Assembly: GCF_025716945.1 (NCBI RefSeq) | Contig: NZ_JAOVZT010000016.1 | Span: 31,725-88,792, forward strand | Direction: 5' to 3' | DNA length: 57,068 nt | DNA from: Geodermatophilus sp. YIM 151500 | GTDB lineage: Bacteria > Actinomycetota > Actinomycetes > Mycobacteriales > Geodermatophilaceae | Part shown: piece by piece, positions 1-57,068 of the stretch | Layout: the number at the start of each line of letters is the position of its first letter | How positions within the stretch are numbered: position 1 is the first letter of the stretch | Made by a program: the position numbers and the translations under genes | Notes under the pieces: generated by a model | The model's input: only the letters and a program-made list of their open reading frames with translations | Told to the model about the DNA's origin: nothing | The model's database searches: none

Positions 1-60
1 GGCCGTGTCCTTGGCCGTGTCCTTGGCCGTGTCCTTGGCCGTGTCCTTGGCCGTGTCACG
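1..60 (-). repeat. 12-bp tandem repeat encoding DTAK units in RNase E
   Basis: The unit GGCCGTGTCCTT occurs four times exactly, followed by a copy with a diverged end, and continues to the window edge. Read on the minus strand within rne it encodes repeated Asp-Thr-Ala-Lys. Because the unit is a multiple of three, copy-number changes would lengthen or shorten the tail without a frameshift. Confidence 0.95.
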
Positions 61-2772
61 GCCGCCGGACCGGTCCCGGCGGTTGCCGCCGCCCCCGTTG
101 CCGCCGCGGCGCCGCTCGTCGACGGGTTCGGTGTGCACGACCAGGCCGCGCCCGCGGCAGTGCTCGCACGGCTCGGAGAAGACCTCGAGCAGGCCCTGGC
201 CGACCCGCTTGCGGGTCATCTGCACCAGGCCGAGCGAGGTCACCTCGGCGACCTGGTGCTTGGTGCGGTCGCGGCCCAGGCACTCGGTGAGCCGGCGCAG
301 GACCAGGTCGCGGTTGCTCTCCAGCACCATGTCGATGAAGTCGATGACGATGATGCCGCCGATGTCGCGCAGCCGGAGCTGGCGGACGATCTCCTCGGCC
401 GCCTCCATGTTGTTGCGGGTCACCGTCTGCTCGAGGTTGCCGCCGGCGCCGACGAACTTGCCGGTGTTGACGTCGACGACCGTCATGGCCTCGGTGCGGT
501 CGATGACCAGCGAGCCGCCGGAGGGCAGCCACACCTTGCGGTCGAGGGCCTTGGCCAGCTGCTCGTCGATCCGCTTGGCGGAGAAGACGTCGCCCTCGCC
601 GGTGTAGCGGGTCAGCCGGCCCGACAGCTCCGGGGAGACGTGCGCGACGTAGGCCTCGACGGTGTCCCAGGCCTCGTCGCCCTGGACGACGAGCTCCTTG
701 AAGTCCTCGTTGAAGACGTCGCGGATGACCCGGATGGCCAGGTCGGGCTCGCCGTAGAGGAGCGTCGGACCGCCGCCGGAGGAGTTCTGGGCGGCCTCGA
801 CCTTCTTCTGGATGACCTCCCACTGCGCGGTCAGCCGGTTGACGTCGCGGGTCAGCTCCTCCTCCGAGGCGCCCTCCGCGGCGGTCCGGATGATCACGCC
901 GGCGTCCTCGGGGACGATCCGCTTGAGGAGGTCCTTGAGCCGGTTGCGCTCGGTGTCGGGCAGCTTGCGGCTGATGCCGGTCATCGACCCGCCGGGCACG
1001 AAGACCAGGAAGCGGCCGGGCAGGTTGATCTGCTGGGTGAGCCGGGCGCCCTTGTGGCCGATCGGGTCCTTGGTCACCTGGACGACGACCTTGTCGCCGG
1101 TCTTGAGGGCCTGCTCGATCGAGCGCTGCTTGCCGCTCAACCCGGCGGCGTCCCAGTTCACCTCGCCGGCGTAGAGGACGGCGTTGCGGCCCTTGCCGAT
1201 GTCGATGAACGCCGCCTCCATGCTGGGCAGCACGTTCTGGACCCGGCCGAGGTAGACGTTGCCGGCGAAGGACGTCGCCTGCGCCTGGGTGACGTAGTGC
1301 TCGACGAGCACGTCGTCCTCCAGGACGGCGATCTGCGTGCGCTCGCCGCGCTGCCGGATCACCATCGCCCGGTCGACCGACTCGCGCCGGGCGAGGAACT
1401 CCGACTCGGTGAGGATCGGCGTCCGCCGGCGGCCGCTGTCGCGCCCGTCGCGCCGGCGCTGCCGCTTGGCCTCGAGCCGGGTCGACCCGGTCACCCCGCG
1501 GACGTCGTCGTCGCTGGTCAACCGGCCGCCGCGACCGGCCCGCTCCGGGCGCTCCTCGTCCTCGGCCTCCTCGGCTCGGTCGGCGCGGTCCTCGGCGCCG
1601 CCCCGACGCCGGCGCCGCCGACGACGCCGGGTGCCCGAGGGCGCGCCCTCGTCCTCGTCGGTGTCGGCGCCCTCCTCGGCGTCGGCGCCGGACTCGTCCT
1701 CGCCGGTGTCGAGGTCGGTCTCGTTCTCGCCGGTGTCGGTCTCCTCGTCGCCGGTGTCGGCGTCGGTGTCGGCGTCGGTGTCCGCCCGGCCGCGGCCCCG
1801 GCCCCTGCGCCCGCGCCGTCGGCGCCGGCTGCCCGAGGGCTCCTCGTCGCGGTCCTCGGTGTCGGCGTCGCTGTCCTCGGTGTCGGCGTCGCGGTCTTCG
1901 GTGTCGGTCGCCTCCGCGGTGCCGGCGTCCACCTCGTCCGCGACGCCGGTGTCCGCCTCGTCCGCGGTGCTGTCCTCGCCGGCACCGGTGTCCTCGCCGC
2001 CGGCCCGGCCGCCGGCCCGGCGACGGCGGCCGCGCCGCGGTCGGGGCTCCTCGTCCTCCGGCCGTTCGGCGGCGCCTTCGGTGGCCCCGGTGTCGGGGGT
2101 CTCCGCGTCGGGTGACTCGGCGGCGGCGCGGCGGCCGCGCCGACGCGGTGCCGGCGGGGCCTCGGTGGCGGTGGGAGCCATGAAACTGACGAAGGCAGCC
2201 GCCGGGGGCGGGGCCACCACCGGCTCGGCGGCGTCCGGCTCGGCGGCGTCCGGCTCGGCGGCGGCTGCGGGCCGGGTGGCCCGCCGGCGGGGACGGGCGA
2301 CGACGGCGGTCGGCTCCGGGGAGCTGAACTGCGCGCCGAAGCGCGGCAGCGCGGGTTCCGGTTCCGGCTCGGCCGGCGCGACGGCGGCCGCCGTCCCTGC
2401 GTCGGCCCCGGCGCCTTCGGCCTCCTCCGTCTCGACCTCGTCGTCCTCGGCCTCGTCGTCCTCGGCCCCGTCGTCCTCGGCCTCGTCGTCCTCGGCCCCG
2501 TCGTCCTCGGTCTGCGCGGCGGCGGGCAGCCGATCCGCGGCGCCTGGCTCGCCGGGCTGCTGACCCGCGGCGTCCGCCCCGGCGGCCGGTTGCGACGGGT
2601 CGCCCTCGGTGGGCGGCTGCGGCAGGTCGCCACCGGCGCCCTGCCCGCGGTCGGCCGGTTCCCCGGGGCCGTCGGTCGGCCCGGGCCCGACGGGCGCGGT
2701 GTCCTGCTGGGTGGCGTCCGCCTCGGCGGCGGCGGTTCCGGTATCGGCGTCGGTGCTGTCGTTGTCAGCCAC
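1..2772 (-). CDS. rne: Ribonuclease E/G, partial (3' end beyond window)
   Basis: Single-strand endoribonuclease for mRNA turnover and rRNA/tRNA processing. The GTG start at 2772 has a GGAGGAG ribosome site just upstream; the frame stays open to base 1, giving 924 codons, with the C-terminus outside the window. Residues 1 to about 450 are a low-complexity extension, rich in Asp/Glu runs (DDEAEDDGAEDDE type) and Arg/Gly clusters, typical of actinobacterial RNase E. The S1-like/catalytic core begins around residue 475. The metal-binding aspartates lie in TVVDVNTG (about residue 763) and VIDFIDM (about 810), and the zinc-link is CEHC followed by RGRG (about 868). After it an Arg/Gly/Asn tail leads into tandem DTAK repeats. 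Family identity is clear from these motifs; the length of the C-terminal tail cannot be judged. Confidence 0.95.
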   Translation of the reverse strand, partial: MADNDSTDADTGTAAAEADATQQDTAPVGPGPTDGPGEPADRGQGAGGDLPQPPTEGDPSQPAAGADAAGQQPGEPGAADRLPAAAQTEDDGAEDDEAEDDGAEDDEAEDDEVETEEAEGAGADAGTAAAVAPAEPEPEPALPRFGAQFSSPEPTAVVARPRRRATRPAAAAEPDAAEPDAAEPVVAPPPAAAFVSFMAPTATEAPPAPRRRGRRAAAESPDAETPDTGATEGAAERPEDEEPRPRRGRRRRAGGRAGGEDTGAGEDSTADEADTGVADEVDAGTAEATDTEDRDADTEDSDADTEDRDEEPSGSRRRRRGRRGRGRGRADTDADTDADTGDEETDTGENETDLDTGEDESGADAEEGADTDEDEGAPSGTRRRRRRRRRGGAEDRADRAEEAEDEERPERAGRGGRLTSDDDVRGVTGSTRLEAKRQRRRDGRDSGRRRTPILTESEFLARRESVDRAMVIRQRGERTQIAVLEDDVLVEHYVTQAQATSFAGNVYLGRVQNVLPSMEAAFIDIGKGRNAVLYAGEVNWDAAGLSGKQRSIEQALKTGDKVVVQVTKDPIGHKGARLTQQINLPGRFLVFVPGGSMTGISRKLPDTERNRLKDLLKRIVPEDAGVIIRTAAEGASEEELTRDVNRLTAQWEVIQKKVEAAQNSSGGGPTLLYGEPDLAIRVIRDVFNEDFKELVVQGDEAWDTVEAYVAHVSPELSGRLTRYTGEGDVFSAKRIDEQLAKALDRKVWLPSGGSLVIDRTEAMTVVDVNTGKFVGAGGNLEQTVTRNNMEAAEEIVRQLRLRDIGGIIVIDFIDMVLESNRDLVLRRLTECLGRDRTKHQVAEVTSLGLVQMTRKRVGQGLLEVFSEPCEHCRGRGLVVHTEPVDERRRGGNGGGGNRRDRSGGRDTAKDTAKDTAKDTAKDTA

Positions 2773-3057
2773 GAGGGCTCCTCCTCGGGCGCTCCCGGGC
2801 GCCGATCACGAGGACTGGCGGCCGCGCAGGAACGCGGGTCTGGCCGGACGGGCCGCCGCACGGGTGCGGCGGTCGGCCCGTCCTGCGAAGTCTGTGGTCG
2901 GCCACCGGGCGACGGGGGCCGCGTCCGGTGGCCGGTGGTGCGGTGCACCCGGTCGAGCTGGGTGCGGTGCTGCTGTGCGTGTGGTGCTGGTGGTCTGGGT
3001 CGCCCCGGCGGACCCGGGACGGTGCGGCGCGTCTGGCAGCCGTGCCGCGCGACGGCG

Positions 3058-3846
3058 TCAGGCCACCGGCTCCGCCGGTCGGGCCGCCGCGTGCTCCCCC
3101 TGGCAGCGGGTGCGCGCCGCACGGTCGGGACCGAGCGGATCGGCCACGGCTCCGGTGTCGTCGAGCCGGCCCTGCGCCGCACGCACGGCCCGGGGGGGCA
3201 ACGGCGGGCGCAGGTCGGCGACGGCAGCCAGCGCGGCCAACACGTCGTCGGGTCGAACGGCGGGCGTCACCTGCCGGACGACCATGTGCAGTATGGCACA
3301 ACCTGCCTCATCGACCGCCGAGGCGCTGGTCACGGGCGCCCGCGCGTCGACGTCGCGCAGCCCGTTCTTCGTGCGCTTGGCGACGGTCACCACGCCGCTG
3401 GCGAGGAACTTCTCGACAGCCGGCTGCAGCTCGGCCAGGGCCACCCCGGGCAGCTCGACCCGCCAGACGGCGGCGTCGATCCGGTCGGCCAGCGCGCCGG
3501 TGCCCTCGGCCGCCTCGACGCACTCGAGGACGGCGACGTCCGGCGGCAGCGCGGCGTCCAGCCTCGCGCGCACCTCCTCGGGGTCGCGGCGCTCGGCGAG
3601 GCCGAGCTCCACGTACTCGGCCTCGCTGGCCGCGCCGGTGGGGGCGGCGCCGAGGTAGGAGATCTTCGGGTGCGGCGTGAAGCCGGCGGAGAAGGCCATC
3701 GGCACCTGCGCGCGGCGCAGCGCCCGCTCCAGCGCCCGGGCCAGGTCGCGGTGCGAGGCGAAGCGCAGCCGGCCGCGCTTGGCGTAGCGGAGGCGCAGCT
3801 TCTGCACCGTCGGCGGCGGGGGTGGTCCCTCGGGTTGACGGGCCAT
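3058..3846 (-). CDS. TIGR03936 family radical SAM-linked protein (DUF2344)
   Basis: A 262-aa protein of the family encoded next to, or fused with, the TIGR03960 radical SAM enzyme; it carries no radical-SAM cysteine cluster itself. Recognisable family features are the basic N-terminal KLRLRYAKRGRLRF segment (about residues 15-28), followed by SHRDLARALERALRRA and the FSAGFTPHPKISYL block. Its ATG shares one base with the TGA of the upstream radical SAM gene (TGATG), so the two are almost certainly translated together. The pair lies directly upstream of rne in the same direction, an arrangement common in actinobacteria. The biochemical role is not established; a link to RNA modification or ribosome-related processing is only inferred from the neighbourhood. 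Confidence 0.85.
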   Translation of the reverse strand: MARQPEGPPPPPTVQKLRLRYAKRGRLRFASHRDLARALERALRRAQVPMAFSAGFTPHPKISYLGAAPTGAASEAEYVELGLAERRDPEEVRARLDAALPPDVAVLECVEAAEGTGALADRIDAAVWRVELPGVALAELQPAVEKFLASGVVTVAKRTKNGLRDVDARAPVTSASAVDEAGCAILHMVVRQVTPAVRPDDVLAALAAVADLRPPLPPRAVRAAQGRLDDTGAVADPLGPDRAARTRCQGEHAAARPAEPVA

Positions 3847-5789
3847 CAGACCGGGGTGAGCGGGAGGAGGCTGCGGCCGGTGGGACCGATCTGGATCTCG
3901 GTGCCCATGGTCGGGCAGACGCCGCAGTCGTAGCAGGGCGTCCACCGGCAGTCGGCGACCTCCTCCTCCGCGAGCGCCTCCTGCCAGTCCTCCCAGAGCC
4001 ACTCCTTGTCCAGGCCGGAGTCCAGGTGGTCCCAGGGCAGGATCTCGTGCTCGGTGCGCTCGCGGGTGGTGAACCAGTCGAGGTCGACGCCGAAGCGGGC
4101 GAGCTCCTCGGTGGCGGCCGTCGTCCACCGCTGGTAGGAGAAGTGCTCGCTCCAGCCGTCGAACCGCCCGCCGTCGCGCCACACCCGCTCGATCACCCGG
4201 CCGACCCGGCGGTCGCCGCGGGAGAGCAGGCCCTCGACGATGCCGGGCTGGCCGTCGTGGTACCGCAGCCCGATCGAGCGGCCGACCCGCCTGTCGCTGT
4301 TGATGGCCTGCCGGAGGAGCTTGAGCCGGGCGTCGATGGTCTCGGCGCTGGCCTGCCCGGCCCACTGGAAGGGAGTGTGCGGCTTGGGCACGAACCCGCC
4401 GATCGAGACGGTGCAGCGGATGTCGCGGCGGCCGCTGGCCTCCCGCCCGGCGCGGATGACCTCGACCGCGAGGTCGGCGATCTCCAGCACGTCCTCGTCG
4501 GTCTCGGTGGGCAGGCCGCACATGAAGTAGAGCTTCACCTGCTGCCAGCCGTTGGCGTAGGCCGTGGTGACGGTGCGGACCAGGTCCTCCTTGGAGACCG
4601 TCTTGTTGATCACCCGCCGGATCCGTTCGCTGCCGCCCTCGGGAGCGAAGGTCAGCCCGGAGCGCCGGCCGTTGCGGGACAGCTCGTCGGCCAGCGTGAC
4701 GTTGAACGCGTCGACCCGGGTGCTCGGCAGCGACAGGCCCGTGTTGGTGCCCTCGTACCGGTCGGCCAGCTCCTTGGCGATCTGCCCGATCTCGGAGTGG
4801 TCGGCGCTGGACAGCGACAGCAGGCCGACCTCCTCGTACCCGGTGGCCTTGAGCCCCCGGTCGACCATCGAGCCGATGCCCTGGAGGGTGCGCTCGCGCA
4901 CCGGCCGGGTGATCATGCCGGCCTGGCAGAACCGGCAGCCCCGGGTGCAGCCGCGGAAGATCTCCACGCTCATCCGCTCGTGCACGCTCTCGGCCATGGG
5001 CACCAGCGGCTGCTTCGGGTAGGGCCACTCGTCCAGGTCCATCACGGTGCGCTTCGCCACCCGCGCCGGGACGTCGTCCCGGTTGGGGGTGACGGCGGCG
5101 ATGGCGCCGTCCGGACCGTAGGCGACGTCGAAGAAGCGCGGCACGTAGACGCCCTCGACCCGGGCCAGCCGGGCGAGCAGCTCCACCCGGCCGCCGGGCC
5201 GGTCCTGCTCCTTCCAGGCCTTCACGACGTCGGTGACGTCGCCGACCACCTGCTCGCCGTCGCCGAGGACGGCGCAGTCGACGAAGTCGGCGACGGGTTC
5301 GGGGTTGAAGGCGGCGTGCCCGCCCGCGACCACGACGGGGTGCGTCTCGTCGCGGTCGACCGCGTGCAGGGGCACCCCGGCCAGGTCGAGCGCCTCGAGC
5401 AGGTTGGTGTAGCCGAGCTCGGTGGCGAAGCTGACGCCGAGCACGTCGAAGTCGCCGACGGCGCGGTGCGCGTCGACGGTGAACTGCGGCACGCCGTGCT
5501 CGCGCATCAGCGCGGCGAGGTCCGGCCAGACGGCGTAGGTGCGTTCGGCCAGGGCATCGGGGCGCTCGTTGAGCACCTCGTAGAGGATCATCAGGCCCTG
5601 GTTGGGCAAGCCCACCTCGTAGGCGTCGGGGTACATCAGCGCCCAGCGGACGGCGACGTCGTCCCAGCCCTTGACCTGGGAGTTCAGCTCCCCGCCGACG
5701 TACTGGACCGGCTTCTGCACCTGCGCCAGCAGCGGCTCCAGCCGGGGGTAGAGGGACTCGCCCGTGGACGTGCGCGGCTTCCTCGTCAT
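3846..5789 (-). CDS. TIGR03960 family B12-binding-like radical SAM protein
   Basis: A 647-aa radical S-adenosylmethionine enzyme. An N-terminal cobalamin-binding-like Rossmann region (about residues 40-230, with VVVAGGHAAFNPEP) precedes the radical SAM barrel, whose 4Fe-4S site is CTRGCRFC (CxxxCxxC, about residue 280). A Cys-rich C-terminus (CRWTPCYDCGVC, about residue 620) may bind a second cluster. The ATG at 5789 is followed by an orthodox family N-terminus (LYPRLEPLLAQVQKPVQYVGGE). It is co-transcribed with the TIGR03936 partner through a one-base overlap. The substrate is unknown. Confidence 0.9.
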   Translation of the reverse strand: MTRKPRTSTGESLYPRLEPLLAQVQKPVQYVGGELNSQVKGWDDVAVRWALMYPDAYEVGLPNQGLMILYEVLNERPDALAERTYAVWPDLAALMREHGVPQFTVDAHRAVGDFDVLGVSFATELGYTNLLEALDLAGVPLHAVDRDETHPVVVAGGHAAFNPEPVADFVDCAVLGDGEQVVGDVTDVVKAWKEQDRPGGRVELLARLARVEGVYVPRFFDVAYGPDGAIAAVTPNRDDVPARVAKRTVMDLDEWPYPKQPLVPMAESVHERMSVEIFRGCTRGCRFCQAGMITRPVRERTLQGIGSMVDRGLKATGYEEVGLLSLSSADHSEIGQIAKELADRYEGTNTGLSLPSTRVDAFNVTLADELSRNGRRSGLTFAPEGGSERIRRVINKTVSKEDLVRTVTTAYANGWQQVKLYFMCGLPTETDEDVLEIADLAVEVIRAGREASGRRDIRCTVSIGGFVPKPHTPFQWAGQASAETIDARLKLLRQAINSDRRVGRSIGLRYHDGQPGIVEGLLSRGDRRVGRVIERVWRDGGRFDGWSEHFSYQRWTTAATEELARFGVDLDWFTTRERTEHEILPWDHLDSGLDKEWLWEDWQEALAEEEVADCRWTPCYDCGVCPTMGTEIQIGPTGRSLLPLTPV

Positions 5790-5836
5790 GACCCGTCCAG
5801 GGTAGCCGCCGCCGTCCCCCCGCCCCGCCCCTCCAA

Positions 5837-5897
5837 GGCATTGGAAGCTTTGCCCCCGATGTTCGCCCCCTCGACAGGGGGCAAAGCTTCCAATGCC
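5837..5897. terminator. Perfect 21-bp inverted repeat between ndk and radical SAM gene
   Basis: Left arm 5837-5857 (begins GGCATTGGAAGC) and right arm 5877-5897 are exact reverse complements over 21 bp, with a 19-nt loop. The right arm ends five bases from the ndk stop codon, so on the minus strand it would form the ndk transcript's 3' hairpin. There is no T-tract, as is common in actinobacteria. The length and perfection also fit a mobile or dispersed palindromic element used as a terminator. Confidence 0.6.
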
Positions 5898-5901
5898 CGG
5901 G

Positions 5902-6324
5902 TCAGCCCAGGTCGGGGAAGAACAGTGCGATCTCGCGCTTGGCGGACTCGGGCGAGTCGGAGCCGTGCACGATGTTGTTCTGCACCTCGAGGGCGAAGTC
6001 GCCGCGGATGGTGCCGGGCGTGGCCTTGACCGGGTCGGTGGCGCCGGCCAGCGCGCGGAACGCCTCGATCGCGCGCGGCCCCTCCGCCACCAGCGCGAGC
6101 AGCGGGCCGCCGGTGATGAACTCGACCAGCGGGGCGAAGAACGGCTTCTCGCGGTGCTCGGCGTAGTGCTGCTCGGCCGTCTCGCGGCTCAGGGTGCGCA
6201 GCTCGGCGGCGACCAGCCGCAGGCCCTTGGCCTCCAGCCGGGAGACGACCTCCCCGACCAGGCCGCGGGTGACGCCGTCGGGCTTGACGAGGACCAGGGT
6301 GCGCTCGGGCGCGGGTGCGGACAC
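5902..6324 (-). CDS. ndk: Nucleoside diphosphate kinase
   Basis: Transfers the gamma-phosphate between nucleoside triphosphates and diphosphates through a phosphohistidine. At 140 aa it matches the usual family length when started at GTG 6324; an upstream in-frame ATG at 6414 would add 30 unrelated residues and run through the divergent regulator's promoter, so it was not used. Visible motifs are [10 protein letters not shown] near the N-terminus and the active-site histidine in NIVHGSDS (about residue 117), with the family C-terminus [10 protein letters not shown]. It is transcribed away from the HTH/Clp-N gene pair, and the two operator-like palindromes lie between them. Confidence 0.95.
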
Positions 6325-6351
6325 GAGCCGGAAGCCTACGGGGCGCCGCGG

Positions 6352-6398
6352 GTCAACTTGAGTTGACACGACAACGCCTGTCAACTTATGTTGACGTT
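6352..6398 (+). promoter_or_regulatory. Promoter with two GTCAAC...GTTGAC palindromic operators
   Basis: GTCAACTTGAGTTGAC (6352-6367) and GTCAACTTATGTTGAC (6380-6395) are two palindromes with the same half-site. The first overlaps a consensus -35 TTGACA (6363-6368), the second overlaps a -10 TATGTT (6387-6392), with an 18-nt spacer. The predicted start of transcription falls at about 6399, the GTG codon, implying a leaderless mRNA. A dimeric regulator bound here would block the promoter; the small HTH protein it drives is the obvious candidate. Confidence 0.7.
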
Positions 6399-6641
6399 GT
6401 GACCGCCACGCCACCCCGGGACGCCGTCGCGGCGGCCGCCGCCGACGACCCGGCCACGGGCCTGCGGGCGATCCGCGCGCTCCGCGAGCTGGCCGACCGG
6501 CTCGAGGCCCTGCAGGTCGACCGCGCCCGGCGACAGGGCTGGTCGTGGCAGCAGATCGCCGACTCGCTGGGGGTCACCCGGCAGGCGGTGCACAAGAAGC
6601 ACGCCGGCACCCGGCTGGGCCGGCCGCGAAGGGAGCGCTGA
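6399..6641 (+). CDS. Small helix-turn-helix regulator
   Basis: An 80-aa DNA-binding protein. The helix-turn-helix is [21 protein letters not shown] in the C-terminal half, preceded by an Ala-rich helix ([23 protein letters not shown]). The GTG at 6399 was chosen because the promoter upstream predicts transcription starting on it; in-frame codons further upstream would pass through the operators. The stop is one base from the start of the Clp-N gene, so the two form an operon. Autoregulation through the adjacent palindromes is likely. The target genes and inducing signal are unknown; heat or proteotoxic stress is a guess from the Clp-N partner. Confidence 0.8.
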
Positions 6642-6642
6642 G

Positions 6643-7179
6643 GTGTTCGAACGGTTCACCCGGGACGCCCGGGACGTCGTCGTCCGGGCGCAGGAGGAGG
6701 CGCGCGACCTGCGCGCCGACCGGATCGAGCCGCTGCACCTGCTGGTCGCCGTCGCCGCGGTCGACGGGCCGGGGCGGGCGGCGCTGGCCGCGGCGGGCGT
6801 GGACGCCGAGCGGCTCCGCCCGGCCGCCGCCGGTGCCGCCGGTGATCCGCTGGACGCCCAGGCCCTCGCGGCGCTCGGCGTGGACCTCGACTCGGTGCGC
6901 ACCGTGGCGGAGGAGGTGTTCGGCCCCGGCGCGCTGGACCCCGCCCCGAGCGGTGGGCACCTGCCGTTCGCCGACGGCAGCAAGCGGGCGCTGGAGGAGT
7001 CGCTGCGCTACGTGCTGGACCGGCGGCCGCGCCGCCGCCGGCGCGCGATCGACAGCGCGTGCGTGCTGGTCGGCGTCCTCGCGGTGGACGACCCGGTGGT
7101 CGAGCGAGTGCTGCGCTCGCTGGGTGCCGACGCCGCGGACGTCCGCGACCGCGCCCGGGAGCAGCCCGGGGCGGCCTGA
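6643..7179 (+). CDS. Clp N-terminal domain protein (ClpC/ClpB N-domain without ATPase)
   Basis: A 178-aa protein made of a duplicated Clp repeat (Clp-N/ClpS-adaptor-docking domain). The first repeat runs from FERFTRDARDVVVRAQEEA to about residue 75 and includes RIEPLHLLVAV; the second is around residues 108-165, with GSKRALEESLRYVLDRR and IDSACVLVGVLAVDD. There is no AAA+ module, so it cannot unfold substrates itself; it may act as an adaptor, decoy or substrate-binding partner for ClpC or ClpX-type machines. GTG start at 6643, one base after the regulator's TGA. Identity to the Clp-N family is clear; the role is inferred. Confidence 0.85.
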   Translation: MFERFTRDARDVVVRAQEEARDLRADRIEPLHLLVAVAAVDGPGRAALAAAGVDAERLRPAAAGAAGDPLDAQALAALGVDLDSVRTVAEEVFGPGALDPAPSGGHLPFADGSKRALEESLRYVLDRRPRRRRRAIDSACVLVGVLAVDDPVVERVLRSLGADAADVRDRAREQPGAA

Positions 7180-7227
7180 AGCTCCGGCCCGGATGCTCCC
7201 CGGAGCGCCGGCGTCGGTCGGGCGGCG

Positions 7228-7620
7228 TCAGTCGCCCGGCTCGGCCGGGGGCGGCGCCGCGGCGGGGTCGCCGAAGCTGCTGCCGAGCAGCTCCTTGCGC
7301 ACCTGCAAGAGGTAGAGCCAGATCAGCACGAACACGCCGCCGACGATCCACATGACGCCGGACAGCAGGCCGGTGAGCAGCAGCGGCACCTGGAGCGCCG
7401 TCCCGACCAGGAGCCCCCGCGGACGGCGCTGCACCCCGCCTGCCAGCACCAGCACCACGGCCAGCAGGAGCAGGAAGGTCAGCCGCGTGCCGGTCAGGCC
7501 CGGGCCGCTCTGCGCGATGCCCCGCGGCACGAACAGCACGGCGATCCCCTCGAGCAGCAGCACCGCCGCCGCGACGCCGCGCAGCGCCCGCGTGGCCCGC
7601 TCCGGATCGGGCGCCGTCAT
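7228..7620 (-). CDS. DUF4233 membrane protein
   Basis: A 130-aa protein with about four hydrophobic segments (LRGVAAAVLLLEGIAVLFV; LTFLLLLAVVLVLAGGV; LLVGTALQVPLLLTGLL; MWIVGGVFVLIWLYLLQV) and a Pro/Ala-rich acidic tail. Its ATG overlaps the folC stop codon (ATGA), an arrangement typical of DUF4233 in actinobacteria, where it sits after folC and often before ndk. The function is unknown. Confidence 0.85.
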   Translation of the reverse strand: MTAPDPERATRALRGVAAAVLLLEGIAVLFVPRGIAQSGPGLTGTRLTFLLLLAVVLVLAGGVQRRPRGLLVGTALQVPLLLTGLLSGVMWIVGGVFVLIWLYLLQVRKELLGSSFGDPAAAPPPAEPGD

Positions 7621-8984
7621 GCCCGCGGCCCGGCGAGCAGGGTGCGGGCCTCCCCCGCCGTGATCACGCTGCCGATCACCAGCACACCGGAGCCACCCAG
7701 GGCGTCGTCCGGGCCGGCCTCGGCCAGCTCGACCGCCGACTCCAGCGCCTCGGGCAGCAGCGGCGACACGCTCACGCGGTCGGCACCGAAGACGTCGACG
7801 GCGAGCGCGCCCAGCTCGTCGGCCGGCATCGCCCGGGCCGAGCTGTTCTGCGTGACGACGAGCTCGGCGCAGACGTCCTCGAGCGCGGTGAGCATGCCGG
7901 TCACGTCCTTGCCGCGCACGCAGCCGACCACGCCGACCAGCCGGGTGAAGTCGAACGACTCGCGGATCGCGTCGACGGTCGCCGCGACGCCGGCCGGGTT
8001 GTGCGCGGCGTCGACCAGCACGGTCGGGCTGGTCCGCACCCGCTCCAGCCGGCCCGGCGAGCGGACGCCGGCGAACGCCTGGCGCACCGTCTCCTGGTCG
8101 ATGGGCCCGGTGGCCGCGCCGGCGCCGAGGAAGGCCTCCACCGCGGCCAGCGCCACCGCGGCGTTCTGCGCCTGGTGCGCGCCGAACAGCGGCAGGTAGA
8201 CCTCCTCGTACTCGCCGCCCAGGCCCTGCAGGCGCACCTGCTGCCCGCCGACGGCGACCGTGCGCTCCAGCACGCCGAACTCGTTGCCCTCGCGGGCGAC
8301 GACGGCCTCCACCTCGACCGCCCGGCGGACCAGCGTGTCGAGGGCGGCCGGCTGCTGGTGGGCGAGCACGGCGATGGCGCCGTCCTTGATGATCCCGGCC
8401 TTCTCGCCGGCGATCGTGCCGACGTCCGGGCCGAGGTACTCGGCGTGGTCGAGGTCGACCGGGGTGACGACGGCGACGCGCGCGTCGGCCACGTTGGTGG
8501 CGTCCCAGGTGCCGCCCATGCCGACCTCGACGACGGCGACGTCGACCGGCGCGTCGGCGAACAGCGCGTAGGCCATGCCGACCACGACCTCGAAGAACGA
8601 CATGGGGACGTCGGACGCCGCGTCGACCATCTGCACGTACGGCGCGACGTCGTCGTAGGTCTCGACGAAGCGCACGGCGTCGACCGGCTCGCCGTCGAGC
8701 ACGATCCGCTCGCGCATGCTCTGCAGGTGCGGGCTGGTGAACCGGCCGACCCGCAGGCCGAAGCCGCGCAGCAGCTCGTCGACCATCCGGGCGGTCGTGG
8801 TCTTGCCGTTGGTGCCGGCGACCTGGATCACCGGCATCGCGCGGTGCGGCGAGCCGAGCAGGTCGACCAGGGCGGAGATCCGGGTCAGCGACGGCTCCAG
8901 CCGGTTCTCCGGCCAGCGGGCGAGCAGCGCCTTCTCGACGCGGGCGAGTTCGGCGTCCTCGGGGCCGTGCGGGCTGCTGCTCAC
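7617..8984 (-). CDS. folC: Bifunctional folylpolyglutamate/dihydrofolate synthase
   Basis: Adds glutamate to folates (and pteroate to make dihydrofolate) using ATP. The Mur-ligase-type P-loop is VAGTNGKTTTARMVDELL (about residue 46), followed by the family block FTSPHLQSMRERI and the Mg/ATP region EVGMGGTWDATN. The C-terminal ligase domain has LVDAAHNPAGV. The GTG start at 8984 follows a GGGAGGGG ribosome site and gives 455 aa, the normal length; upstream codons in the same frame look non-coding. Expression is coupled to DUF4233 by a 4-base overlap. Confidence 0.93.
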   Translation of the reverse strand: MSSSPHGPEDAELARVEKALLARWPENRLEPSLTRISALVDLLGSPHRAMPVIQVAGTNGKTTTARMVDELLRGFGLRVGRFTSPHLQSMRERIVLDGEPVDAVRFVETYDDVAPYVQMVDAASDVPMSFFEVVVGMAYALFADAPVDVAVVEVGMGGTWDATNVADARVAVVTPVDLDHAEYLGPDVGTIAGEKAGIIKDGAIAVLAHQQPAALDTLVRRAVEVEAVVAREGNEFGVLERTVAVGGQQVRLQGLGGEYEEVYLPLFGAHQAQNAAVALAAVEAFLGAGAATGPIDQETVRQAFAGVRSPGRLERVRTSPTVLVDAAHNPAGVAATVDAIRESFDFTRLVGVVGCVRGKDVTGMLTALEDVCAELVVTQNSSARAMPADELGALAVDVFGADRVSVSPLLPEALESAVELAEAGPDDALGGSGVLVIGSVITAGEARTLLAGPRA

Positions 8985-9273
8985 CCCTCCCAGGATGCCA
9001 GCCGTCGGCGTCCGCTCGGTGTCCGCGCGGTGACCGCCGACCGCGGACGCACCCCCGCCCCGTGCTCGCGGCGGGCGGGCCCACGGGGGTCCGGCGAGGT
9101 CGTCGAGCGCCCTGTGCTGTGGGTGCGAGGGGCACGCAGAGCACGGGGACGCGGGAGGAGGACCGCTCCGGCCGACCCGCGCCGGCCCGGCCGGACCGAC
9201 ACGGTCAGCCGTGCACCGGGCCGGCGCGGGCGCGGCCGGAGCCGCGTTGCCCGGCCTTCCTAGGATGCGGGGC

Positions 9274-11862
9274 ATGGTTGCCGACACCTCCCGCCCGGAC
9301 AGCACCACCCCGGGAGCCGTGCTCGGCGTACCCGAGAAGCCCTCGCTGGACGGGCTGGAGGAGCGGTGGATCGCGGCGTGGGCGTCATCCGACGTCTACG
9401 CCTTCGACCGCGCCGCGGCGCTGTCGGTACCGCGCGAGCAGATCTGGGCGATCGACACCCCGCCGCCGACGGCCAGCGGGTCACTCCACGTCGGGCACGT
9501 GTTCAGCTACACGCACACCGACATCGTCGCCCGCTACCAGCGGATGCGCGGCCGCCACGTCTACTACCCGATGGGCTGGGACGACAACGGCCTGCCCACC
9601 GAGCGGCGGGTGCAGAACTACTACGGCGTGCGGTGCGACCCGTCGCTGCACCACGACCCGTCCTTCGCGCCGCCGGAGAAGCCCGGCAAGGAGCAGGTGC
9701 CGGTCTCGCGGCGCAACTTCGTCGAGCTGTGCATGCAGCTGACCGAGGAGGACGAGAAGGCCTTCGAGCAGCTGTGGCGCCGCGTCGGCCTGTCGGTGGA
9801 CTGGACCAACGTCTACCGCACGATCTCCGAGTCGTCCCGGGCCACGGCGCAGCGCGCCTTCCTGCGCAACCTCGCCCGCGGCGAGGCGTACGCGCAGGAG
9901 GCGCCGACGCTGTGGGACGTCACCTTCCGGACGGCGGTGGCGCAGGCCGAGCTCGAGGACCGCGAGCGGCCCGGCGCCTACCACCGGGTCGCCTTCCACG
10001 CGCCGCACGGCCCGGTCTTCATCGAGACCACCCGGCCCGAGCTGGTCCCCGCCTGCGTCGCGCTGGTCGCGCACCCCGACGACGAGCGGTACCAGGGGCT
10101 GTTCGGCACGACGGTGCGGACGCCGGTGTTCGGCGTCGAGGTGCCGGTGGTCGCGCACCGCCTCGCCGAGCCGGACAAGGGCTCGGGCATCGCGATGATC
10201 TGCACCTTCGGCGACCTCAACGACGTCACCTGGTGGCGCGAGCTGCAGCTGCCGACCCGGGCGGTCGTCGGCTGGGACGGCCGGCTGCTCGCCGACCCGC
10301 CACCGGGCGTGCCCGCCGGGCCGTACGCCGAGCTGGCCGGGAAGACCGTGTTCAGCGCCCAGCAGCGGATGGTCGAGCTGCTGCGGGAGTCCGGCGACCT
10401 GGACGGCGAGCCGAAGCCGATCACCCACCCGGTGAAGTTCTTCGAGAAGGGCGACCGGCCGCTGGAGATCGTCACCACGCGGCAGTGGTACATCCGCAAC
10501 GGCGGCCGGGACGCCTCGCTGAACGCCGAGCTGATCGCGCGCGGGCGGGAGATCCAGTGGGTGCCCGAGCACATGCGGTACCGCTACGAGAACTGGGTCG
10601 AGGGGCTGAACGGCGACTGGCTGATCAGCCGTCAGCGGTTCTTCGGCGTGCCGTTCCCGGTCTGGTACCGGCTCGACGAGGCCGGTGAGCCGGTCCACGA
10701 CGACCCGATCCTGGCGGCCGAGGACGCGCTGCCGGTCGACCCGTCGTCCGACGCGCCACCCGGGTACGACGAGTCGCAGCGCGGCGAGCCGGGCGGCTTC
10801 ATCGGCGACCCCGACGTGATGGACACCTGGGCGACGTCGTCGCTGTCGCCCCAGGTCGCCTCGGGCTGGGACACCGATCCGGAGCTGTTCGCGCACGTCT
10901 TCCCGATGGACCAGCGTCCGCAGGCGCACGACATCATCCGGACCTGGCTGTTCTCCACCGTCGTCCGCTCGCACTTCGAGCACGGCACGGTGCCCTGGAC
11001 GCACGCGACCATCTCCGGCTTCGTGGTCGACCCCGACCGCAAGAAGATGTCGAAGTCCAAGGGCAACGTGGTCACGCCGATCGACGTGCTGGAGCGGTAC
11101 GGCACCGACGCGGTGCGCTGGCGCGCGGCCGGGGCGCGGCCGGGTGCGGACTCGCCGTTCGACGAGGCGCAGATGAAGGTCGGCCGGCGGCTGGCCATCA
11201 AGATCCTCAACGTCGGCAAGTTCGTGCTGGGGCTCGGGGCGACGGCGGGGCTGTCGGGCGACCAGGTGACCGAGCCGATGGACCGCGGCCTGCTCGCCGC
11301 GCTGGCCGCCGTCGTCGACGAGGCGACCGCGGCGATGGAGGCGTTCAACTACACCCGCGCGCTGGAGGTCACCGAGGCCTTCTTCTGGTCCTTCTGCGAC
11401 GACTACGTGGAGCTGGTGAAGTCGCGGGCCTACGGCTCCGGGCCGGCCGCGGAGTCGGCGCGGGCGGCGCTGGCGCTGGCGCTGTCGGTGCAGCTGCGGC
11501 TGTTCGCGCCGGTGCTGCCGTTCGTCACCGAGGAGGTCTGGTCGTGGTGGCAGACCGGCTCGGTGCACCGCGCGCCGTGGCCCACCGCGACCGAGCTGCC
11601 GACCGGCGGCGACCCCGCGGTGGTCGGCGTGGTCGCCTCCGCGCTCGCGGGTGTGCGCAAGGCCAAGTCCGACGCCAAGGTCTCCATGCGGGCCGACGTC
11701 GCGTCCGCGGTGGTGCGGGCGCCCGCCGAGCAGGTGGCCGCGATGGAGGCCGGCCGGAGCGACCTGGTCGACGCCGGCCGGATCGCCTCGCTGACCCTCG
11801 AGCAGGGCGAGCAGCCCGACGTGACCGTCGACGTCGTCCTCGCCCCACCCGCCGACGCCTGA
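9274..11862 (+). CDS. valS: Valine--tRNA ligase
   Basis: Class I aminoacyl-tRNA synthetase charging tRNA-Val, 862 aa. The HIGH-type motif is [15 protein letters not shown] (about residue 67), the CP1 editing domain follows (for example [20 protein letters not shown]), and KKMSKSKGN is the KMSKS loop (about residue 590). [18 protein letters not shown] is characteristic of the actinobacterial/archaeal-like ValS branch. ATG 9274 is preceded at seven bases by TAGGAT, a good -10 hexamer, which suggests a leaderless transcript; ATG 9265 overlaps that hexamer and is less likely. It is divergent from folC across 289 bp in which I recognise no T-box or other riboswitch. Confidence 0.95.
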
Positions 11863-11905
11863 TCGGTGCGGGGCCGGGTTGCGCCGCGACGGTGTGCGCC
11901 GCTGT

Positions 11906-11928
11906 GCAGTTCCACCGCCTCGAACTGC
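11906..11928. terminator. Hairpin between convergent valS and DUF559 gene
   Basis: GCAGTTC (11906-11912) and GAACTGC (11922-11928) can pair around a 9-nt loop. The site lies in the 69-bp gap between two convergent genes, where a shared bidirectional terminator is expected. No T-tract. Confidence 0.4.
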
Positions 11929-11931
11929 GCA

Positions 11932-12852
11932 TCAGCGCACGACGTCGCCCCGGAGCAGCCTGCGGCGAGACGCGGCCACGGCGATGATCTCCGCCTGGCA
12001 GTGCTCCGTCGCCTGCATGATCCGGCGGTAGCCGAAGCGCAGCGTCTGCCAGCCGACGGTGGCCAGCAGCGCGTCACGGCGGATGTCGCGTTCACGCTGC
12101 GTCTGCGAGCCGTGCCACGCCGCGCCGTCCAGCTCGACGGCGAGCATCGCCTCCTCGCACGCGGCGTCGAGGAAGAAGACCTCGCCGCGCACGACGACGC
12201 GGCGCTGCCGGACGAACCCCGGCATCCCCTGCCCGCGCAGCAGGCGCAGGCAGCCCCAGATCTCCAGCTCGCTCTGGCAGCCGTCGGCGAGCAGGTCGAC
12301 CAGCGAAACGAGCGCGGCCCGACCGCGCAAACGAGTGCTGCGCTGCAACTCGTAGCCCAGCTCCCGCGGCGAGCACAACCGGCGGCGCACAGCCGTGATG
12401 GCCGCCGCTCGGACGTCACCCGGAGTGGAACCGCCCCGCAGCCCCCAGCTCTCCACGACGGCCCGCTCGACCGAAACCACGGGAAGTCCGTCGACCCGAC
12501 GCCGGTCGTCCCACGCGCCCGACGCCCGGTGCACGACCACGCGATCCGAGCCGCGGGCGCTGCCGTTCTCGTCGACGGTGACGTGCACCGGTCCGGACGG
12601 GTGCGGCGCGAGGTTCCAGAGCGCGAGGGCGGTGGCGTGGCTGAGCACGGCCTTCCTCCCGGCGACGGCGGCCGCTGCCCGGACCCGCCAGTCCGACGCC
12701 GCCCCCGGCGCCGCGTAGACACCGGGACGGAGCCGCACCAGCCGGCCGGCGCTCAGCCAGCGCTGCAGGGTGCGCCGGCTGATGCGGGTCAGCAGCTCGG
12801 ACGCCGTCGTCCACCCGTCGGGGCCGACCACCTCGTCGACGTCGAAGACCAC
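11932..12852 (-). CDS. AbiEi-like N-domain protein with C-terminal DUF559 nuclease-like domain
   Basis: A 306-aa protein. The N-terminal winged-helix region (WTTASELLTRISRRTLQRWLSAGRLVRLRPGVYA) resembles the domain of AbiEi-type antitoxins. The C-terminal third resembles DUF559/Vsr-like PD-(D/E)xK folds: ELEIWGCLRLLR, FFLDAACEEAMLAVELDGAAWH and a final helix after TLRFGYRRIM. Such proteins are abundant and usually solitary in high-G+C actinobacteria. There is no partner toxin gene beside it, so calling it a toxin-antitoxin component is not justified. The ATG at 12852 gives a complete N-terminal domain. Confidence 0.75.
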   Translation of the reverse strand: MVFDVDEVVGPDGWTTASELLTRISRRTLQRWLSAGRLVRLRPGVYAAPGAASDWRVRAAAAVAGRKAVLSHATALALWNLAPHPSGPVHVTVDENGSARGSDRVVVHRASGAWDDRRRVDGLPVVSVERAVVESWGLRGGSTPGDVRAAAITAVRRRLCSPRELGYELQRSTRLRGRAALVSLVDLLADGCQSELEIWGCLRLLRGQGMPGFVRQRRVVVRGEVFFLDAACEEAMLAVELDGAAWHGSQTQRERDIRRDALLATVGWQTLRFGYRRIMQATEHCQAEIIAVAASRRRLLRGDVVR

Positions 12853-12931
12853 GGGAGCACGGTGGCCGGTGGCAGCACCCGCGCGGAACGGCTGGCGGCG
12901 ATCTGTGGACGGCGGCGTCCGTCATCATCGG

Positions 12932-12974
12932 GCGCGGTTGTGCACTTCCAGGGCCTGGATGTGCACAACCGCGC
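12932..12974. repeat. 43-bp near-perfect palindrome
   Basis: The 21-base arms 12932-12952 (begins GCGCGGTTGTGCAC) and 12954-12974 (ends GTGCACAACCGCGC) pair with one mismatch around a single central base. It lies between the start of the DUF559 gene (12852) and the end of clpX (13071), beyond a separate clpX terminator. It may be a dispersed palindromic element or an operator. Confidence 0.7.
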
Positions 12975-13018
12975 ACGGTGTCGGCGACGTCGGCGGGACT
13001 GGCGGCCGTAGACGCGGA

Positions 13019-13049
13019 CGAGCCCGCCCCGGGGATCGGGACGGGCTCG
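13019..13049 (-). terminator. clpX terminator hairpin
   Basis: CGAGCCCG (13019-13026) pairs with CGGGCTCG (13042-13049); the stem extends inward to 13 bp with one mismatch. It sits about 20 bases beyond the clpX stop on the minus strand. Confidence 0.6.
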
Positions 13050-13070
13050 CCGGTGCGGCTGCGGACGCGC

Positions 13071-14342
13071 CTACGCGGACTTCTCGCGGCGCTCGCGGGT
13101 GGGCTTGCGCGGCACGATCGTCGGGTTGACGTGCTCCAGGACGACCTCCTTGGTGATGACCACGGAGGCGACGTCGTCGCGGCTGGGGACGTCGTACATC
13201 ACCGACTGCAGCACCTCCTCCATGATCGCCCGGAGCCCGCGGGCGCCGGTGCCCCGGAGGATGGCCTGGTCGGCGATGGCCTCGAGCGCGTCGTCGGTGA
13301 ACTCGAGGTCGACGCCGTCGAGCTCGAACAGCCGCCGGTACTGCCGCACCAGGGCGTTCTTCGGCTCGGTGAGGATGTTGATCAGTGCCTCGCGGTCCAG
13401 CTTCTGCACGCTGGTGATCACCGGGAGCCGGCCGATGAACTCGGGGATCATGCCGAACTTCAGCAGGTCCTCGGGCATGACCTCGGCGAAGGCGTTGGAC
13501 TCGTCGATCTCCTTCTTGCTGCGGATCTCCGAGCCGAAGCCGATGCCCTGCTTGCCAGCCCGCGCCTCGATGATCTTCTCCAGCCCGGCGAAGGCGCCGC
13601 CCACGATGAACAGCACGTTCGTCGTGTCGATCTGGATGAACTCCTGGTGCGGGTGCTTGCGGCCGCCCTGCGGGGGCACCGACGCCGTCGTCCCCTCGAG
13701 GATCTTCAGCAGCGCCTGCTGGACGCCCTCGCCGGAGACGTCACGGGTGATCGACGGGTTCTCGCTCTTGCGCGCGATCTTGTCGACCTCGTCGATGTAG
13801 ATGATGCCGGTCTCGGCGCGCTTGACGTCGTAGTCGGCGGCCTGGATCAGCTTGAGCAGGATGTTCTCGACGTCCTCACCGACGTAGCCGGCCTCGGTCA
13901 GCGCGGTCGCGTCGGCGATGGCGAACGGCACGTTGAGCATCCGGGCGAGGGTCTGCGCCAGGTGGGTCTTGCCGCAGCCGGTCGGACCCATCAGCAGGAT
14001 GTTCGACTTGGCCAGCTCGACGGACTCGTCGCGCGACCGCTCACTGCCGGCCTGGACGCGCTTGTAGTGGTTGTAGACGGCGACCGAGAGGGTGCGCTTG
14101 GCCTGCTCCTGCCCGATGACGTACTGCTCGAGGAAGTCGTGGATCTCCTTGGGCTTGGGCAGCTCGTCGAACTTCAGGTCCGACGACTCCGACAGCTCCT
14201 CCTCGATGATCTCGTTGCAGAGATCGATGCACTCGTCGCAGATGTAGACCCCGGGGCCCGCGATGAGCTTCTTGACCTGCTTCTGGCTCTTGCCGCAGAA
14301 CGAGCACTTGAGCAGGTCGCCGCTCTCACCGATACGTGCCAC
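13071..14342 (-). CDS. clpX: ATP-dependent Clp protease ATP-binding subunit ClpX
   Basis: AAA+ unfoldase that feeds substrates to ClpP, 423 aa. The zinc-binding domain has CSFCGK and [10 protein letters not shown] (C4 type, residues about 12-40). Walker A is GPTGCGKT and Walker [11 protein letters not shown]; the substrate-gripping pore loop is GYVGED and the ClpP-docking loop is IGFGSE. The GTG at 14342 follows GGAGGT, whereas the open frame upstream is low-complexity and lacks family similarity. It lies downstream of clpP1-clpP2 but behind a strong hairpin, so it probably has some independent expression. Confidence 0.96.
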
Positions 14343-14576
14343 CTGTTGACCTCCACCTCGGGATCGGGCCTGGGAAGTTGGCCCCGCGTGCATGTCGTGC
14401 TGCCGTGCCCTCGTGCACCCCGCAGTGCCCGCGAGGCTCTCCTCCCGGCGCCACCGGCCGGGGATCGGGCGCTCGCCGACCGTACCGGGCGCCACCGACC
14501 GGTGGGGGCAATGACTCACCCGGTCCGACGGTGGCATCACATCCGTCGCCTGTGCTCCGCCTGCCCCTCGAACGGT

Positions 14577-14613
14577 ACGGGCCGAGAGCGCGACACGCGC
14601 GGTCTCGGCCCGT
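14577..14613 (-). terminator. Hairpin between clpP2 and clpX
   Basis: ACGGGCCGAGA (14577-14587) and TCTCGGCCCGT (14603-14613) are exact complements, and the loop contains a nested GCGCG/CGCGC. It lies 12 bases beyond the clpP2 stop. It is likely to terminate or attenuate the clpP1-clpP2 transcript before clpX. Confidence 0.65.
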
Positions 14614-14624
14614 CCCGTTGCGCG

Positions 14625-15254
14625 TCAGCGCACCGGCAGCGCGTTCAGCTTCCGGCTCTGGATCACCTGGTCGACCAGGCCGTACTCCTTGGCCTCCTCG
14701 GCGGTGAGGATCTTGTCGCGGTCGATGTCCTTGCGGACCTGCTCGATGTCCTTGCCGGAGTGCCGGGCCAGGATCTCCTCCATCTGGATGCGCACCCGCT
14801 GGATCTCCGCGGCGTGGATCTCCAGGTCGGACACCTGACCGCCGGACTCGCCCGAGGGCTGGTGGATGAGCACCCGGGAGTAGGGCAGGGCGAGCCGCTT
14901 GCCGGGCGTGCCGGCCGCGAGCAGGACGGCGGCCGCCGAGGCGGCCTGGCCCATGCACACGGTCTGGATGTCGGGCCGGACGAACATCATCGTGTCGTAG
15001 ATGGCCATGAGCGACGTGAACGAGCCACCGGGCGAGTTGATGTAGATCGTGATGTCGCGGTCGGGATCGGCCGACTCCAGCGTGATCAGCTGGGCCATGA
15101 CGTCGTTGGCCGACGCGTCGTCGATCTGCACCCCGAGGAAGATGATCCGCTCCTCGAAGAGCTTGTTGTACGGGTTGGACTCCTTCATGCCGTAGCTCGT
15201 GCGCTCCACGAAGGAGGGCAGGATGTAGCGGCTGGAGGGCATCTGGAAGGTCAT
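14625..15254 (-). CDS. clpP2: ATP-dependent Clp protease proteolytic subunit ClpP2
   Basis: Serine protease subunit of 209 aa. The catalytic serine is in [11 protein letters not shown] (about residue 110), the histidine in VLIHQPSGE (about 135), with YINSPGGS as the oxyanion strand. Actinobacteria assemble a mixed ClpP1P2 tetradecamer, and this gene lies 19 bases downstream of its partner. The N-terminus ([18 protein letters not shown]) is characteristic of ClpP2, which docks the ATPase. ATG 15254 is the start; the ATG at residue 5 is an alternative. Confidence 0.95.
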
Positions 15255-15273
15255 CGGTCTCTCCTCCGGGCCG

Positions 15274-15912
15274 TCAGTTGTCGTTGACCGGGTTGGCGCT
15301 GTCGGTCATGGCCGCGCGGCTGACGACGTGGTCGACGAAGCCGTACTCCAGGGCCTCCTGCGCGGAGAACCAGCGGTCGCGATCGGAGTCCTGCTCGATC
15401 TGCTCGACGCTCTGTCCGGTGTGGAACGACTGCAGCTCGTTGAGCTCCCGCTTGAGGCGGCGGAACAGGTCGGCCTGGATGGCGATGTCGGCCGCGGTGC
15501 CGCCGACGCCCGCCGACGGCTGGTGCATCATGATCCGCGCGTGCGGCAGGGCGTAACGCTTGCCCTTGGCGCCGGCGGTGAGCAGGAACTGGCCCATCGA
15601 GGCGGCCAGGCCCATCCCGTAGGTGGCGACGTCGCACTCGATGAACTGCATCGTGTCGTAGATGGCCATGCCGGCGCTGACCGAGCCACCCGGGCTGTTG
15701 ATGTACAGGTGGATGTCGCGCTTGGGGTCCTCGGCCGACAGCAGCAGCATCTGCGCGGCGAGCTGGTTGGCGATCACGTCGTCGACCTGGCTGCCCAGGA
15801 AGATGATGCGCTCGCGGAGCAGGCGCTCGTAGACCGAGTCGTTGAGGTTCATCCCCCCGGCGTTGCCGCGCAGCAGCGGCGCGCTCGCCAGGTTCGGGTG
15901 GGTGGTGCTCAC
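15274..15912 (-). CDS. clpP1: ATP-dependent Clp protease proteolytic subunit ClpP1
   Basis: A 212-aa serine protease subunit. The catalytic serine is in [11 protein letters not shown], the histidine in IMMHQPSAG, and [12 protein letters not shown] is present. Start at GTG 15912, with GGAGGT at a rather long spacing; an internal ATG ([12 protein letters not shown], about residue 21) is also plausible and would be closer to the mature N-terminus. First gene of the clpP1-clpP2 pair, preceded by tig in the same orientation. Confidence 0.95.
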
Positions 15913-16214
15913 GGGTGCGATGACCTCCGTTGGACTGTCGTGCTGCGGGTCTCGGTGGGCGGATGGCTCGGTGGTGCGGGCCCGGGAACGACCCCTCGGA
16001 GGGCCGGGACCCTCCGGCGAACGCCTGAGTCCTGTCGACCCTAACGCGCACCTCCGACGGCGCAGTCCCGGCGCCGGCGGTGTTCGCCGACGGCGCAGCG
16101 GGCGGCCCGCGCACGGCTCGGGAACGGGTCGGGGACGGCTCGGGGACGGCTCGGGGACGACGTCGCCGGCGGCTCCGGCGGTCGGCTCGCGACGGGTCGC
16201 CCGGGGCCCGGATG

Positions 16215-16257
16215 CGACGACGCCGCCCACCCGGGGTCGGGCACGGCGGCGTCGTCG
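16215..16257 (-). terminator. Trigger factor terminator hairpin
   Basis: A perfect 13-bp stem: left arm 16215-16227 (CGACGACGCCGCC) and right arm 16245-16257, with a 17-nt loop, beginning 14 bases after the tig stop on the minus strand. The adjoining 16130-16170 holds a short GC-rich tandem repeat (GGCTCGGGGAC) of no evident function. Confidence 0.65.
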
Positions 16258-16271
16258 GGGTCGTGCTGGAG

Positions 16272-17927
16272 TCAGGAGCGGACGTCGTCCCCGGCCTCGT
16301 CGGCGGCTGCGGAGGCGTCCGCACCGGCGGCCTTCTCCTGGGCCGGGGCCTTCTTCGCGGCGGCCTTCTTCGCCGGAGCCGCGGCGGCGGGAGCGTCGTC
16401 GGCGGCGGTCTCGTCAGCGGCGGTGTCGTCGGCGGTGTCGTCGGCGGCGGCGGCGTCCGCACCGGTGTCGTCCGCACCGGTCTGGACGGCGGGACCGAGG
16501 TCGGCCTCGGCGGCGACCCCGCCGGCCTCGGCCAGCGGCTCCTCCCCCAGCTCCTCGGTCGCCACGGCCGTGCCCTCGGCGGAGGCCGCGGCCGGCGCCT
16601 GCGCCGTGCGCGGGCGCAGCGCCTCGAGGTCGACCGTGGCGCCGGACTCGGTGGTGATCGTCGTCTGCTCGAGCAGCTGGGCCAGGGCCTTGGTGCGGCG
16701 CACGTCGGCGACGAACTCGGCGATGTTGCCGCTCTGCTGCAGCTGCTGGGCGTACTGCTCGGGGCTGATCCGGTTGCGCTGCGCCTGGGCGATGATCTGC
16801 GCGGAGAGGTCGTCGTTGTCGACGGTCACCTCGCGGGCGTCGGCGACGGCGTCGAGGACGAACTGCGTGCGGACGGCCTTCTCGACGTTCGCGCGCTGGT
16901 CGGCGTCGTAGGCCTCGCGGCTCTCCGCCCCCGACATCTCGAGGAACTGCTCCCAGCTCATGCCGGCCTGCTGCAGCTCGGTCTCGAAGGCGCGGTTGCG
17001 CCACTCGATCTCGCGCTCGACCAGGTTCTCCGGGACGGGCACGTCGACGGCCTCGATGAGGTGGTCGACGAGCTTGTCGCGGGCCTGGGCGCCCTGCTGC
17101 ATGGTCTTGGCCCGGGCCAGCCGGGTGCGGACGTCGTCGCGCAGCTCGGCCAGGGTGTCGAACTCGCTCGCGGTGGAGGCGAACTCGTCGTCCAGCTCGG
17201 GCAGCTCCTTGGCCTTGACCGAGCGGACGGTGACGCTGACCTCGGCCGTCTCGCCGGCGTGCTCGCCCGACAGCAGCGCGGTGGTGAAGGTGGCGCTCTC
17301 GTCGGCCGACAGCCCGCGGACGGCGTCGTCCAGTCCCTCCATGAGCTGGCCGGAGCCGACCTCGTAGGACATGCCGCTGGTGGTGCCGTCCTCGAGCACC
17401 TCGTCGCCCAGCTTGGCCTCGAGGTCGATGGACACGAAGTCGCCGTCCTCGGCCGGGCGGTCGACGCCGGTGAGCATCCCGAAGCGCTCGCGCATCACGG
17501 AGATCTGCTGGTCGATCTCGTCGTCGGAGACCTCGACGTCGTCGACGGTGACCTGGAGGTCGTCGAGCGCGGGCAGCTCGATCCGAGGGGCGACGTCGAC
17601 CTCGGCGGTGAAGGCGAGGGTGTCGTTGTCGTCGAGCCGGGTCACCTCGATCTGCGGCTGGCCGAGCACGCGGACCTGGTTCTCGCGGACGACGGTCGAG
17701 TAGACCTCGGGGACGGCGTGCTGCACGACCTGCTCGAGGATGACCGGGCGGCCGATGCGCTGGTCGAGCACGCGGTTGGGCACCTTGCCGGGACGGAAGC
17801 CGGGCACGCGGACCTGCCGGCCGAGCTCCTTGTAGACCTCGCCGAAGGCGTGGTCCAGATCCCCCCACGGCACCTCGATGGCCATCTTGACCCGCGTGGG
17901 GCCGACTTCCTCGATGGTGCTCTTCAC
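16272..17927 (-). CDS. tig: Trigger factor
   Basis: Ribosome-bound chaperone and peptidyl-prolyl isomerase, 551 aa. The ribosome-docking signature is GFRPGKVP (about residue 44). The PPIase domain (about 150-240) includes [12 protein letters not shown] and ends around [19 protein letters not shown]; the helical substrate-cradle domain follows. The last 100 residues are an Ala/Asp/Glu-rich tail ending in Lys-Ala repeats ([15 protein letters not shown]), longer than in most bacteria but common in actinobacteria. The GTG at 17927 gives the canonical [15 protein letters not shown]-terminus. Gene order tig-clpP1-clpP2-clpX links nascent-chain folding with degradation. Confidence 0.95.
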
Positions 17928-18017
17928 AGCGCAGTGCCTCTCTGGGGTGGGACGTCGGGGGATGGCGCCGGGCAGGGTCAACGGCGCCGGATCGCCCCGA
18001 GTCTACGGACGCCGCGG

Positions 18018-18055
18018 CGACCCCCGCCGGTGGCGCCGGACGCCGGCGGGGGTCG
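18018..18055 (-). terminator. Hairpin downstream of tRNA-Pro
   Basis: Perfect 13-bp arms, 18018-18030 (CGACCCCCGCCGG) and 18043-18055, with a 12-nt loop, immediately 3' of tRNA-Pro on the minus strand. Confidence 0.6.
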
Positions 18056-18056
18056 G

Positions 18057-18130
18057 TCGGGGTGGCGGGATTTGAACCCACGGCCCCCCGCTCCCAAAGC
18101 GGGTGCGCTACCAAGCTGCGCCACACCCCG
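18057..18130 (-). tRNA. tRNA-Pro (anticodon UGG)
   Basis: The 74-nt minus-strand sequence folds as a cloverleaf: acceptor CGGGGTG (18130-18124) pairs with CACCCCG, the D-arm contains GCGCAGCTTGGTAGCGC, the anticodon loop CTTTGGGAG reads UGG, and the T-arm is GTGGGTTCAAATCCCGC. The discriminator base is A, and the 3' CCA is not encoded. It is upstream of tig in the same direction. Confidence 0.97.
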
Positions 18131-18234
18131 TGGCCTGCGCGAGTCTAGGCCCCGCGCCACCGGGCGCCGCGACGCCGAGGGAGGCCCGAGGGACGGGCAC
18201 CGAGCCGGCCCGCGATCCGCCGGCCCCGCAGACC

Positions 18235-19197
18235 TCACCGTGCCTCGAGGCGGCGGGTGACCGACGGCCGGAAGGCCAGCACCACCACGGCTACGGCCGG
18301 CCCGGCGAAGAGGAGGACGGGGAGCAGGACCTGCTCGCCCCCCGCGCCGAGGGCGCCGCTGGCACCCAGCCAGAGCCACCACCCGGCGATGCCGACGACC
18401 AGGCCCGCGGCCACCACGAGGACGCGGCGGTCGAGGCCGTGGAACAGCAGCACCGCGCCGACGACCAGCGGTACGGGGCAGGCGAGCTCCCAGAGCACGA
18501 TGACGACGCCCAGGTCGTACAGCTCGTCGCCCATGGCGGCGAAGCTGCTGGTCGCCAGGGCGGTGAACAGGGCGCCCGCCGTCGTGAGCGCGGCGAGCGA
18601 CCCGGCGAGGACGCAGGCCGCCACTGCCGGGCGCGGCAGGGGGATGTCGTCCGCGTGCGGTACGGGGACGTCGTCCCGGCGCGATGCGGGAGCCTCCGGG
18701 ACGTCGTCCGGGACGTCGTCCGGGACGTCGGCCGGCTCCGCGTCCCGGCTCGTCCGGTCGTACCACCGCCGGACCGGCTCGCTCGCGGTCAGGAACAGCC
18801 CGACGGTCGGCGCCACGGCGAAGGAGAGAAGAGCGGCCCCCGCGATCGCCGCGTCCTTCGCCCATCCGTCGCCGTGCAGGAGGACCAACGCGACCGTGTG
18901 GACGGCGGCCACGCCCAGCTGCATGCCGAACGCCGCCACCAGGGCTCGCCACGCCAGGCGGGTCCGGCTCCCCAGCGCCACGAGTGCGAGGGCCACGGTG
19001 AGGAGGGACAGTGCCGGTCCCGCGGTGTCGAGGTGTCGTCCGGCTTTCGCGACATCGACGAGAAGGTTGCTTGAGAGGACGTCGAGCACGCCCTGGCCGA
19101 CGAGGAGTGTCACGGCGGCGACCACTTCCCGCGGCCGGCGCGGCCCGCCCGGGACGACCCGCCCGCGGGCCCTGTCCGGACTCGGGACGGCGGGCAT
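18235..19197 (-). CDS. Predicted multi-pass membrane protein
   Basis: A 320-aa protein of unknown function with about eight hydrophobic segments in two groups: four before residue about 145 (for example VVAAVTLLVGQGVLDVL, LLTVALALVAL, AAVHTVALVLL, LLSFAVAPTVGLFL) and four after residue about 195 (AVAACVLAGSLAALTTAGALF, LGVVIVLWELACPVPLVVGAVLLF, VLVVAAGLVVGIAGWWLWL, LLPVLLFAGPAVAVVVLAF). They are joined by a charged loop with a DVPDDVPDDVPE repeat. ATG 19197 lacks a good ribosome site; a downstream GTG at VVAAVTLLV is possible. It lies between two tRNA genes. Confidence 0.6.
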   Translation of the reverse strand: MPAVPSPDRARGRVVPGGPRRPREVVAAVTLLVGQGVLDVLSSNLLVDVAKAGRHLDTAGPALSLLTVALALVALGSRTRLAWRALVAAFGMQLGVAAVHTVALVLLHGDGWAKDAAIAGAALLSFAVAPTVGLFLTASEPVRRWYDRTSRDAEPADVPDDVPDDVPEAPASRRDDVPVPHADDIPLPRPAVAACVLAGSLAALTTAGALFTALATSSFAAMGDELYDLGVVIVLWELACPVPLVVGAVLLFHGLDRRVLVVAAGLVVGIAGWWLWLGASGALGAGGEQVLLPVLLFAGPAVAVVVLAFRPSVTRRLEAR

Positions 19198-19304
19198 GTG
19201 GCGGAGTGTCCACCGGCCGCCGGAGCGCGTGAAGGCCCACGCGAGCGGGGCGGGGCAGCGACGCCGCACCGTCGACCGGGCGGCTACCCTGGGCTGGCAC
19301 CTCC

Positions 19305-19378
19305 GCGGGTGTAGCTCAATGGCAGAGCCCCAGCCTTCCAAGCTGGCCATGCCGGTTCGATCCCGGTCACCCGCTCCA
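19305..19378 (+). tRNA. tRNA-Gly (anticodon UCC), probable ICE attachment site
   Basis: The acceptor GCGGGTG (19305-19311) pairs with CACCCGC (19368-19374). The D-loop is GTAGCTCAATGGCAGAGC, the anticodon loop CTTCCAA reads UCC, and the T-arm is GCCGGTTCGATCCCGGT. The discriminator T is at 19375 and CCA is encoded at 19376-19378. Core chromosomal genes end here and defence/conjugation cargo begins, which is the usual sign of a tRNA 3' end used as attB. The second att copy would lie outside the window. Confidence 0.96.
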
Positions 19379-19486
19379 CGTACTGACCAGCTCGCATGTC
19401 CTTCTGTCGAGCTCAGCACGGTGTCGGCGCCGCTTTCATGCCTCAGTCGTGCCGCCCCCTGTTGACCGCTGACCACCGGGTTTGAC

Positions 19487-19513
19487 CCGTGCTTAAGGCA
19501 CGGATAAGGCACG
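19487..19513. repeat. Inverted and direct repeats near the tRNA-Gly end
   Basis: CCGTGC (19487-19492) and GCACGG (19498-19503) form an inverted repeat, overlapping two direct copies of TAAGGCACG (19494-19502 and 19505-19513). Closely spaced short repeats about 120 bp inside an integration end resemble arm-type integrase or excisionase sites. The rest of 19379-19870 shows no gene or RNA that I recognise. Confidence 0.4.
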
Positions 19514-19873
19514 AACCAGTGAAACGGCCGTGGAAAGGGCCGAGTCGTGTCAGGCTGACCGCGGTGTCCGGCCGCCACGTGCCGGGGCCCCCGTCGGCGC
19601 GGTCGAGGACCCACCGTCCGTCGCGCGTACGCGGCCCGACGGGCACCCGGGCTCGGCGCCCACTGAAGCCGACAAGCTGTCCCCTGGCAGCGAAGGCAGC
19701 CCAGAGATGCCCTGTTAGGTCGGATTGCTCAGTGCCGACCAGTCCAGAGCCTCAAGGGCGGCTCTAAGGAGGCTTGGAGGTGGCTCGTGCTTGATAATCG
19801 GGGGCGACCGCTTCAGGTTAGCTCCAGGAGGCACGGAGGGTGCTCGGAGGAAGCTAAGCACCTGAAGGAGGTC

Positions 19874-20074
19874 ATGCCCGACCTCACGTTCCGCGACCTG
19901 ACCACGATGCAGGCGCAGGCGCTGCTCGCCGCGCACGAGGACATCGTGAACCCCGTCGCGGAGGTCACCTCGACGCCGGAGGAGATCATGGCCTCAATGA
20001 CCCAGTTGCGAAGCGACTCGGCGGTGATGCCCAGCGCCGTGCAACGGAGCGGCGAGGTGGTGGCGTATCGGTAG
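19874..20074 (+). pseudogene. Possible C-terminal remnant of a tyrosine integrase
   Basis: A 66-codon open stretch that aligns by eye with the end of tyrosine recombinases: FRDLTTMQAQALLAAHEDIVNPVAEV recalls the HDLRHxxAxLLLAAGVDIxxVAEVLGH block, followed by PEEIMASMTQLRSDS in place of the usual TxxxYxHxxxD segment. The catalytic RxxH and Tyr residues are absent and no N-terminal domain is present upstream. Position just inside the tRNA-Gly site fits a decayed integrase. An AAGGAGG lies almost against the ATG (too close to be a good site), so a small expressed hypothetical protein is the alternative. Nothing else is recognised between here and 20235. Confidence 0.3.
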
Positions 20075-20235
20075 CTGGGGGCAACTCCGACGCTGGTGTA
20101 GCCCCTTGACCGCTCGGGTTGTCTAGCAGCTGCTGGCCCTCACGGGCGCCATCAGGCCACGACCGTGCTCCCGGCCAGCCCCTCACCAGATTTTCCGTCG
20201 CCTAACGACCACTGATCCTGATCGGACTTGCTGGT

Positions 20236-21168
20236 CTAGCGAGGGATGAACTTCGACGCCACAAGACGCACGTCACGCAAGGGATCATGCTCCCGACAGA
20301 CCACGATCAAGTTGGCCGGGTTCGGAGCGCCGTGGATGTTTCGTGGCGCAACGGTAAGCTCATCAGAGGAGGTTCGGGCGGCGCAGCCGCTCGGGTCTTC
20401 GCACCGCCCCCGCATCGCTAGAAACCGCACCACCCAAAACGGCTGGGGCACGCTGACCGGTCCGAGCGTCGGGTGTTTACGTACACGAGGGGCTCCCTCA
20501 GCGTCATATATGAGAGCACGGTTCGACTTCACGCGATTACACCATCCGCAGGCCAGCCGCAGATTATGTAAGAGGCTGGATCCGCCGGAGGAGTGTGCAA
20601 CCACATGCTCCACTTCGATCCGAAGGTCGAGCAGCTTGACGCCGCGAGACGTGTAGAAGTCGACAAACGGCGGAGTCCGCGGCTCCGCATCGCTCTCCTC
20701 ACCCAGAAACGCCGCGCGAGCCCAGTCACTGAACTCGGCGCCACACACCCAGCACCGCGGGTAGAGCTCCCAGAGGAAGAGGCGAGTCTCCCGATCGGCG
20801 ACGACGCGTCGCCCCACCTCGAGTCGACCGATCTTTCGCCAGAGCAGCTTCGTCAACCGACTTGCGAGTTGTGTTCGCTCGTCGGCGGGCAACAGACCTG
20901 CATCGGACGCCAGAGCGTCACTAACGCGCTTGTAGAGGTGCGCATACTGCTGCGTACCCTCCAGGTAGGGCAAGGGATCAGCGAGCCCTTCGAGGAACCA
21001 ACGGGCCCAGAGGTGATTTATGTCACCGCGCAGCAGCCAATTGGTCAGCCCACCCAAGCTTGCTGGTGCAACTTTCGCAGCAATATCTCGGACACCATCC
21101 TCGTCCCATACCGCTGCGTCGACCTCGAACGCCTGTTGAATGAAGTCGCCGAGCGCGCGGTCCACGGG
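20236..21168 (-). CDS. HNH endonuclease-family protein
   Basis: A 310-aa protein. The central zinc/HNH motif starts with CWVCG (about residue 140), continues with IEVEHVVAHSSGGSSLLHNLRLAC (EH...H...N) and ends with CGWCNRVKSN, giving two CxxC pairs and the beta-beta-alpha metal site. A second Cys/His group lies near the C-terminus (CEDPSGC; CREHDP). The N-terminal 130 residues are helical and unassigned. The GTG at 21168 was chosen because it lies 4 bases after the TAA of the DGQHR gene with AAGGA overlapping that stop. G+C is clearly lower than in the core region. It is probably the nuclease of a two-gene defence unit. Confidence 0.75.
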   Translation of the reverse strand, partial: PVDRALGDFIQQAFEVDAAVWDEDGVRDIAAKVAPASLGGLTNWLLRGDINHLWARWFLEGLADPLPYLEGTQQYAHLYKRVSDALASDAGLLPADERTQLASRLTKLLWRKIGRLEVGRRVVADRETRLFLWELYPRCWVCGAEFSDWARAAFLGEESDAEPRTPPFVDFYTSRGVKLLDLRIEVEHVVAHSSGGSSLLHNLRLACGWCNRVKSNRALIYDAEGAPRVRKHPTLGPVSVPQPFWVVRFLAMRGRCEDPSGCAARTSSDELTVAPRNIHGAPNPANLIVVCREHDPLRDVRLVASKFIPR

Positions 21169-21172
21169 GTCC

Positions 21173-22906
21173 TTAACCCGCCTTCTGGTGCCGGAACGTG
21201 CGAAGATCAGGCAGCTGCTGAGGATCCTTTCGGTACTGCACCCACAAATAGGCCCATTGTGCCCGCGTGCCAGGAGCATCCTTTTTGACTCCTGCGAGCT
21301 TCCAGTCGCGCGAGAAGTATGTCGTCTTCACATCCTCAAGCCACTCGTCGACCCACTTCGCGACATCCTCGATGTCATCAATACGTCGCTTAGTATCGGT
21401 CATGTACTGAAAGAAATCGGCCGCCAGTATAGTAAGGCTGATTTTGTTGAAGAGGTTGGAGGACCTGGGTGACCCCCAGTAGTTTCCCGCATCTTTGTCG
21501 TTGGTAGTAGCCAATCGATCGCGCACGGCTGTCCAGAAGGTGATGAAGACCTCACGCCAAGGCCCGTCTTGGCGACTCCAGTACTCGAACTTAGATTGAT
21601 CGACAGGGGCACCAGCAACGATCTCGGACTCTTCGAGCTGACTCCGACGCCATTTGTCGGCGTAATCGTTTTTTTCGCCAAACAGTCGACCGCCCTTCAG
21701 TTCGCGAAAAATTCTAACGAGCGAGCCCAGCACGTTCCACTGGAGCAAGTCTGGACGTCCCTCGTTGGCGAGGCCCTTCTCAACAAGATCTTTGAAGGGA
21801 CTGTCGGGGTGCCGCGTTAGGTATGCAATAGCCTGGGAATCTTCTAGCGGAATCCCTGCCGCCTCAAGCCGCTCGGAGACTTGTTCGAGTTCTTCCGCCG
21901 AGAGACTAGTTGCGACGATTGTGCCCAGCAGGGCAGGTTTAATCGGCGTGGCCTTCTGGTTGACCACGACGAATTGAAACACATGCTCAGCAGGAGAAGG
22001 CTCCATCAAAATCGAGACTGGCAACAAACGCGCTTCCCGTCGCCGCAGTTCGTCAACGACCTCGTCGACATCCCGTCCAGCATCGATGGCGGCCTCAACC
22101 TCGGGCTGCAACGCCTCCGAGTTCGCTGCCTGCTCGGCCGCCAGGATCGCGCCGCGAAGTCGGTGTTGGCCGTCTACGACCACGATCGGCTGGAGGTAGG
22201 AGATCATTGCCTCCTTCGAAAAGCCGAGAAAGCTGTCGTCGTCGAAACCAGCACTCGACTCCTCCAAAAGCTGTATGCGTGCTGCTACTTCCTCCCAGAA
22301 GTCTGCAATATGCGTTTCCCCTGAGAAGAGCACCGACGTCGCGGGCTGCTCGGAGTCGCCGCCCTCTGAGGGCTCGCCAGGAACCGCCGCGGCCGCTTCG
22401 TCGTCAGGCTCATCGCCTGCAGTCGGTCCGGCCATTTCAGCGTGATTGAAGTTGGCGCGCTCTTTAAGCCGCGCAAGCTTCGCGTCATCGATCTTCATAC
22501 TCGCGAGGTCGGGCAATCGATGCTCAAGAGAGGTTCGCACTCGCCGTAGTAGTTCAACGAGTGGAAGCACCTTCAGATCTTCCCAATCGACGGTGAGCGA
22601 CCCGATTGAGGTGTTAGCGTCGTCGCCCGTCGTCTCGAATGTCACACGGCTAGGGTCTCGGCTCGCACAAAGCAGCGGGTTCTGGATGACGTTGTTTCCA
22701 TTACTGAAGAATGCTGCAAGCTCATGGAGCCGCTTGGGGCTCTCCTCGCGTTGGAATCCGATCGCTTCAGTGTTCGACCCGAGGCGCTCTCGTTGGGGCA
22801 CGCCCGACCACTCGTCGATGTCGGTGGCCGGCGCGGCGAAGAGTACGAGATCGCCCGACTCAGCGGTCTGCCGAAGTCGGACGGCACTGTACGTTCGCTT
22901 GGGCAT
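21173..22906 (-). CDS. DGQHR domain protein (DndB-like)
   Basis: A 577-aa protein with the VVVDGQHRLRGAILAAEQA motif (about residue 245) and the downstream FQFVVVNQKATPIKPALLGT segment typical of the DGQHR/DndB superfamily, which is related to ParB-type nucleotide-binding folds. An acidic low-complexity stretch (about residues 160-190) precedes it. It is considerably longer than the 379-aa DndB at 36114-37253 and not closely similar outside the motif, so it is a distinct family member. ATG 22906 has GGGGGAG upstream. It is followed at 4 bases by the HNH gene, an arrangement recalling GmrSD/SspE enzymes in which a DGQ(Q/H)R NTPase and an HNH nuclease are fused. Markedly lower G+C, with runs such as TTTTTTCGCC, indicates separate acquisition. 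Confidence 0.75.
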   Translation of the reverse strand: MPKRTYSAVRLRQTAESGDLVLFAAPATDIDEWSGVPQRERLGSNTEAIGFQREESPKRLHELAAFFSNGNNVIQNPLLCASRDPSRVTFETTGDDANTSIGSLTVDWEDLKVLPLVELLRRVRTSLEHRLPDLASMKIDDAKLARLKERANFNHAEMAGPTAGDEPDDEAAAAVPGEPSEGGDSEQPATSVLFSGETHIADFWEEVAARIQLLEESSAGFDDDSFLGFSKEAMISYLQPIVVVDGQHRLRGAILAAEQAANSEALQPEVEAAIDAGRDVDEVVDELRRREARLLPVSILMEPSPAEHVFQFVVVNQKATPIKPALLGTIVATSLSAEELEQVSERLEAAGIPLEDSQAIAYLTRHPDSPFKDLVEKGLANEGRPDLLQWNVLGSLVRIFRELKGGRLFGEKNDYADKWRRSQLEESEIVAGAPVDQSKFEYWSRQDGPWREVFITFWTAVRDRLATTNDKDAGNYWGSPRSSNLFNKISLTILAADFFQYMTDTKRRIDDIEDVAKWVDEWLEDVKTTYFSRDWKLAGVKKDAPGTRAQWAYLWVQYRKDPQQLPDLRTFRHQKAG

Positions 22907-23686
22907 CGGCTCCCCCTGATCATCTGCACAGCCGGCATAGGCGTCCCTTGGAACGGGCCGATCCTATGTAGGCGCGGGATGGAGCTCGCAGATAGGCCCC
23001 GGGTCGGCGCGCCGGGTCGCTGCAAAGTGTGAGGCGAGCGCCTGGACTGGCGGTCGCGGGCTGCGCGGTGATCTGTTGGTGCCTGACGCCAGCCATCACC
23101 CAGAGGCCCGTGCCCGCAAGCTGAGCCTCCCTGTCCCATCCTGTTCGACGCGGTCAGCCGGTGGAGGTGCCTGCAGAACTTCTCGGGTCGTTGGAACGCG
23201 TCCGGAGAGCACCGCCTCGGCGCGCGCCGCTGCCGGTCCGGAATCCTATGACCACCAGCGCGGACACGCCGGCGGGGATGAGCGGCGCCTCGGGGACGTG
23301 CTTGCAGACCCACTTCCGCACCGCGGGAGCGACGTATGAGGCCGTCGTAGGGCCCTAGAAGCGGCCGCCCGGATACAGAAGCAGACCCCTGTGGCTGGTG
23401 AGCCGTGGGAGCCGTGCTGAGCATGTCTCGTTCCGGCGAAGTCCGCCTGTGCTTGCCGACTTGGACTGACACGCCGATGCACAGCCGTGTCGATTGAGCC
23501 GATGTGAGTCAAGCTCATCGGGGATCAGAGGCATCACCCTTCGTGGTGGATCACTGACCCATCACTACGCCAGCCGGTGGATGATGCCAACGATCAACTG
23601 CGTGGCCGCATCATTGCGCCGCCCGCCGCGGGACTGGGTCTCGGCCGCCGCGAAAGGGCTGATCTCGGAGGGGAGCAACTGCCCGC
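22907..23686. other. 780-bp intergenic region, no gene recognised
   Basis: The region separates the minus-strand DGQHR/HNH pair from the plus-strand five-gene operon and must hold both promoters. Open frames here have no family resemblance and no ribosome site. The only element I can point to is GGAGGGGA at 23668-23675, the probable ribosome site for the gene at 23687. Confidence 0.6.
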
Positions 23687-25897
23687 GTGACTGGGGACAC
23701 TGCCTTCGGCGACGTGCGACCGCACACCTGGCTCGACGCCTTTCCCTGGGTCAAGGGGGCTGCCGACGGGGCGGAGTGCCCGTGGTGGGACGAACCCATC
23801 GACGCCCCCGGTGTCGCTGTCCGGCAACAGCGCGTCGCGCAGATCGCTGAGTTGGCGATGGCACGGCTCAGCCAGTGGACGATCGGTCAGATCTTCCCCG
23901 GGTTGTCGCCAGAGACCGAATTGCTGCAGCTTCGGCTGCCGGTGCGCGCCCGCAATGCGCTGGGCCGGTACGGCTGCCTGAGCGGGGCCGACCTCATGGG
24001 CGTCACCCTGCGCGCGGTGATGGAGTGGCAACAGGTCGGCGTCGGGACCGTTGATGCGATTCTCCAGGCTCTCGCGGATGTCTCGACGTCGCTGCCCACG
24101 CCCCGGGTCAGCGCCCTCTGGTATGCCGGGGACGCGCTGACGGCGCCGGAGGAGCGCGCGGCGCATCAGCCGGACTGGCTGGCGGCTTTCGTCGAGGACC
24201 TCGATCGCCTCGCCACCTGGTACGCCACGATCGGGCAGCCTCAGCGACCGCTGCTGGAGGCAACCCTCGCCCCTGGGACGCCGGACGAGGTCGTCAAAGC
24301 CCGGCAGCGCCTTGATTCCCTGTGCGCGAGCGACGTCCTCGCCGAGGATGCCGCAGAGGCGGATGTCGCTGCTCGCTTCGATGAGGCGCTGGCGACCCTC
24401 GATCCGCGAGCGGTCCAAGTCTTGGCCAATCGCCTGTTCGCCGATGACGCTCGCACGCTGGACGAAATCGGGCGCGACCACGGTGTAACCCGCGAACGCA
24501 TTCGACAGATCGAGGGCAAGGCGCGCGGCGCGCTGCTCGGTTTGGTCGGTGACGGCGGACAGCTCGCCATGGTCGCCGAAGCCGCCCGGACCCTGATTGG
24601 CACCATCCGACCGCTGGACGATCTGCTGGCTCTCATGCCCGCCCTCGGGAAGACGGTTGCGTCGGTTGGCCAGCCGGCGTGGCGGGTCCTCGATCGCCTC
24701 GAGGACGCCTACGAGATCGAGGATGGCTGGTGTGTCGTGCCGACCGTCACCGCGGCGCGGACCATCACGCAAACCCAACTCCAGGAACGGGTTGACCGCT
24801 ACGGCGTCGCCCGGATCGACAACCTCAGTCTCGTCGAAAGCAGCCAACCCGAGCGTCTGACCGGACTGACGGCGGCCTGGCTGACGCACTGTGGCTACGT
24901 CGTCGACGGCGACTTTGTCCTCACCCGGACGCAATCGGTGCAGGACTACGGCGCGGCGGTGCTGTCGATCGTGGGCTCGCCGCTCGGCGCCCAGGAGATC
25001 GTCGACCGCTTCGTGATCGAGCGCAGCGCCGCCTCACTGCGCAACGCCATTAGCGGCGATGACCGCTTCGAGCGCGTCGATCGGGACCGCTGGGCGCTCC
25101 GGGAATGGGGCATGGATGCCTACGCCGGTGTCCGATCCCTAATCCGGGAGCAGGTGGCGCGCAGCGGCGGACGCGTGCAGCTCGAAGACCTAATCGAGCA
25201 CATCACTGCCCGTTATACCGTCACCGCCAGCAGCGTCGTGGCGTACGCCAGCTCGCCGCCGTTCCAGTGCAAGGGGGGCGTGGTCACTCTCGCGAGCGAC
25301 GACCGAGAGGTGCGAAAGACGCCCGAGCAGACCCGCCGCCTCTTTCGGCATCCGGACGCCTGGGCTTACCGGGTGCGCATTACCGCCGACCACCTGAGAG
25401 GCAGCGGCTCAGCAGCACCGGTGGCCATCGCGAGCCTCCTCGACCTGCAGTTTGGACAGACGCGCCAGCTCTCCTCGCCACTGGGTCCGCAGGCGGTCGC
25501 GTGGACCGCCATCCAGCCGTCGTTCGGCACCATCCGCCGCTTCCTGTTGGCCGGCGACATCGCCGTCGATACCGAGGCGTTCCTGGTGATCCATGACGAC
25601 GGCACGTTCTCCTTCGAGCCGGCCCGTGACATGACCGGCAACCCGCTCCTCGATGCACTGAGCTTGATCGGCGCGCCGGTGACCGCCGACCGCAACGAAG
25701 CCCGCAGCTTGCTCGCTGCAGCCGTCGGGCTCTCAGCAGCCACGCCCGTTACGAGCATGATCGGCAGCTACCGCGAACGCGGCGACAGCGACGTCGCGGA
25801 TCTCCTGACGAGCGTCCGCGAATCCCTGGAGACGGGCCACACTCCGCCGTCTCCCACACACCGAGCCGCCGTCGACGACATTCTGGACCTGCTGTGA
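23687..25897 (+). CDS. DNA-binding protein with alphaCTD-like, sigma-70 region 4-like and winged-helix domains
   Basis: A 736-aa protein starting at GTG 23687. Residues about 80-122 (LRLPVRARNALGRYGCLSGAD ... VGVGTVDAILQAL) resemble the RNA polymerase alpha C-terminal domain. Residues about 228-270 (LDPRAVQVLANRL ... TLDEIGRDHGVTRERIRQIE) are a clear sigma-70 region 4 helix-turn-helix. Residues about 410-465 (GSPLGAQEIVDRF ... LRNAISGDDRFERVDRD) look like a HARE-HTH-type winged helix, with another likely one at 470-530. No sigma region 2 is present, so it is not a normal sigma factor. Its stop overlaps the helicase start (GTGA), placing it in the same operon; it probably recruits the module to DNA or regulates it. 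Protein-level role is inferred. Confidence 0.7.
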   Translation: MTGDTAFGDVRPHTWLDAFPWVKGAADGAECPWWDEPIDAPGVAVRQQRVAQIAELAMARLSQWTIGQIFPGLSPETELLQLRLPVRARNALGRYGCLSGADLMGVTLRAVMEWQQVGVGTVDAILQALADVSTSLPTPRVSALWYAGDALTAPEERAAHQPDWLAAFVEDLDRLATWYATIGQPQRPLLEATLAPGTPDEVVKARQRLDSLCASDVLAEDAAEADVAARFDEALATLDPRAVQVLANRLFADDARTLDEIGRDHGVTRERIRQIEGKARGALLGLVGDGGQLAMVAEAARTLIGTIRPLDDLLALMPALGKTVASVGQPAWRVLDRLEDAYEIEDGWCVVPTVTAARTITQTQLQERVDRYGVARIDNLSLVESSQPERLTGLTAAWLTHCGYVVDGDFVLTRTQSVQDYGAAVLSIVGSPLGAQEIVDRFVIERSAASLRNAISGDDRFERVDRDRWALREWGMDAYAGVRSLIREQVARSGGRVQLEDLIEHITARYTVTASSVVAYASSPPFQCKGGVVTLASDDREVRKTPEQTRRLFRHPDAWAYRVRITADHLRGSGSAAPVAIASLLDLQFGQTRQLSSPLGPQAVAWTAIQPSFGTIRRFLLAGDIAVDTEAFLVIHDDGTFSFEPARDMTGNPLLDALSLIGAPVTADRNEARSLLAAAVGLSAATPVTSMIGSYRERGDSDVADLLTSVRESLETGHTPPSPTHRAAVDDILDLL

Positions 25898-28029
25898 GCA
25901 CGTCTCCCCGCGGCCTGCGGTCCCTTTCCCTACATGACCGCTATCGCAGCGATCAGGAAGACGTCGTCGCCACCTTCTACGTGCCGGCCTTCACCGTCGC
26001 GTCCAGCTACAGCCGCGCGGTGGGCTACTTCACCTCCAGCAGTCTCGCCCTCTATGCCCGCGGCATCGAGACGTTCGCTGCGCGGGGCGGCACGATGCGG
26101 GTGGTCGCCTCTCCGCATCTCAGCGAAGACGACATCGTGGACATCGAACGGGGCTACGACGTCCGCGCGGTCATCGAACGGGCGACCATGCGCGAGCTGG
26201 ATTTCGAGGAGCAGGAACCGGTCCTCGATGGACTCGGCATGCTGGGCCGCCTGATCGCCGAGGGCCAACTCGACATCAAGCTGGCATTCGTCGAGCAAGC
26301 TGGGCGCGTTGGCATCTACCACGAGAAGATCGGCGTCTTTCGCGACGACTTCGGCGACCTCGTGGGCTTCACGGGCAGCAGTAACGAGACCTACGGCGGT
26401 CTCATGGCCAACTTCGAATCTGTCGAGGTCTACCGCGGCTGGGTGGCAGGGGACGGCGCGCGGGCGCTCCGGCTCGAGCGTGACTTCCAGGCGCTCTGGG
26501 CCAACCAGACGCCGAACCTCGCGGTTGAGCGCTTTCCGGATATTGCCCGCGAGCGGCTCATCAAGCTCGGCAGCGAGCGACCGAATCGCCCGGTGCCAGG
26601 CCGCGATGACGCGCTGACGCCTGCCCCGCCCACCGTTTCCGAGCCGATGCGGCTGCGCATCCCCAGCTGGCTGGACGTCCGCGGCTACCAGCGGCAGGCG
26701 GTCGAGTCGTGGCTTCGTCAACAAGGCCGCGGCATCCTCAAGATGGCCACCGGCACCGGGAAAACGAAGACGGCCATGATCGCCGCCACCCAGCTCGGCA
26801 ACGTCCTGGGGCAGCGCGAGCAACCCCTTGTCGTGCTCATCCTGGCCCCGCTGCAGCACCTGGTCGACCAGTGGATCACCGAGGTAGGCGACTTCGGCGT
26901 GCGCCCGATCGCCATCTACGAGGCGAGCCAGAAGTGGATGCGCGCCGTCGAAGACCAACTGGCCGAAGCCCGTCTCGGCCAGCGCCCGGTGGTGGTCATG
27001 GTCGCCACCAACAAGTCGTTCGCCGGTGACAGGTTTCAGGCGGTGCTGTCCCGCATCACGCAGCCGCTGCTGGTCATAGCCGACGAGGCGCACAACCTCG
27101 GCTCGTCGACCTATCGCACGGCACTTCCCCCGGGCGCCACCTACCGCCTGGCCCTCTCGGCGACACCGGAGCGTTGGTTCGACGATGCGGGCACCGACGC
27201 GCTCATCGACTACTTCGGTCCGATCGTCTTCGAGCTCGGTCTCGCCAAGGCGATCGAGATGGGGGCGCTGTGCCGCTACACCTACCTCCCGCGGCTCGTG
27301 GAATTGAACGACCAAGAGACCAATCTGTACGTCGAGCTGACGACGCAAATCGCCAAGCGCATCGCTGCGGGCGACAGCGTGCAGGACGCCGACCCTGACT
27401 CCCCCATCGGCTTCCTGCTGCGGCAGCGCGCCGGCGTCATGGGACATGCCGAGGGCAAGGTGGCGGCGCTCCAAGCGGACCTGAGCGCACGCCGAGACTC
27501 CTGGTTCCAGCTCGTCTATTGCGCCGAGGGCCGGCGACCGACGGAGCCGGGTGACCCGCCGGGGCCTAACCAGCTCAACGACGTCATGCAGCTGGTGGGC
27601 CACCGGCTGCAGCTACCGGCCCACTCCTACGTCGACGGCGTCTCGCGGCCACAGCGCAGGGTAGTGCTGCGCCGTTTCAGCAGGGGCGACGATCTACGGG
27701 TACTGGTCGCCATGCGCTGTCTCGATGAGGGCGTCGACATCCCCGATGCCCGCATCGGTTACCTGCTAGCCAGCAGCAGCAATCCTCGCCAGTTCATCCA
27801 GCGGCGCGGACGCCTGCTGCGTCGTGCCCCCGGCAAGGAGCAGGCCGAGATCCTGGATTACCTCGCGGTGCCGCCGGCTGGGGCACCAGTCAACTTCGAT
27901 GTCGAGCGAGCCCTATTGGCGCGTGAGCTGCAGCGGGCCCACGAGTTCGGCACGTTGTCGGAGAACTATGCGAGCACGCTCCAGGTGCTCCGGCCGCTGA
28001 AGGAGCGGTACCAGCTCCTGGACATGTAG
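25894..28029 (+). CDS. PLD-nuclease/SF2 helicase fusion, restriction-enzyme-like
   Basis: A 711-aa protein. Residues about 20-190 form a phospholipase D-like nuclease domain, with the HxK motif in IYHEKIGVFRD and the downstream GFTGSSNET. A superfamily 2 helicase follows: Walker A ATGTGKTKTA (about residue 287), DEAH box ADEAHNLGSSTY (about 396), motif III LSATPERW, and motif VI QFIQRRGRLLRRA (about 635). This architecture matches helicase-nuclease restriction subunits, including the family annotated as the DNA phosphorothioation system restriction enzyme. GTG start overlapping the previous TGA. In this operon it is the best candidate for the DNA-cutting or translocating subunit. Confidence 0.82.
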   Translation: MSTSPRGLRSLSLHDRYRSDQEDVVATFYVPAFTVASSYSRAVGYFTSSSLALYARGIETFAARGGTMRVVASPHLSEDDIVDIERGYDVRAVIERATMRELDFEEQEPVLDGLGMLGRLIAEGQLDIKLAFVEQAGRVGIYHEKIGVFRDDFGDLVGFTGSSNETYGGLMANFESVEVYRGWVAGDGARALRLERDFQALWANQTPNLAVERFPDIARERLIKLGSERPNRPVPGRDDALTPAPPTVSEPMRLRIPSWLDVRGYQRQAVESWLRQQGRGILKMATGTGKTKTAMIAATQLGNVLGQREQPLVVLILAPLQHLVDQWITEVGDFGVRPIAIYEASQKWMRAVEDQLAEARLGQRPVVVMVATNKSFAGDRFQAVLSRITQPLLVIADEAHNLGSSTYRTALPPGATYRLALSATPERWFDDAGTDALIDYFGPIVFELGLAKAIEMGALCRYTYLPRLVELNDQETNLYVELTTQIAKRIAAGDSVQDADPDSPIGFLLRQRAGVMGHAEGKVAALQADLSARRDSWFQLVYCAEGRRPTEPGDPPGPNQLNDVMQLVGHRLQLPAHSYVDGVSRPQRRVVLRRFSRGDDLRVLVAMRCLDEGVDIPDARIGYLLASSSNPRQFIQRRGRLLRRAPGKEQAEILDYLAVPPAGAPVNFDVERALLARELQRAHEFGTLSENYASTLQVLRPLKERYQLLDM

Positions 28030-28071
28030 CAGCGGCACCCCTACGGAACATCCACGGCAAGGGAGACATCG

Positions 28072-28236
28072 GTGACCGATGACGGTCGCACGGAGAAGCA
28101 GGTGCTTGAGGAGCTTGGCGACGAGGAGCGCGCCCTGCTCAAGCGCGTCCTGGAGATCGAGCGAGCCAAGCTCCACTTGAGCGCCTACGACGCCACGGAC
28201 GACTTGCTCGCCGCGGTCAAGGAGATTATTCCGTGA
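28072..28236 (+). CDS. 54-aa acidic helical protein of the defence operon
   Basis: A short gene starting at GTG 28072 with GGGAGA upstream, ending at TGA 28234-28236, which overlaps the GTG of the following ATPase gene. The translation (TDDGRTEKQVLEELGDEE ... LLKRVLEIERAKLHL ... DDLLAAVKEIIP) is charged, helix-forming and coding in composition. Its position between the helicase and the ATPase, with coupled translation, suggests a small complex subunit, comparable in size to other Dnd accessory proteins. I do not recognise a family. Confidence 0.7.
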   Translation: MTDDGRTEKQVLEELGDEERALLKRVLEIERAKLHLSAYDATDDLLAAVKEIIP

Positions 28237-30290
28237 GGCTGCAGTCCATCACGCTGACGAACTTCCGCCAGTTCGAGGGCGTACAGACGTTCGACTTGAC
28301 CTCCGACGCCATCCGCCCCGTGTCGTTGCTCTTCGGCGCGAACGGAGCCGGCAAGACCACCTTCCTGAATGCCTTCACGTGGGCGCTCCACGGTGCGATG
28401 TCAGAGGATGTGGAACAGCAGGAGCGCATGGTGAGCGACAGCGTGTGGCGCGCGCTGCCGATCGGCCAGTCCGTCGAGGTCGCTGTCGAACTCCGGTTCG
28501 ACCACGAGGGCCGCGACTACCGACTGCTGCGCCAGGCCAGCGTGCACAAGCAGTCCGACCACCAGACGCGCCCGTCACCCGAACTGCAGCTGTGGATGAC
28601 CGCTGCCGATGGTTCGTCGGAGGTCGTGCGCGCGCCGCAAGAGACCGTCTACAGCATCTTGCCCCGTGGAGTGAGCCGCTTCTTCTTCTTCAACGGCGAG
28701 CGGATCGAGAACCTGGTCAAGAGAGGCGCCTACGCCGAGGTCCAACAGGACATCAAGGTGCTGCTGGACCTCGAGCAGGTCGAGCGCGCGCTCGCGCACC
28801 TGCCGAAGGTGGATCGCAAGCTCACCGCGGAGCTCAAGAAGCACGGCGGAGACAAAGCCACTGAGATCCAGGAGGCCATCGACGCCCTACGCGAGCGGGA
28901 AACCACCGATCGCGACCAGCTGAAACTGCTGGAAGGCGACCTGGCGGCGCTCACCGAGGAACGTGACGCGGTGCTCGACGTGCTGCGGCAGCACAACGAG
29001 ACGCGGCCCATCCAGGAGCGTCGCGACGCGGTCGCCCGCGACCTGGAAGACGCCAAGGCGGCCCTTGCAACCGCCCAAGCCGAGCGGCAGCACCTCATCG
29101 CCACGCGCGGATTCCTGGCCTTCACCGAGTCACTCGGCGACACGACCCAGGCGATGGCCGAGAGCTTGTACGAGAAGGGGAAATTGCCGTCCCCACTGAA
29201 GCGGGAGTTCGTCGACAAGCTGCTGAAGAACGGAGCCTGCATCTGCGGCACGCCGCTGACCGAGCACTCCGAGCCGTGGCTGCACGTGAAGGACTGGCGC
29301 CAGAAGGCCGGCCTGCAAGCGGTCGAGACGGCGTGGCAGCAGCTGAGCGGCCAGATCGGCCCGCTGGCAACAGCCCGCGTCGACCTGCGGGAGAGTCTGT
29401 CGTCGCTCATGACGCGCATCAACGCGCAGCGCGACCGGGTCGACCGGCTCATCGAGGAGCAGTCGGAGCTCGACGGCAAACTGCGCGACAGCCGGCGGGA
29501 GGACGTGCAGGCGCTTGAGAGCAAGCGGATCGACCTGGACACGCAGCTCGGCATCAAGCAGCAGCGCATCGGCTCGGTGCGGTCTGAGCTGGATCGCCTG
29601 GGGAGAGACATCGAGCAGAAGACCAAAGAGCGCCGCACCGCGGAGGTGACGGACGAGCTGGCCGCCAAGGCCCGAGCCCGCTCGGACCTGGTGCAGTCGG
29701 TGAAGAAGGCCCTAGAGGAGATCCTCGCCATCCGCGAGGAGGACATGCGTCGTCGGCTCGACGCCGAGCTCAAGACCGTGTTTCGGAGCATCACCCACCA
29801 GAACCACGTCCCGTCGCTCAATCGGGGCTTCGAGCTGACGCTCCACAAGGACGTCGACGGCGTGCAGCTCCAGGTGCCGAAGTCAACCGGTGAGAACCAG
29901 ATCTTGAGCCTGAGCTTCGTGGCCGCGGTGTCCAAGTTGGCGCGCGAGATCCGCAAGGAGCGCCGGGCCGAAGGAGAGGCGCCGCCCGACGCGGGCATCT
30001 ATCCGATCGTCATGGACGCCGCGTTCGGCTCGCTCGACCAGGACTACCAGCAGGCCGTCTCGCGCGCCCTGGCGCAGATGGCACCGCAGTTGGTCGTCCT
30101 GGTCAGCAAGAGCCAGGGACTCGGCAGGGTCGTCACCGAGCTGATGCCCTACGTCAGCCACCTGGGGGTCATCGAGACCCACACCACGGCCGCCGGCGAT
30201 GTCGCGGACGACATCGAGATCGAGGGCGTCGCCCACCCCTACATCAGGCCAGCGAGCACCGACCATTCCGAGCTGAAGGTGATCAAGTGA
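28233..30290 (+). CDS. SMC/Rad50-type ATPase, DndD-like paralogue
   Basis: A 685-aa protein. N-terminal ATP-binding lobe: RLQSITLTNFRQFEG and Walker A FGANGAGKTTF (residues 35-43), then FFFNGERIENL, the same block as FFFDGEQIEAL in the true DndD of this island. A long coiled coil is interrupted by a Cys motif GACICGTPL (about residue 335), a hook-like CxC. The C-terminal lobe has the signature-like NQILSLSFVAAVS and Walker B IVMDAAFGSLD, with Ala where SMC proteins have the catalytic Glu (DndD has Thr). It differs from DndD at 32603-34576 in having the hook and in operon context, so it is a second, divergent ATPase probably powering the effector. Confidence 0.8.
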   Translation: MRLQSITLTNFRQFEGVQTFDLTSDAIRPVSLLFGANGAGKTTFLNAFTWALHGAMSEDVEQQERMVSDSVWRALPIGQSVEVAVELRFDHEGRDYRLLRQASVHKQSDHQTRPSPELQLWMTAADGSSEVVRAPQETVYSILPRGVSRFFFFNGERIENLVKRGAYAEVQQDIKVLLDLEQVERALAHLPKVDRKLTAELKKHGGDKATEIQEAIDALRERETTDRDQLKLLEGDLAALTEERDAVLDVLRQHNETRPIQERRDAVARDLEDAKAALATAQAERQHLIATRGFLAFTESLGDTTQAMAESLYEKGKLPSPLKREFVDKLLKNGACICGTPLTEHSEPWLHVKDWRQKAGLQAVETAWQQLSGQIGPLATARVDLRESLSSLMTRINAQRDRVDRLIEEQSELDGKLRDSRREDVQALESKRIDLDTQLGIKQQRIGSVRSELDRLGRDIEQKTKERRTAEVTDELAAKARARSDLVQSVKKALEEILAIREEDMRRRLDAELKTVFRSITHQNHVPSLNRGFELTLHKDVDGVQLQVPKSTGENQILSLSFVAAVSKLAREIRKERRAEGEAPPDAGIYPIVMDAAFGSLDQDYQQAVSRALAQMAPQLVVLVSKSQGLGRVVTELMPYVSHLGVIETHTTAAGDVADDIEIEGVAHPYIRPASTDHSELKVIK

Positions 30291-30760
30291 CGACAGCCGC
30301 CGTCGACGTTCGGATCCGCCGTCCACAGCAGCACGAAGCCCTGTTACTTGAGCTGCAGACCGAGTCCCGGTTTCCGTACTTCCGCGACGTACTGCTGTTC
30401 GCGGCGGCACTCGGCTTCCGAAACGAACGCCGTGTGCCGTTCACGGCCGCGTCGGGTGACCCCATTCGTTACGACACCCTGACGGCGCCGATGTTCAGCG
30501 AGGCGCTCGTCAACATGATCGCGGCCAACGTGGTGACTGACGATCCCGAGGTCATGGACGCCAGCCGCATCGAGGAGCGGGTCAAGATCTTCGAGGAGTA
30601 CGCCAACGGCGGGCTGGAGTACCTCCAGGAGCAGGTCAACTTCCGGCACCAGCCGGCAGCCCTCGTCGTCGACGCCCTCGTAACGGAGGCCCTGTCCGAG
30701 AGCGGAGCCGCCAAGCCGGTCTCGGTGGAGGAGCTGCTCAGTGGGGCGAGCTGGGGGTAG
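30287..30760 (+). CDS. Dnd system-associated small protein (TIGR04062-like)
   Basis: A 157-aa protein whose GTG overlaps the ATPase stop. The block SRFPYFRDVLLFAAALGFRN resembles the small proteins annotated as dnd system-associated protein 4; the rest is helical and acidic (IEERVKIFEEYANGGLEYLQEQ). Its 3' end overlaps the convergent methyltransferase gene by 23 bp. It is probably a structural or specificity subunit of the plus-strand module. The family assignment is from memory of the motif and moderately sure. Confidence 0.6.
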   Translation: MTTAAVDVRIRRPQQHEALLLELQTESRFPYFRDVLLFAAALGFRNERRVPFTAASGDPIRYDTLTAPMFSEALVNMIAANVVTDDPEVMDASRIEERVKIFEEYANGGLEYLQEQVNFRHQPAALVVDALVTEALSESGAAKPVSVEELLSGASWG

Positions 30761-32207
30761 CGGGCCGGCGCACCAGCCGGTGGCCCTGCACGGTAACCCC
30801 GGCCTGCGCCAGCACCGCCTCCCAGCCGGCCCGTGTGCCGATGCGGCTGGGATCTGCGTAGAGACCCTTCCGGTGCTCCGCCTTGGTCAAGCGGGCGTAC
30901 ATCTCCCGCCGCGGATCATCCGGTCCGACGAACTCCTCCTTGCGATGCAGCAGCGGCGGGTTGTCGACCTGGCGGTAGTCGCGCCAGTCGACTGTTAGCT
31001 TTCGGAGATTGACCGTGACCGCGCTGGCCAGGGTCGGGTGTGCCTGGCGCTCGAACGTCGGATACGAGAGGTAGGACACCTGAGGCTGGGTGACTGAGAG
31101 CTTCACCAGATTGGCGTTCTCGACGGTCCCCGCCAACACGCGTGCACACCCTTCGTAGACCTGCAGCACCGGGGGCAGGTGGCCTATCGCGCTGCGGTGA
31201 ACGTAGACCGCGCTTGGCGTCTGCTTACCCACCGAGGCGCTGCGCGCCGACACGAGCACGATGGCCGGGTCACCACAGGACAGCAGCAGCCGGTCCGCCT
31301 GCACGCAGGCCGCCTGGTAAGTCCCGAAGAGGCTCCGGATGTCCGTGGCCAGGCTGGCCGGCAGCTGGCTGTAACTGGGCCGTCGGCCGAAGCGCGACAG
31401 GGCGATGTAGATCAACAGCTCCGAGCGGCGCTGGATGGTGATCTGCTGCCAGAGGTCGGTATCGGTTACCTGCTGCAGCAGCCGGACCGCCCGGCCGATG
31501 CTGCCGAAGACCGTCGTGAGATCCCCTTCAGCCGCCTGGCTTAGCTCGCCCGGACGCGGCGGCCGAGCGTGCGCGGTCATGAAATCCAGCAGCGGCTCCA
31601 GCCGCTCGCGGTTGGATTCGTAGATGGCCTGCGGCTCGATGCGGACGCGCGGTCGGTAGGTGTGCACCCGGCGGGCCAGGAAGTCTTGGGCGGTGGATGG
31701 CTCCCGGAACAGATAGAGGATGCCGGGCGCCGCGGCAACCGGTGGAACGCCGAGGGTCTGTTCGATCCAGGTGGCCAGCTCTGCCTGTTCGTAGAACTTC
31801 TGGAAGGTGCCGGTCCGGGTGAGCAGACCATCGCCGAAGGGCCGGCCGACGAGGTCGCGGGCGTCCCACACGAGGCGCGCGCTGACAACGAGCAGCCGGT
31901 TGGCCAACCCCCAGGCTTGGCGAAGGCAGGCGGCGCGTTCGGATTGGTCCTCGATGACGTTGACGACGTAGCCGAGATTGACGACGTCGGCGGCGGCCCG
32001 GGGCCCATCGGGCTGGTGAACCGGATCCCAACCCGCAGCCGGAATGCCGAGTGCTTTGGCATGGCGCACGTCGTCGCCGCGGCCGCTGCCGTAGTCCAGC
32101 AGCGTCTGGGATGGGTTGAGCAAGTTGTCGGCCAGGGCGGTCGCGAGCGGCCGGGACAGGTGGGTGCGGACCAGCGCTGTCCGGTGGCGCGCGACCGCCG
32201 AGATCAT
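30738..32207 (-). CDS. DNA phosphorothioation-associated putative methyltransferase (TIGR04096-like)
   Basis: A 489-aa protein. The SAM-binding motif I is LLDYGSGRGDDVRHAKALG (about residue 38), followed by AAGWDP at the end of strand 2 and a motif VVNLGYVVNVIED. C-terminal two thirds are specific to the family that accompanies dnd loci. It overlaps dndE (ATGA), so it is the last gene of the dndBCDE operon. The target (DNA or protein) is unproven; in phosphorothioating archaea and bacteria it has been proposed to act alongside sulfur modification. Confidence 0.8.
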   Translation of the reverse strand: MISAVARHRTALVRTHLSRPLATALADNLLNPSQTLLDYGSGRGDDVRHAKALGIPAAGWDPVHQPDGPRAAADVVNLGYVVNVIEDQSERAACLRQAWGLANRLLVVSARLVWDARDLVGRPFGDGLLTRTGTFQKFYEQAELATWIEQTLGVPPVAAAPGILYLFREPSTAQDFLARRVHTYRPRVRIEPQAIYESNRERLEPLLDFMTAHARPPRPGELSQAAEGDLTTVFGSIGRAVRLLQQVTDTDLWQQITIQRRSELLIYIALSRFGRRPSYSQLPASLATDIRSLFGTYQAACVQADRLLLSCGDPAIVLVSARSASVGKQTPSAVYVHRSAIGHLPPVLQVYEGCARVLAGTVENANLVKLSVTQPQVSYLSYPTFERQAHPTLASAVTVNLRKLTVDWRDYRQVDNPPLLHRKEEFVGPDDPRREMYARLTKAEHRKGLYADPSRIGTRAGWEAVLAQAGVTVQGHRLVRRPATPSSPH

Positions 32208-32596
32208 GCGGCGGCCACCCCCTCCAGTGCCAAGCTGGCCAGGCCTGCCACATCCGTTACCCGAGGATCGCCGAAGAGGTAGCCGATGCCGCGGTGCAGG
32301 TGGAGCCGGAACTGCTGCGCCAGCGTCTCCTCGTCCAGTGCCAGGCCATCCTGGTGGCAGCGGGAGCGCAGCAAGGCCCAGAGCGCGTCGCCGTAGTCGC
32401 CGGCGAAGACGCGCCAGGTCATCTCGACGTTGCTGTCGAGGCTGAGTTTGACGGCGGGAGGCGGCGCTGGCTCGGCCAGCGAGCGGCAGAACGCCCAGCG
32501 ACAGAGGACGTTCCAGTGCATGATGCCCGTCCGGCGCTTGAGCGTGATGAGCTGGTCGCGCGCCGCCTGGGACAGCCGGATGTGTTCAAGGGGCAT
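32204..32596 (-). CDS. dndE: DNA sulfur modification protein DndE
   Basis: A 130-aa protein, the usual size for DndE. The N-terminal helix RLSQAARDQLITLKRRTGIMHWNVLCRWAFC and the C-terminal HLHRGIGYLFGD are family hallmarks. DndE binds nicked DNA and is needed for sulfur insertion together with DndC and DndD. ATG 32596 lies 6 bases after the dndD stop; its own stop overlaps the methyltransferase start. Confidence 0.9.
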   Translation of the reverse strand: MPLEHIRLSQAARDQLITLKRRTGIMHWNVLCRWAFCRSLAEPAPPPAVKLSLDSNVEMTWRVFAGDYGDALWALLRSRCHQDGLALDEETLAQQFRLHLHRGIGYLFGDPRVTDVAGLASLALEGVAAA

Positions 32597-32602
32597 GCGG
32601 AC

Positions 32603-34576
32603 TCACTCCCAGAAGTAGCCGGGCACGACGGCGGTGGCGTTGGCCTTCGGATCGAAGGCCAGTTGGTAGCTGCGGCCGACGTGCTGAGCCAGCCGGCGGT
32701 GGGCAGCATCGACGATCTCTGTGTCGGTCGACAGAAGAATCACCTGGTGGCTGGCGTGCGGAAAGTAGCGCTCAAGCAAGTGCGCTCGGTGTTCCCCGTC
32801 CAGCCGACCGAGCGGCGTGTCGATGACCACCGGCAGTGGCTGGCCGGCAGCACGGGCGAGTCCCCAGAGCAGAGCGACGGCCAGCAGCTGGCGCTCCCCG
32901 GCCGACAGAGCGCCAGCCGGCAAGGCCTGCGCGTCCGGTCCGGTCAGTTGCACCGCGTAGGTCTGTGGATCGATGGACACATCGGTGATGAGGTTCGATT
33001 TGCGGAGCAGCCGGTTCAGGGCCTCGAGAACCAGAGTGGCGATGCCGTCAAGATGGCGGCGAACGGCGGCTTCGCGCAACTGCTCGAGGGTGGCCTGGAC
33101 GCGGTCGACGTGGTCGAGGAGTCGGCGACCGTCGTCGGCCACCAGACCAGCTTCAGTCCATTTGGTCCAGGCCGTTTCATACGCGGCATTAGCCCGGGCC
33201 CGATTCTGGCGCAGAGCCGTCAACTGCTCTTCCAGTTGCGTGAGCTTGGCGTCGAGCCGCAGTGCCTCGGTCGCGGCGGCATCGCGCTCGGCGAGCAGCG
33301 GCGCCAGTGAGGCAGCGTCCGGGATGGCGACGACGACGCGCTCAGCCTGGTCGAGGTCGGCTCGCACCTCCGCCCGGCGGTGGACGAGCTGGGCGAGCCG
33401 CCGCTGCGCCGCTGGCAGGGTCGTGCCGGCCAGCTGCTCGATGACGACTGCATTACTCAGGCCCGTGATGATCGGCACGTCAGTGGCGCGGGCCCGCGCC
33501 TCACGATCGGCGGCCAGCCGCTGCTCCACCGTCCGGAGCGCCTTGGCCGTCAGCTTGTCCGCAGTTAGCTGCGCCAGGAGCGCCGAGTCACGCTCGTCCA
33601 GGGCCGCCGCGACGATCCGCTGGCGGGCAGCTGACGCCTCTGCCCCGGCCTGCCGGGCGACCCGCCCCAGCAGGGCGGTGACCTGCAGCAAGGGCGCGGC
33701 CTCGGCCAGTTCTTGGCGCAGTTCCTCCTCGTAGGCGGCCAGCTGGCCTTTCAGCAAGCTTGCCCGAGCCTCCGCGACCTCCCGCTGGTCGAGCAGCTCA
33801 CCGCCCGACGCCCGGTAGCGCTCGGTCAGCTCGAACTCCTGCTTGTCGGCCCATTCCTTCTCCACCCGGGCCGCAGCCACGGCGGCAGACGCAGCCTCCT
33901 CGGCTTGCCGGGCAGCCGTCACGCCCAGCCGATGCTCATCGACCGCTTGACGGAGCTCGACGGGAACTTGTTGAGCGCGGTGGCGGCGCTTCAGCACGGC
34001 GAGGTCGGTGTTCAGCCGGTCCACCAGATCGAGCCCGAGCAGCGCGGCCAGGGCCGAGGCCAGCACCTGGCGCGACCGCTCCAAGTCGGCCAGTGCCTCG
34101 ATCTGCTCGCCGTCAAAGAAGAACAACCCGGCGATGCCCCGCGGCAGAAACGTCTCGACGTAGTCGCTCCAGGTCGCCGTCAGGGCACTGTCGTGACGGC
34201 CGTCGACCGACACCAGCAGGATCTCGCGGAGCGACTTGCCGGTGCTCTTCCAGCTGCGACGGATGCGGTAGTGGCGTTCCCGGCCCTGCTGGTAGGCGTG
34301 GAAGGCCAGTTCGATGGCGGCGCCTTCGCTTTCGGGTACGCCGCGGTGAATCAGGCCGCGCAGGTAGTTCTCGTAGCTGCCCGAGTGCCGTCCAGAGACC
34401 GGCGCCAATGGCCCGTACAGGGCGACGTGGATGGCTTCCAAGATGGTCGTCTTGCCGGCCCCATTCAGGCCGCCGATCAGCACGATCGGCTTGCGCGGCG
34501 ACGGGGGTGTCAGCTCAATGGCGTGACGGCCGGCGAAGGTGCCGACGTTGTGCAGGACAAGTTCGTCGAGGATCAC
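32603..34576 (-). CDS. dndD: DNA sulfur modification protein DndD
   Basis: A 657-aa SMC-like ATPase of the phosphorothioation complex. Walker A is GGLNGAGKTTILEA (about residue 35); GIAGLFFFDGEQIEALADLE follows at about 150. The coiled-coil arms are Ala/Arg/Glu-rich with no Cys hook. The ABC signature is ALSAGERQLLAVALLWGLA and Walker B VVIDTPLGRLD (about residue 585). GTG 34576 overlaps the dndC stop (GTGA). Confidence 0.93.
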   Translation of the reverse strand: MILDELVLHNVGTFAGRHAIELTPPSPRKPIVLIGGLNGAGKTTILEAIHVALYGPLAPVSGRHSGSYENYLRGLIHRGVPESEGAAIELAFHAYQQGRERHYRIRRSWKSTGKSLREILLVSVDGRHDSALTATWSDYVETFLPRGIAGLFFFDGEQIEALADLERSRQVLASALAALLGLDLVDRLNTDLAVLKRRHRAQQVPVELRQAVDEHRLGVTAARQAEEAASAAVAAARVEKEWADKQEFELTERYRASGGELLDQREVAEARASLLKGQLAAYEEELRQELAEAAPLLQVTALLGRVARQAGAEASAARQRIVAAALDERDSALLAQLTADKLTAKALRTVEQRLAADREARARATDVPIITGLSNAVVIEQLAGTTLPAAQRRLAQLVHRRAEVRADLDQAERVVVAIPDAASLAPLLAERDAAATEALRLDAKLTQLEEQLTALRQNRARANAAYETAWTKWTEAGLVADDGRRLLDHVDRVQATLEQLREAAVRRHLDGIATLVLEALNRLLRKSNLITDVSIDPQTYAVQLTGPDAQALPAGALSAGERQLLAVALLWGLARAAGQPLPVVIDTPLGRLDGEHRAHLLERYFPHASHQVILLSTDTEIVDAAHRRLAQHVGRSYQLAFDPKANATAVVPGYFWE

Positions 34577-36117
34577 GGCGCAACCCGCTGTCCGACCTCA
34601 CGCACGAGGCCGTCGGCCAGGTCCAGCGGATCCGGCTCGGCGGCATCCGCCTCGTCCACCGGACGGGCAGCCACCTCTTGCCGCTGCAGCGCCCGGAGGA
34701 CGGCATCAGCTTCGTCGTCGTAGAAGCCGCGGCGCAGCGCCTTCTCGATGGCATCGAAGAGGCCGGAGCGACGTGCCTGTGCCCGGTGGCGCTGCTCGAT
34801 ATCGAGCAGCTCGCGCACCAGCTCAAAGTGCAGGCGGTCCTCCCCCACTACGTCACCGAGCAGCTCGACCATGGCGGGGCCCAGCGGAAGGTGCTCATCA
34901 AGCGGGCGGCCGGGGTAGGGCGTGCTGGTGGCCTGCTGGTAGATGCCGGGCAGGTGGTCCTCGAACTCGTGCTTCTCGACAACCCAGAGACGACGGATCT
35001 CCTCCAGTTCGGCGAGGGTGATGAGCTCCAGCTGCCGGACGTAGTCGGGGCCGTTGGCCCGGATCCAGGTCTGGGCCTCGAGCAGCCGCCGCAGCCAGCG
35101 CTCACGCGACGCCTGGGTGTAGGGCCCGGGGATCAGCCGGTTGTCTTTGCCGAAGACCTGCACCGAACCGTTCATCCGCCGAAAGTCACGCAGGTGGCGG
35201 TCGTCGGCGACATCAAGCTCGTTGCGCAGCTCCAGGAGTGGCAGCATCCACTCCTTTTCTTCGTCGTTCTGAATCATGGCGGCCATCGACTTGTCCTGGT
35301 CGACCAGCGTGCACGTCCAGCAACCGAAGCGGCTGTCGCCGCAGCTCGGCGTGCTGGCGTCGACCACCAGCGGGCACTCACCATCAGCCGAGGCGCCCTG
35401 ATACATGGTCAGCAACTCCTTGTTGGAGTAGCCCCAGGGGTTCTTGACCTGCATCAGGAAGGTCCAGACGTCGTCGTTCGACCAGTCCTCGACGGGCGAG
35501 TAGACGAGGCAGTTCGGCAGCGAGTCATTCGGGCTCAGCAGGTCACGCACCCGGCGCTCCTCGAGGGCCGTCATACGGTGCGACCGGCCGGCCGACTCGG
35601 CCTTGCGGGTGCCAAGCACCAGGATGGCCTCACCGTGAGCCTGAACCATCTCGCGGATGAAGGTGTTCGACGGCTTGATCTTCAGCCGCTCGGTGCACCA
35701 GCGGAACTTCGGCCGCGGCGCCGGATAGCCCCGGCCGATCAGGTTGACCCAGAAGGTATCGGCCACCGCCGGCGTCAGGCGGTGCGGCGTCAGCGGCAGA
35801 CTGGCGCTCCGGGCGGCTTCAGCCATGACGTCGAGCGAGTGCGTCACCCAGGCGGCCACCACCGGGTTCTCGACCAACGTGTCGGTTGAGATGACGTGAA
35901 CCGGCTTGTGGCGCTGCTCGGCCGGCAGCCGTTCCAGCGCCAGCCAGACCAGCTGCAGCACCGCCGTCGAGTCCTTACCGCCGGAGTACCCGACCACCCA
36001 CGGAACGCTGTCGGCGAGGTAGAGCTGCTGCGTCTGCCCCACCAGGGCGTCCACGGTGGCGGCGAAGCCGGACCCGTCAAAGGCGGAGCGGGGCCGGATG
36101 GGCAGGCTGCGCGTCAT
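34573..36117 (-). CDS. dndC: DNA phosphorothioation system sulfurtransferase DndC
   Basis: A 514-aa PAPS-reductase-like enzyme that activates the DNA backbone and inserts sulfur. The PP-loop is VVGYSGGKDSTAVLQLVW (about residue 45). Cysteines for the 4Fe-4S cluster are in CTERLKIKP (about 140) and the CGDSRFGCWTC block (about 260). The ATG overlaps the dndB stop (ATGA). All motifs expected of an active DndC are present. Confidence 0.95.
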   Translation of the reverse strand: MTRSLPIRPRSAFDGSGFAATVDALVGQTQQLYLADSVPWVVGYSGGKDSTAVLQLVWLALERLPAEQRHKPVHVISTDTLVENPVVAAWVTHSLDVMAEAARSASLPLTPHRLTPAVADTFWVNLIGRGYPAPRPKFRWCTERLKIKPSNTFIREMVQAHGEAILVLGTRKAESAGRSHRMTALEERRVRDLLSPNDSLPNCLVYSPVEDWSNDDVWTFLMQVKNPWGYSNKELLTMYQGASADGECPLVVDASTPSCGDSRFGCWTCTLVDQDKSMAAMIQNDEEKEWMLPLLELRNELDVADDRHLRDFRRMNGSVQVFGKDNRLIPGPYTQASRERWLRRLLEAQTWIRANGPDYVRQLELITLAELEEIRRLWVVEKHEFEDHLPGIYQQATSTPYPGRPLDEHLPLGPAMVELLGDVVGEDRLHFELVRELLDIEQRHRAQARRSGLFDAIEKALRRGFYDDEADAVLRALQRQEVAARPVDEADAAEPDPLDLADGLVREVGQRVAP

Positions 36118-37253
36118 GCGTCTCCTCGTCGAAAGGTGTCGTCGATCTGCTGCTCATCGGGCGGCAGCGGAAGACCAAGGGCGTTGCGGATGGCCGCCGT
36201 CGTCAGGAGCACGTTGGCGCGGCTCTTCGAGACCTTGCCGCCGAGGACGGCGCGCCCCTCCCAGGCGGCACTCCCCCGGTGCCAGTCAAGCTGCCGCAGG
36301 CCCTTCAGGGTCTTCTGCCAGCTGGCCCGATTCGTACTCGCCCGCAGCAGACTGTTGCCGATGATGCCGAGAGCGTGCAGAACGATGCCGTGGCTGTGGA
36401 TGAAGTCGCGCCGGATCTCACCGGCGCTCAGCTCGCGCCGCCGGACCATCGCCCATTCCGGGAACTGCTCGGCGACCACCTCCCAGTAGGTCGTCGCGAG
36501 GTCGACCCGCCGCTCAAGCGAATCGGGCTCGATGTCCTCAAGCAGCGCGCGGTTGGCGTTGTAGAAAGCCGACAGAGTGAACAGCTTGCGCGATCGAGTC
36601 GACAGGTTGCTGGTCTCCGTCTCGGTCAGGTCGTTGTACAAGTCCGATCGGAATACGACCAGCCGTGAGATGGCCGACATCTCGTCCCGCTGGTCGTAGA
36701 GCACACCGATCGACTTGGCTGGACGGATGGCATAGCGGTTGAGGTCAGCGAACATCTGCTGGGAGCGTTCCAGCCCAATGTCCAGAAACATGACGATGGC
36801 GATGCTCTCGTCCCCCAGCTCCGGATTCTCGGCCAGCGCCTGCTGAATGCCAGCGCGGCGGTGCTGCCCGTCGTTGATGACGAACTTGGCTTCCATCGGG
36901 ATGGTCAGGGTGCCGAGCCGCTCGCCGCCGCGGCCGTCGGCGTCGAAGGCCTCGAAGCGAACGTCCGCATTGACCGACGCGGTGAGGGCTGAGAACACGT
37001 AGCTGGTCGGGTTGTCCAGGATGTAGCGGGCGATCTCCGGGACGCGCGCCTTGTTGAGGGTGCGCTGCGCGCGCAGCTCCGGCGTCAGCTCCTCCTCGTC
37101 GAAGACGAACAGCCTGGGAATGAGGCGCAACGGGCACATCGTGACGTAGTACTCGCGGCCGGCCTGGATGCCCCGGATCGCCGGGAAGACGTACTCGAAG
37201 GCGGACGCCCGCGACCTGGCGGGGGCCGCGGAACTCACACGTGGTGCGGCCAT
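36114..37253 (-). CDS. dndB: DNA sulfur modification regulator DndB
   Basis: A 379-aa DGQHR-family protein with FVINDGQHRRAGIQQAL (about residue 123) and the following FADLNRYAIRPAKSIGVLYD block. DndB is dispensable for sulfur insertion but controls dnd expression and modification level. ATG 37253 was preferred over the in-frame codon at 37292 because a -10 TAGACA ends seven bases before it, with TTGCGC 17 bases further up, implying a leaderless transcript; the longer start would lie inside the operator. First gene of dndBCDE-methyltransferase. Confidence 0.92.
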   Translation of the reverse strand: MAAPRVSSAAPARSRASAFEYVFPAIRGIQAGREYYVTMCPLRLIPRLFVFDEEELTPELRAQRTLNKARVPEIARYILDNPTSYVFSALTASVNADVRFEAFDADGRGGERLGTLTIPMEAKFVINDGQHRRAGIQQALAENPELGDESIAIVMFLDIGLERSQQMFADLNRYAIRPAKSIGVLYDQRDEMSAISRLVVFRSDLYNDLTETETSNLSTRSRKLFTLSAFYNANRALLEDIEPDSLERRVDLATTYWEVVAEQFPEWAMVRRRELSAGEIRRDFIHSHGIVLHALGIIGNSLLRASTNRASWQKTLKGLRQLDWHRGSAAWEGRAVLGGKVSKSRANVLLTTAAIRNALGLPLPPDEQQIDDTFRRGDA

Positions 37254-37260
37254 GCCCGTC

Positions 37261-37299
37261 TGTCTACCCTTCAGATGTACGGAGCGCAACATCCGTACA
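37261..37299 (-). promoter_or_regulatory. dndB promoter and palindromic operator in the dndA-dndB gap
   Basis: Minus-strand promoter: -35 TTGCGC (37289-37284), 17-nt spacer, -10 TAGACA (37266-37261). A palindrome TGTACGGA (37276-37283), 8-nt spacer, TCCGTACA (37292-37299) is centred on the -35, so a bound protein would block RNA polymerase. It holds the core TACG...CGTA, similar to a dyad I recall being reported for the DndB/DptB regulator of Salmonella (exact spacing not certain). Autoregulation by DndB is the likely meaning. Confidence 0.7.
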
Positions 37300-37352
37300 G
37301 AAGCCCTGGCGTGTCCTAACTTCCGTCGTCACCCTGCCGTACCGTGCGACCC

Positions 37353-38549
37353 ATGAGGACGGTAGAGGCGAGCACTGACAGGACCGCGCACCGGCTCGCG
37401 GCCGGCGACCACGGCCGTCCCGTCTACCTCGACTGCAACGCCACCACGCCGATCGAGCCCGCGGTTCTGGCCGAGGTGATGCACTACCTGAGCGAGGAGT
37501 ACGGCAACGCCGGCAGCCGGACGCACACCTACGGTCAGACCGCGAAGGAGCGCGTCCAGCAGGCTCGAACGGAAGTGGCGGCGGTTGTCGGCGCTCAGCC
37601 CGAAGAAGTGATCTTCACGAGCGGCGCCACAGAGAGCAACAACCTGGCCATCCTGGGGCTGGCAGCGCACGGCGAGCGCACCGGGCGCCGGCACATCATA
37701 AGCACGCAGATCGAGCACAAGGCCGTCTTGGAGCCGCTCGAGGCGCTCGGCGCCCGCGGCTTTGACATCACCCTGCTCCCACCCATCGCTGGCGGATGGG
37801 TGGAAGCCGAGGCCGTCCGAGCCGCCCTGCGACCGGACACGCTTCTGGTATCCGTTATGGCCGCGAACAACGAGACCGGCGTCATTCAGCCGATCGACGA
37901 GATCGCCTCGACGCTCGATGGCCACGGGGCCTTCTTCCACGTCGACGCGGCGCAGACGTTCGGCAAGGTGATCGAACCGCTGCACAGCCGCCGCATCGAT
38001 CTCATCTCCGCATCCGGCCACAAGCTCTACGCCCCCAAGGGCGTAGGCGCCCTCGTCGCCCGCCGGCGCGGGTTCACGCGGCCACCCCTGACGCCCTTGA
38101 TGCACGGCGGTGGCCAAGAGCGGGGGCTGCGACCTGGCACGTTGCCGGTAGCGCTAATCGCCGGCTTGGGGACCGCCGCTCGACTGGCCCTGCAGCAACA
38201 TGAGCAGCGCACGGCGCACAACGAGGCCCTCAAACGAGAGGCCGTCGAGGCGCTCGGGTCACTCGGCGCGTCCTTCAACGGCGACCCTGACCGGACCTTG
38301 CCTAACGCCATCAATTTCTCGATGCCTGAGATTGACTCGGAAGCAGCCATCGTTGCCTTGAGGGACATCGTGGCTCTTTCGAACGGCTCTGCGTGCACCG
38401 CTCAGACCTACAAGCCGAGCCATGTACTGATGGCCGCCGGATATTCCGACGAACGCGTGTCGGGTGCAATCCGCCTGTCCTGGTGTCACCTTACGGAAGA
38501 AGTCCCTTGGCCAAGGATTGCTGAGCGCCTACGCCACTTGGCCGTGTGA
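37353..38549 (+). CDS. dndA: Cysteine desulfurase DndA
   Basis: A 398-aa PLP enzyme that mobilises sulfur from cysteine and passes it to DndC. N-terminal VYLDCNATTPIEPAVL is typical of DndA/NifS. The PLP lysine is in SASGHKLYAPKGVGA (about residue 225), the substrate His/Asp in FFHVDAAQTFGK, and the active-site cysteine in NGSACTAQTYKPSHVL (about residue 345). ATG 37353 follows a weak -10 TACCGT at seven bases; GTG 37344 in the same frame overlaps that hexamer. Divergent from dndB over about 100 bp. Confidence 0.92.
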   Translation: MRTVEASTDRTAHRLAAGDHGRPVYLDCNATTPIEPAVLAEVMHYLSEEYGNAGSRTHTYGQTAKERVQQARTEVAAVVGAQPEEVIFTSGATESNNLAILGLAAHGERTGRRHIISTQIEHKAVLEPLEALGARGFDITLLPPIAGGWVEAEAVRAALRPDTLLVSVMAANNETGVIQPIDEIASTLDGHGAFFHVDAAQTFGKVIEPLHSRRIDLISASGHKLYAPKGVGALVARRRGFTRPPLTPLMHGGGQERGLRPGTLPVALIAGLGTAARLALQQHEQRTAHNEALKREAVEALGSLGASFNGDPDRTLPNAINFSMPEIDSEAAIVALRDIVALSNGSACTAQTYKPSHVLMAAGYSDERVSGAIRLSWCHLTEEVPWPRIAERLRHLAV

Positions 38550-38711
38550 TTCGAGCTGAGTCTGGGAGGATAAGGATGGCCTCGGCAATGAGAGCCTCCA
38601 TCAGGTTCACCACGGACACTGGGCTTGCCGGTTGTCATCTGGCTGAGCTCGGTGACTGCTCAGCCAGTCGCTGACTCTCACTCGGTTCGCAGAGGAGACG
38701 AGGGCCAATTC

Positions 38712-40145
38712 ATGCCTGACCAACCGGTCGCCCACCGGTCATTACACTGGGGCTTCGAGGCCTACCTGACACCATCTGACCTTGATTTCGAGCACGTGCT
38801 GCAGCACGGCATGGTGGCCCTGGACACTAACGTCCTGCTGGACTTCTACCGCTATGCCCGGGTCACGCGGGGGGACCTCGCAGCCCTCCTCAGACGGCTT
38901 GAGGACCGTCTATTCATCCCGCACCAAGCGGCCGTCGAGTTCTGGCGCAACCGCGAGGCAACCTTGAAGGAGTACCAGGCTTCCTCCTCACGGGTGCTGG
39001 AACGGCTCGCAACACTGGACAGCCAAGGTCGCCAGGCTCTCGGGGAGTGGGCCAATGTCGTCGCCCTCCCTTCGACCGATAGACGCCAGGTGCTGGAGGC
39101 GTGGGCGAAAGCCTTTGCCCGGATAATCGCCCAGGTTGAGCGCCTCGGCGAGGAGTACAGATCAGCCACGTCGACCGACACAAACAAGGACGAGGTCCTG
39201 CAGCAACTGTCCGAGTTGCTTGAAGGACGCATGGGTGCCGCGCCACAACAGGATGAGGCGGTCGCCGATCGACGAGAAGGACAGCGGCGACTGGAGCAGC
39301 AAATTCCGCCAGGCTTCGGAGACAAGAGCAAGTCTCAGGAGTACGCCGTCGGTGACTACTTGCTTTGGATCCAAGTCCTGCGCGAGGCCAAAACGCGCCA
39401 GGCGGACATCTTGCTCGTCACAAGGGACACCACGAAGGCCGACTGGTGGCGCAAGGTGGATGGTGCACCGGACCTGCCGCGGCTAGAGCTCCAGGATGAG
39501 GCCCGCGCGCTCACGGGCCAGCGCCTGTTCATGCTGACCCCTTCCGTCTTCCTCAGGCTCGGGGCACACGTGTTCGGCCTGCGGGTCCGTGAGGAATCGA
39601 TCACCGACGTCAGGCGCGTGGGGCGGCGCACTGGCGTCGGCAGCGACCAGGGCAAGCGGCCGATTGACAAGCTCGGCGGCGGCATCGAGGGGGAAAGCTT
39701 TCTCTCGATTATCCTCCGCATGACCGGACTGGCAGCGGACGGCGACCTGACCTACGACCAGCTCATCTCCGCGTATCGGGCGGCCTTTCCGCGCATCACG
39801 ATCGAGCGAGAGGCCAGGCGCCGCGTTGGCAACCTCTTCACCCTGGGCCTCCTTGAGATGGAGAACGAAAAAGCCGTCACAACAGCGGCGGGACAGGAGC
39901 TGCTTGCCACAGGCCACCTCGGGCTCCTGCAGCGTCTCTTCCTGGAGCGGGTGCTGGGGGCCGAAGAGGTTCGTCAGGTGGCCGTCAGCACCCCCTCGGC
40001 GGCAGAGCAGCTTAGGGACGATCCCCCGTCGGGGATGACCGCGACCCAAGCACTACTCATCTTTCGCTGGCTCACCGAGCTGGGCCTTGTCAAGGTGGGC
40101 GAGGAAGCGCCGTCGGAACAGGCGCTCGAGGTGCCCGAGACCTAG
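38712..40145 (+). CDS. PIN-like nuclease domain protein (DUF4935 type) with C-terminal winged helix
   Basis: A 477-aa protein. The PIN domain spans about residues 25-285: acidic residues in MVALDTNVLLDFYRY, HQAAVEFWRNR, EYAVGDYLLWIQV and LLVTRDTTKADWW make up the four-carboxylate metal site. A coiled-coil insertion (about 70-180) separates them. After residue 340 there are helices resembling a DNA-binding winged-helix region (LTYDQLISAYRAAFPRITIEREARRRVGNLFTLGLLEM). ATG 38712 was taken rather than an upstream codon because the preceding residues are not protein-like. It is alone between dndA and the relaxase; RNA or DNA cleavage in defence is a reasonable inference, the target unknown. Confidence 0.75.
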   Translation: MPDQPVAHRSLHWGFEAYLTPSDLDFEHVLQHGMVALDTNVLLDFYRYARVTRGDLAALLRRLEDRLFIPHQAAVEFWRNREATLKEYQASSSRVLERLATLDSQGRQALGEWANVVALPSTDRRQVLEAWAKAFARIIAQVERLGEEYRSATSTDTNKDEVLQQLSELLEGRMGAAPQQDEAVADRREGQRRLEQQIPPGFGDKSKSQEYAVGDYLLWIQVLREAKTRQADILLVTRDTTKADWWRKVDGAPDLPRLELQDEARALTGQRLFMLTPSVFLRLGAHVFGLRVREESITDVRRVGRRTGVGSDQGKRPIDKLGGGIEGESFLSIILRMTGLAADGDLTYDQLISAYRAAFPRITIEREARRRVGNLFTLGLLEMENEKAVTTAAGQELLATGHLGLLQRLFLERVLGAEEVRQVAVSTPSAAEQLRDDPPSGMTATQALLIFRWLTELGLVKVGEEAPSEQALEVPET

Positions 40146-40644
40146 GGGTAGCAGTCCACTTTCAGCTTCTGGGCGCTACGGAAGGAGTGCCAGTCCGATC
40201 GACTTCGCCAGACGACCCCAGCGCTGATCCGTGGCGGTCAGTGCCGCGTCCTATCCGCTGGAAGCCCAGCGCCATCGTCGCCCTATCCGACTGTTGTCCA
40301 CGTGAACGAGTACGTAGCGCTCCAGCGACCCACGGCCGCAACCCGCACTGCGAACGCCCACTCCAAGGCAGCCACGTTCGTCCGGATCTTCAAGATCACG
40401 AGCCATCACACGTCTTGCATTTCGGGCGGCTGGTCCGTGGCGGTCCGCTGGCAGGTGACGGGCGTCCAAGCCTAGGTGAGGCCTGAGGTTCGTGAGCGAA
40501 GCCTTGGTCTTCGCGCGGGGATCTGCGTCATGTCCCCGTCTACACGACCGACGAGGGGCCCTGGTCGACACTCTCGCGCCACCGGGCTACTGGAGAAGTG
40601 CGGCAGCCGTAGTGGAGACCACCTTCCTACGGTCCGCGGCCGTG
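40146..40644. other. 499-bp non-coding region upstream of relaxase; candidate oriT
   Basis: No gene is recognised. It contains a 12-bp direct repeat TCCGTGGCGGTC at 40228-40239 and 40434-40445, and a hairpin GCGAAG (40496-40501)/CTTCGC (40509-40514). Repeats and hairpins next to a MobF relaxase gene are what an origin of transfer looks like, but no nic consensus could be identified by eye. Confidence 0.35.
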
Positions 40645-43600
40645 ATGACGCTGCACAAGTTGACTGCCGGGGACGGCTACACGTACCTGACGCGGCAGGT
40701 GGCAGCGTTCGACGCGACGGAGCGGGGTCACGCCGGCCTGGGTGACTACTACTCCCAGCGCGGCGAGTCCCCGGGGATGTGGACCGGCAACGGCCTGGCC
40801 GGGCTCAGCGGAATGAGCGCCGGTCAGCCCGTCGCCGAAGAGCAGATGAAGGCGCTCTTCGGCGAGGGGCGACATCCCGACGCCGATCGGCTCGCGAAAG
40901 AAGCCCTGGCTCGGGGACAGACGCCGCAGGAGGCGCGCGCGGCAGGAGCCCTGGGGCGGGCCTTCTACGTCTTCGCTCCTCAAGTCGACGGCTTCCGAGC
41001 CCGCTGCGCAGAGGAGCTTGCCGTCTTCAATACTGGCCGCGGACAGCCGGCCATAGCCCCGGTCCCGGACGGCGACCGCGCGCGGATCCGCAGCGACCTC
41101 GCCCGGGCCATGTTCGCCGAGGCCTACGGCCGTGCACCGCAAGATGCCCGCGAGTTGTCGGGGTTCCTCGCCCGGGTCTCACGGCCGGCGACGACGGCGG
41201 TGGCCGGCTACGACCTCACCTTCTCCCCCGTCAAATCCGTATCGGCGTTGTGGGCACTGGCCCCGCGGGCGGTGGCCGAGCAGATCGAGGCCGCCCACGC
41301 CACCGCGGTCGCCGACGCCCTGGCCTGGCTGGAGGAGAACGCGTGCTTCACCCGGCTGGGCACCGACGGAGTACGGCAAGTGGAGACCACCGGGCTCATC
41401 GCCCCGGTGTTCACCCACCGTGACTCCCGCACCGGCGATCCCGATCTGCACAGCCACGTGGCGGTGAGCAACAAGGTGCAGACCCGCCGCGACGGGCACT
41501 GGCGGGCGCTGGACGGGCGGGTGCTGCACAAGGCCGCCGTCACCGCCTCCGAGCGCTACGACACCCGGCTGGAGGCACACCTGGTCTTTCGCCTGGGTGT
41601 CCGGTTCGCCGACCGCCCTGGCGCCACCCCGGGACGGCGGACGGTGCGGGAGATCGCCGGTATGGACGAACGTCTGCTGAGCGCCTGGTCGTCGCGGCGT
41701 CGGGACATCGAGGGCCGCCGCGCGGTGTTGGCCGGCGACTTCCAGCGCGACCACGGCCGGCCGCCGACGGCGGTGGAGGCCATCGCACTGGCGCAGCAGG
41801 CGACGTTGGAGACCCGCGGCCCCAAGCACGAGCCGCGCTCCCTCGCCGAGCAGCGGGCCACCTGGCGGCAGGAGGCCGCCGCCGTCCTCGGCGGCCCCGA
41901 CCGCATCACCCGGATGCTCGGCCGCGTACTGGGCGCTCGCGGGTCCCCGCACCCCGGGGTCGGTGAGGCCTGGGTCCGGTCGGCCGCCGTCCGTGTGCTG
42001 GACACCGTCTCCGCTGCGCGGGCCACCTGGCAGGTCTGGCACGTGCGCGCCGAGGCCGAGCGGGTGGTGCGGGCCGTCGCCCTGGCACCGGACGACGTCG
42101 ACGGCGCGGTCACCCGGGTCACCGAGGAGGCGCTCTCCCCCGGCCTGTCGCTCCCGCTCGGTGACCTCGATCCGGTGGTCGAGCCACCGGAGCTGCGCCG
42201 CTCGGACGGGGCCAGCGTCTACACCGTCGCCGGGGCCCAGCTCTACACCAGCCAGGCGGTGCTGGACGCAGAGGCACTGCTCCTGGGCGCCGCCGGCCGC
42301 AGCGACGGACGACGTGCCGATCCGGCCACCGTGGAGCTGGCGCTGCTGGAAGCCACCGCCAACGGCGCCGAGCTCAATCCCGGCCAGGCGCAGTTGGTGC
42401 GCGAGCTGGCCGTCAGCGGCGCCCGGGTGCAGCTGGCCCTCGCCCCGGCCGGAGCCGGCAAGACGACCGCGCTGGCGACGCTGGCTCGCGCCTGGACCGC
42501 CGGCGGTGGCACGGTGCTCGGCCTGGCACCCTCCGCCGTGGCCACCGCCGGGCTGCGCGACTCCCTGAGATCTCCGTGCGACACGCTGGCCAAGCTCATC
42601 TGGTGCCTCGACGTCGGACAGGCACCCGACTGGTTGGCCGCAATCGGGCCAACCACGCTGGTGGTCGTTGACGAGGCCGGCATGGCCGGCACTCGGGAGC
42701 TGGCGCGCGCCGTCGAGTACGTCCTGGGGCGGGGCGGATCGGTGCGGCTGGTCGGCGATCACCAGCAGCTGACCTCGGTCGCCGCCGGCGGTGTGCTGGC
42801 CGAGATTGCCGCCACCCATGGCGCGGTCACCCTCACCCAGTTGGTGCGCTTCACCGACCCGGCCGAGGCCGCGGCCACCGTCGCCGTCCGGGACGGCGAC
42901 ACCCTCGGGCTGGGCTTCTACCTCGACTCCGGCCGGGTGCACATCGGGGACCTGGCCGCCTGCGCCGAGCAGGCCTACGCCGCCTGGGCCGCCGACTCCG
43001 CGCACGGCGTGGACGCGTTGCTGCTGGCCGCCACCCGGGACCTGGTCACACAGCTGAACCAGCGGGCGCGGGCTGACCGGCTGGCAGGCGCCCCCTCCTC
43101 CCCGGGTGCAGAGGTCGAGCTGGCCGACGGCACCTGCGCCGGGGCCGGGGACCCGGTCATCACCCGCGCCAACAACCGGCGGCTGCCGATCACCGCCACC
43201 GAGTGGGTGAAGAACGGTGACCGCTTCACCGTCCAGGCCGTCGGCCGGGACGGCGCCCTCGACGTCGTCCACACCGGCACCGGACGGCGGATCACCTTGC
43301 CGGCGGGCTACGTCGCTGAGCACGTGCAGCTCGGCTACGCGACCACGGTGCACGGCGCCCAGGGCACCACCGCCGACGTCTGCCACACCGTGCTCACCGG
43401 CGGCGAGTCCCGGCAGCTGCTCTACGTCGCCCTCTCCCGCGGGCGCGCAAGCAACCACCTGTACCTGGCCACCGTCGGCGACGGCGATCCGCACAGCATC
43501 GTCACCCCCGCCGCCGTGTTCCCGCCCACCGCCACCGACCTGCTGGCCGGCATGCTGGGCCGCGACGGCGCCCAGACCTCCGCGGCCGGCGCCCGTCGGG

Positions 43601-46143
43601 CGCTGGCCGACCCGGCCGGCCAGCTGCACGCCGCTGCCACCAGGTACGCCGACGCGCTGCGCGTCGCCGCCGACCACCGCCTGGATGCCGCGACTGCAGA
43701 AGCACTGGAGAACGCCGCCGAGCAGCTGCACGCCGGGCTGACCGACGCGCCGGCGTGGCCGGCGCTGCGCGGACACCTGGCGCTGCTCGCGCTCACCGGC
43801 GCCGACCCAGTCGCCGTCCTGAGGACGACGGCCGAGGCGCGGGAACTGGAGACCGCGAACGACCCCGCTGCCGTCCTCGACCACCGGCTGCCCGTGTCCG
43901 CTCTGGTCGGCCCGCTGCCGTGGCTGCCCGGCATTCCGGCCGCCCTGGCCGACGATCCGCGGTGGGGGCCCTACCTGACCGCTCGCGCCGACCACGTCAC
44001 CGCCTGCGCGGCTCGGGTCGCCTCCACCGCGACCGAGATGACCACTGCCACTGCGCCGGTCTGGGCCCAGCGCCTGCTGGGCCCGGACCACGAGTCACTG
44101 CGAGCCGACCTCGCCGTCTGGCGCGCAGCACTCGCCGTTCCCGACAGCGACCGGCGCCCCACCGGACCGCCCCGGCAACCGTCTGCAGAACGCCGATCCC
44201 AGACGCAACTGGACGGAGCGTCGACCGCCGCCGCTCCCGCCCGGGACAGCTCGGTGTGGGCGGCGCTGGCCGACGGCATCGACCCCCGCATCCGCCGCGA
44301 CGACCACTGGCCGGTTCTCGCCGACCGGCTGGCCGCCGCCGACCGCGCCGGACTCGATGCCGCCGGCATGCTCGCCGCCGTCGCCGCCCAGCGTCCCCTG
44401 CCCGACGACCTGCCCGCCGCGGCCCTGTGGTGGCGGCTGGCCCCCCATGTCGCCCCGGCCACCGTTCCCGCGGCGCCGGGCGCGGCCGGACCGCGCCCCG
44501 ACTGGTGCGCCACCCTGCTCGGCCAACTGCCCGACGAGCAGGCCCGGCGTGTGCTGACCGCCCCCGCGTGGCCGGCGCTGGTCGCCGCGGTCACCACCGG
44601 CATCCGCACCGGCTGGTCCCCCGCCGACCTGCTCACCGCCGCATTCGCCTGGCTGCCACCCGCGGTGACCGGCGACGCGACCGGGCTGGCCGAGGCGCTG
44701 GCTTTCCGGATCGCCGCCCTCACCGATCCAGCCCCCGTGCACCACGACGAACCGCTCCAGGCCGATCTGCAGCCACCCGACGACGCGCACCTGCTGCCGC
44801 CCGTGCCCGCCCCTACCGCCGCCACCGACCCGGCGGACGTGCCGCCCGGCGACGAGGACGCGCCGTTCGACCCCGACTACGACACCCCTCCCTCGGCGTC
44901 GCCGCCGCGGTATCGCACGCCGGACCCGTTCCCCGTCAGCGACGCGGTCGAGGCCGCCGACGACGCGGACTACCTGCTCGAGCAGCATTTCTGGGCCACC
45001 GCCGTCGTCGGCCGCTACCGGCTCATCGAGCTCAACACCCAGGCCGCAGCCTTCTTCACCGACCACTACTTCGACGCCTGGGCCCCGGACTACCTGCGCG
45101 ACCGGCTGGGCACCGACCTCACCGCCGATCCCCGCTTCACCCCCGGCCAAGCCCCCGCCGGCTGGACCACCCTCGCCGACCACCTGCGCCGCCGTGGCGC
45201 CACCGACGAAGAGCTACTCGCCGCCGGCCTCGCGCAACGCGCCCGAACTGGCGCGCTGATCGACCGGTTCCGCGACCGGCTCACCTTTCCCATCCACGAC
45301 CACGACGGCGCCATCGTCGGCTTCATCGCTCGCCGCAACCCCACCGCGTCCGGCGACGGCCGCGCCGGACCCAAGTACCTCAACACCCCGGGCACCGACC
45401 TGTACCGCAAGGGCGATCACCTGTTCGGCCTTTACGAGACCCGAGGCCCGCTCGCTGGCGGAGCCATCCCCGCTCTCGTCGAGGGACCGTTGGACGCGAT
45501 CGCCCTCACCCTGGCCGGCGCCGGGCGGACCATCGGTGTTGCGACCCTCGGCACCGCCCTCACCGACCGGCAGGCCGACCTCCTCGGCCGCTACATCGGC
45601 ACCGACGGTGCCGGCATCCTGGTAGCCACCGACAACGACCTGGCCGGTCAGCAGGCCGCCGAGCGCATCTACTGGCAGCTCACCGCCCGTGGCGACGCCC
45701 CGCGCCGCCTCGCCCTACCCGACGGGCTCGATCCCGCCGACCTCGTCCAGCGTGGCGGCACCACCGCGCTGCGGACGGCCATCGACTCCTCATGCAGCCT
45801 CGCCGACATGCTGCTCGACGCCCGCGTCACCCCGGCTTCACGCGAGAGGAACGACTCGGACATCCACGCGGCCATGCACGAGGCCGGCGCGATCATCGCC
45901 GCCTTGCCACCCAGCCGGTGGCTGGCGCATATCGACCGGATCACCGAGGCACTTGGCGTGCCACCCGGCACCGTCCACAGGTCCGTGCTCGACGCCGACT
46001 CGAACACCTCGGCGCCTCTCAGGAGCACGGCTGGCCCCCGACGGGCGTCCCTCCCGACGCCCCCGAATGAGAATCCGCTACGGACGGCTAGTACGGGACT
46101 GGCGCCGCGAGGCAACTCGCCCGACATGAGTCCTTCCCGGTAA
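40645..46143 (+). CDS. traA: MobF relaxase/helicase (TraA/TrwC-like) fused to Toprim primase domain
   Basis: An 1832-aa conjugation protein. The TrwC relaxase domain occupies residues 1 to about 370: tyrosines in GDGYTYLTRQ and GDYYSQRGE, and the metal-binding HRDSRTGDPDLHSHVAVSN triad (about 258). A RecD-like SF1 helicase follows: Walker A APAGAGKTTALATL (about 601), VVDEAGMAG, LVGDHQQL, and the late motifs VHGAQGTT and LYVALSRGRA. After an Ala/Pro-rich linker, residues about 1440-1720 resemble the DnaG catalytic core: LTFPIHDHDGAIVGFIAR, KYLNTPGTDLYRKGDHLFGL, Toprim VEGPLDAIAL (about 1612) and ATDNDLAGQQAA. The DnaG CHC2 zinc finger is missing. It would nick oriT, unwind the strand, and perhaps prime replication in the recipient. 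ATG 40645 precedes the orthodox relaxase N-terminus; adjacent GTG 40642 is equally possible. Confidence 0.92.
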   Translation: MTLHKLTAGDGYTYLTRQVAAFDATERGHAGLGDYYSQRGESPGMWTGNGLAGLSGMSAGQPVAEEQMKALFGEGRHPDADRLAKEALARGQTPQEARAAGALGRAFYVFAPQVDGFRARCAEELAVFNTGRGQPAIAPVPDGDRARIRSDLARAMFAEAYGRAPQDARELSGFLARVSRPATTAVAGYDLTFSPVKSVSALWALAPRAVAEQIEAAHATAVADALAWLEENACFTRLGTDGVRQVETTGLIAPVFTHRDSRTGDPDLHSHVAVSNKVQTRRDGHWRALDGRVLHKAAVTASERYDTRLEAHLVFRLGVRFADRPGATPGRRTVREIAGMDERLLSAWSSRRRDIEGRRAVLAGDFQRDHGRPPTAVEAIALAQQATLETRGPKHEPRSLAEQRATWRQEAAAVLGGPDRITRMLGRVLGARGSPHPGVGEAWVRSAAVRVLDTVSAARATWQVWHVRAEAERVVRAVALAPDDVDGAVTRVTEEALSPGLSLPLGDLDPVVEPPELRRSDGASVYTVAGAQLYTSQAVLDAEALLLGAAGRSDGRRADPATVELALLEATANGAELNPGQAQLVRELAVSGARVQLALAPAGAGKTTALATLARAWTAGGGTVLGLAPSAVATAGLRDSLRSPCDTLAKLIWCLDVGQAPDWLAAIGPTTLVVVDEAGMAGTRELARAVEYVLGRGGSVRLVGDHQQLTSVAAGGVLAEIAATHGAVTLTQLVRFTDPAEAAATVAVRDGDTLGLGFYLDSGRVHIGDLAACAEQAYAAWAADSAHGVDALLLAATRDLVTQLNQRARADRLAGAPSSPGAEVELADGTCAGAGDPVITRANNRRLPITATEWVKNGDRFTVQAVGRDGALDVVHTGTGRRITLPAGYVAEHVQLGYATTVHGAQGTTADVCHTVLTGGESRQLLYVALSRGRASNHLYLATVGDGDPHSIVTPAAVFPPTATDLLAGMLGRDGAQTSAAGARRALADPAGQLHAAATRYADALRVAADHRLDAATAEALENAAEQLHAGLTDAPAWPALRGHLALLALTGADPVAVLRTTAEARELETANDPAAVLDHRLPVSALVGPLPWLPGIPAALADDPRWGPYLTARADHVTACAARVASTATEMTTATAPVWAQRLLGPDHESLRADLAVWRAALAVPDSDRRPTGPPRQPSAERRSQTQLDGASTAAAPARDSSVWAALADGIDPRIRRDDHWPVLADRLAAADRAGLDAAGMLAAVAAQRPLPDDLPAAALWWRLAPHVAPATVPAAPGAAGPRPDWCATLLGQLPDEQARRVLTAPAWPALVAAVTTGIRTGWSPADLLTAAFAWLPPAVTGDATGLAEALAFRIAALTDPAPVHHDEPLQADLQPPDDAHLLPPVPAPTAATDPADVPPGDEDAPFDPDYDTPPSASPPRYRTPDPFPVSDAVEAADDADYLLEQHFWATAVVGRYRLIELNTQAAAFFTDHYFDAWAPDYLRDRLGTDLTADPRFTPGQAPAGWTTLADHLRRRGATDEELLAAGLAQRARTGALIDRFRDRLTFPIHDHDGAIVGFIARRNPTASGDGRAGPKYLNTPGTDLYRKGDHLFGLYETRGPLAGGAIPALVEGPLDAIALTLAGAGRTIGVATLGTALTDRQADLLGRYIGTDGAGILVATDNDLAGQQAAERIYWQLTARGDAPRRLALPDGLDPADLVQRGGTTALRTAIDSSCSLADMLLDARVTPASRERNDSDIHAAMHEAGAIIAALPPSRWLAHIDRITEALGVPPGTVHRSVLDADSNTSAPLRSTAGPRRASLPTPPNENPLRTASTGLAPRGNSPDMSPSR

Positions 46144-46385
46144 CCGTTCCTCATTCGGGATCCGCGGAGCGCAGCCCGCACCATGAAGCTATAGATGCTG
46201 TCGTGACCGACGCCACCTCCGGCGACGGTGTCGCACGCTAGTGGCAGCCCTGGGTCACAACTCCGATCTGCCTACCGGACGCCTTGATGCCGATGAGCGG
46301 TCGGGGCGCTCCGCCCAGACTGTCGGCGGTCCATGGGAGCATCCGGAAGAAGTCAGCTAGGAGTCAACGGGCAGGAGCGTGCTAC

Positions 46386-46874
46386 ATGGCCAAGAAGGTC
46401 TTTCTGAGCTTCCACTACGACGGTGACGTGACCCGGTGTCAGCGCATCCGAAACATCGGCGCCATCGAGGAGGATCGCGAGGAGGTCAACGCCCAGCGTT
46501 GGGAAACCATCAAGGCGGGCGGCGATCAGGCGGTCAAGAACTGGATCGCGAAGGAGATGGCGGGCAAGGACGCCGTCGTCGTGCTGGTCGGCGGCGAGAC
46601 GGCCTCCCGCAAGTGGGTCAGGTATGAGATCGAGAAGGCTTGGCAGGACAAGAGGCGTCTCGTTGGCATCCGTGTACACGGGATGCTTGACCTGAACGGC
46701 AACAAGGGTTTCTACGGCGAGAACCCCTTCGACAAAGTTTTCGACGCTGATGGCATGGCGCTCAGCCGCCACGTCACCCTCCACAATCCTAGCGGTATCG
46801 ACAGTAAGGCTGTGTACGCCACCATCCGGGACAGTTTCGAGTCTTGGGTGAACGGCGCCGTCAAGCGCGCCTGA
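46386..46874 (+). CDS. TIR-like protein (DUF1863, ThsB-like)
   Basis: A 162-aa protein of the DUF1863/MTH538 TIR-like family, the family to which Thoeris ThsB belongs. KVFLSFHYDGDVTRCQRIRN is the first strand and loop; VVVLVGGETASRKWVRYEIEKAW holds the conserved tryptophan and the glutamate position associated with NAD cleavage; RLVGIRVHG follows. ATG 46386 has a GGAG about 9 bases upstream. Its TGA overlaps the ATG of the HIT-membrane gene by one base, so the two are translationally coupled. It is probably an NAD-consuming signal synthase activated by phage infection; that is inferred from family behaviour. Confidence 0.85.
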   Translation: MAKKVFLSFHYDGDVTRCQRIRNIGAIEEDREEVNAQRWETIKAGGDQAVKNWIAKEMAGKDAVVVLVGGETASRKWVRYEIEKAWQDKRRLVGIRVHGMLDLNGNKGFYGENPFDKVFDADGMALSRHVTLHNPSGIDSKAVYATIRDSFESWVNGAVKRA

Positions 46875-47815
46875 TGAATCCCATACGCGAGCCGGACTGC
46901 GCCTTCTGCGACATCATCGCGGGGGACGCACCGGCTCGCATCGTCTCCCGGCGACTCGGTGTCACTGTGTTCCTGCCGGACGAACCGGCAACGCGGGGGC
47001 ACGTCTTGGTGGTCCCAGACGATCACGCCGCCGACATATGGGCTCTATCTCAGGGAACAGCCCGAAATCTCGCCTCGGAGGTGCTGCGCGTCGCTGCCGC
47101 GGCGCGCGACGCCATGCGGCCCGAGGGGCTCAACGTGATCCAGTCGAACGGCCGGGCGGCCACTCAGACGGTCAACCATCTGCACGTCCACGTCGTGCCT
47201 CGATGGGCGAGCGACGCCGTGGAGGACTTTTGGCCGTCGCCGAACCCCAAATGGTCGACAGCAGACTTGGACGCGATGCGGTCCAGTCTTGAAGCCGCTG
47301 TGGCGACGTCCAAGCCTGCCGGATACGACATGGCCAGCGAGCAGGACCGAGAAGACCGACGAAAGCACCTTGACCTGATCTCGGGAGCCATTGGGCGGAT
47401 GGCGGGGTCGTCGGCCGCGGCGAAGGGTTGGTCGGTCACGCTCGCTGGCGCAGCATTCGGAGTAGCCCTAGTGCGCGAAAGTTGGCCATTCATCGCGCTC
47501 GGCATTCTGACACTTATAGCGTTTGGAGCCCTTGATGCCCGGTACCTCAACGCCGAGCGTCGGGCCAGAAATGTCTACGACTCGGTTGCCGACGACAACT
47601 CGGTTGTTCCGTTGTCGATGAAGGGCTTAGCGACTCAGGCTCGCCCCCCTCGCTGGTGGTGGCCGAATCATTTCCGCAGTTGGTCTGTCTGGCTGTTCTA
47701 TGGTCCGCTCGCGGTCGTCGGAGGCGCGCTCTTGGTCATCGCCCTATTCGCGGGCCCGGCGGAGAAGCCTGCGGGTTCGGAAACGCCCGGAAACACGCCC
47801 AGCCAGCAGCCGTAG
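46874..47815 (+). CDS. HIT-domain hydrolase fused to a membrane-helix domain
   Basis: A 313-aa protein. Residues 1-140 are a HIT (histidine triad) domain: CAFCDII (C9/C12, zinc-like), GHVLVVPDDH, and the triad HLHVHVVPR (His102, His104, His106). From about 160 a different domain begins: RRKHLDLISGAIGRMA leads into a hydrophobic pair (about 185-200 and 204-221), then DARYLNAERRARNVYDSV, a motif seen in small membrane effectors of defence loci, and a last helix (272-294). HIT proteins hydrolyse or bind nucleotide conjugates; the membrane part could form a pore or disrupt the membrane. The one-base overlap with the TIR gene implies a two-component system. Confidence 0.82.
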   Translation: MNPIREPDCAFCDIIAGDAPARIVSRRLGVTVFLPDEPATRGHVLVVPDDHAADIWALSQGTARNLASEVLRVAAAARDAMRPEGLNVIQSNGRAATQTVNHLHVHVVPRWASDAVEDFWPSPNPKWSTADLDAMRSSLEAAVATSKPAGYDMASEQDREDRRKHLDLISGAIGRMAGSSAAAKGWSVTLAGAAFGVALVRESWPFIALGILTLIAFGALDARYLNAERRARNVYDSVADDNSVVPLSMKGLATQARPPRWWWPNHFRSWSVWLFYGPLAVVGGALLVIALFAGPAEKPAGSETPGNTPSQQP

Positions 47816-47946
47816 CGCTCGGCAGAGAAGGTTGTCGCGATTAGGCAGTCGGTGTGCCCGCACCTAGCGTCGTGCGTCATTCCGTCGCCGTCGCTGCCGG
47901 AGCGCCCGCTCATGCCGCCATCGGCGCGTTCCCGTCGCCGGATCGG

Positions 47947-49257
47947 TTATCGGGACGGTGGGATCTGTCGCGACGCGCGGAGCAGCCGGATCCCCTGGCT
48001 GTCGCGGTCGACGGCGTGAGCACGACTGAGCACGCGCTCGGCGTTGCCCGGCACCTTCGCTCCCCGGTCGCGCCGGTCGGTTGGGGGCCGTTGCGCCACT
48101 GGCTCTGTCCCGGCCGCGCGGTGCAGCGCATCGGCCAGTCCTGTCGACAGATCAGCGGCCCGACCGACGACCTGCCGAAGACCGCCGAGGTCGGCGCCGC
48201 TGGTCCGCACGTGTCGTCCTGCGATCACCGCCTGGATGCGGTCCACGGGCATGGCTTCCATGGGGGGCAGGTCTCGGGCGTTCACGAACAGCTGGCCGGT
48301 GCGGGACCAGCGCTCGACCGCCATCGTGAGGCGGTAGGCGAGGACCGGCATGTGGCTTGCGACCTGCTGTACCGCAGCTGCCACGTCCGCGGACGTCCTC
48401 TGGCCGTGCTGCTCCCCCAATTCGGCGGGCACACCGACCGCGTTGCGCAGGACGCGGACGAGCGCCTGCGACGACGCGACGACGCCTCCGCGATCGCCTG
48501 GGGCTCCTCGACGTCCGTCGTGGAAGACCATGCTGGCGCGACCGGCAAGTTGCCAGGCGAGCCCGGAGACCAGCAGCGGTCCGGCGTCCTTCCCGGTCAT
48601 GCCCGCCGCGACGGCGGCGTAGCGACTGGTGAGCTCGGCGGCAGCGACGGCGGCCCGGAAGTCCCGCAGTGTCAGGTCGTCGGCTTGCCGTGCGCGGTCG
48701 AGCGCAGCCAGGAGACCTGCGGCGGCGCCCAGGACGGTCACCTCTCCGGACGGCGGGCCTGCCGGGGGAACCAGACGCTCGAGCACCACGGAGGCCGCGG
48801 CGGTCGGCGGATCGGCCTGCGCGTCACGCTCGATCGTGGCGGCCAACTGGCGGACGACGTCCAGCTCCGGAGCTGCCGCCTCCGGCAGCAGCCGGCGACC
48901 GAGCCCTGCGCAGTGGTCGGCGACCTCGGCCACTTCGACGGTGACCGCCCAGCGGTGGGAGCGACCCATGAAGGACCGGTCGCGGCCGATGAGGTCGGCG
49001 GCGGCGCCGGCGAGGTCGGTGAGCGGCCCGCCGATGTGGGGCCACAGCCGGCCGGCGGTGGCGACAGCGGCTGCGAGTGCGGAGGCGTTGCGCTGCCGGT
49101 GGCTGTCGCCAGGGGTGAGCCCGTCCTCGGCCAGTCCGGACAGCGCCCGACCCAGGTGGGCCAGTGCTCCGCTGACGTCCTCGATGGTCGCCGCCGCGGG
49201 GCGGGAACCGGCTCGGTCGGTGAGGTCGTCGAGCAGCTGCCGCAGCGTCGTGACCAC
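47947..49257 (-). CDS. Hypothetical helical protein of the conjugation operon
   Basis: A 436-aa, Ala/Leu/Arg-rich, mostly helical protein with no signal peptide or membrane segment. I recognise no family. The GTG at 49257 is four bases after the TGA of the 98-aa gene, making it the last gene in the minus-strand operon; the coding composition is consistent through the frame. It probably has a cytoplasmic role in transfer or is cargo appended to the operon. It is convergent with the HIT-membrane gene across 131 bp. Confidence 0.6.
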   Translation of the reverse strand: MVTTLRQLLDDLTDRAGSRPAAATIEDVSGALAHLGRALSGLAEDGLTPGDSHRQRNASALAAAVATAGRLWPHIGGPLTDLAGAAADLIGRDRSFMGRSHRWAVTVEVAEVADHCAGLGRRLLPEAAAPELDVVRQLAATIERDAQADPPTAAASVVLERLVPPAGPPSGEVTVLGAAAGLLAALDRARQADDLTLRDFRAAVAAAELTSRYAAVAAGMTGKDAGPLLVSGLAWQLAGRASMVFHDGRRGAPGDRGGVVASSQALVRVLRNAVGVPAELGEQHGQRTSADVAAAVQQVASHMPVLAYRLTMAVERWSRTGQLFVNARDLPPMEAMPVDRIQAVIAGRHVRTSGADLGGLRQVVGRAADLSTGLADALHRAAGTEPVAQRPPTDRRDRGAKVPGNAERVLSRAHAVDRDSQGIRLLRASRQIPPSR

Positions 49258-49260
49258 CGC

Positions 49261-49557
49261 TCAGCCCAGCCGTCGCAGGGCACGGCGGGCGGCGCGCGCG
49301 GCGTCGAGCACCGGTGTGCTGGCGAAAGTGCCCTCGTCGAGAAGGCCAAGTGCGCCCATCGCTGCGCGGATGCTGGCGACGGGATCGCCATCGATCAGCG
49401 GGACCGGTTCGGTGCGTCCGCCGGCGAGCTCGAGGAGTTCTGCAGCGTAGAGGCACTCCAGGGCGATGTCGGCAGGCACCTGCTCCCGGTCGGCGCCCAC
49501 GGCGTCGAGCAGGGAGGCGGCATAGCCGAGTAGGTCGCTGACCGTGTCGACGGTCAT
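49261..49557 (-). CDS. Small hypothetical protein of the conjugation operon
   Basis: A 98-aa acidic helical protein (TVDTVSDLLGYAASLLDAVG ... DIALECLYAAELLELAGG). ATG 49557 has GAAAGGA upstream. It lies 16 bases after the 186-aa gene and four bases before the 436-aa gene. No family recognised. Confidence 0.65.
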   Translation of the reverse strand: MTVDTVSDLLGYAASLLDAVGADREQVPADIALECLYAAELLELAGGRTEPVPLIDGDPVASIRAAMGALGLLDEGTFASTPVLDAARAARRALRRLG

Positions 49558-49573
49558 GAGGCACGTCCTTTCC

Positions 49574-50134
49574 TCACGGGTTCGTTCTGTCGACGCTTGC
49601 GTCGCCGCGGCCGGCGGCGGGGGTGTCGCGGGACATCTGTGGAGGACCGACCGGGCTGTGCGCGTCCGAGGAACGCTGGTCGGTGGCGCCGCGCGCCGGC
49701 AGGGCGGCGGCGCCGTCGTCGAGCAGCCGCCAGTGCAGCTCGCGAGCCGGGTGCCGGGCGGGCAGCGGAGCGGCGGCGGCCAACGCAGGCAGCCGGGCAG
49801 CGACGTCGTAGCCGGCGGCCGCGGCGCGGGCGAGCGCGGCCGCCAGCGGCAGCCAGTCCGGGCCGTCAACGAGGCGGGCGTCGATGCGGGCCACGAGCTG
49901 CCGCCAGGCCGGGTCGGTGGCTGCGTCCTCGTCGCCGTGCTCGGGTTCGCTCTCCAGGTCGGCGGCGATCTGCAGGATGCGCGTGGCGATCGCGCGGCGG
50001 CCCTCGGCGGTCGCGGCGTCGCACCAGGCGGCCAGCAGGTCGGGGGTGTGCCGGACCATCCAGGCGCGGCTGATCCGCACGCCGGCGAGCAGCGACACCC
50101 ACTCGCCGCGGTCGGACGGGAAGGCGTTGTGCAT
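49574..50134 (-). CDS. Protein sharing a domain with the TraA linker
   Basis: A 186-aa cytoplasmic protein. Residues about 75-145 (DGPDWLPLAAALARAAAAGYDV ... LPALAAAAPLPARHPARELHWRLLDDG) match, in order and spacing, a stretch of the relaxase linker (DDHWPVLADRLAAADRAGLDA ... PLPDDLPAAALWWRL, nt about 44260-44450). The ATG overlaps the DUF4913 stop (TGATG). It is possibly a relaxase-processing or docking factor; the function is unknown. Confidence 0.65.
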   Translation of the reverse strand: MHNAFPSDRGEWVSLLAGVRISRAWMVRHTPDLLAAWCDAATAEGRRAIATRILQIAADLESEPEHGDEDAATDPAWRQLVARIDARLVDGPDWLPLAAALARAAAAGYDVAARLPALAAAAPLPARHPARELHWRLLDDGAAALPARGATDQRSSDAHSPVGPPQMSRDTPAAGRGDASVDRTNP

Positions 50135-50691
50135 CACTGGCCTCCTGCCGCTTCGGCGGTGTGGCCGGTCGGGGTGGCGCCGAGGTCGCCGTCGAACGTC
50201 GCTCGACGCACCGCGGTCGCCTGCGGGCTCTTGTATTCGGCGGCCCATGAGCGGGCCGGCCAGTCGGTGTGCCGGCCGGGTGGACATCCGATGCCCAGCC
50301 GCTCGGCCAGGCGGGCGTGGAAGGCGGGCAGCGCGTAGCGGTGCCACTCCTCCAGCGCGTGCGGAGCCGGCGCGTCGGCGGCCGTCGCCCGCAGGCAGGC
50401 AAGGACCGCGAGTTCGTGCACGAGGTGGGGATGGGCGGGCCAGCAGGAGGGGATGGCCTGGGTGGTCTGCCAGGCGTAGCCGTGGTTGAGCCAGGCGGCG
50501 ACGTCGTCCAGCCACGGCCACAGCCGGGCGCGCAGATGAGCCGAGCAGGTGGCCGGGTCCCAGGGCCGGTCGAGCAGCCGCAGGCCGGCGGGGTCGAGGC
50601 CGGCGTCCTCGGCCTGCCGGAGCTGCTCGAAGGCCCGGCGGATCTCCCGCGGCGGCGGCGGGAACGGCAGGGCCACGTGGGAGGCGCTCAT
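50134..50691 (-). CDS. DUF4913 family protein
   Basis: A 185-aa protein with the Trp-rich DUF4913 pattern: RLWPWLDDVAAWLNHGYAW, IPSCWPAHPHLVHELAVL, LEEWHRYALPAFHARL. DUF4913 genes are found in actinobacterial conjugative elements next to the coupling protein. Overlaps traG at its start (ATGA) and the 186-aa gene at its end. The role in transfer is unknown. Confidence 0.7.
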   Translation of the reverse strand: MSASHVALPFPPPPREIRRAFEQLRQAEDAGLDPAGLRLLDRPWDPATCSAHLRARLWPWLDDVAAWLNHGYAWQTTQAIPSCWPAHPHLVHELAVLACLRATAADAPAPHALEEWHRYALPAFHARLAERLGIGCPPGRHTDWPARSWAAEYKSPQATAVRRATFDGDLGATPTGHTAEAAGGQ

Positions 50692-52598
50692 CGAAGGCCC
50701 CGCTCGGCTGGGGTGAGACCCGCGCGGGCGGCCGCGGCGTGCGCACGACCGGTGCGCTCGGCCACGCTGGCGGTGTGCTCGCGGGCGGCGGCGACGCGGT
50801 CCCGGGCGGCGGCCTGCGCGGCCAGCAGCTGCGCGCCGCGGCGTCCGGTGAGGCAGCGGGTCAGCCCGGCGATCAGCGGTGGGGCGTTCTCCGCGACCAC
50901 AAGGGCCCGGCCGGGCGGCAGCTGGCGGATCTCTTCCGGCCGCAGCACGGGCACGGTTTCGCCGTGGGTGGATCGTGACCAGCCGGTGCCCCGGTAGCTG
51001 TAGGACGTGCGCCGGACCCGGGTGCTGCCCAGCAGCTCGGAGAGTTGGCGGTAGAAGTCGCCGTCCTTGCCGCCGCCGAAAGCGACGAGCACGTTGGTGA
51101 GCCCGAACAGGGCGCGGGCCTCGTCCTCGCCGTAGATGAGCACCAGCTGCCGCCACGTCTGCGCGGCGTAGAGGAAGCTGACCCCGAGGGCTCGGTCGTT
51201 GGCCATCCGGGTGCGCAGGGTGGGCAGCGGCGCGGTGGAGGGCAGCTCGTCCAGGCAGGCCAGCAGCGGCGGGCACAGCCGCCCGGTCGGGGCGTCGCCT
51301 GCCAGTTGCAGGGCGGTGTCGAGGACGTGCTCGGCCAGAGCGGTCATCAGCGGGGCCGCCGAGGCGTAGGGATCCTCGCGGCCGAGCAGGTAGACGGTGC
51401 CGCCGGCGGCCAGCAGCGCGGCGATGTCGGTGGCCGGCCGACCGGGCCCGGGAGTGCACCGGCGGCGGATGGCCGCCTGGAAGAACAGGGTCAGCGCCTG
51501 CTGCACCGTGGTGGCGGTGTTTCCGGCGGTGCGCGGGTCGCCGTGCAGGGCGCCGTGCAGCAGACCGTCCCAGAAGGGCGCGGCGTGCGGATGAGCGCGC
51601 AGGACGTCGGCCGGCTGGGTCGCCGCCTGGGGGTGGGCGGCCCACTCCAGGACGTCCTCGATGGTTCGGCCGGTCAGCGCGGCGGCGTGCAGGTAGCCCT
51701 GGAGCACCTTGGCGGCTTCGAAGGCGTAGAAGCGGGCCGCCGAGTCGGTGGTCCCGCCGGTGACCGCACCGGGGACGGTGCCGGCGGTGAAGGCCTTGGC
51801 GCGGCGCTCGGCCGTCATGGGATCCACGCAGCCGGCGACGGGGTCCCACACCAGCTCCGGCAGTCCAGGAACCGCGCCGAAGGGGTCGAGCACGGCGACC
51901 GGGCGGTCGCCGGCGGCGCGGGCGTCGAGGGTGAGCAGCAGGTCCTCGGCCTTGGTCAGGGTGACCAGCGCCGCGCCGGGCGCGTCGAGCAGGGCAGGGG
52001 CGAGCAGGTCGAGGGTCTTGCCGGACCCCTGCGGGCCGTAGACGCCGGTCGTGCGGTCGAAGGGCACCCACAGCTGCCCGGCGGCGGGGACGGCGGCGTG
52101 GCCCAGCCGCCATCCCACGTCCGTGGTCATGACTCGGCGAGGCCCACGCCGACGAGCCGAGGCCAGGTCGGGACGGACGACGGGTCCGACCCGGCGCAGC
52201 CGGCCGCTGCCGAGCACGGCGCCGACCTGGCTGCGGGTGGCCATGCCCGACCGCCGGGTGAACCATCGGTCCCCGGCCCAGGCCGCTCCCCCGCTGCCGG
52301 CCAGGAAGAGTGCGAGGCACCCGGCGATGGCGGTGTACACAGCCGCGGGCGGCGGTAGCGCCGCCGTCTGCGCGGCGTCCAGGCCCGCGGTGCGGTCGCC
52401 CGTGAATAGGCCGCCGACGGCGGCGACCAGGGCGGCCGACCCGTCCGGCCACACCCAGCCGCCGCCGGCCAGCAACGCCGCGGCGGCGCGGCCCGCTGGT
52501 AGCAGCAGCGCGGCGGACACCAGCCACACCAGGGCGGCGGCCGTCGGGATCTCCCAGCCGGCAGGGCCGACGTCCTGGTGGAACCGGGCGGCGCTCAC
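50688..52598 (-). CDS. traG: Type IV coupling protein, TraG/VirD4-like
   Basis: A 636-aa ATPase that brings the relaxase-DNA complex to the secretion channel. The N-terminus has three hydrophobic segments (for example IPTAAALVWLVSAALLL, VAAVGGLF, AVYTAIAGCLALFLAG). Walker A is YGPQGSGKTLDLLAPAL (about residue 180) and Walker B LLACLDELPS (about 415), followed by the FLYAAQTWRQL and VLRPEEIRQLPPG motifs of TraG. GTG 52598 was chosen as it overlaps the stop of a 10-codon open frame that has the good ribosome site. Confidence 0.88.
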   Translation of the reverse strand: MSAARFHQDVGPAGWEIPTAAALVWLVSAALLLPAGRAAAALLAGGGWVWPDGSAALVAAVGGLFTGDRTAGLDAAQTAALPPPAAVYTAIAGCLALFLAGSGGAAWAGDRWFTRRSGMATRSQVGAVLGSGRLRRVGPVVRPDLASARRRGPRRVMTTDVGWRLGHAAVPAAGQLWVPFDRTTGVYGPQGSGKTLDLLAPALLDAPGAALVTLTKAEDLLLTLDARAAGDRPVAVLDPFGAVPGLPELVWDPVAGCVDPMTAERRAKAFTAGTVPGAVTGGTTDSAARFYAFEAAKVLQGYLHAAALTGRTIEDVLEWAAHPQAATQPADVLRAHPHAAPFWDGLLHGALHGDPRTAGNTATTVQQALTLFFQAAIRRRCTPGPGRPATDIAALLAAGGTVYLLGREDPYASAAPLMTALAEHVLDTALQLAGDAPTGRLCPPLLACLDELPSTAPLPTLRTRMANDRALGVSFLYAAQTWRQLVLIYGEDEARALFGLTNVLVAFGGGKDGDFYRQLSELLGSTRVRRTSYSYRGTGWSRSTHGETVPVLRPEEIRQLPPGRALVVAENAPPLIAGLTRCLTGRRGAQLLAAQAAARDRVAAAREHTASVAERTGRAHAAAARAGLTPAERGLR

Positions 52599-52627
52599 TG
52601 CCGCCGTCCTGTCGGCGTTCCGTTCAT
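52595..52627 (-). CDS. Ten-residue leader peptide coupled to traG
   Basis: AAGGAGGGGCC precedes ATG 52627, which opens a short frame MNGTPTGRRQ ending in TGA at 52597-52595, overlapping the traG GTG (GTGA). The only strong ribosome site in the gap therefore serves this peptide, and traG would be reached by re-initiation. Confidence 0.45.
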   Translation of the reverse strand: MNGTPTGRRQ

Positions 52628-52662
52628 GGCCCCTCCTTCGTTGGTTCGCGGGCGTGGGTGGC

Positions 52663-53832
52663 TCATCCGGGGTCGGAGGCGTGCAGGTCGACGCCGCGGT
52701 CGGCCAGCCAGGGCACCGGGTCGACCGGCGCGCCGTCGATGCGGACCTCGAGGTGCAGGTGGACACCGGTGCTGTTGCCGGTCGAGCCCTGGAAGCCGAC
52801 CAGCGTTCCGGCGGCGACGTGCTGGCCGGCGGTGACCGTGGACGCGGAGAGGTGCCCGTAGCGGGTGATCACCCCGCCGCCGTGGTCGAGCTCGACCAGG
52901 TTGCCGTAGCCGGCCAGGCTCAGGCCGCCGTCGCGGTCGCAGTAGTCGCTGGTGCACTGGGCTCGAAGCACGGTGCCGTCGGCGGCGGCGTAGACGGGCG
53001 TGTTGCGGGGGCCGGCGATGTCCACGCCGGCGTGCAGCATTCCCCAGCGGGACCCGTAGCCGGATGTGACGGTGCCGGCGGTGGGCCGGATCCACGCTCC
53101 GGCGGCCACCGGCAGTCCCGGGCAGACGGCGGGCGCCGCGCCGGCGGGGGCGGCCGCTGCGGCCTGGGCGGTCGGCCACAGCATGGCGGTCAGTTCCCGG
53201 GCCAGCGGCGCCCAGCGGGCGTAGGCGCCGCCGGCGGCGGAGACCTGCACGGCCTGGGCCGCCTGCGTGAGCGGGATGGTCTGCCAGTTGGGCACCTCGA
53301 CCAGCCGGGCGTAGAAGGCCTCCGCGGCGTAGACGGGGTCCATGAGCTCGGCGACGGTGCCCCAGCCGGCCATCCAGCGCTGCTGGAAGGTGTTGACGCT
53401 GTCGTGGTCGGAGCCGAGCCCGTCGTGCGGGTAATGCAGGCTGGTCGCGGTCACTGCGGCCTGCTCGCCGGTGAGTTCGGGGCTGCTGCCGTCGTTGGCC
53501 AGCATCCGAATGCGGGATTCCTGGTAGGCCGTGGCCAGCGCCACCGTGGCCGCGTACGCATGGAGCCCGCGCGTCGCGGCGACGTCGGCGATGGTCTGCG
53601 CGTGGCCCATCTGGACGGCGTCCAGCTCGATGCCGGCGACGGTGGCGCCGGTGCCGCCGATCGAGCAGGCCGACGACGCAGTCGACGTCGACGCCTCGTG
53701 AGCACCGATTACCGCGAGCGGGATCAGCAGCAGCGTGAGCCCCGCGAACACCGGGAGGGCGCAAGGAGCGGCGGCCCGCCACAGCCACGCCCGCGCGTAC
53801 GACTCCACCGCCCGCGCCGCCGTCCCGCTCAC
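52663..53832 (-). CDS. Membrane-anchored M23 peptidase of the conjugation apparatus
   Basis: A 389-aa protein likely to open the peptidoglycan for the transfer channel. There is one N-terminal membrane segment (LPVFAGLTLLLIPLAVIGAHEA, about residue 30). A helical, lytic-transglycosylase-like region follows (ATAYQESRIRMLANDGSSPE; DSVNTFQQR). The C-terminal M23 (LytM) domain has the zinc ligands in MLHAGVDIAG (HxxxD) and HLHLEVRIDG (HxH), with AADGTVL and YGHLS between. GTG 53832 overlaps the VirB4-like stop (GTGA). Confidence 0.88.
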   Translation of the reverse strand: MSGTAARAVESYARAWLWRAAAPCALPVFAGLTLLLIPLAVIGAHEASTSTASSACSIGGTGATVAGIELDAVQMGHAQTIADVAATRGLHAYAATVALATAYQESRIRMLANDGSSPELTGEQAAVTATSLHYPHDGLGSDHDSVNTFQQRWMAGWGTVAELMDPVYAAEAFYARLVEVPNWQTIPLTQAAQAVQVSAAGGAYARWAPLARELTAMLWPTAQAAAAAPAGAAPAVCPGLPVAAGAWIRPTAGTVTSGYGSRWGMLHAGVDIAGPRNTPVYAAADGTVLRAQCTSDYCDRDGGLSLAGYGNLVELDHGGGVITRYGHLSASTVTAGQHVAAGTLVGFQGSTGNSTGVHLHLEVRIDGAPVDPVPWLADRGVDLHASDPG

Positions 53833-55337
53833 GTCGGGCCTCCGGCGGCGAGCGCCTCGTTGGTGTAGGTCAGCCGCAGCTCCGGCCCGGTGAGGACGGT
53901 CTGCACCTTGAACGCCCGGTCCCCGACCAGCCACAGCGCCCGGCCCTTGCCGGCGACCGCCCAGCCGGTGACCAGCCGCTGGGCGGCCGGCGCCAGGCCG
54001 AGCAGGCTGCCCAGCTCGTCGCCGACGGCCTGGTCCTGGCCGTGCAGCACCTTGACGTCGCACAGGTGCAGCAGGTCGCGGGCGATGGCGACCGCCTGGG
54101 ACGCGGCGTCGCCGGCGGTGAGCATGTCCGACGGCTTGTGGGCCAGCAGGACCTGCACGTCGGCGTCGCGGCGGGACAGCCGCAGGTTGGCATCCAGGCT
54201 CTTCATCGCCTCGGCGCCCAGGCGCATCTGCCGCCACGTCTCGTCGCGGACGACGATCCGCAGATCACCGGGGTCGGCGATCTCCCGCATCGCCTGACCC
54301 CAGGAGTTCAGGCAGGTCAGCGCGATGCCGACGGCCTGGTCACCGAGCGGCTCGAGGCGGGACAGCGACAGGGACTGGATCGGGGCGCGCCAGTCGACCT
54401 CGATCGACGTGTGGTCGTCGAACAGCCCGGCCAGGGAGCCCTTGACCAGGGAGCCCAGCGCGTCGCGCAGCGTTCGGGTCGCGTCGAGGAAGTGCCGCCG
54501 GTCGGCGTAGCGGCAGCCGCTGACCAGCTCCGGCGGAGGCTCGTCCAAGGTCTGCCAGAGCTGCGGGATGGTCGGCTCGGTCAGCCGGGTGGCTGCGCTG
54601 CGGTACCCGGTGAGCAGGCGCAGCGCCGCACCGACGGCGGTCTCCTCCACCGGGCCGAACGGCACCGCCTGGGAGGCGACCAGCCCACGGAGCAGCACGA
54701 GCCACCGGGCGAACACGAGCGCCTCGCGGCGGCGGGCCTCGGCGGCGCCGAGTCGCTCCCAACCGTGCCCGAGCGGACCGAAGGCCAGCGGGTTGACGCG
54801 GGCGGGAAGGCCGTGGCCGATGACGAACGGCTCGACGCCGAGCGCGCGGCACAGCGGCTCGTACTCGTCCTTGGTGTCGCCGAGGACCAGGGTGCGGTAG
54901 CCGTAGGCGAGCATGCGCAGCGCGAAGGCCTTGACCGTGGCCGACTTGCCGCGGCCGGGCTTGCCGAAGACGACGACGTTCGGGTTGGTGACCGGGATGT
55001 CGTCGTCGGTGACCCACCCGACGGGGTCGCAGTAGAACGCGCCGCCCGACAGCAGGTCCAGTCCCATCTGCGCGCCGGTGGGTGGCAGACCGGAGGTGGC
55101 GATCAGCGGCCACACCACCGGCGTCTGCTCCGAGGTCATCCGCCACACCGACAGCGGGGCGAGCGCCGCCGCCCGGCCCCGGCCGCGACCGCGACTTCCG
55201 CGGCCGGGCACCAACTGGGTGAACGGGCCCCGTTCACGCGGTGCTGCATCCGCGGGAGGCAGCGGAGGCAGCCGGTGGCCGAAGTCGTCGAGCAGGACGG
55301 CGACGTCCCGACCCCGGCGAGTCCCGCGGCCGCTCAC
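53829..55337 (-). CDS. VirB4-like conjugation ATPase
   Basis: A 502-aa ATPase energising the type IV secretion channel. Walker A is VFGKPGRGKSATVKAF (about residue 115); the acidic pair of Walker B is in RIVVRDETWRQM (about 350), followed by RRDADVQVLLAHKPSDML. The N-terminal 80 residues are Arg/Pro-rich, and the protein is shorter than classical VirB4, as in actinobacterial elements. GTG 55337 overlaps the SCO6880-like stop. Confidence 0.85.
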   Translation of the reverse strand: MSGRGTRRGRDVAVLLDDFGHRLPPLPPADAAPRERGPFTQLVPGRGSRGRGRGRAAALAPLSVWRMTSEQTPVVWPLIATSGLPPTGAQMGLDLLSGGAFYCDPVGWVTDDDIPVTNPNVVVFGKPGRGKSATVKAFALRMLAYGYRTLVLGDTKDEYEPLCRALGVEPFVIGHGLPARVNPLAFGPLGHGWERLGAAEARRREALVFARWLVLLRGLVASQAVPFGPVEETAVGAALRLLTGYRSAATRLTEPTIPQLWQTLDEPPPELVSGCRYADRRHFLDATRTLRDALGSLVKGSLAGLFDDHTSIEVDWRAPIQSLSLSRLEPLGDQAVGIALTCLNSWGQAMREIADPGDLRIVVRDETWRQMRLGAEAMKSLDANLRLSRRDADVQVLLAHKPSDMLTAGDAASQAVAIARDLLHLCDVKVLHGQDQAVGDELGSLLGLAPAAQRLVTGWAVAGKGRALWLVGDRAFKVQTVLTGPELRLTYTNEALAAGGPT

Positions 55338-56848
55338 CGCCGGCTCCGGCGGTTGGGCAGTCCGACGCCGAGGGGAACGGCGGCGGCGGCGAAACCGGAG
55401 TCCTGCGCCAGGTCCAGCCGCAGCGGCACGTAGCCGGCCGCGCGGATGGACGCATCCAACCGCCGACCGTGCTCGGCCACCGGCCACGTCGCGGGGACCG
55501 TGACGCAGGCGGCGACGGCGGGGCGGACCAGGGCCCGCCCCGCCGCGAGCTTCTCGTCCGCCGCGCCGATCCGCTCGGTGTCGCGCCGCTGCCGGGCCCG
55601 CTGCCGGAAGCCCATCCGGGCGCGCAGCTCGTTGCCGGTGGTGGCACTCATCTCCTCCCGGCCGACCAGGCGGGTGGCCCGGTCCAGCGGCATCGGGGCC
55701 AGGAAGACGGTCAGGCAGCGCCGCTCCCCCGCCACCGTCGGCACCAGCACCGGGGCCAGCGCGCCGAGCACCGCTCCCGAGTCGGGAAGCAGGACGGTGT
55801 CGGTGACCGACGCCCACGCGTCGTGCGCGTAGTGCCGTACCTCGGCCCGGGCCTGGCTGGGGCCGGCGGCAGCCATCGGCACCCCGGTCGCCAGCTCGGC
55901 GCCGTCGGCGGCGGCCAGGTCGGCGGCGATGAGCTGGCCGCGCTCACCCGGGGCGAAGCCGGTGCGGACCGCGGCGGCGAGGGCAGCGGAGTCCAGCCAG
56001 GTGACCGCGGTGCAGCCGACCGCTCCGCGAAGCGCCGCCTCCACCTCGGCCATCACCCCGTGCAGGACCCGGGCGCGGCCGTCCACACCCCCGCCGGACT
56101 CCCGCGCGGCGCGGCTCATCCGCGCCTCGCCGACGACGACGGTGATGAAGGCCTCGGTGCGCACCGCGGCCGGGGTGAGGGTGGCCCCGAGGAGCGCGTT
56201 GATCCGGGTGGCCAGGGGTGCGGCGTCCGCGCGGGTGTGGGCTCGTTCCCACGCGGCGCGCTCGGTGCCGTCGTCGGGCACGGTACGTACCTGCAGGGCC
56301 AGGACGTCGACCAGCTCGGTGCGGGCAGCGAGTTCGCACAGCTCGGCCAGGCCGGCGCCCATCCGGTTGCGCTCGTCCGGTTCGGCCAGGCCGATCCCGG
56401 GATGGGCGATCGACGCGACGGCCGCCCAGGTCCGGGCCGCGCAGTTCTGCACGATCACCGGGCGGGTGAACAGCTGACCGAAGGGCGGCCCGTCGTGGGT
56501 GCGGATGCCGGCCAGGACGCCCGGCAGATCCGCCTCGGCCAGGTTCTCGGCCGTCCCTGACGCGGCCCGGGAGCCGAACACCGTCCATCCCATGAGTGCT
56601 CCGATCGCGTGCAGGAGCAGATCGACCAGCCAGCGGCCGGCCGAGCGCCCTCGGACCGGCACCAGCAGCACCGCGGCCAGCAGCGCCCACACCGTCAGCC
56701 ACAGGACGAACAGGCCCCAGGCCTGGGCGTTGAGGGCGAGCAGCGCCGGAACCCCGGCGAGGGTGACCAGGGCCAGTTGGGCGCCGGTCATCCCGAGGAA
56801 CCAGCCCGAGACGTCCCTGGCGTAGTCGCCGTATCGGGCCGCGCTCAC
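55334..56848 (-). CDS. SCO6880-family conjugation protein (PrgI-like membrane N-terminus)
   Basis: A 504-aa protein of the SCO6880 family, always found directly before VirB4-like genes in actinobacterial conjugative elements. N-terminal residues 20-90 hold two or three hydrophobic helices (LALVTLAGVPALLAL, GLFVLWLTVWALLAAVLLV), followed by a large soluble region related to the VirB4 N-terminal domain (WAAVASIAHPGIGL; TELVDVLALQVRTVPDD). GTG 56848 overlaps the previous gene's TGA. Confidence 0.82.
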   Translation of the reverse strand: MSAARYGDYARDVSGWFLGMTGAQLALVTLAGVPALLALNAQAWGLFVLWLTVWALLAAVLLVPVRGRSAGRWLVDLLLHAIGALMGWTVFGSRAASGTAENLAEADLPGVLAGIRTHDGPPFGQLFTRPVIVQNCAARTWAAVASIAHPGIGLAEPDERNRMGAGLAELCELAARTELVDVLALQVRTVPDDGTERAAWERAHTRADAAPLATRINALLGATLTPAAVRTEAFITVVVGEARMSRAARESGGGVDGRARVLHGVMAEVEAALRGAVGCTAVTWLDSAALAAAVRTGFAPGERGQLIAADLAAADGAELATGVPMAAAGPSQARAEVRHYAHDAWASVTDTVLLPDSGAVLGALAPVLVPTVAGERRCLTVFLAPMPLDRATRLVGREEMSATTGNELRARMGFRQRARQRRDTERIGAADEKLAAGRALVRPAVAACVTVPATWPVAEHGRRLDASIRAAGYVPLRLDLAQDSGFAAAAVPLGVGLPNRRSRR

Positions 56849-57068
56849 CGCGCACCGCCGTCGCCAGGCCCGTCGTCGGTCCGCGGCATCCGCGGGGCCG
56901 GCGGATCGACCTCGCCCGGTTCGCCGGGCCCGGCGCCGTCGACGTGCTGCGCCGGCCAGGCCACGGCAACCGGGCCGTCGCCTCCGTCGGTCCCGTGCAG
57001 CTCGGACGTCGAGCCGCTGAGCGAGCGGGAGCCGTCCTCCCGGCCGGGCGGCCGCCCGAGCCGGGACG
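56845..57068 (-). CDS. 3' end of the preceding conjugation gene, partial
   Basis: A reading frame open from the window edge (codons in register from 57066) to TGA 56847-56845, which overlaps the SCO6880-like start. The visible 73 residues are Gly/Pro/Asp-rich, like the cytoplasmic tail of a larger membrane protein such as the VirB6-like component normally encoded here. Too little is present to name it. Confidence 0.55.
   Translation of the reverse strand, partial: SRLGRPPGREDGSRSLSGSTSELHGTDGGDGPVAVAWPAQHVDGAGPGEPGEVDPPAPRMPRTDDGPGDGGAR

What the first reader, a model, noticed from the sequence alone, without database searches (positions are those of the whole stretch)
23687..25897. One protein combining RNA polymerase alphaCTD-like and sigma region 4-like DNA-binding domains in a defence operon
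Residues 80-122 look like alphaCTD and 228-270 are a clear sigma4 helix-turn-helix, followed by winged helices of HARE-HTH type; no sigma region 2 exists. Transcription-machinery domains appear to be reused as a DNA-recognition scaffold, perhaps to read modified DNA (HARE-HTH has been predicted to recognise DNA modification).
Basis: partly seen in the sequence, partly recalled or inferred. Interest (0 to 1): 0.75.

Follow-up and report, generated by a model that had tools for sequence, protein, structure and literature searches.

The report
Promoter-reading domains in phage-defence gene
A bacterial protein assembled from pieces that resemble three parts of the gene-transcription machine is the first gene of an anti-virus operon, and its relatives sit beside or are fused to several unrelated DNA-cutting systems, so it probably guides such systems to DNA rather than switching genes on.

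Summary
The domain observation holds. The 736-residue protein has an alpha-CTD-like domain (77-133), sigma region 4 (226-285), one HARE-HTH (408-478), a second winged helix (479-540) and a conserved C-terminal region (541-711) without a PDB sequence match; Pfam reports no other sigma region. It heads a complete pbeABCD operon beside dnd genes and overlaps pbeA (GTGA). It is not PbeB (54-aa ORF 28072-28236).

It is an optional Pbe part: 5 of 9 PbeA genomes sampled in the window's order and family have a relative before pbeA; one of the other four has an extra full sigma-70 factor there. Of 16 plasmid PbeA records opened (of 25), 7 have a sigma-4-type gene in the pbe cluster, in three phyla. Its divergence follows PbeA, not DndC. 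Relatives also lie in MZA operons, next to GmrSD, REase-ARP or SF1-helicase/REase genes, and are fused to an SF1-helicase/REase and to DEDDh exonucleases.

Best reading: a DNA-recognition adaptor for nuclease/helicase effectors, perhaps reading promoter-like DNA. A phosphorothioate-specific role is untested and not supported as a family trait. The architecture itself was, as I recall, described in 2012; I found no text linking it to Pbe in the papers searched.

The parts
23687..25897 (+). 736-aa protein: alpha-CTD-like + sigma region 4 + winged helices incl. HARE-HTH + conserved C-terminal region; first gene of the pbe operon
   Evidence: relatives
23915..24085 (+). alpha-CTD-like domain, residues 77-133; R87, N90 and G118 align with an arginine, asparagine and glycine of RNA polymerase alpha-CTD (recalled as E. 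coli R265, N268, G296)
   Evidence: Pfam E 0.0025; profile vs PDB E 8.3e-12; domain limits mine
24362..24541 (+). sigma region 4-like domain, residues 226-285
   Evidence: Pfam E 4e-10; fold match Z 10.3
24488..24514 (+). sigma-4 recognition-helix motif TRERIRQIE, residues 268-276
   Evidence: sequence; xRERxRQ present in 21 of the 27 proteins given
24542..24907 (+). conserved region 286-407, no convincing match
24908..25120 (+). HARE-HTH domain, residues 408-478
   Evidence: hhalign 97.9%, 5.4e-13; PDB delta subunit E 0.0041; AF2 pLDDT 82.8 for 408-545
25121..25306 (+). second winged helix, residues 479-540
   Evidence: AF2 model and VIA matches to forkhead and MCM winged helices, Z about 7
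25307..25819 (+). conserved C-terminal region 541-711 with DHLRGSG motif
   Evidence: alignments; no PDB sequence hit at E<=10 for 545-711
25894..25897 (+). GTGA: start codon of pbeA overlapping the stop of the 736-aa gene
25894..28029 (+). PbeA (PLD/HKD-like domain + SF2 helicase)
   Evidence: PADLOC E 8.2e-252
28072..28236 (+). PbeB-slot small ORF, 54 aa
   Evidence: conserved small ORF at the same place in L046, L050, L143, L212, L240
28233..30290 (+). PbeC (DndD-like ABC ATPase)
   Evidence: PADLOC E 4.5e-266
30287..30760 (+). PbeD (DNA phosphorothioation-associated protein 4)
   Evidence: TIGR04062 E 1.2e-22, above cut-off; no PADLOC hit
30738..32207 (-). phosphorothioation-associated putative methyltransferase
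   Evidence: TIGR04096 E 2e-184
32204..37292 (-). dndE, dndD, dndC, dndB (DNA phosphorothioation)
   Evidence: for E, C, B; dndD (32603-34576) not scanned, by tblastn to the annotated dndD of L158
37344..38549 (+). dndA-type cysteine desulfurase
   Evidence: not scanned; tblastn to the annotated cysteine desulfurase of L158 and position beside dndB

Best explanation
The protein is a DNA-recognition adaptor (a specificity subunit) of the Pbe complex. Shown: it carries alpha-CTD-like, sigma-4-like and HARE-HTH domains plus another winged helix, its gene overlaps pbeA, it diverges in step with PbeA, and its family partners with several unrelated nucleases. Inferred: alpha-CTD (minor groove) and sigma-4 (major groove, -35-like sequence) hold a promoter-like stretch of DNA, the winged helices add contacts and may sense the state of the DNA, and the complex then loads the PbeA helicase/nuclease and PbeC-PbeD on that DNA; phosphorothioate in the host genome marks self at some other step.
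For: Domains. Coupling to pbeA: GTGA in the window; overlaps of 1-4 bases between a sigma-4-type gene and pbeA also in L050, L212, Pontibrevibacter, Ruegeria and three L. plantarum plasmids. Co-divergence: over 8 Pbe loci identity to the window protein follows PbeA identity (Spearman 0.90, Pearson 0.97) but not DndC identity over 7 loci (0.21) (not corrected for relatedness); in G1039 DndA-E are 78-96% identical to the window's while PbeA (40%) and this protein (26%) are both divergent. Other nuclease partners: SF1 helicase-MTES_1575 fusion of 2160 aa (L055), DEDDh exonuclease fusions (L059, L063), MZA operons (L051 by PADLOC; L052, L054 by similarity to it, MzaE of L052 by PADLOC), GmrSD gene 95 bases downstream (L213) and a PD-(D/E)XK REase-ARP gene overlapping the start (L225). 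DNA-contact positions: R87-type arginine in 9 of 10 and G118-type glycine in 10 of 10 rows of A7, asparagine 90 in 6 of those 10 (rows printed); xRERxRQ in 21 of the 27 proteins chosen.
Against: No DNA binding, protein contact or phage phenotype was tested. Many Pbe modules lack it: 4 of 9 PbeA genomes of the window's order/family have no relative (one of them has a sigma factor instead) and 9 of 16 plasmid records opened have no sigma-4 gene found; the tested archaeal Pbe has four genes (PMC6459918, passages). The recognition helix is changed or missing in L055, L241, L049, L226, L233, L056 and L057, so promoter-like reading cannot be general. The protein is less conserved than PbeA and PbeC (0.56 against 0.77 and 0.77 over four loci), but the variable parts are the linker (0.32), N-terminus (0.43) and alpha-CTD (0.50), not the sigma-4 or HARE domains (0.65, 0.69), which is not the pattern of a rapidly retargeted reader. 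7 of 16 family members found in the order have no nuclease or defence neighbour that I recognised; for three of these (L060-L062) neighbours were only compared with my query set, not scanned.
Confidence: 0.5

Rival explanations
1. A transcription regulator of the pbe/dnd locus: it occupies its own promoter through alpha-CTD and sigma-4 and represses or licenses the operon.
For: Domains are those that read promoters and the xRERxRQ helix is intact; it is the first gene of the operon with 780 bases to the divergent gene ending at 22906.
Against: Relatives are fused to nucleases/helicases (L055, L059, L063); a sigma-4 gene is the last gene of the Pbe cluster in L160 and convergent to it in L226; 736 aa with four or more domains is large for an autoregulator (inference); overlap with pbeA suggests coupled synthesis.
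Confidence: 0.2
2. A transcription-linked sensor: through sigma-4/alpha-CTD/delta-like surfaces it docks on RNA polymerase (or on its promoters) and couples the nuclease to RNA polymerase engaged, or hijacked, on invading DNA.
For: Three domains related to RNA polymerase alpha, sigma and delta in one chain. A full sigma factor can stand in the same place: MzaA of the Thalassospira MZA operon is ankyrin plus sigma regions 1.2-4, and genome G550 has an extra sigma-70 factor with regions 1.2-4 divergent to pbeA, 46-47% identical to two other sigma-70 factors of that genome and matched at E<=1e-85 in 1 of 112 genomes of the family.
Against: Flap-contact residues of sigma-4 were not tested; the G550 case is a single locus; no RNA polymerase contact is known.
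Confidence: 0.17
3. A phosphorothioate reader: the HARE-HTH or alpha-CTD distinguishes PT from plain DNA.
For: HARE-HTH is predicted in the literature to sense modified bases (PMC10853773 section 17; PMC11037411 passages). Of 6 genomes of the window's phylum tested that have this protein or a relative with Pbe, 5 have DndC and the sixth has an SspC homologue beside it; two more, found later, also have dnd genes.
Against: 0 of 9 genomes with relatives outside Pbe have DndC (Ssp not tested there); sigma-4 genes also occur in Pbe clusters with a methyltransferase or with no modification gene in the stretch shown (L160, L155, L234); divergence does not follow DndC; the prediction for HARE concerns modified bases, not the backbone.
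Confidence: 0.1

Closest known systems
Bacterial proteins combining RNA polymerase alpha and sigma features with HARE-HTH (Aravind and Iyer 2012, Cell Cycle 11:119; abstract recalled, paper not held)
   Same: Same domain combination, as far as I recall the abstract; NCBI names such genes sigma factor-like helix-turn-helix DNA-binding protein
   Different: I could not check whether their examples include this family or any Pbe/MZA linkage; here the C-terminal region 541-711 and the operon partners are described
PbeABCD / CxC ABC ATPase-DndE system (Xiong 2019 PMC6459918, passages; Rakesh 2024 PMC10853773, outline, sections 16-17 and passages)
   Same: The downstream genes are PbeA, a PbeB-size ORF, PbeC and PbeD beside dnd genes
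   Different: The text I read lists no sigma-4 protein in Pbe; the described cassette has four genes; 'sigma' occurs once in PMC10853773, for a DndH variant
MzaA of the MZA anti-phage system (NF041931)
   Same: Sigma-4 domain; actinobacterial relatives lie in operons with MzaB, C, D (and E), with no other sigma-4 ORF found in those loci
   Different: The MzaA examined is an ankyrin protein with a full sigma factor; its match to this family is limited to sigma-4
sigma-4 + HARE-HTH proteins of 341-386 aa in Patescibacteria-type genomes (L064, L071, L080; L082 unclassified)
   Same: sigma-4, then HARE-HTH and a winged helix, homologous to parts of residues 218-513
   Different: No alpha-CTD and no C-terminal region found; context not studied

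Membership tests
sigma-70 family sigma factor | region 4 present | tested here: met
   Pfam E 4e-10; fold Z 10.3
sigma-70 family sigma factor | region 2 (-10 reading, core binding) present | tested here: not met
   Pfam reports only Sigma70_r4 and RNA_pol_A_CTD at E<=1, so it is not filed as a sigma factor
RNA polymerase alpha CTD-like domain | sequence profile and DNA-contact residues of alpha-CTD | tested here: met
   profile vs PDB E 8.3e-12, R/N/G aligned; Pfam above cut-off in L143, L160, L049, below it in the window protein and in L145, L158, L213
RNA polymerase alpha CTD-like domain | alpha-CTD fold | tested here: inconclusive
   model residues 1-228 below pLDDT 50
HARE-HTH (PF05066) | match to the HARE-HTH profile | tested here: met
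   indirect: hhalign 97.9% with four proteins above the Pfam cut-off; no direct Pfam hit in the window protein
HARE-HTH (PF05066) | HARE-type winged-helix fold | tested here: inconclusive
   winged helix modelled; matches to many winged helices incl. Zalpha (8.1) and delta (7.0-7.2) are tied
PbeABCD system | pbeA, pbeB, pbeC, pbeD in order beside dnd genes | tested here: met
PbeB | small protein between pbeA and pbeC | tested here: not met
   the 736-aa gene lies before pbeA; the PbeB slot holds the 54-aa ORF 28072-28236
MzaA | match to the MzaA model over its length | tested here: not met
   44.7 bits over sigma-4 only, curated cut-off 800;
phosphorothioate reader | binds PT DNA better than plain DNA | not testable with these tools
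   no binding data; co-occurrence evidence mixed

The most novel reading that the evidence does not exclude
Several nuclease-based defence systems (Pbe, MZA, SF1-helicase/REase and others) share one swappable surveillance part built from RNA-polymerase alpha, sigma and delta domains, sometimes replaced by a true sigma factor; it makes them recognise promoters, or RNA polymerase at promoters, on incoming DNA, so that transcription-competent foreign DNA is what is attacked.
Probability: 0.17. Interest if true: 0.87.

Novelty: new variant of a known kind. Interest (0 to 1): 0.6.

Why it matters
How Pbe chooses its DNA target is left open in the papers whose passages I read. A shared, modular DNA-recognition part with promoter-reading domains would give Pbe, MZA and related systems a testable targeting rule, and its exchange for full sigma factors would tie anti-phage defence to transcription in a way that can be checked with simple mutants.

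Tried and rejected
Considered and dropped: that the protein is PbeB (the slot holds a 54-aa ORF); that it is a sigma factor (no region 2); that it is an MzaA orthologue (only sigma-4 shared); that L165's sigma gene in G550 is a relative of this protein (it is a full sigma factor).

Led nowhere: the one genome-contig scan used the sigma-4 motif among its patterns and returned mostly ordinary sigma factors; of 80 loci kept I used L063, L064, L071, L080 and L082. Two IMG/VR scans found no relative and the phage collection gave no match for residues 300-736. The whole-protein AlphaFold model was poor (mean pLDDT 46.8, six sequences), so alpha-CTD and the C-terminal region have no structural test. 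The fold search of residues 408-545 is headed by an African swine fever virus protein of known fold (Z 8.5), a zinc sensor and Zalpha domains (8.1), with forkhead, MCM and delta winged helices near 7: tied, common winged helices, which do not single out HARE-HTH. Region 300-410 had only PDB hits of E 0.78 or more. Annotated neighbours in L146 and L147 and scanned neighbours of L047, L053, L056, L057 showed no nuclease or defence gene that I took for a partner. In the class, 49 of 394 genomes have the C-terminal region; I opened 20 regions of 19 of them. 10 of the 20 have a DndA-like cysteine desulfurase in view, and 3 of 8 proteins scanned have no sigma-4; their role is unresolved.

Weak points: the home-made sigma-4 profile contained three wrong-strand rows of 13 (L028, L029, L032). 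Sigma-4 in L240, L241 and L233 rests on it, with motif support for L240 and, altered, L241; absence of sigma-4 in the loci counted as negative rests on it too. The identity correlation uses values relative to one protein and is not phylogenetically corrected; two DndC values come, the L049 DndC covers only residues 11-221, and the PbeA value of L143 is my average of two pieces. 9 of 25 plasmid PbeA records were not opened. The 27 proteins are my choice; L048, L056, L057, L060-L062, L146, L147 and most members were left out. Cysteine desulfurase and dndD of the window were not scanned against a family library.
Full report
WHAT IS THERE. The ORF 23687-25897 + encodes 736 residues from a GTG start. 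Pfam gives Sigma70_r4 (E 4e-10, 234-282, above cut-off) and RNA_pol_A_CTD (E 0.0025, 77-130, below cut-off) and nothing else at E<=1. The alpha-CTD assignment becomes firm with relatives: the Arthrobacter plasmid protein (62% identical) passes the Pfam cut-off, and a ten-row profile of the region has RNA polymerase alpha chains as its first 33 PDB hits, best E 8.3e-12, with an arginine, asparagine and glycine aligned that I recall as E. coli R265, N268 and G296. In the ten rows the arginine is kept in 9 and the glycine in 10, the asparagine in 6. The sigma-4 domain has the recognition-helix sequence TRERIRQIE; the model matches sigma-4 structures with Z up to 10.3 although the model as a whole is poor and says nothing on alpha-CTD.

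HARE-HTH. The window protein has no direct Pfam HARE hit. Four proteins of 341-386 residues, three from Patescibacteria and one from an unclassified bacterium (L071, L080, L064, L082), have sigma-4 followed by HARE-HTH above the Pfam cut-off, and the profile of residues 408-482 of this family aligns to their HARE domain with 97.9% probability, E 5.4e-13. The best PDB sequence hit of that region is the RNA polymerase delta subunit, E 0.0041. AlphaFold gives two winged helices for 408-545 at pLDDT 82.8; structure matches are assorted winged helices (best Z 8.5; Zalpha 8.1; delta 7.0-7.2) that are tied. So one chain holds domains related to polymerase alpha, sigma and delta. Residues 541-650, with a DHLRGSG motif, are the best-conserved part among five close relatives (mean identity 0.71), and 545-711 matches no solved structure by sequence.

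THE OPERON. The stop codon overlaps the start of pbeA (GTGA). Downstream are PbeA (PADLOC E 8.2e-252), a 54-codon ORF at 28072-28236 in the PbeB slot, PbeC (E 4.5e-266) and a TIGR04062 protein (PbeD), then convergent dnd genes with a TIGR04096 methyltransferase. In the founding study of Pbe the cassette has four genes, PbeB has 66 aa and PbeD 152 aa, and deletion of pbeB or pbeD abolished protection (PMC6459918, passages). The later reinterpretation names PbeA an HKD nuclease-SF2 helicase, PbeB the small protein, PbeC a CxC ABC ATPase and PbeD a DndE relative (PMC10853773, sections 16 and 17); sigma occurs there once, for a DndH variant, and HARE-HTH for REase fusions. The present gene is therefore an additional one.

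HOW REGULAR IS THE LINK TO PBE. PbeA searches matched 7 of 298 genomes of the order and 5 of 112 of the family, 9 different genomes in all. Five have a relative of this protein directly before pbeA (G000, G392, G398, G1034, G1039). One, G550, has instead a full sigma-70 factor divergent to pbeA, 46-47% identical to two other sigma-70 factors of the same genome and without a match at E<=1e-85 in the other 111 family genomes. Three (G442, G524, G660) have neither by my profiles. Three further Pbe loci came from searches with this protein: G784 (64%), G263 (25%, with two alpha-CTDs and no sigma-4 hit) and G766 (26%, convergent to the Pbe genes, with an SspC homologue nearby). On plasmids 25 records matched PbeA. 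I opened 16. Seven have a sigma-4-type gene in the pbe cluster: directly before pbeA in Arthrobacter StoSoilB13, Pontibrevibacter, Ruegeria and three L. plantarum plasmids (PC518, BDGP2, and A8, where the gene is annotated hypothetical and only my profiles support it), and as last gene in Aurantiacibacter. Nine have none annotated or found, three of them archaeal. The link thus recurs in Actinomycetota, Pseudomonadota and Bacillota, but is optional.

IT TRAVELS WITH PBE, NOT WITH DND. Over eight Pbe loci, identity of this protein to the window protein follows PbeA identity (Spearman 0.90, Pearson 0.97), not DndC identity over seven (0.21; not corrected for relatedness). G1039 is the clearest case: DndA-E are 78-96% identical to the window's, while PbeA is 40% and this protein 26% identical. 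The protein is less conserved than its neighbours (0.56 mean identity over four loci against 0.77 for PbeA and 0.77 for PbeC), but the variable parts are the linker (0.32), the N-terminus (0.43) and the alpha-CTD (0.50), while sigma-4 (0.65) and HARE (0.69) are steadier. That is not what rapid retargeting through sigma-4 would give.

OTHER PARTNERS. In the order, 16 of 298 genomes have a family member at E<=1e-12. Besides the three with Pbe, three lie in MZA-type operons (L051: MzaB, C, D by PADLOC; L052 and L054 by similarity to it, with MzaE in L052 by PADLOC and in L054 by similarity), one is the C-terminal part of a 2160-residue SF1 helicase-MTES_1575 nuclease, and two follow a DEDDh exonuclease domain (in G626 one chain; in G598 two ORFs separated by a stop). 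Seven have no partner that I recognised. Elsewhere a relative is fused to a DEDDh exonuclease domain in Corynebacterium ulceribovis, lies between UvrD/exonuclease and DUF4011/DEAD genes on a Microbacterium plasmid, precedes a GmrSD gene (L213) and overlaps a PD-(D/E)XK REase-ARP gene (L225). DndC was not found in any of the 9 genomes tested that have a relative outside Pbe; the Ssp pathway was not tested there.

HOW IT PROBABLY WORKS. The most frequent recognised partner is a nuclease or helicase, the domain set is one that binds DNA, and the sigma-4 motif xRERxRQ is present in 21 of 27 proteins that I chose, among them the close Pbe and the MZA relatives; it is changed or missing in six of them and in L056 and L057. 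I infer a recognition adaptor that brings the effector to DNA, probably promoter-like DNA where the recognition helix is intact. No binding or phage data exist here. A regulator of the locus is the main ordinary rival; the fusions, the last-gene position in Aurantiacibacter and the overlap with pbeA speak against it. The presence of a full sigma factor in the same place in MZA (MzaA) and in G550 is what the plain adaptor model explains least well; it keeps a transcription-linked sensor open.

NOVELTY. From memory, the abstract of Aravind and Iyer 2012 already mentions bacterial proteins that combine features of polymerase alpha and sigma with HARE-HTH; the paper is not held. NCBI annotation calls several of these genes sigma factor-like helix-turn-helix proteins. 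MzaA as a sigma factor is in print (PMC9523054, one passage). My searches for text linking such proteins to Pbe or PT systems (open-access papers, listings only unless a passage is cited) showed none; a BREX paper mentions a sigma-like HTH domain in BrxL (PMC12839542, passages). I file it as a new variant of a known kind.

Noticed in passing
L165:4971-6488 (-), genome G550: A full sigma-70 factor (regions 1.2 to 4), 46-47% identical to two other sigma factors of the genome and with no match at E<=1e-85 in 111 other genomes of the family, lies divergent to pbeA.
   Followed up: partly
window 21173-22906 (-) and 20236-21279 (-): Overlapping pair: a 577-aa protein with weak DGQHR/DpdB/DndB similarity and a 347-aa HNH protein, just outside the pbe operon; possibly part of the same island.
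   Followed up: no
L155, L233, L234 (L. plantarum plasmids): PbeA here is helicase only (455-459 aa, no PLD-like N-terminal part) and is preceded by a 1080-1141-aa sigma-4-type protein; a PbeA N-terminal profile did not find the missing part in that protein.
   Followed up: partly
window 25894-28029: The PLD-like domain of PbeA has H-x-K (HEKIGVFRD) but the simple HxKxxxxD/E pattern is absent.
   Followed up: no
L214 (G691), with similar pairs listed for other genomes of family f103: Two members of this family about 4 kb apart; in L214 a UvrD-like helicase lies between them. Function unknown.
   Followed up: partly
L220, L222: Proteins of 800 and 716 aa that match only the C-terminal region of the window protein, have no Pfam hit at E<=0.1 and lie within view of a cysteine desulfurase.
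   Followed up: partly
window 38625-40145 (+): 506-aa PIN_8-domain protein after dndA (Pfam E 9.6e-57), possibly an accessory RNase.
   Followed up: no
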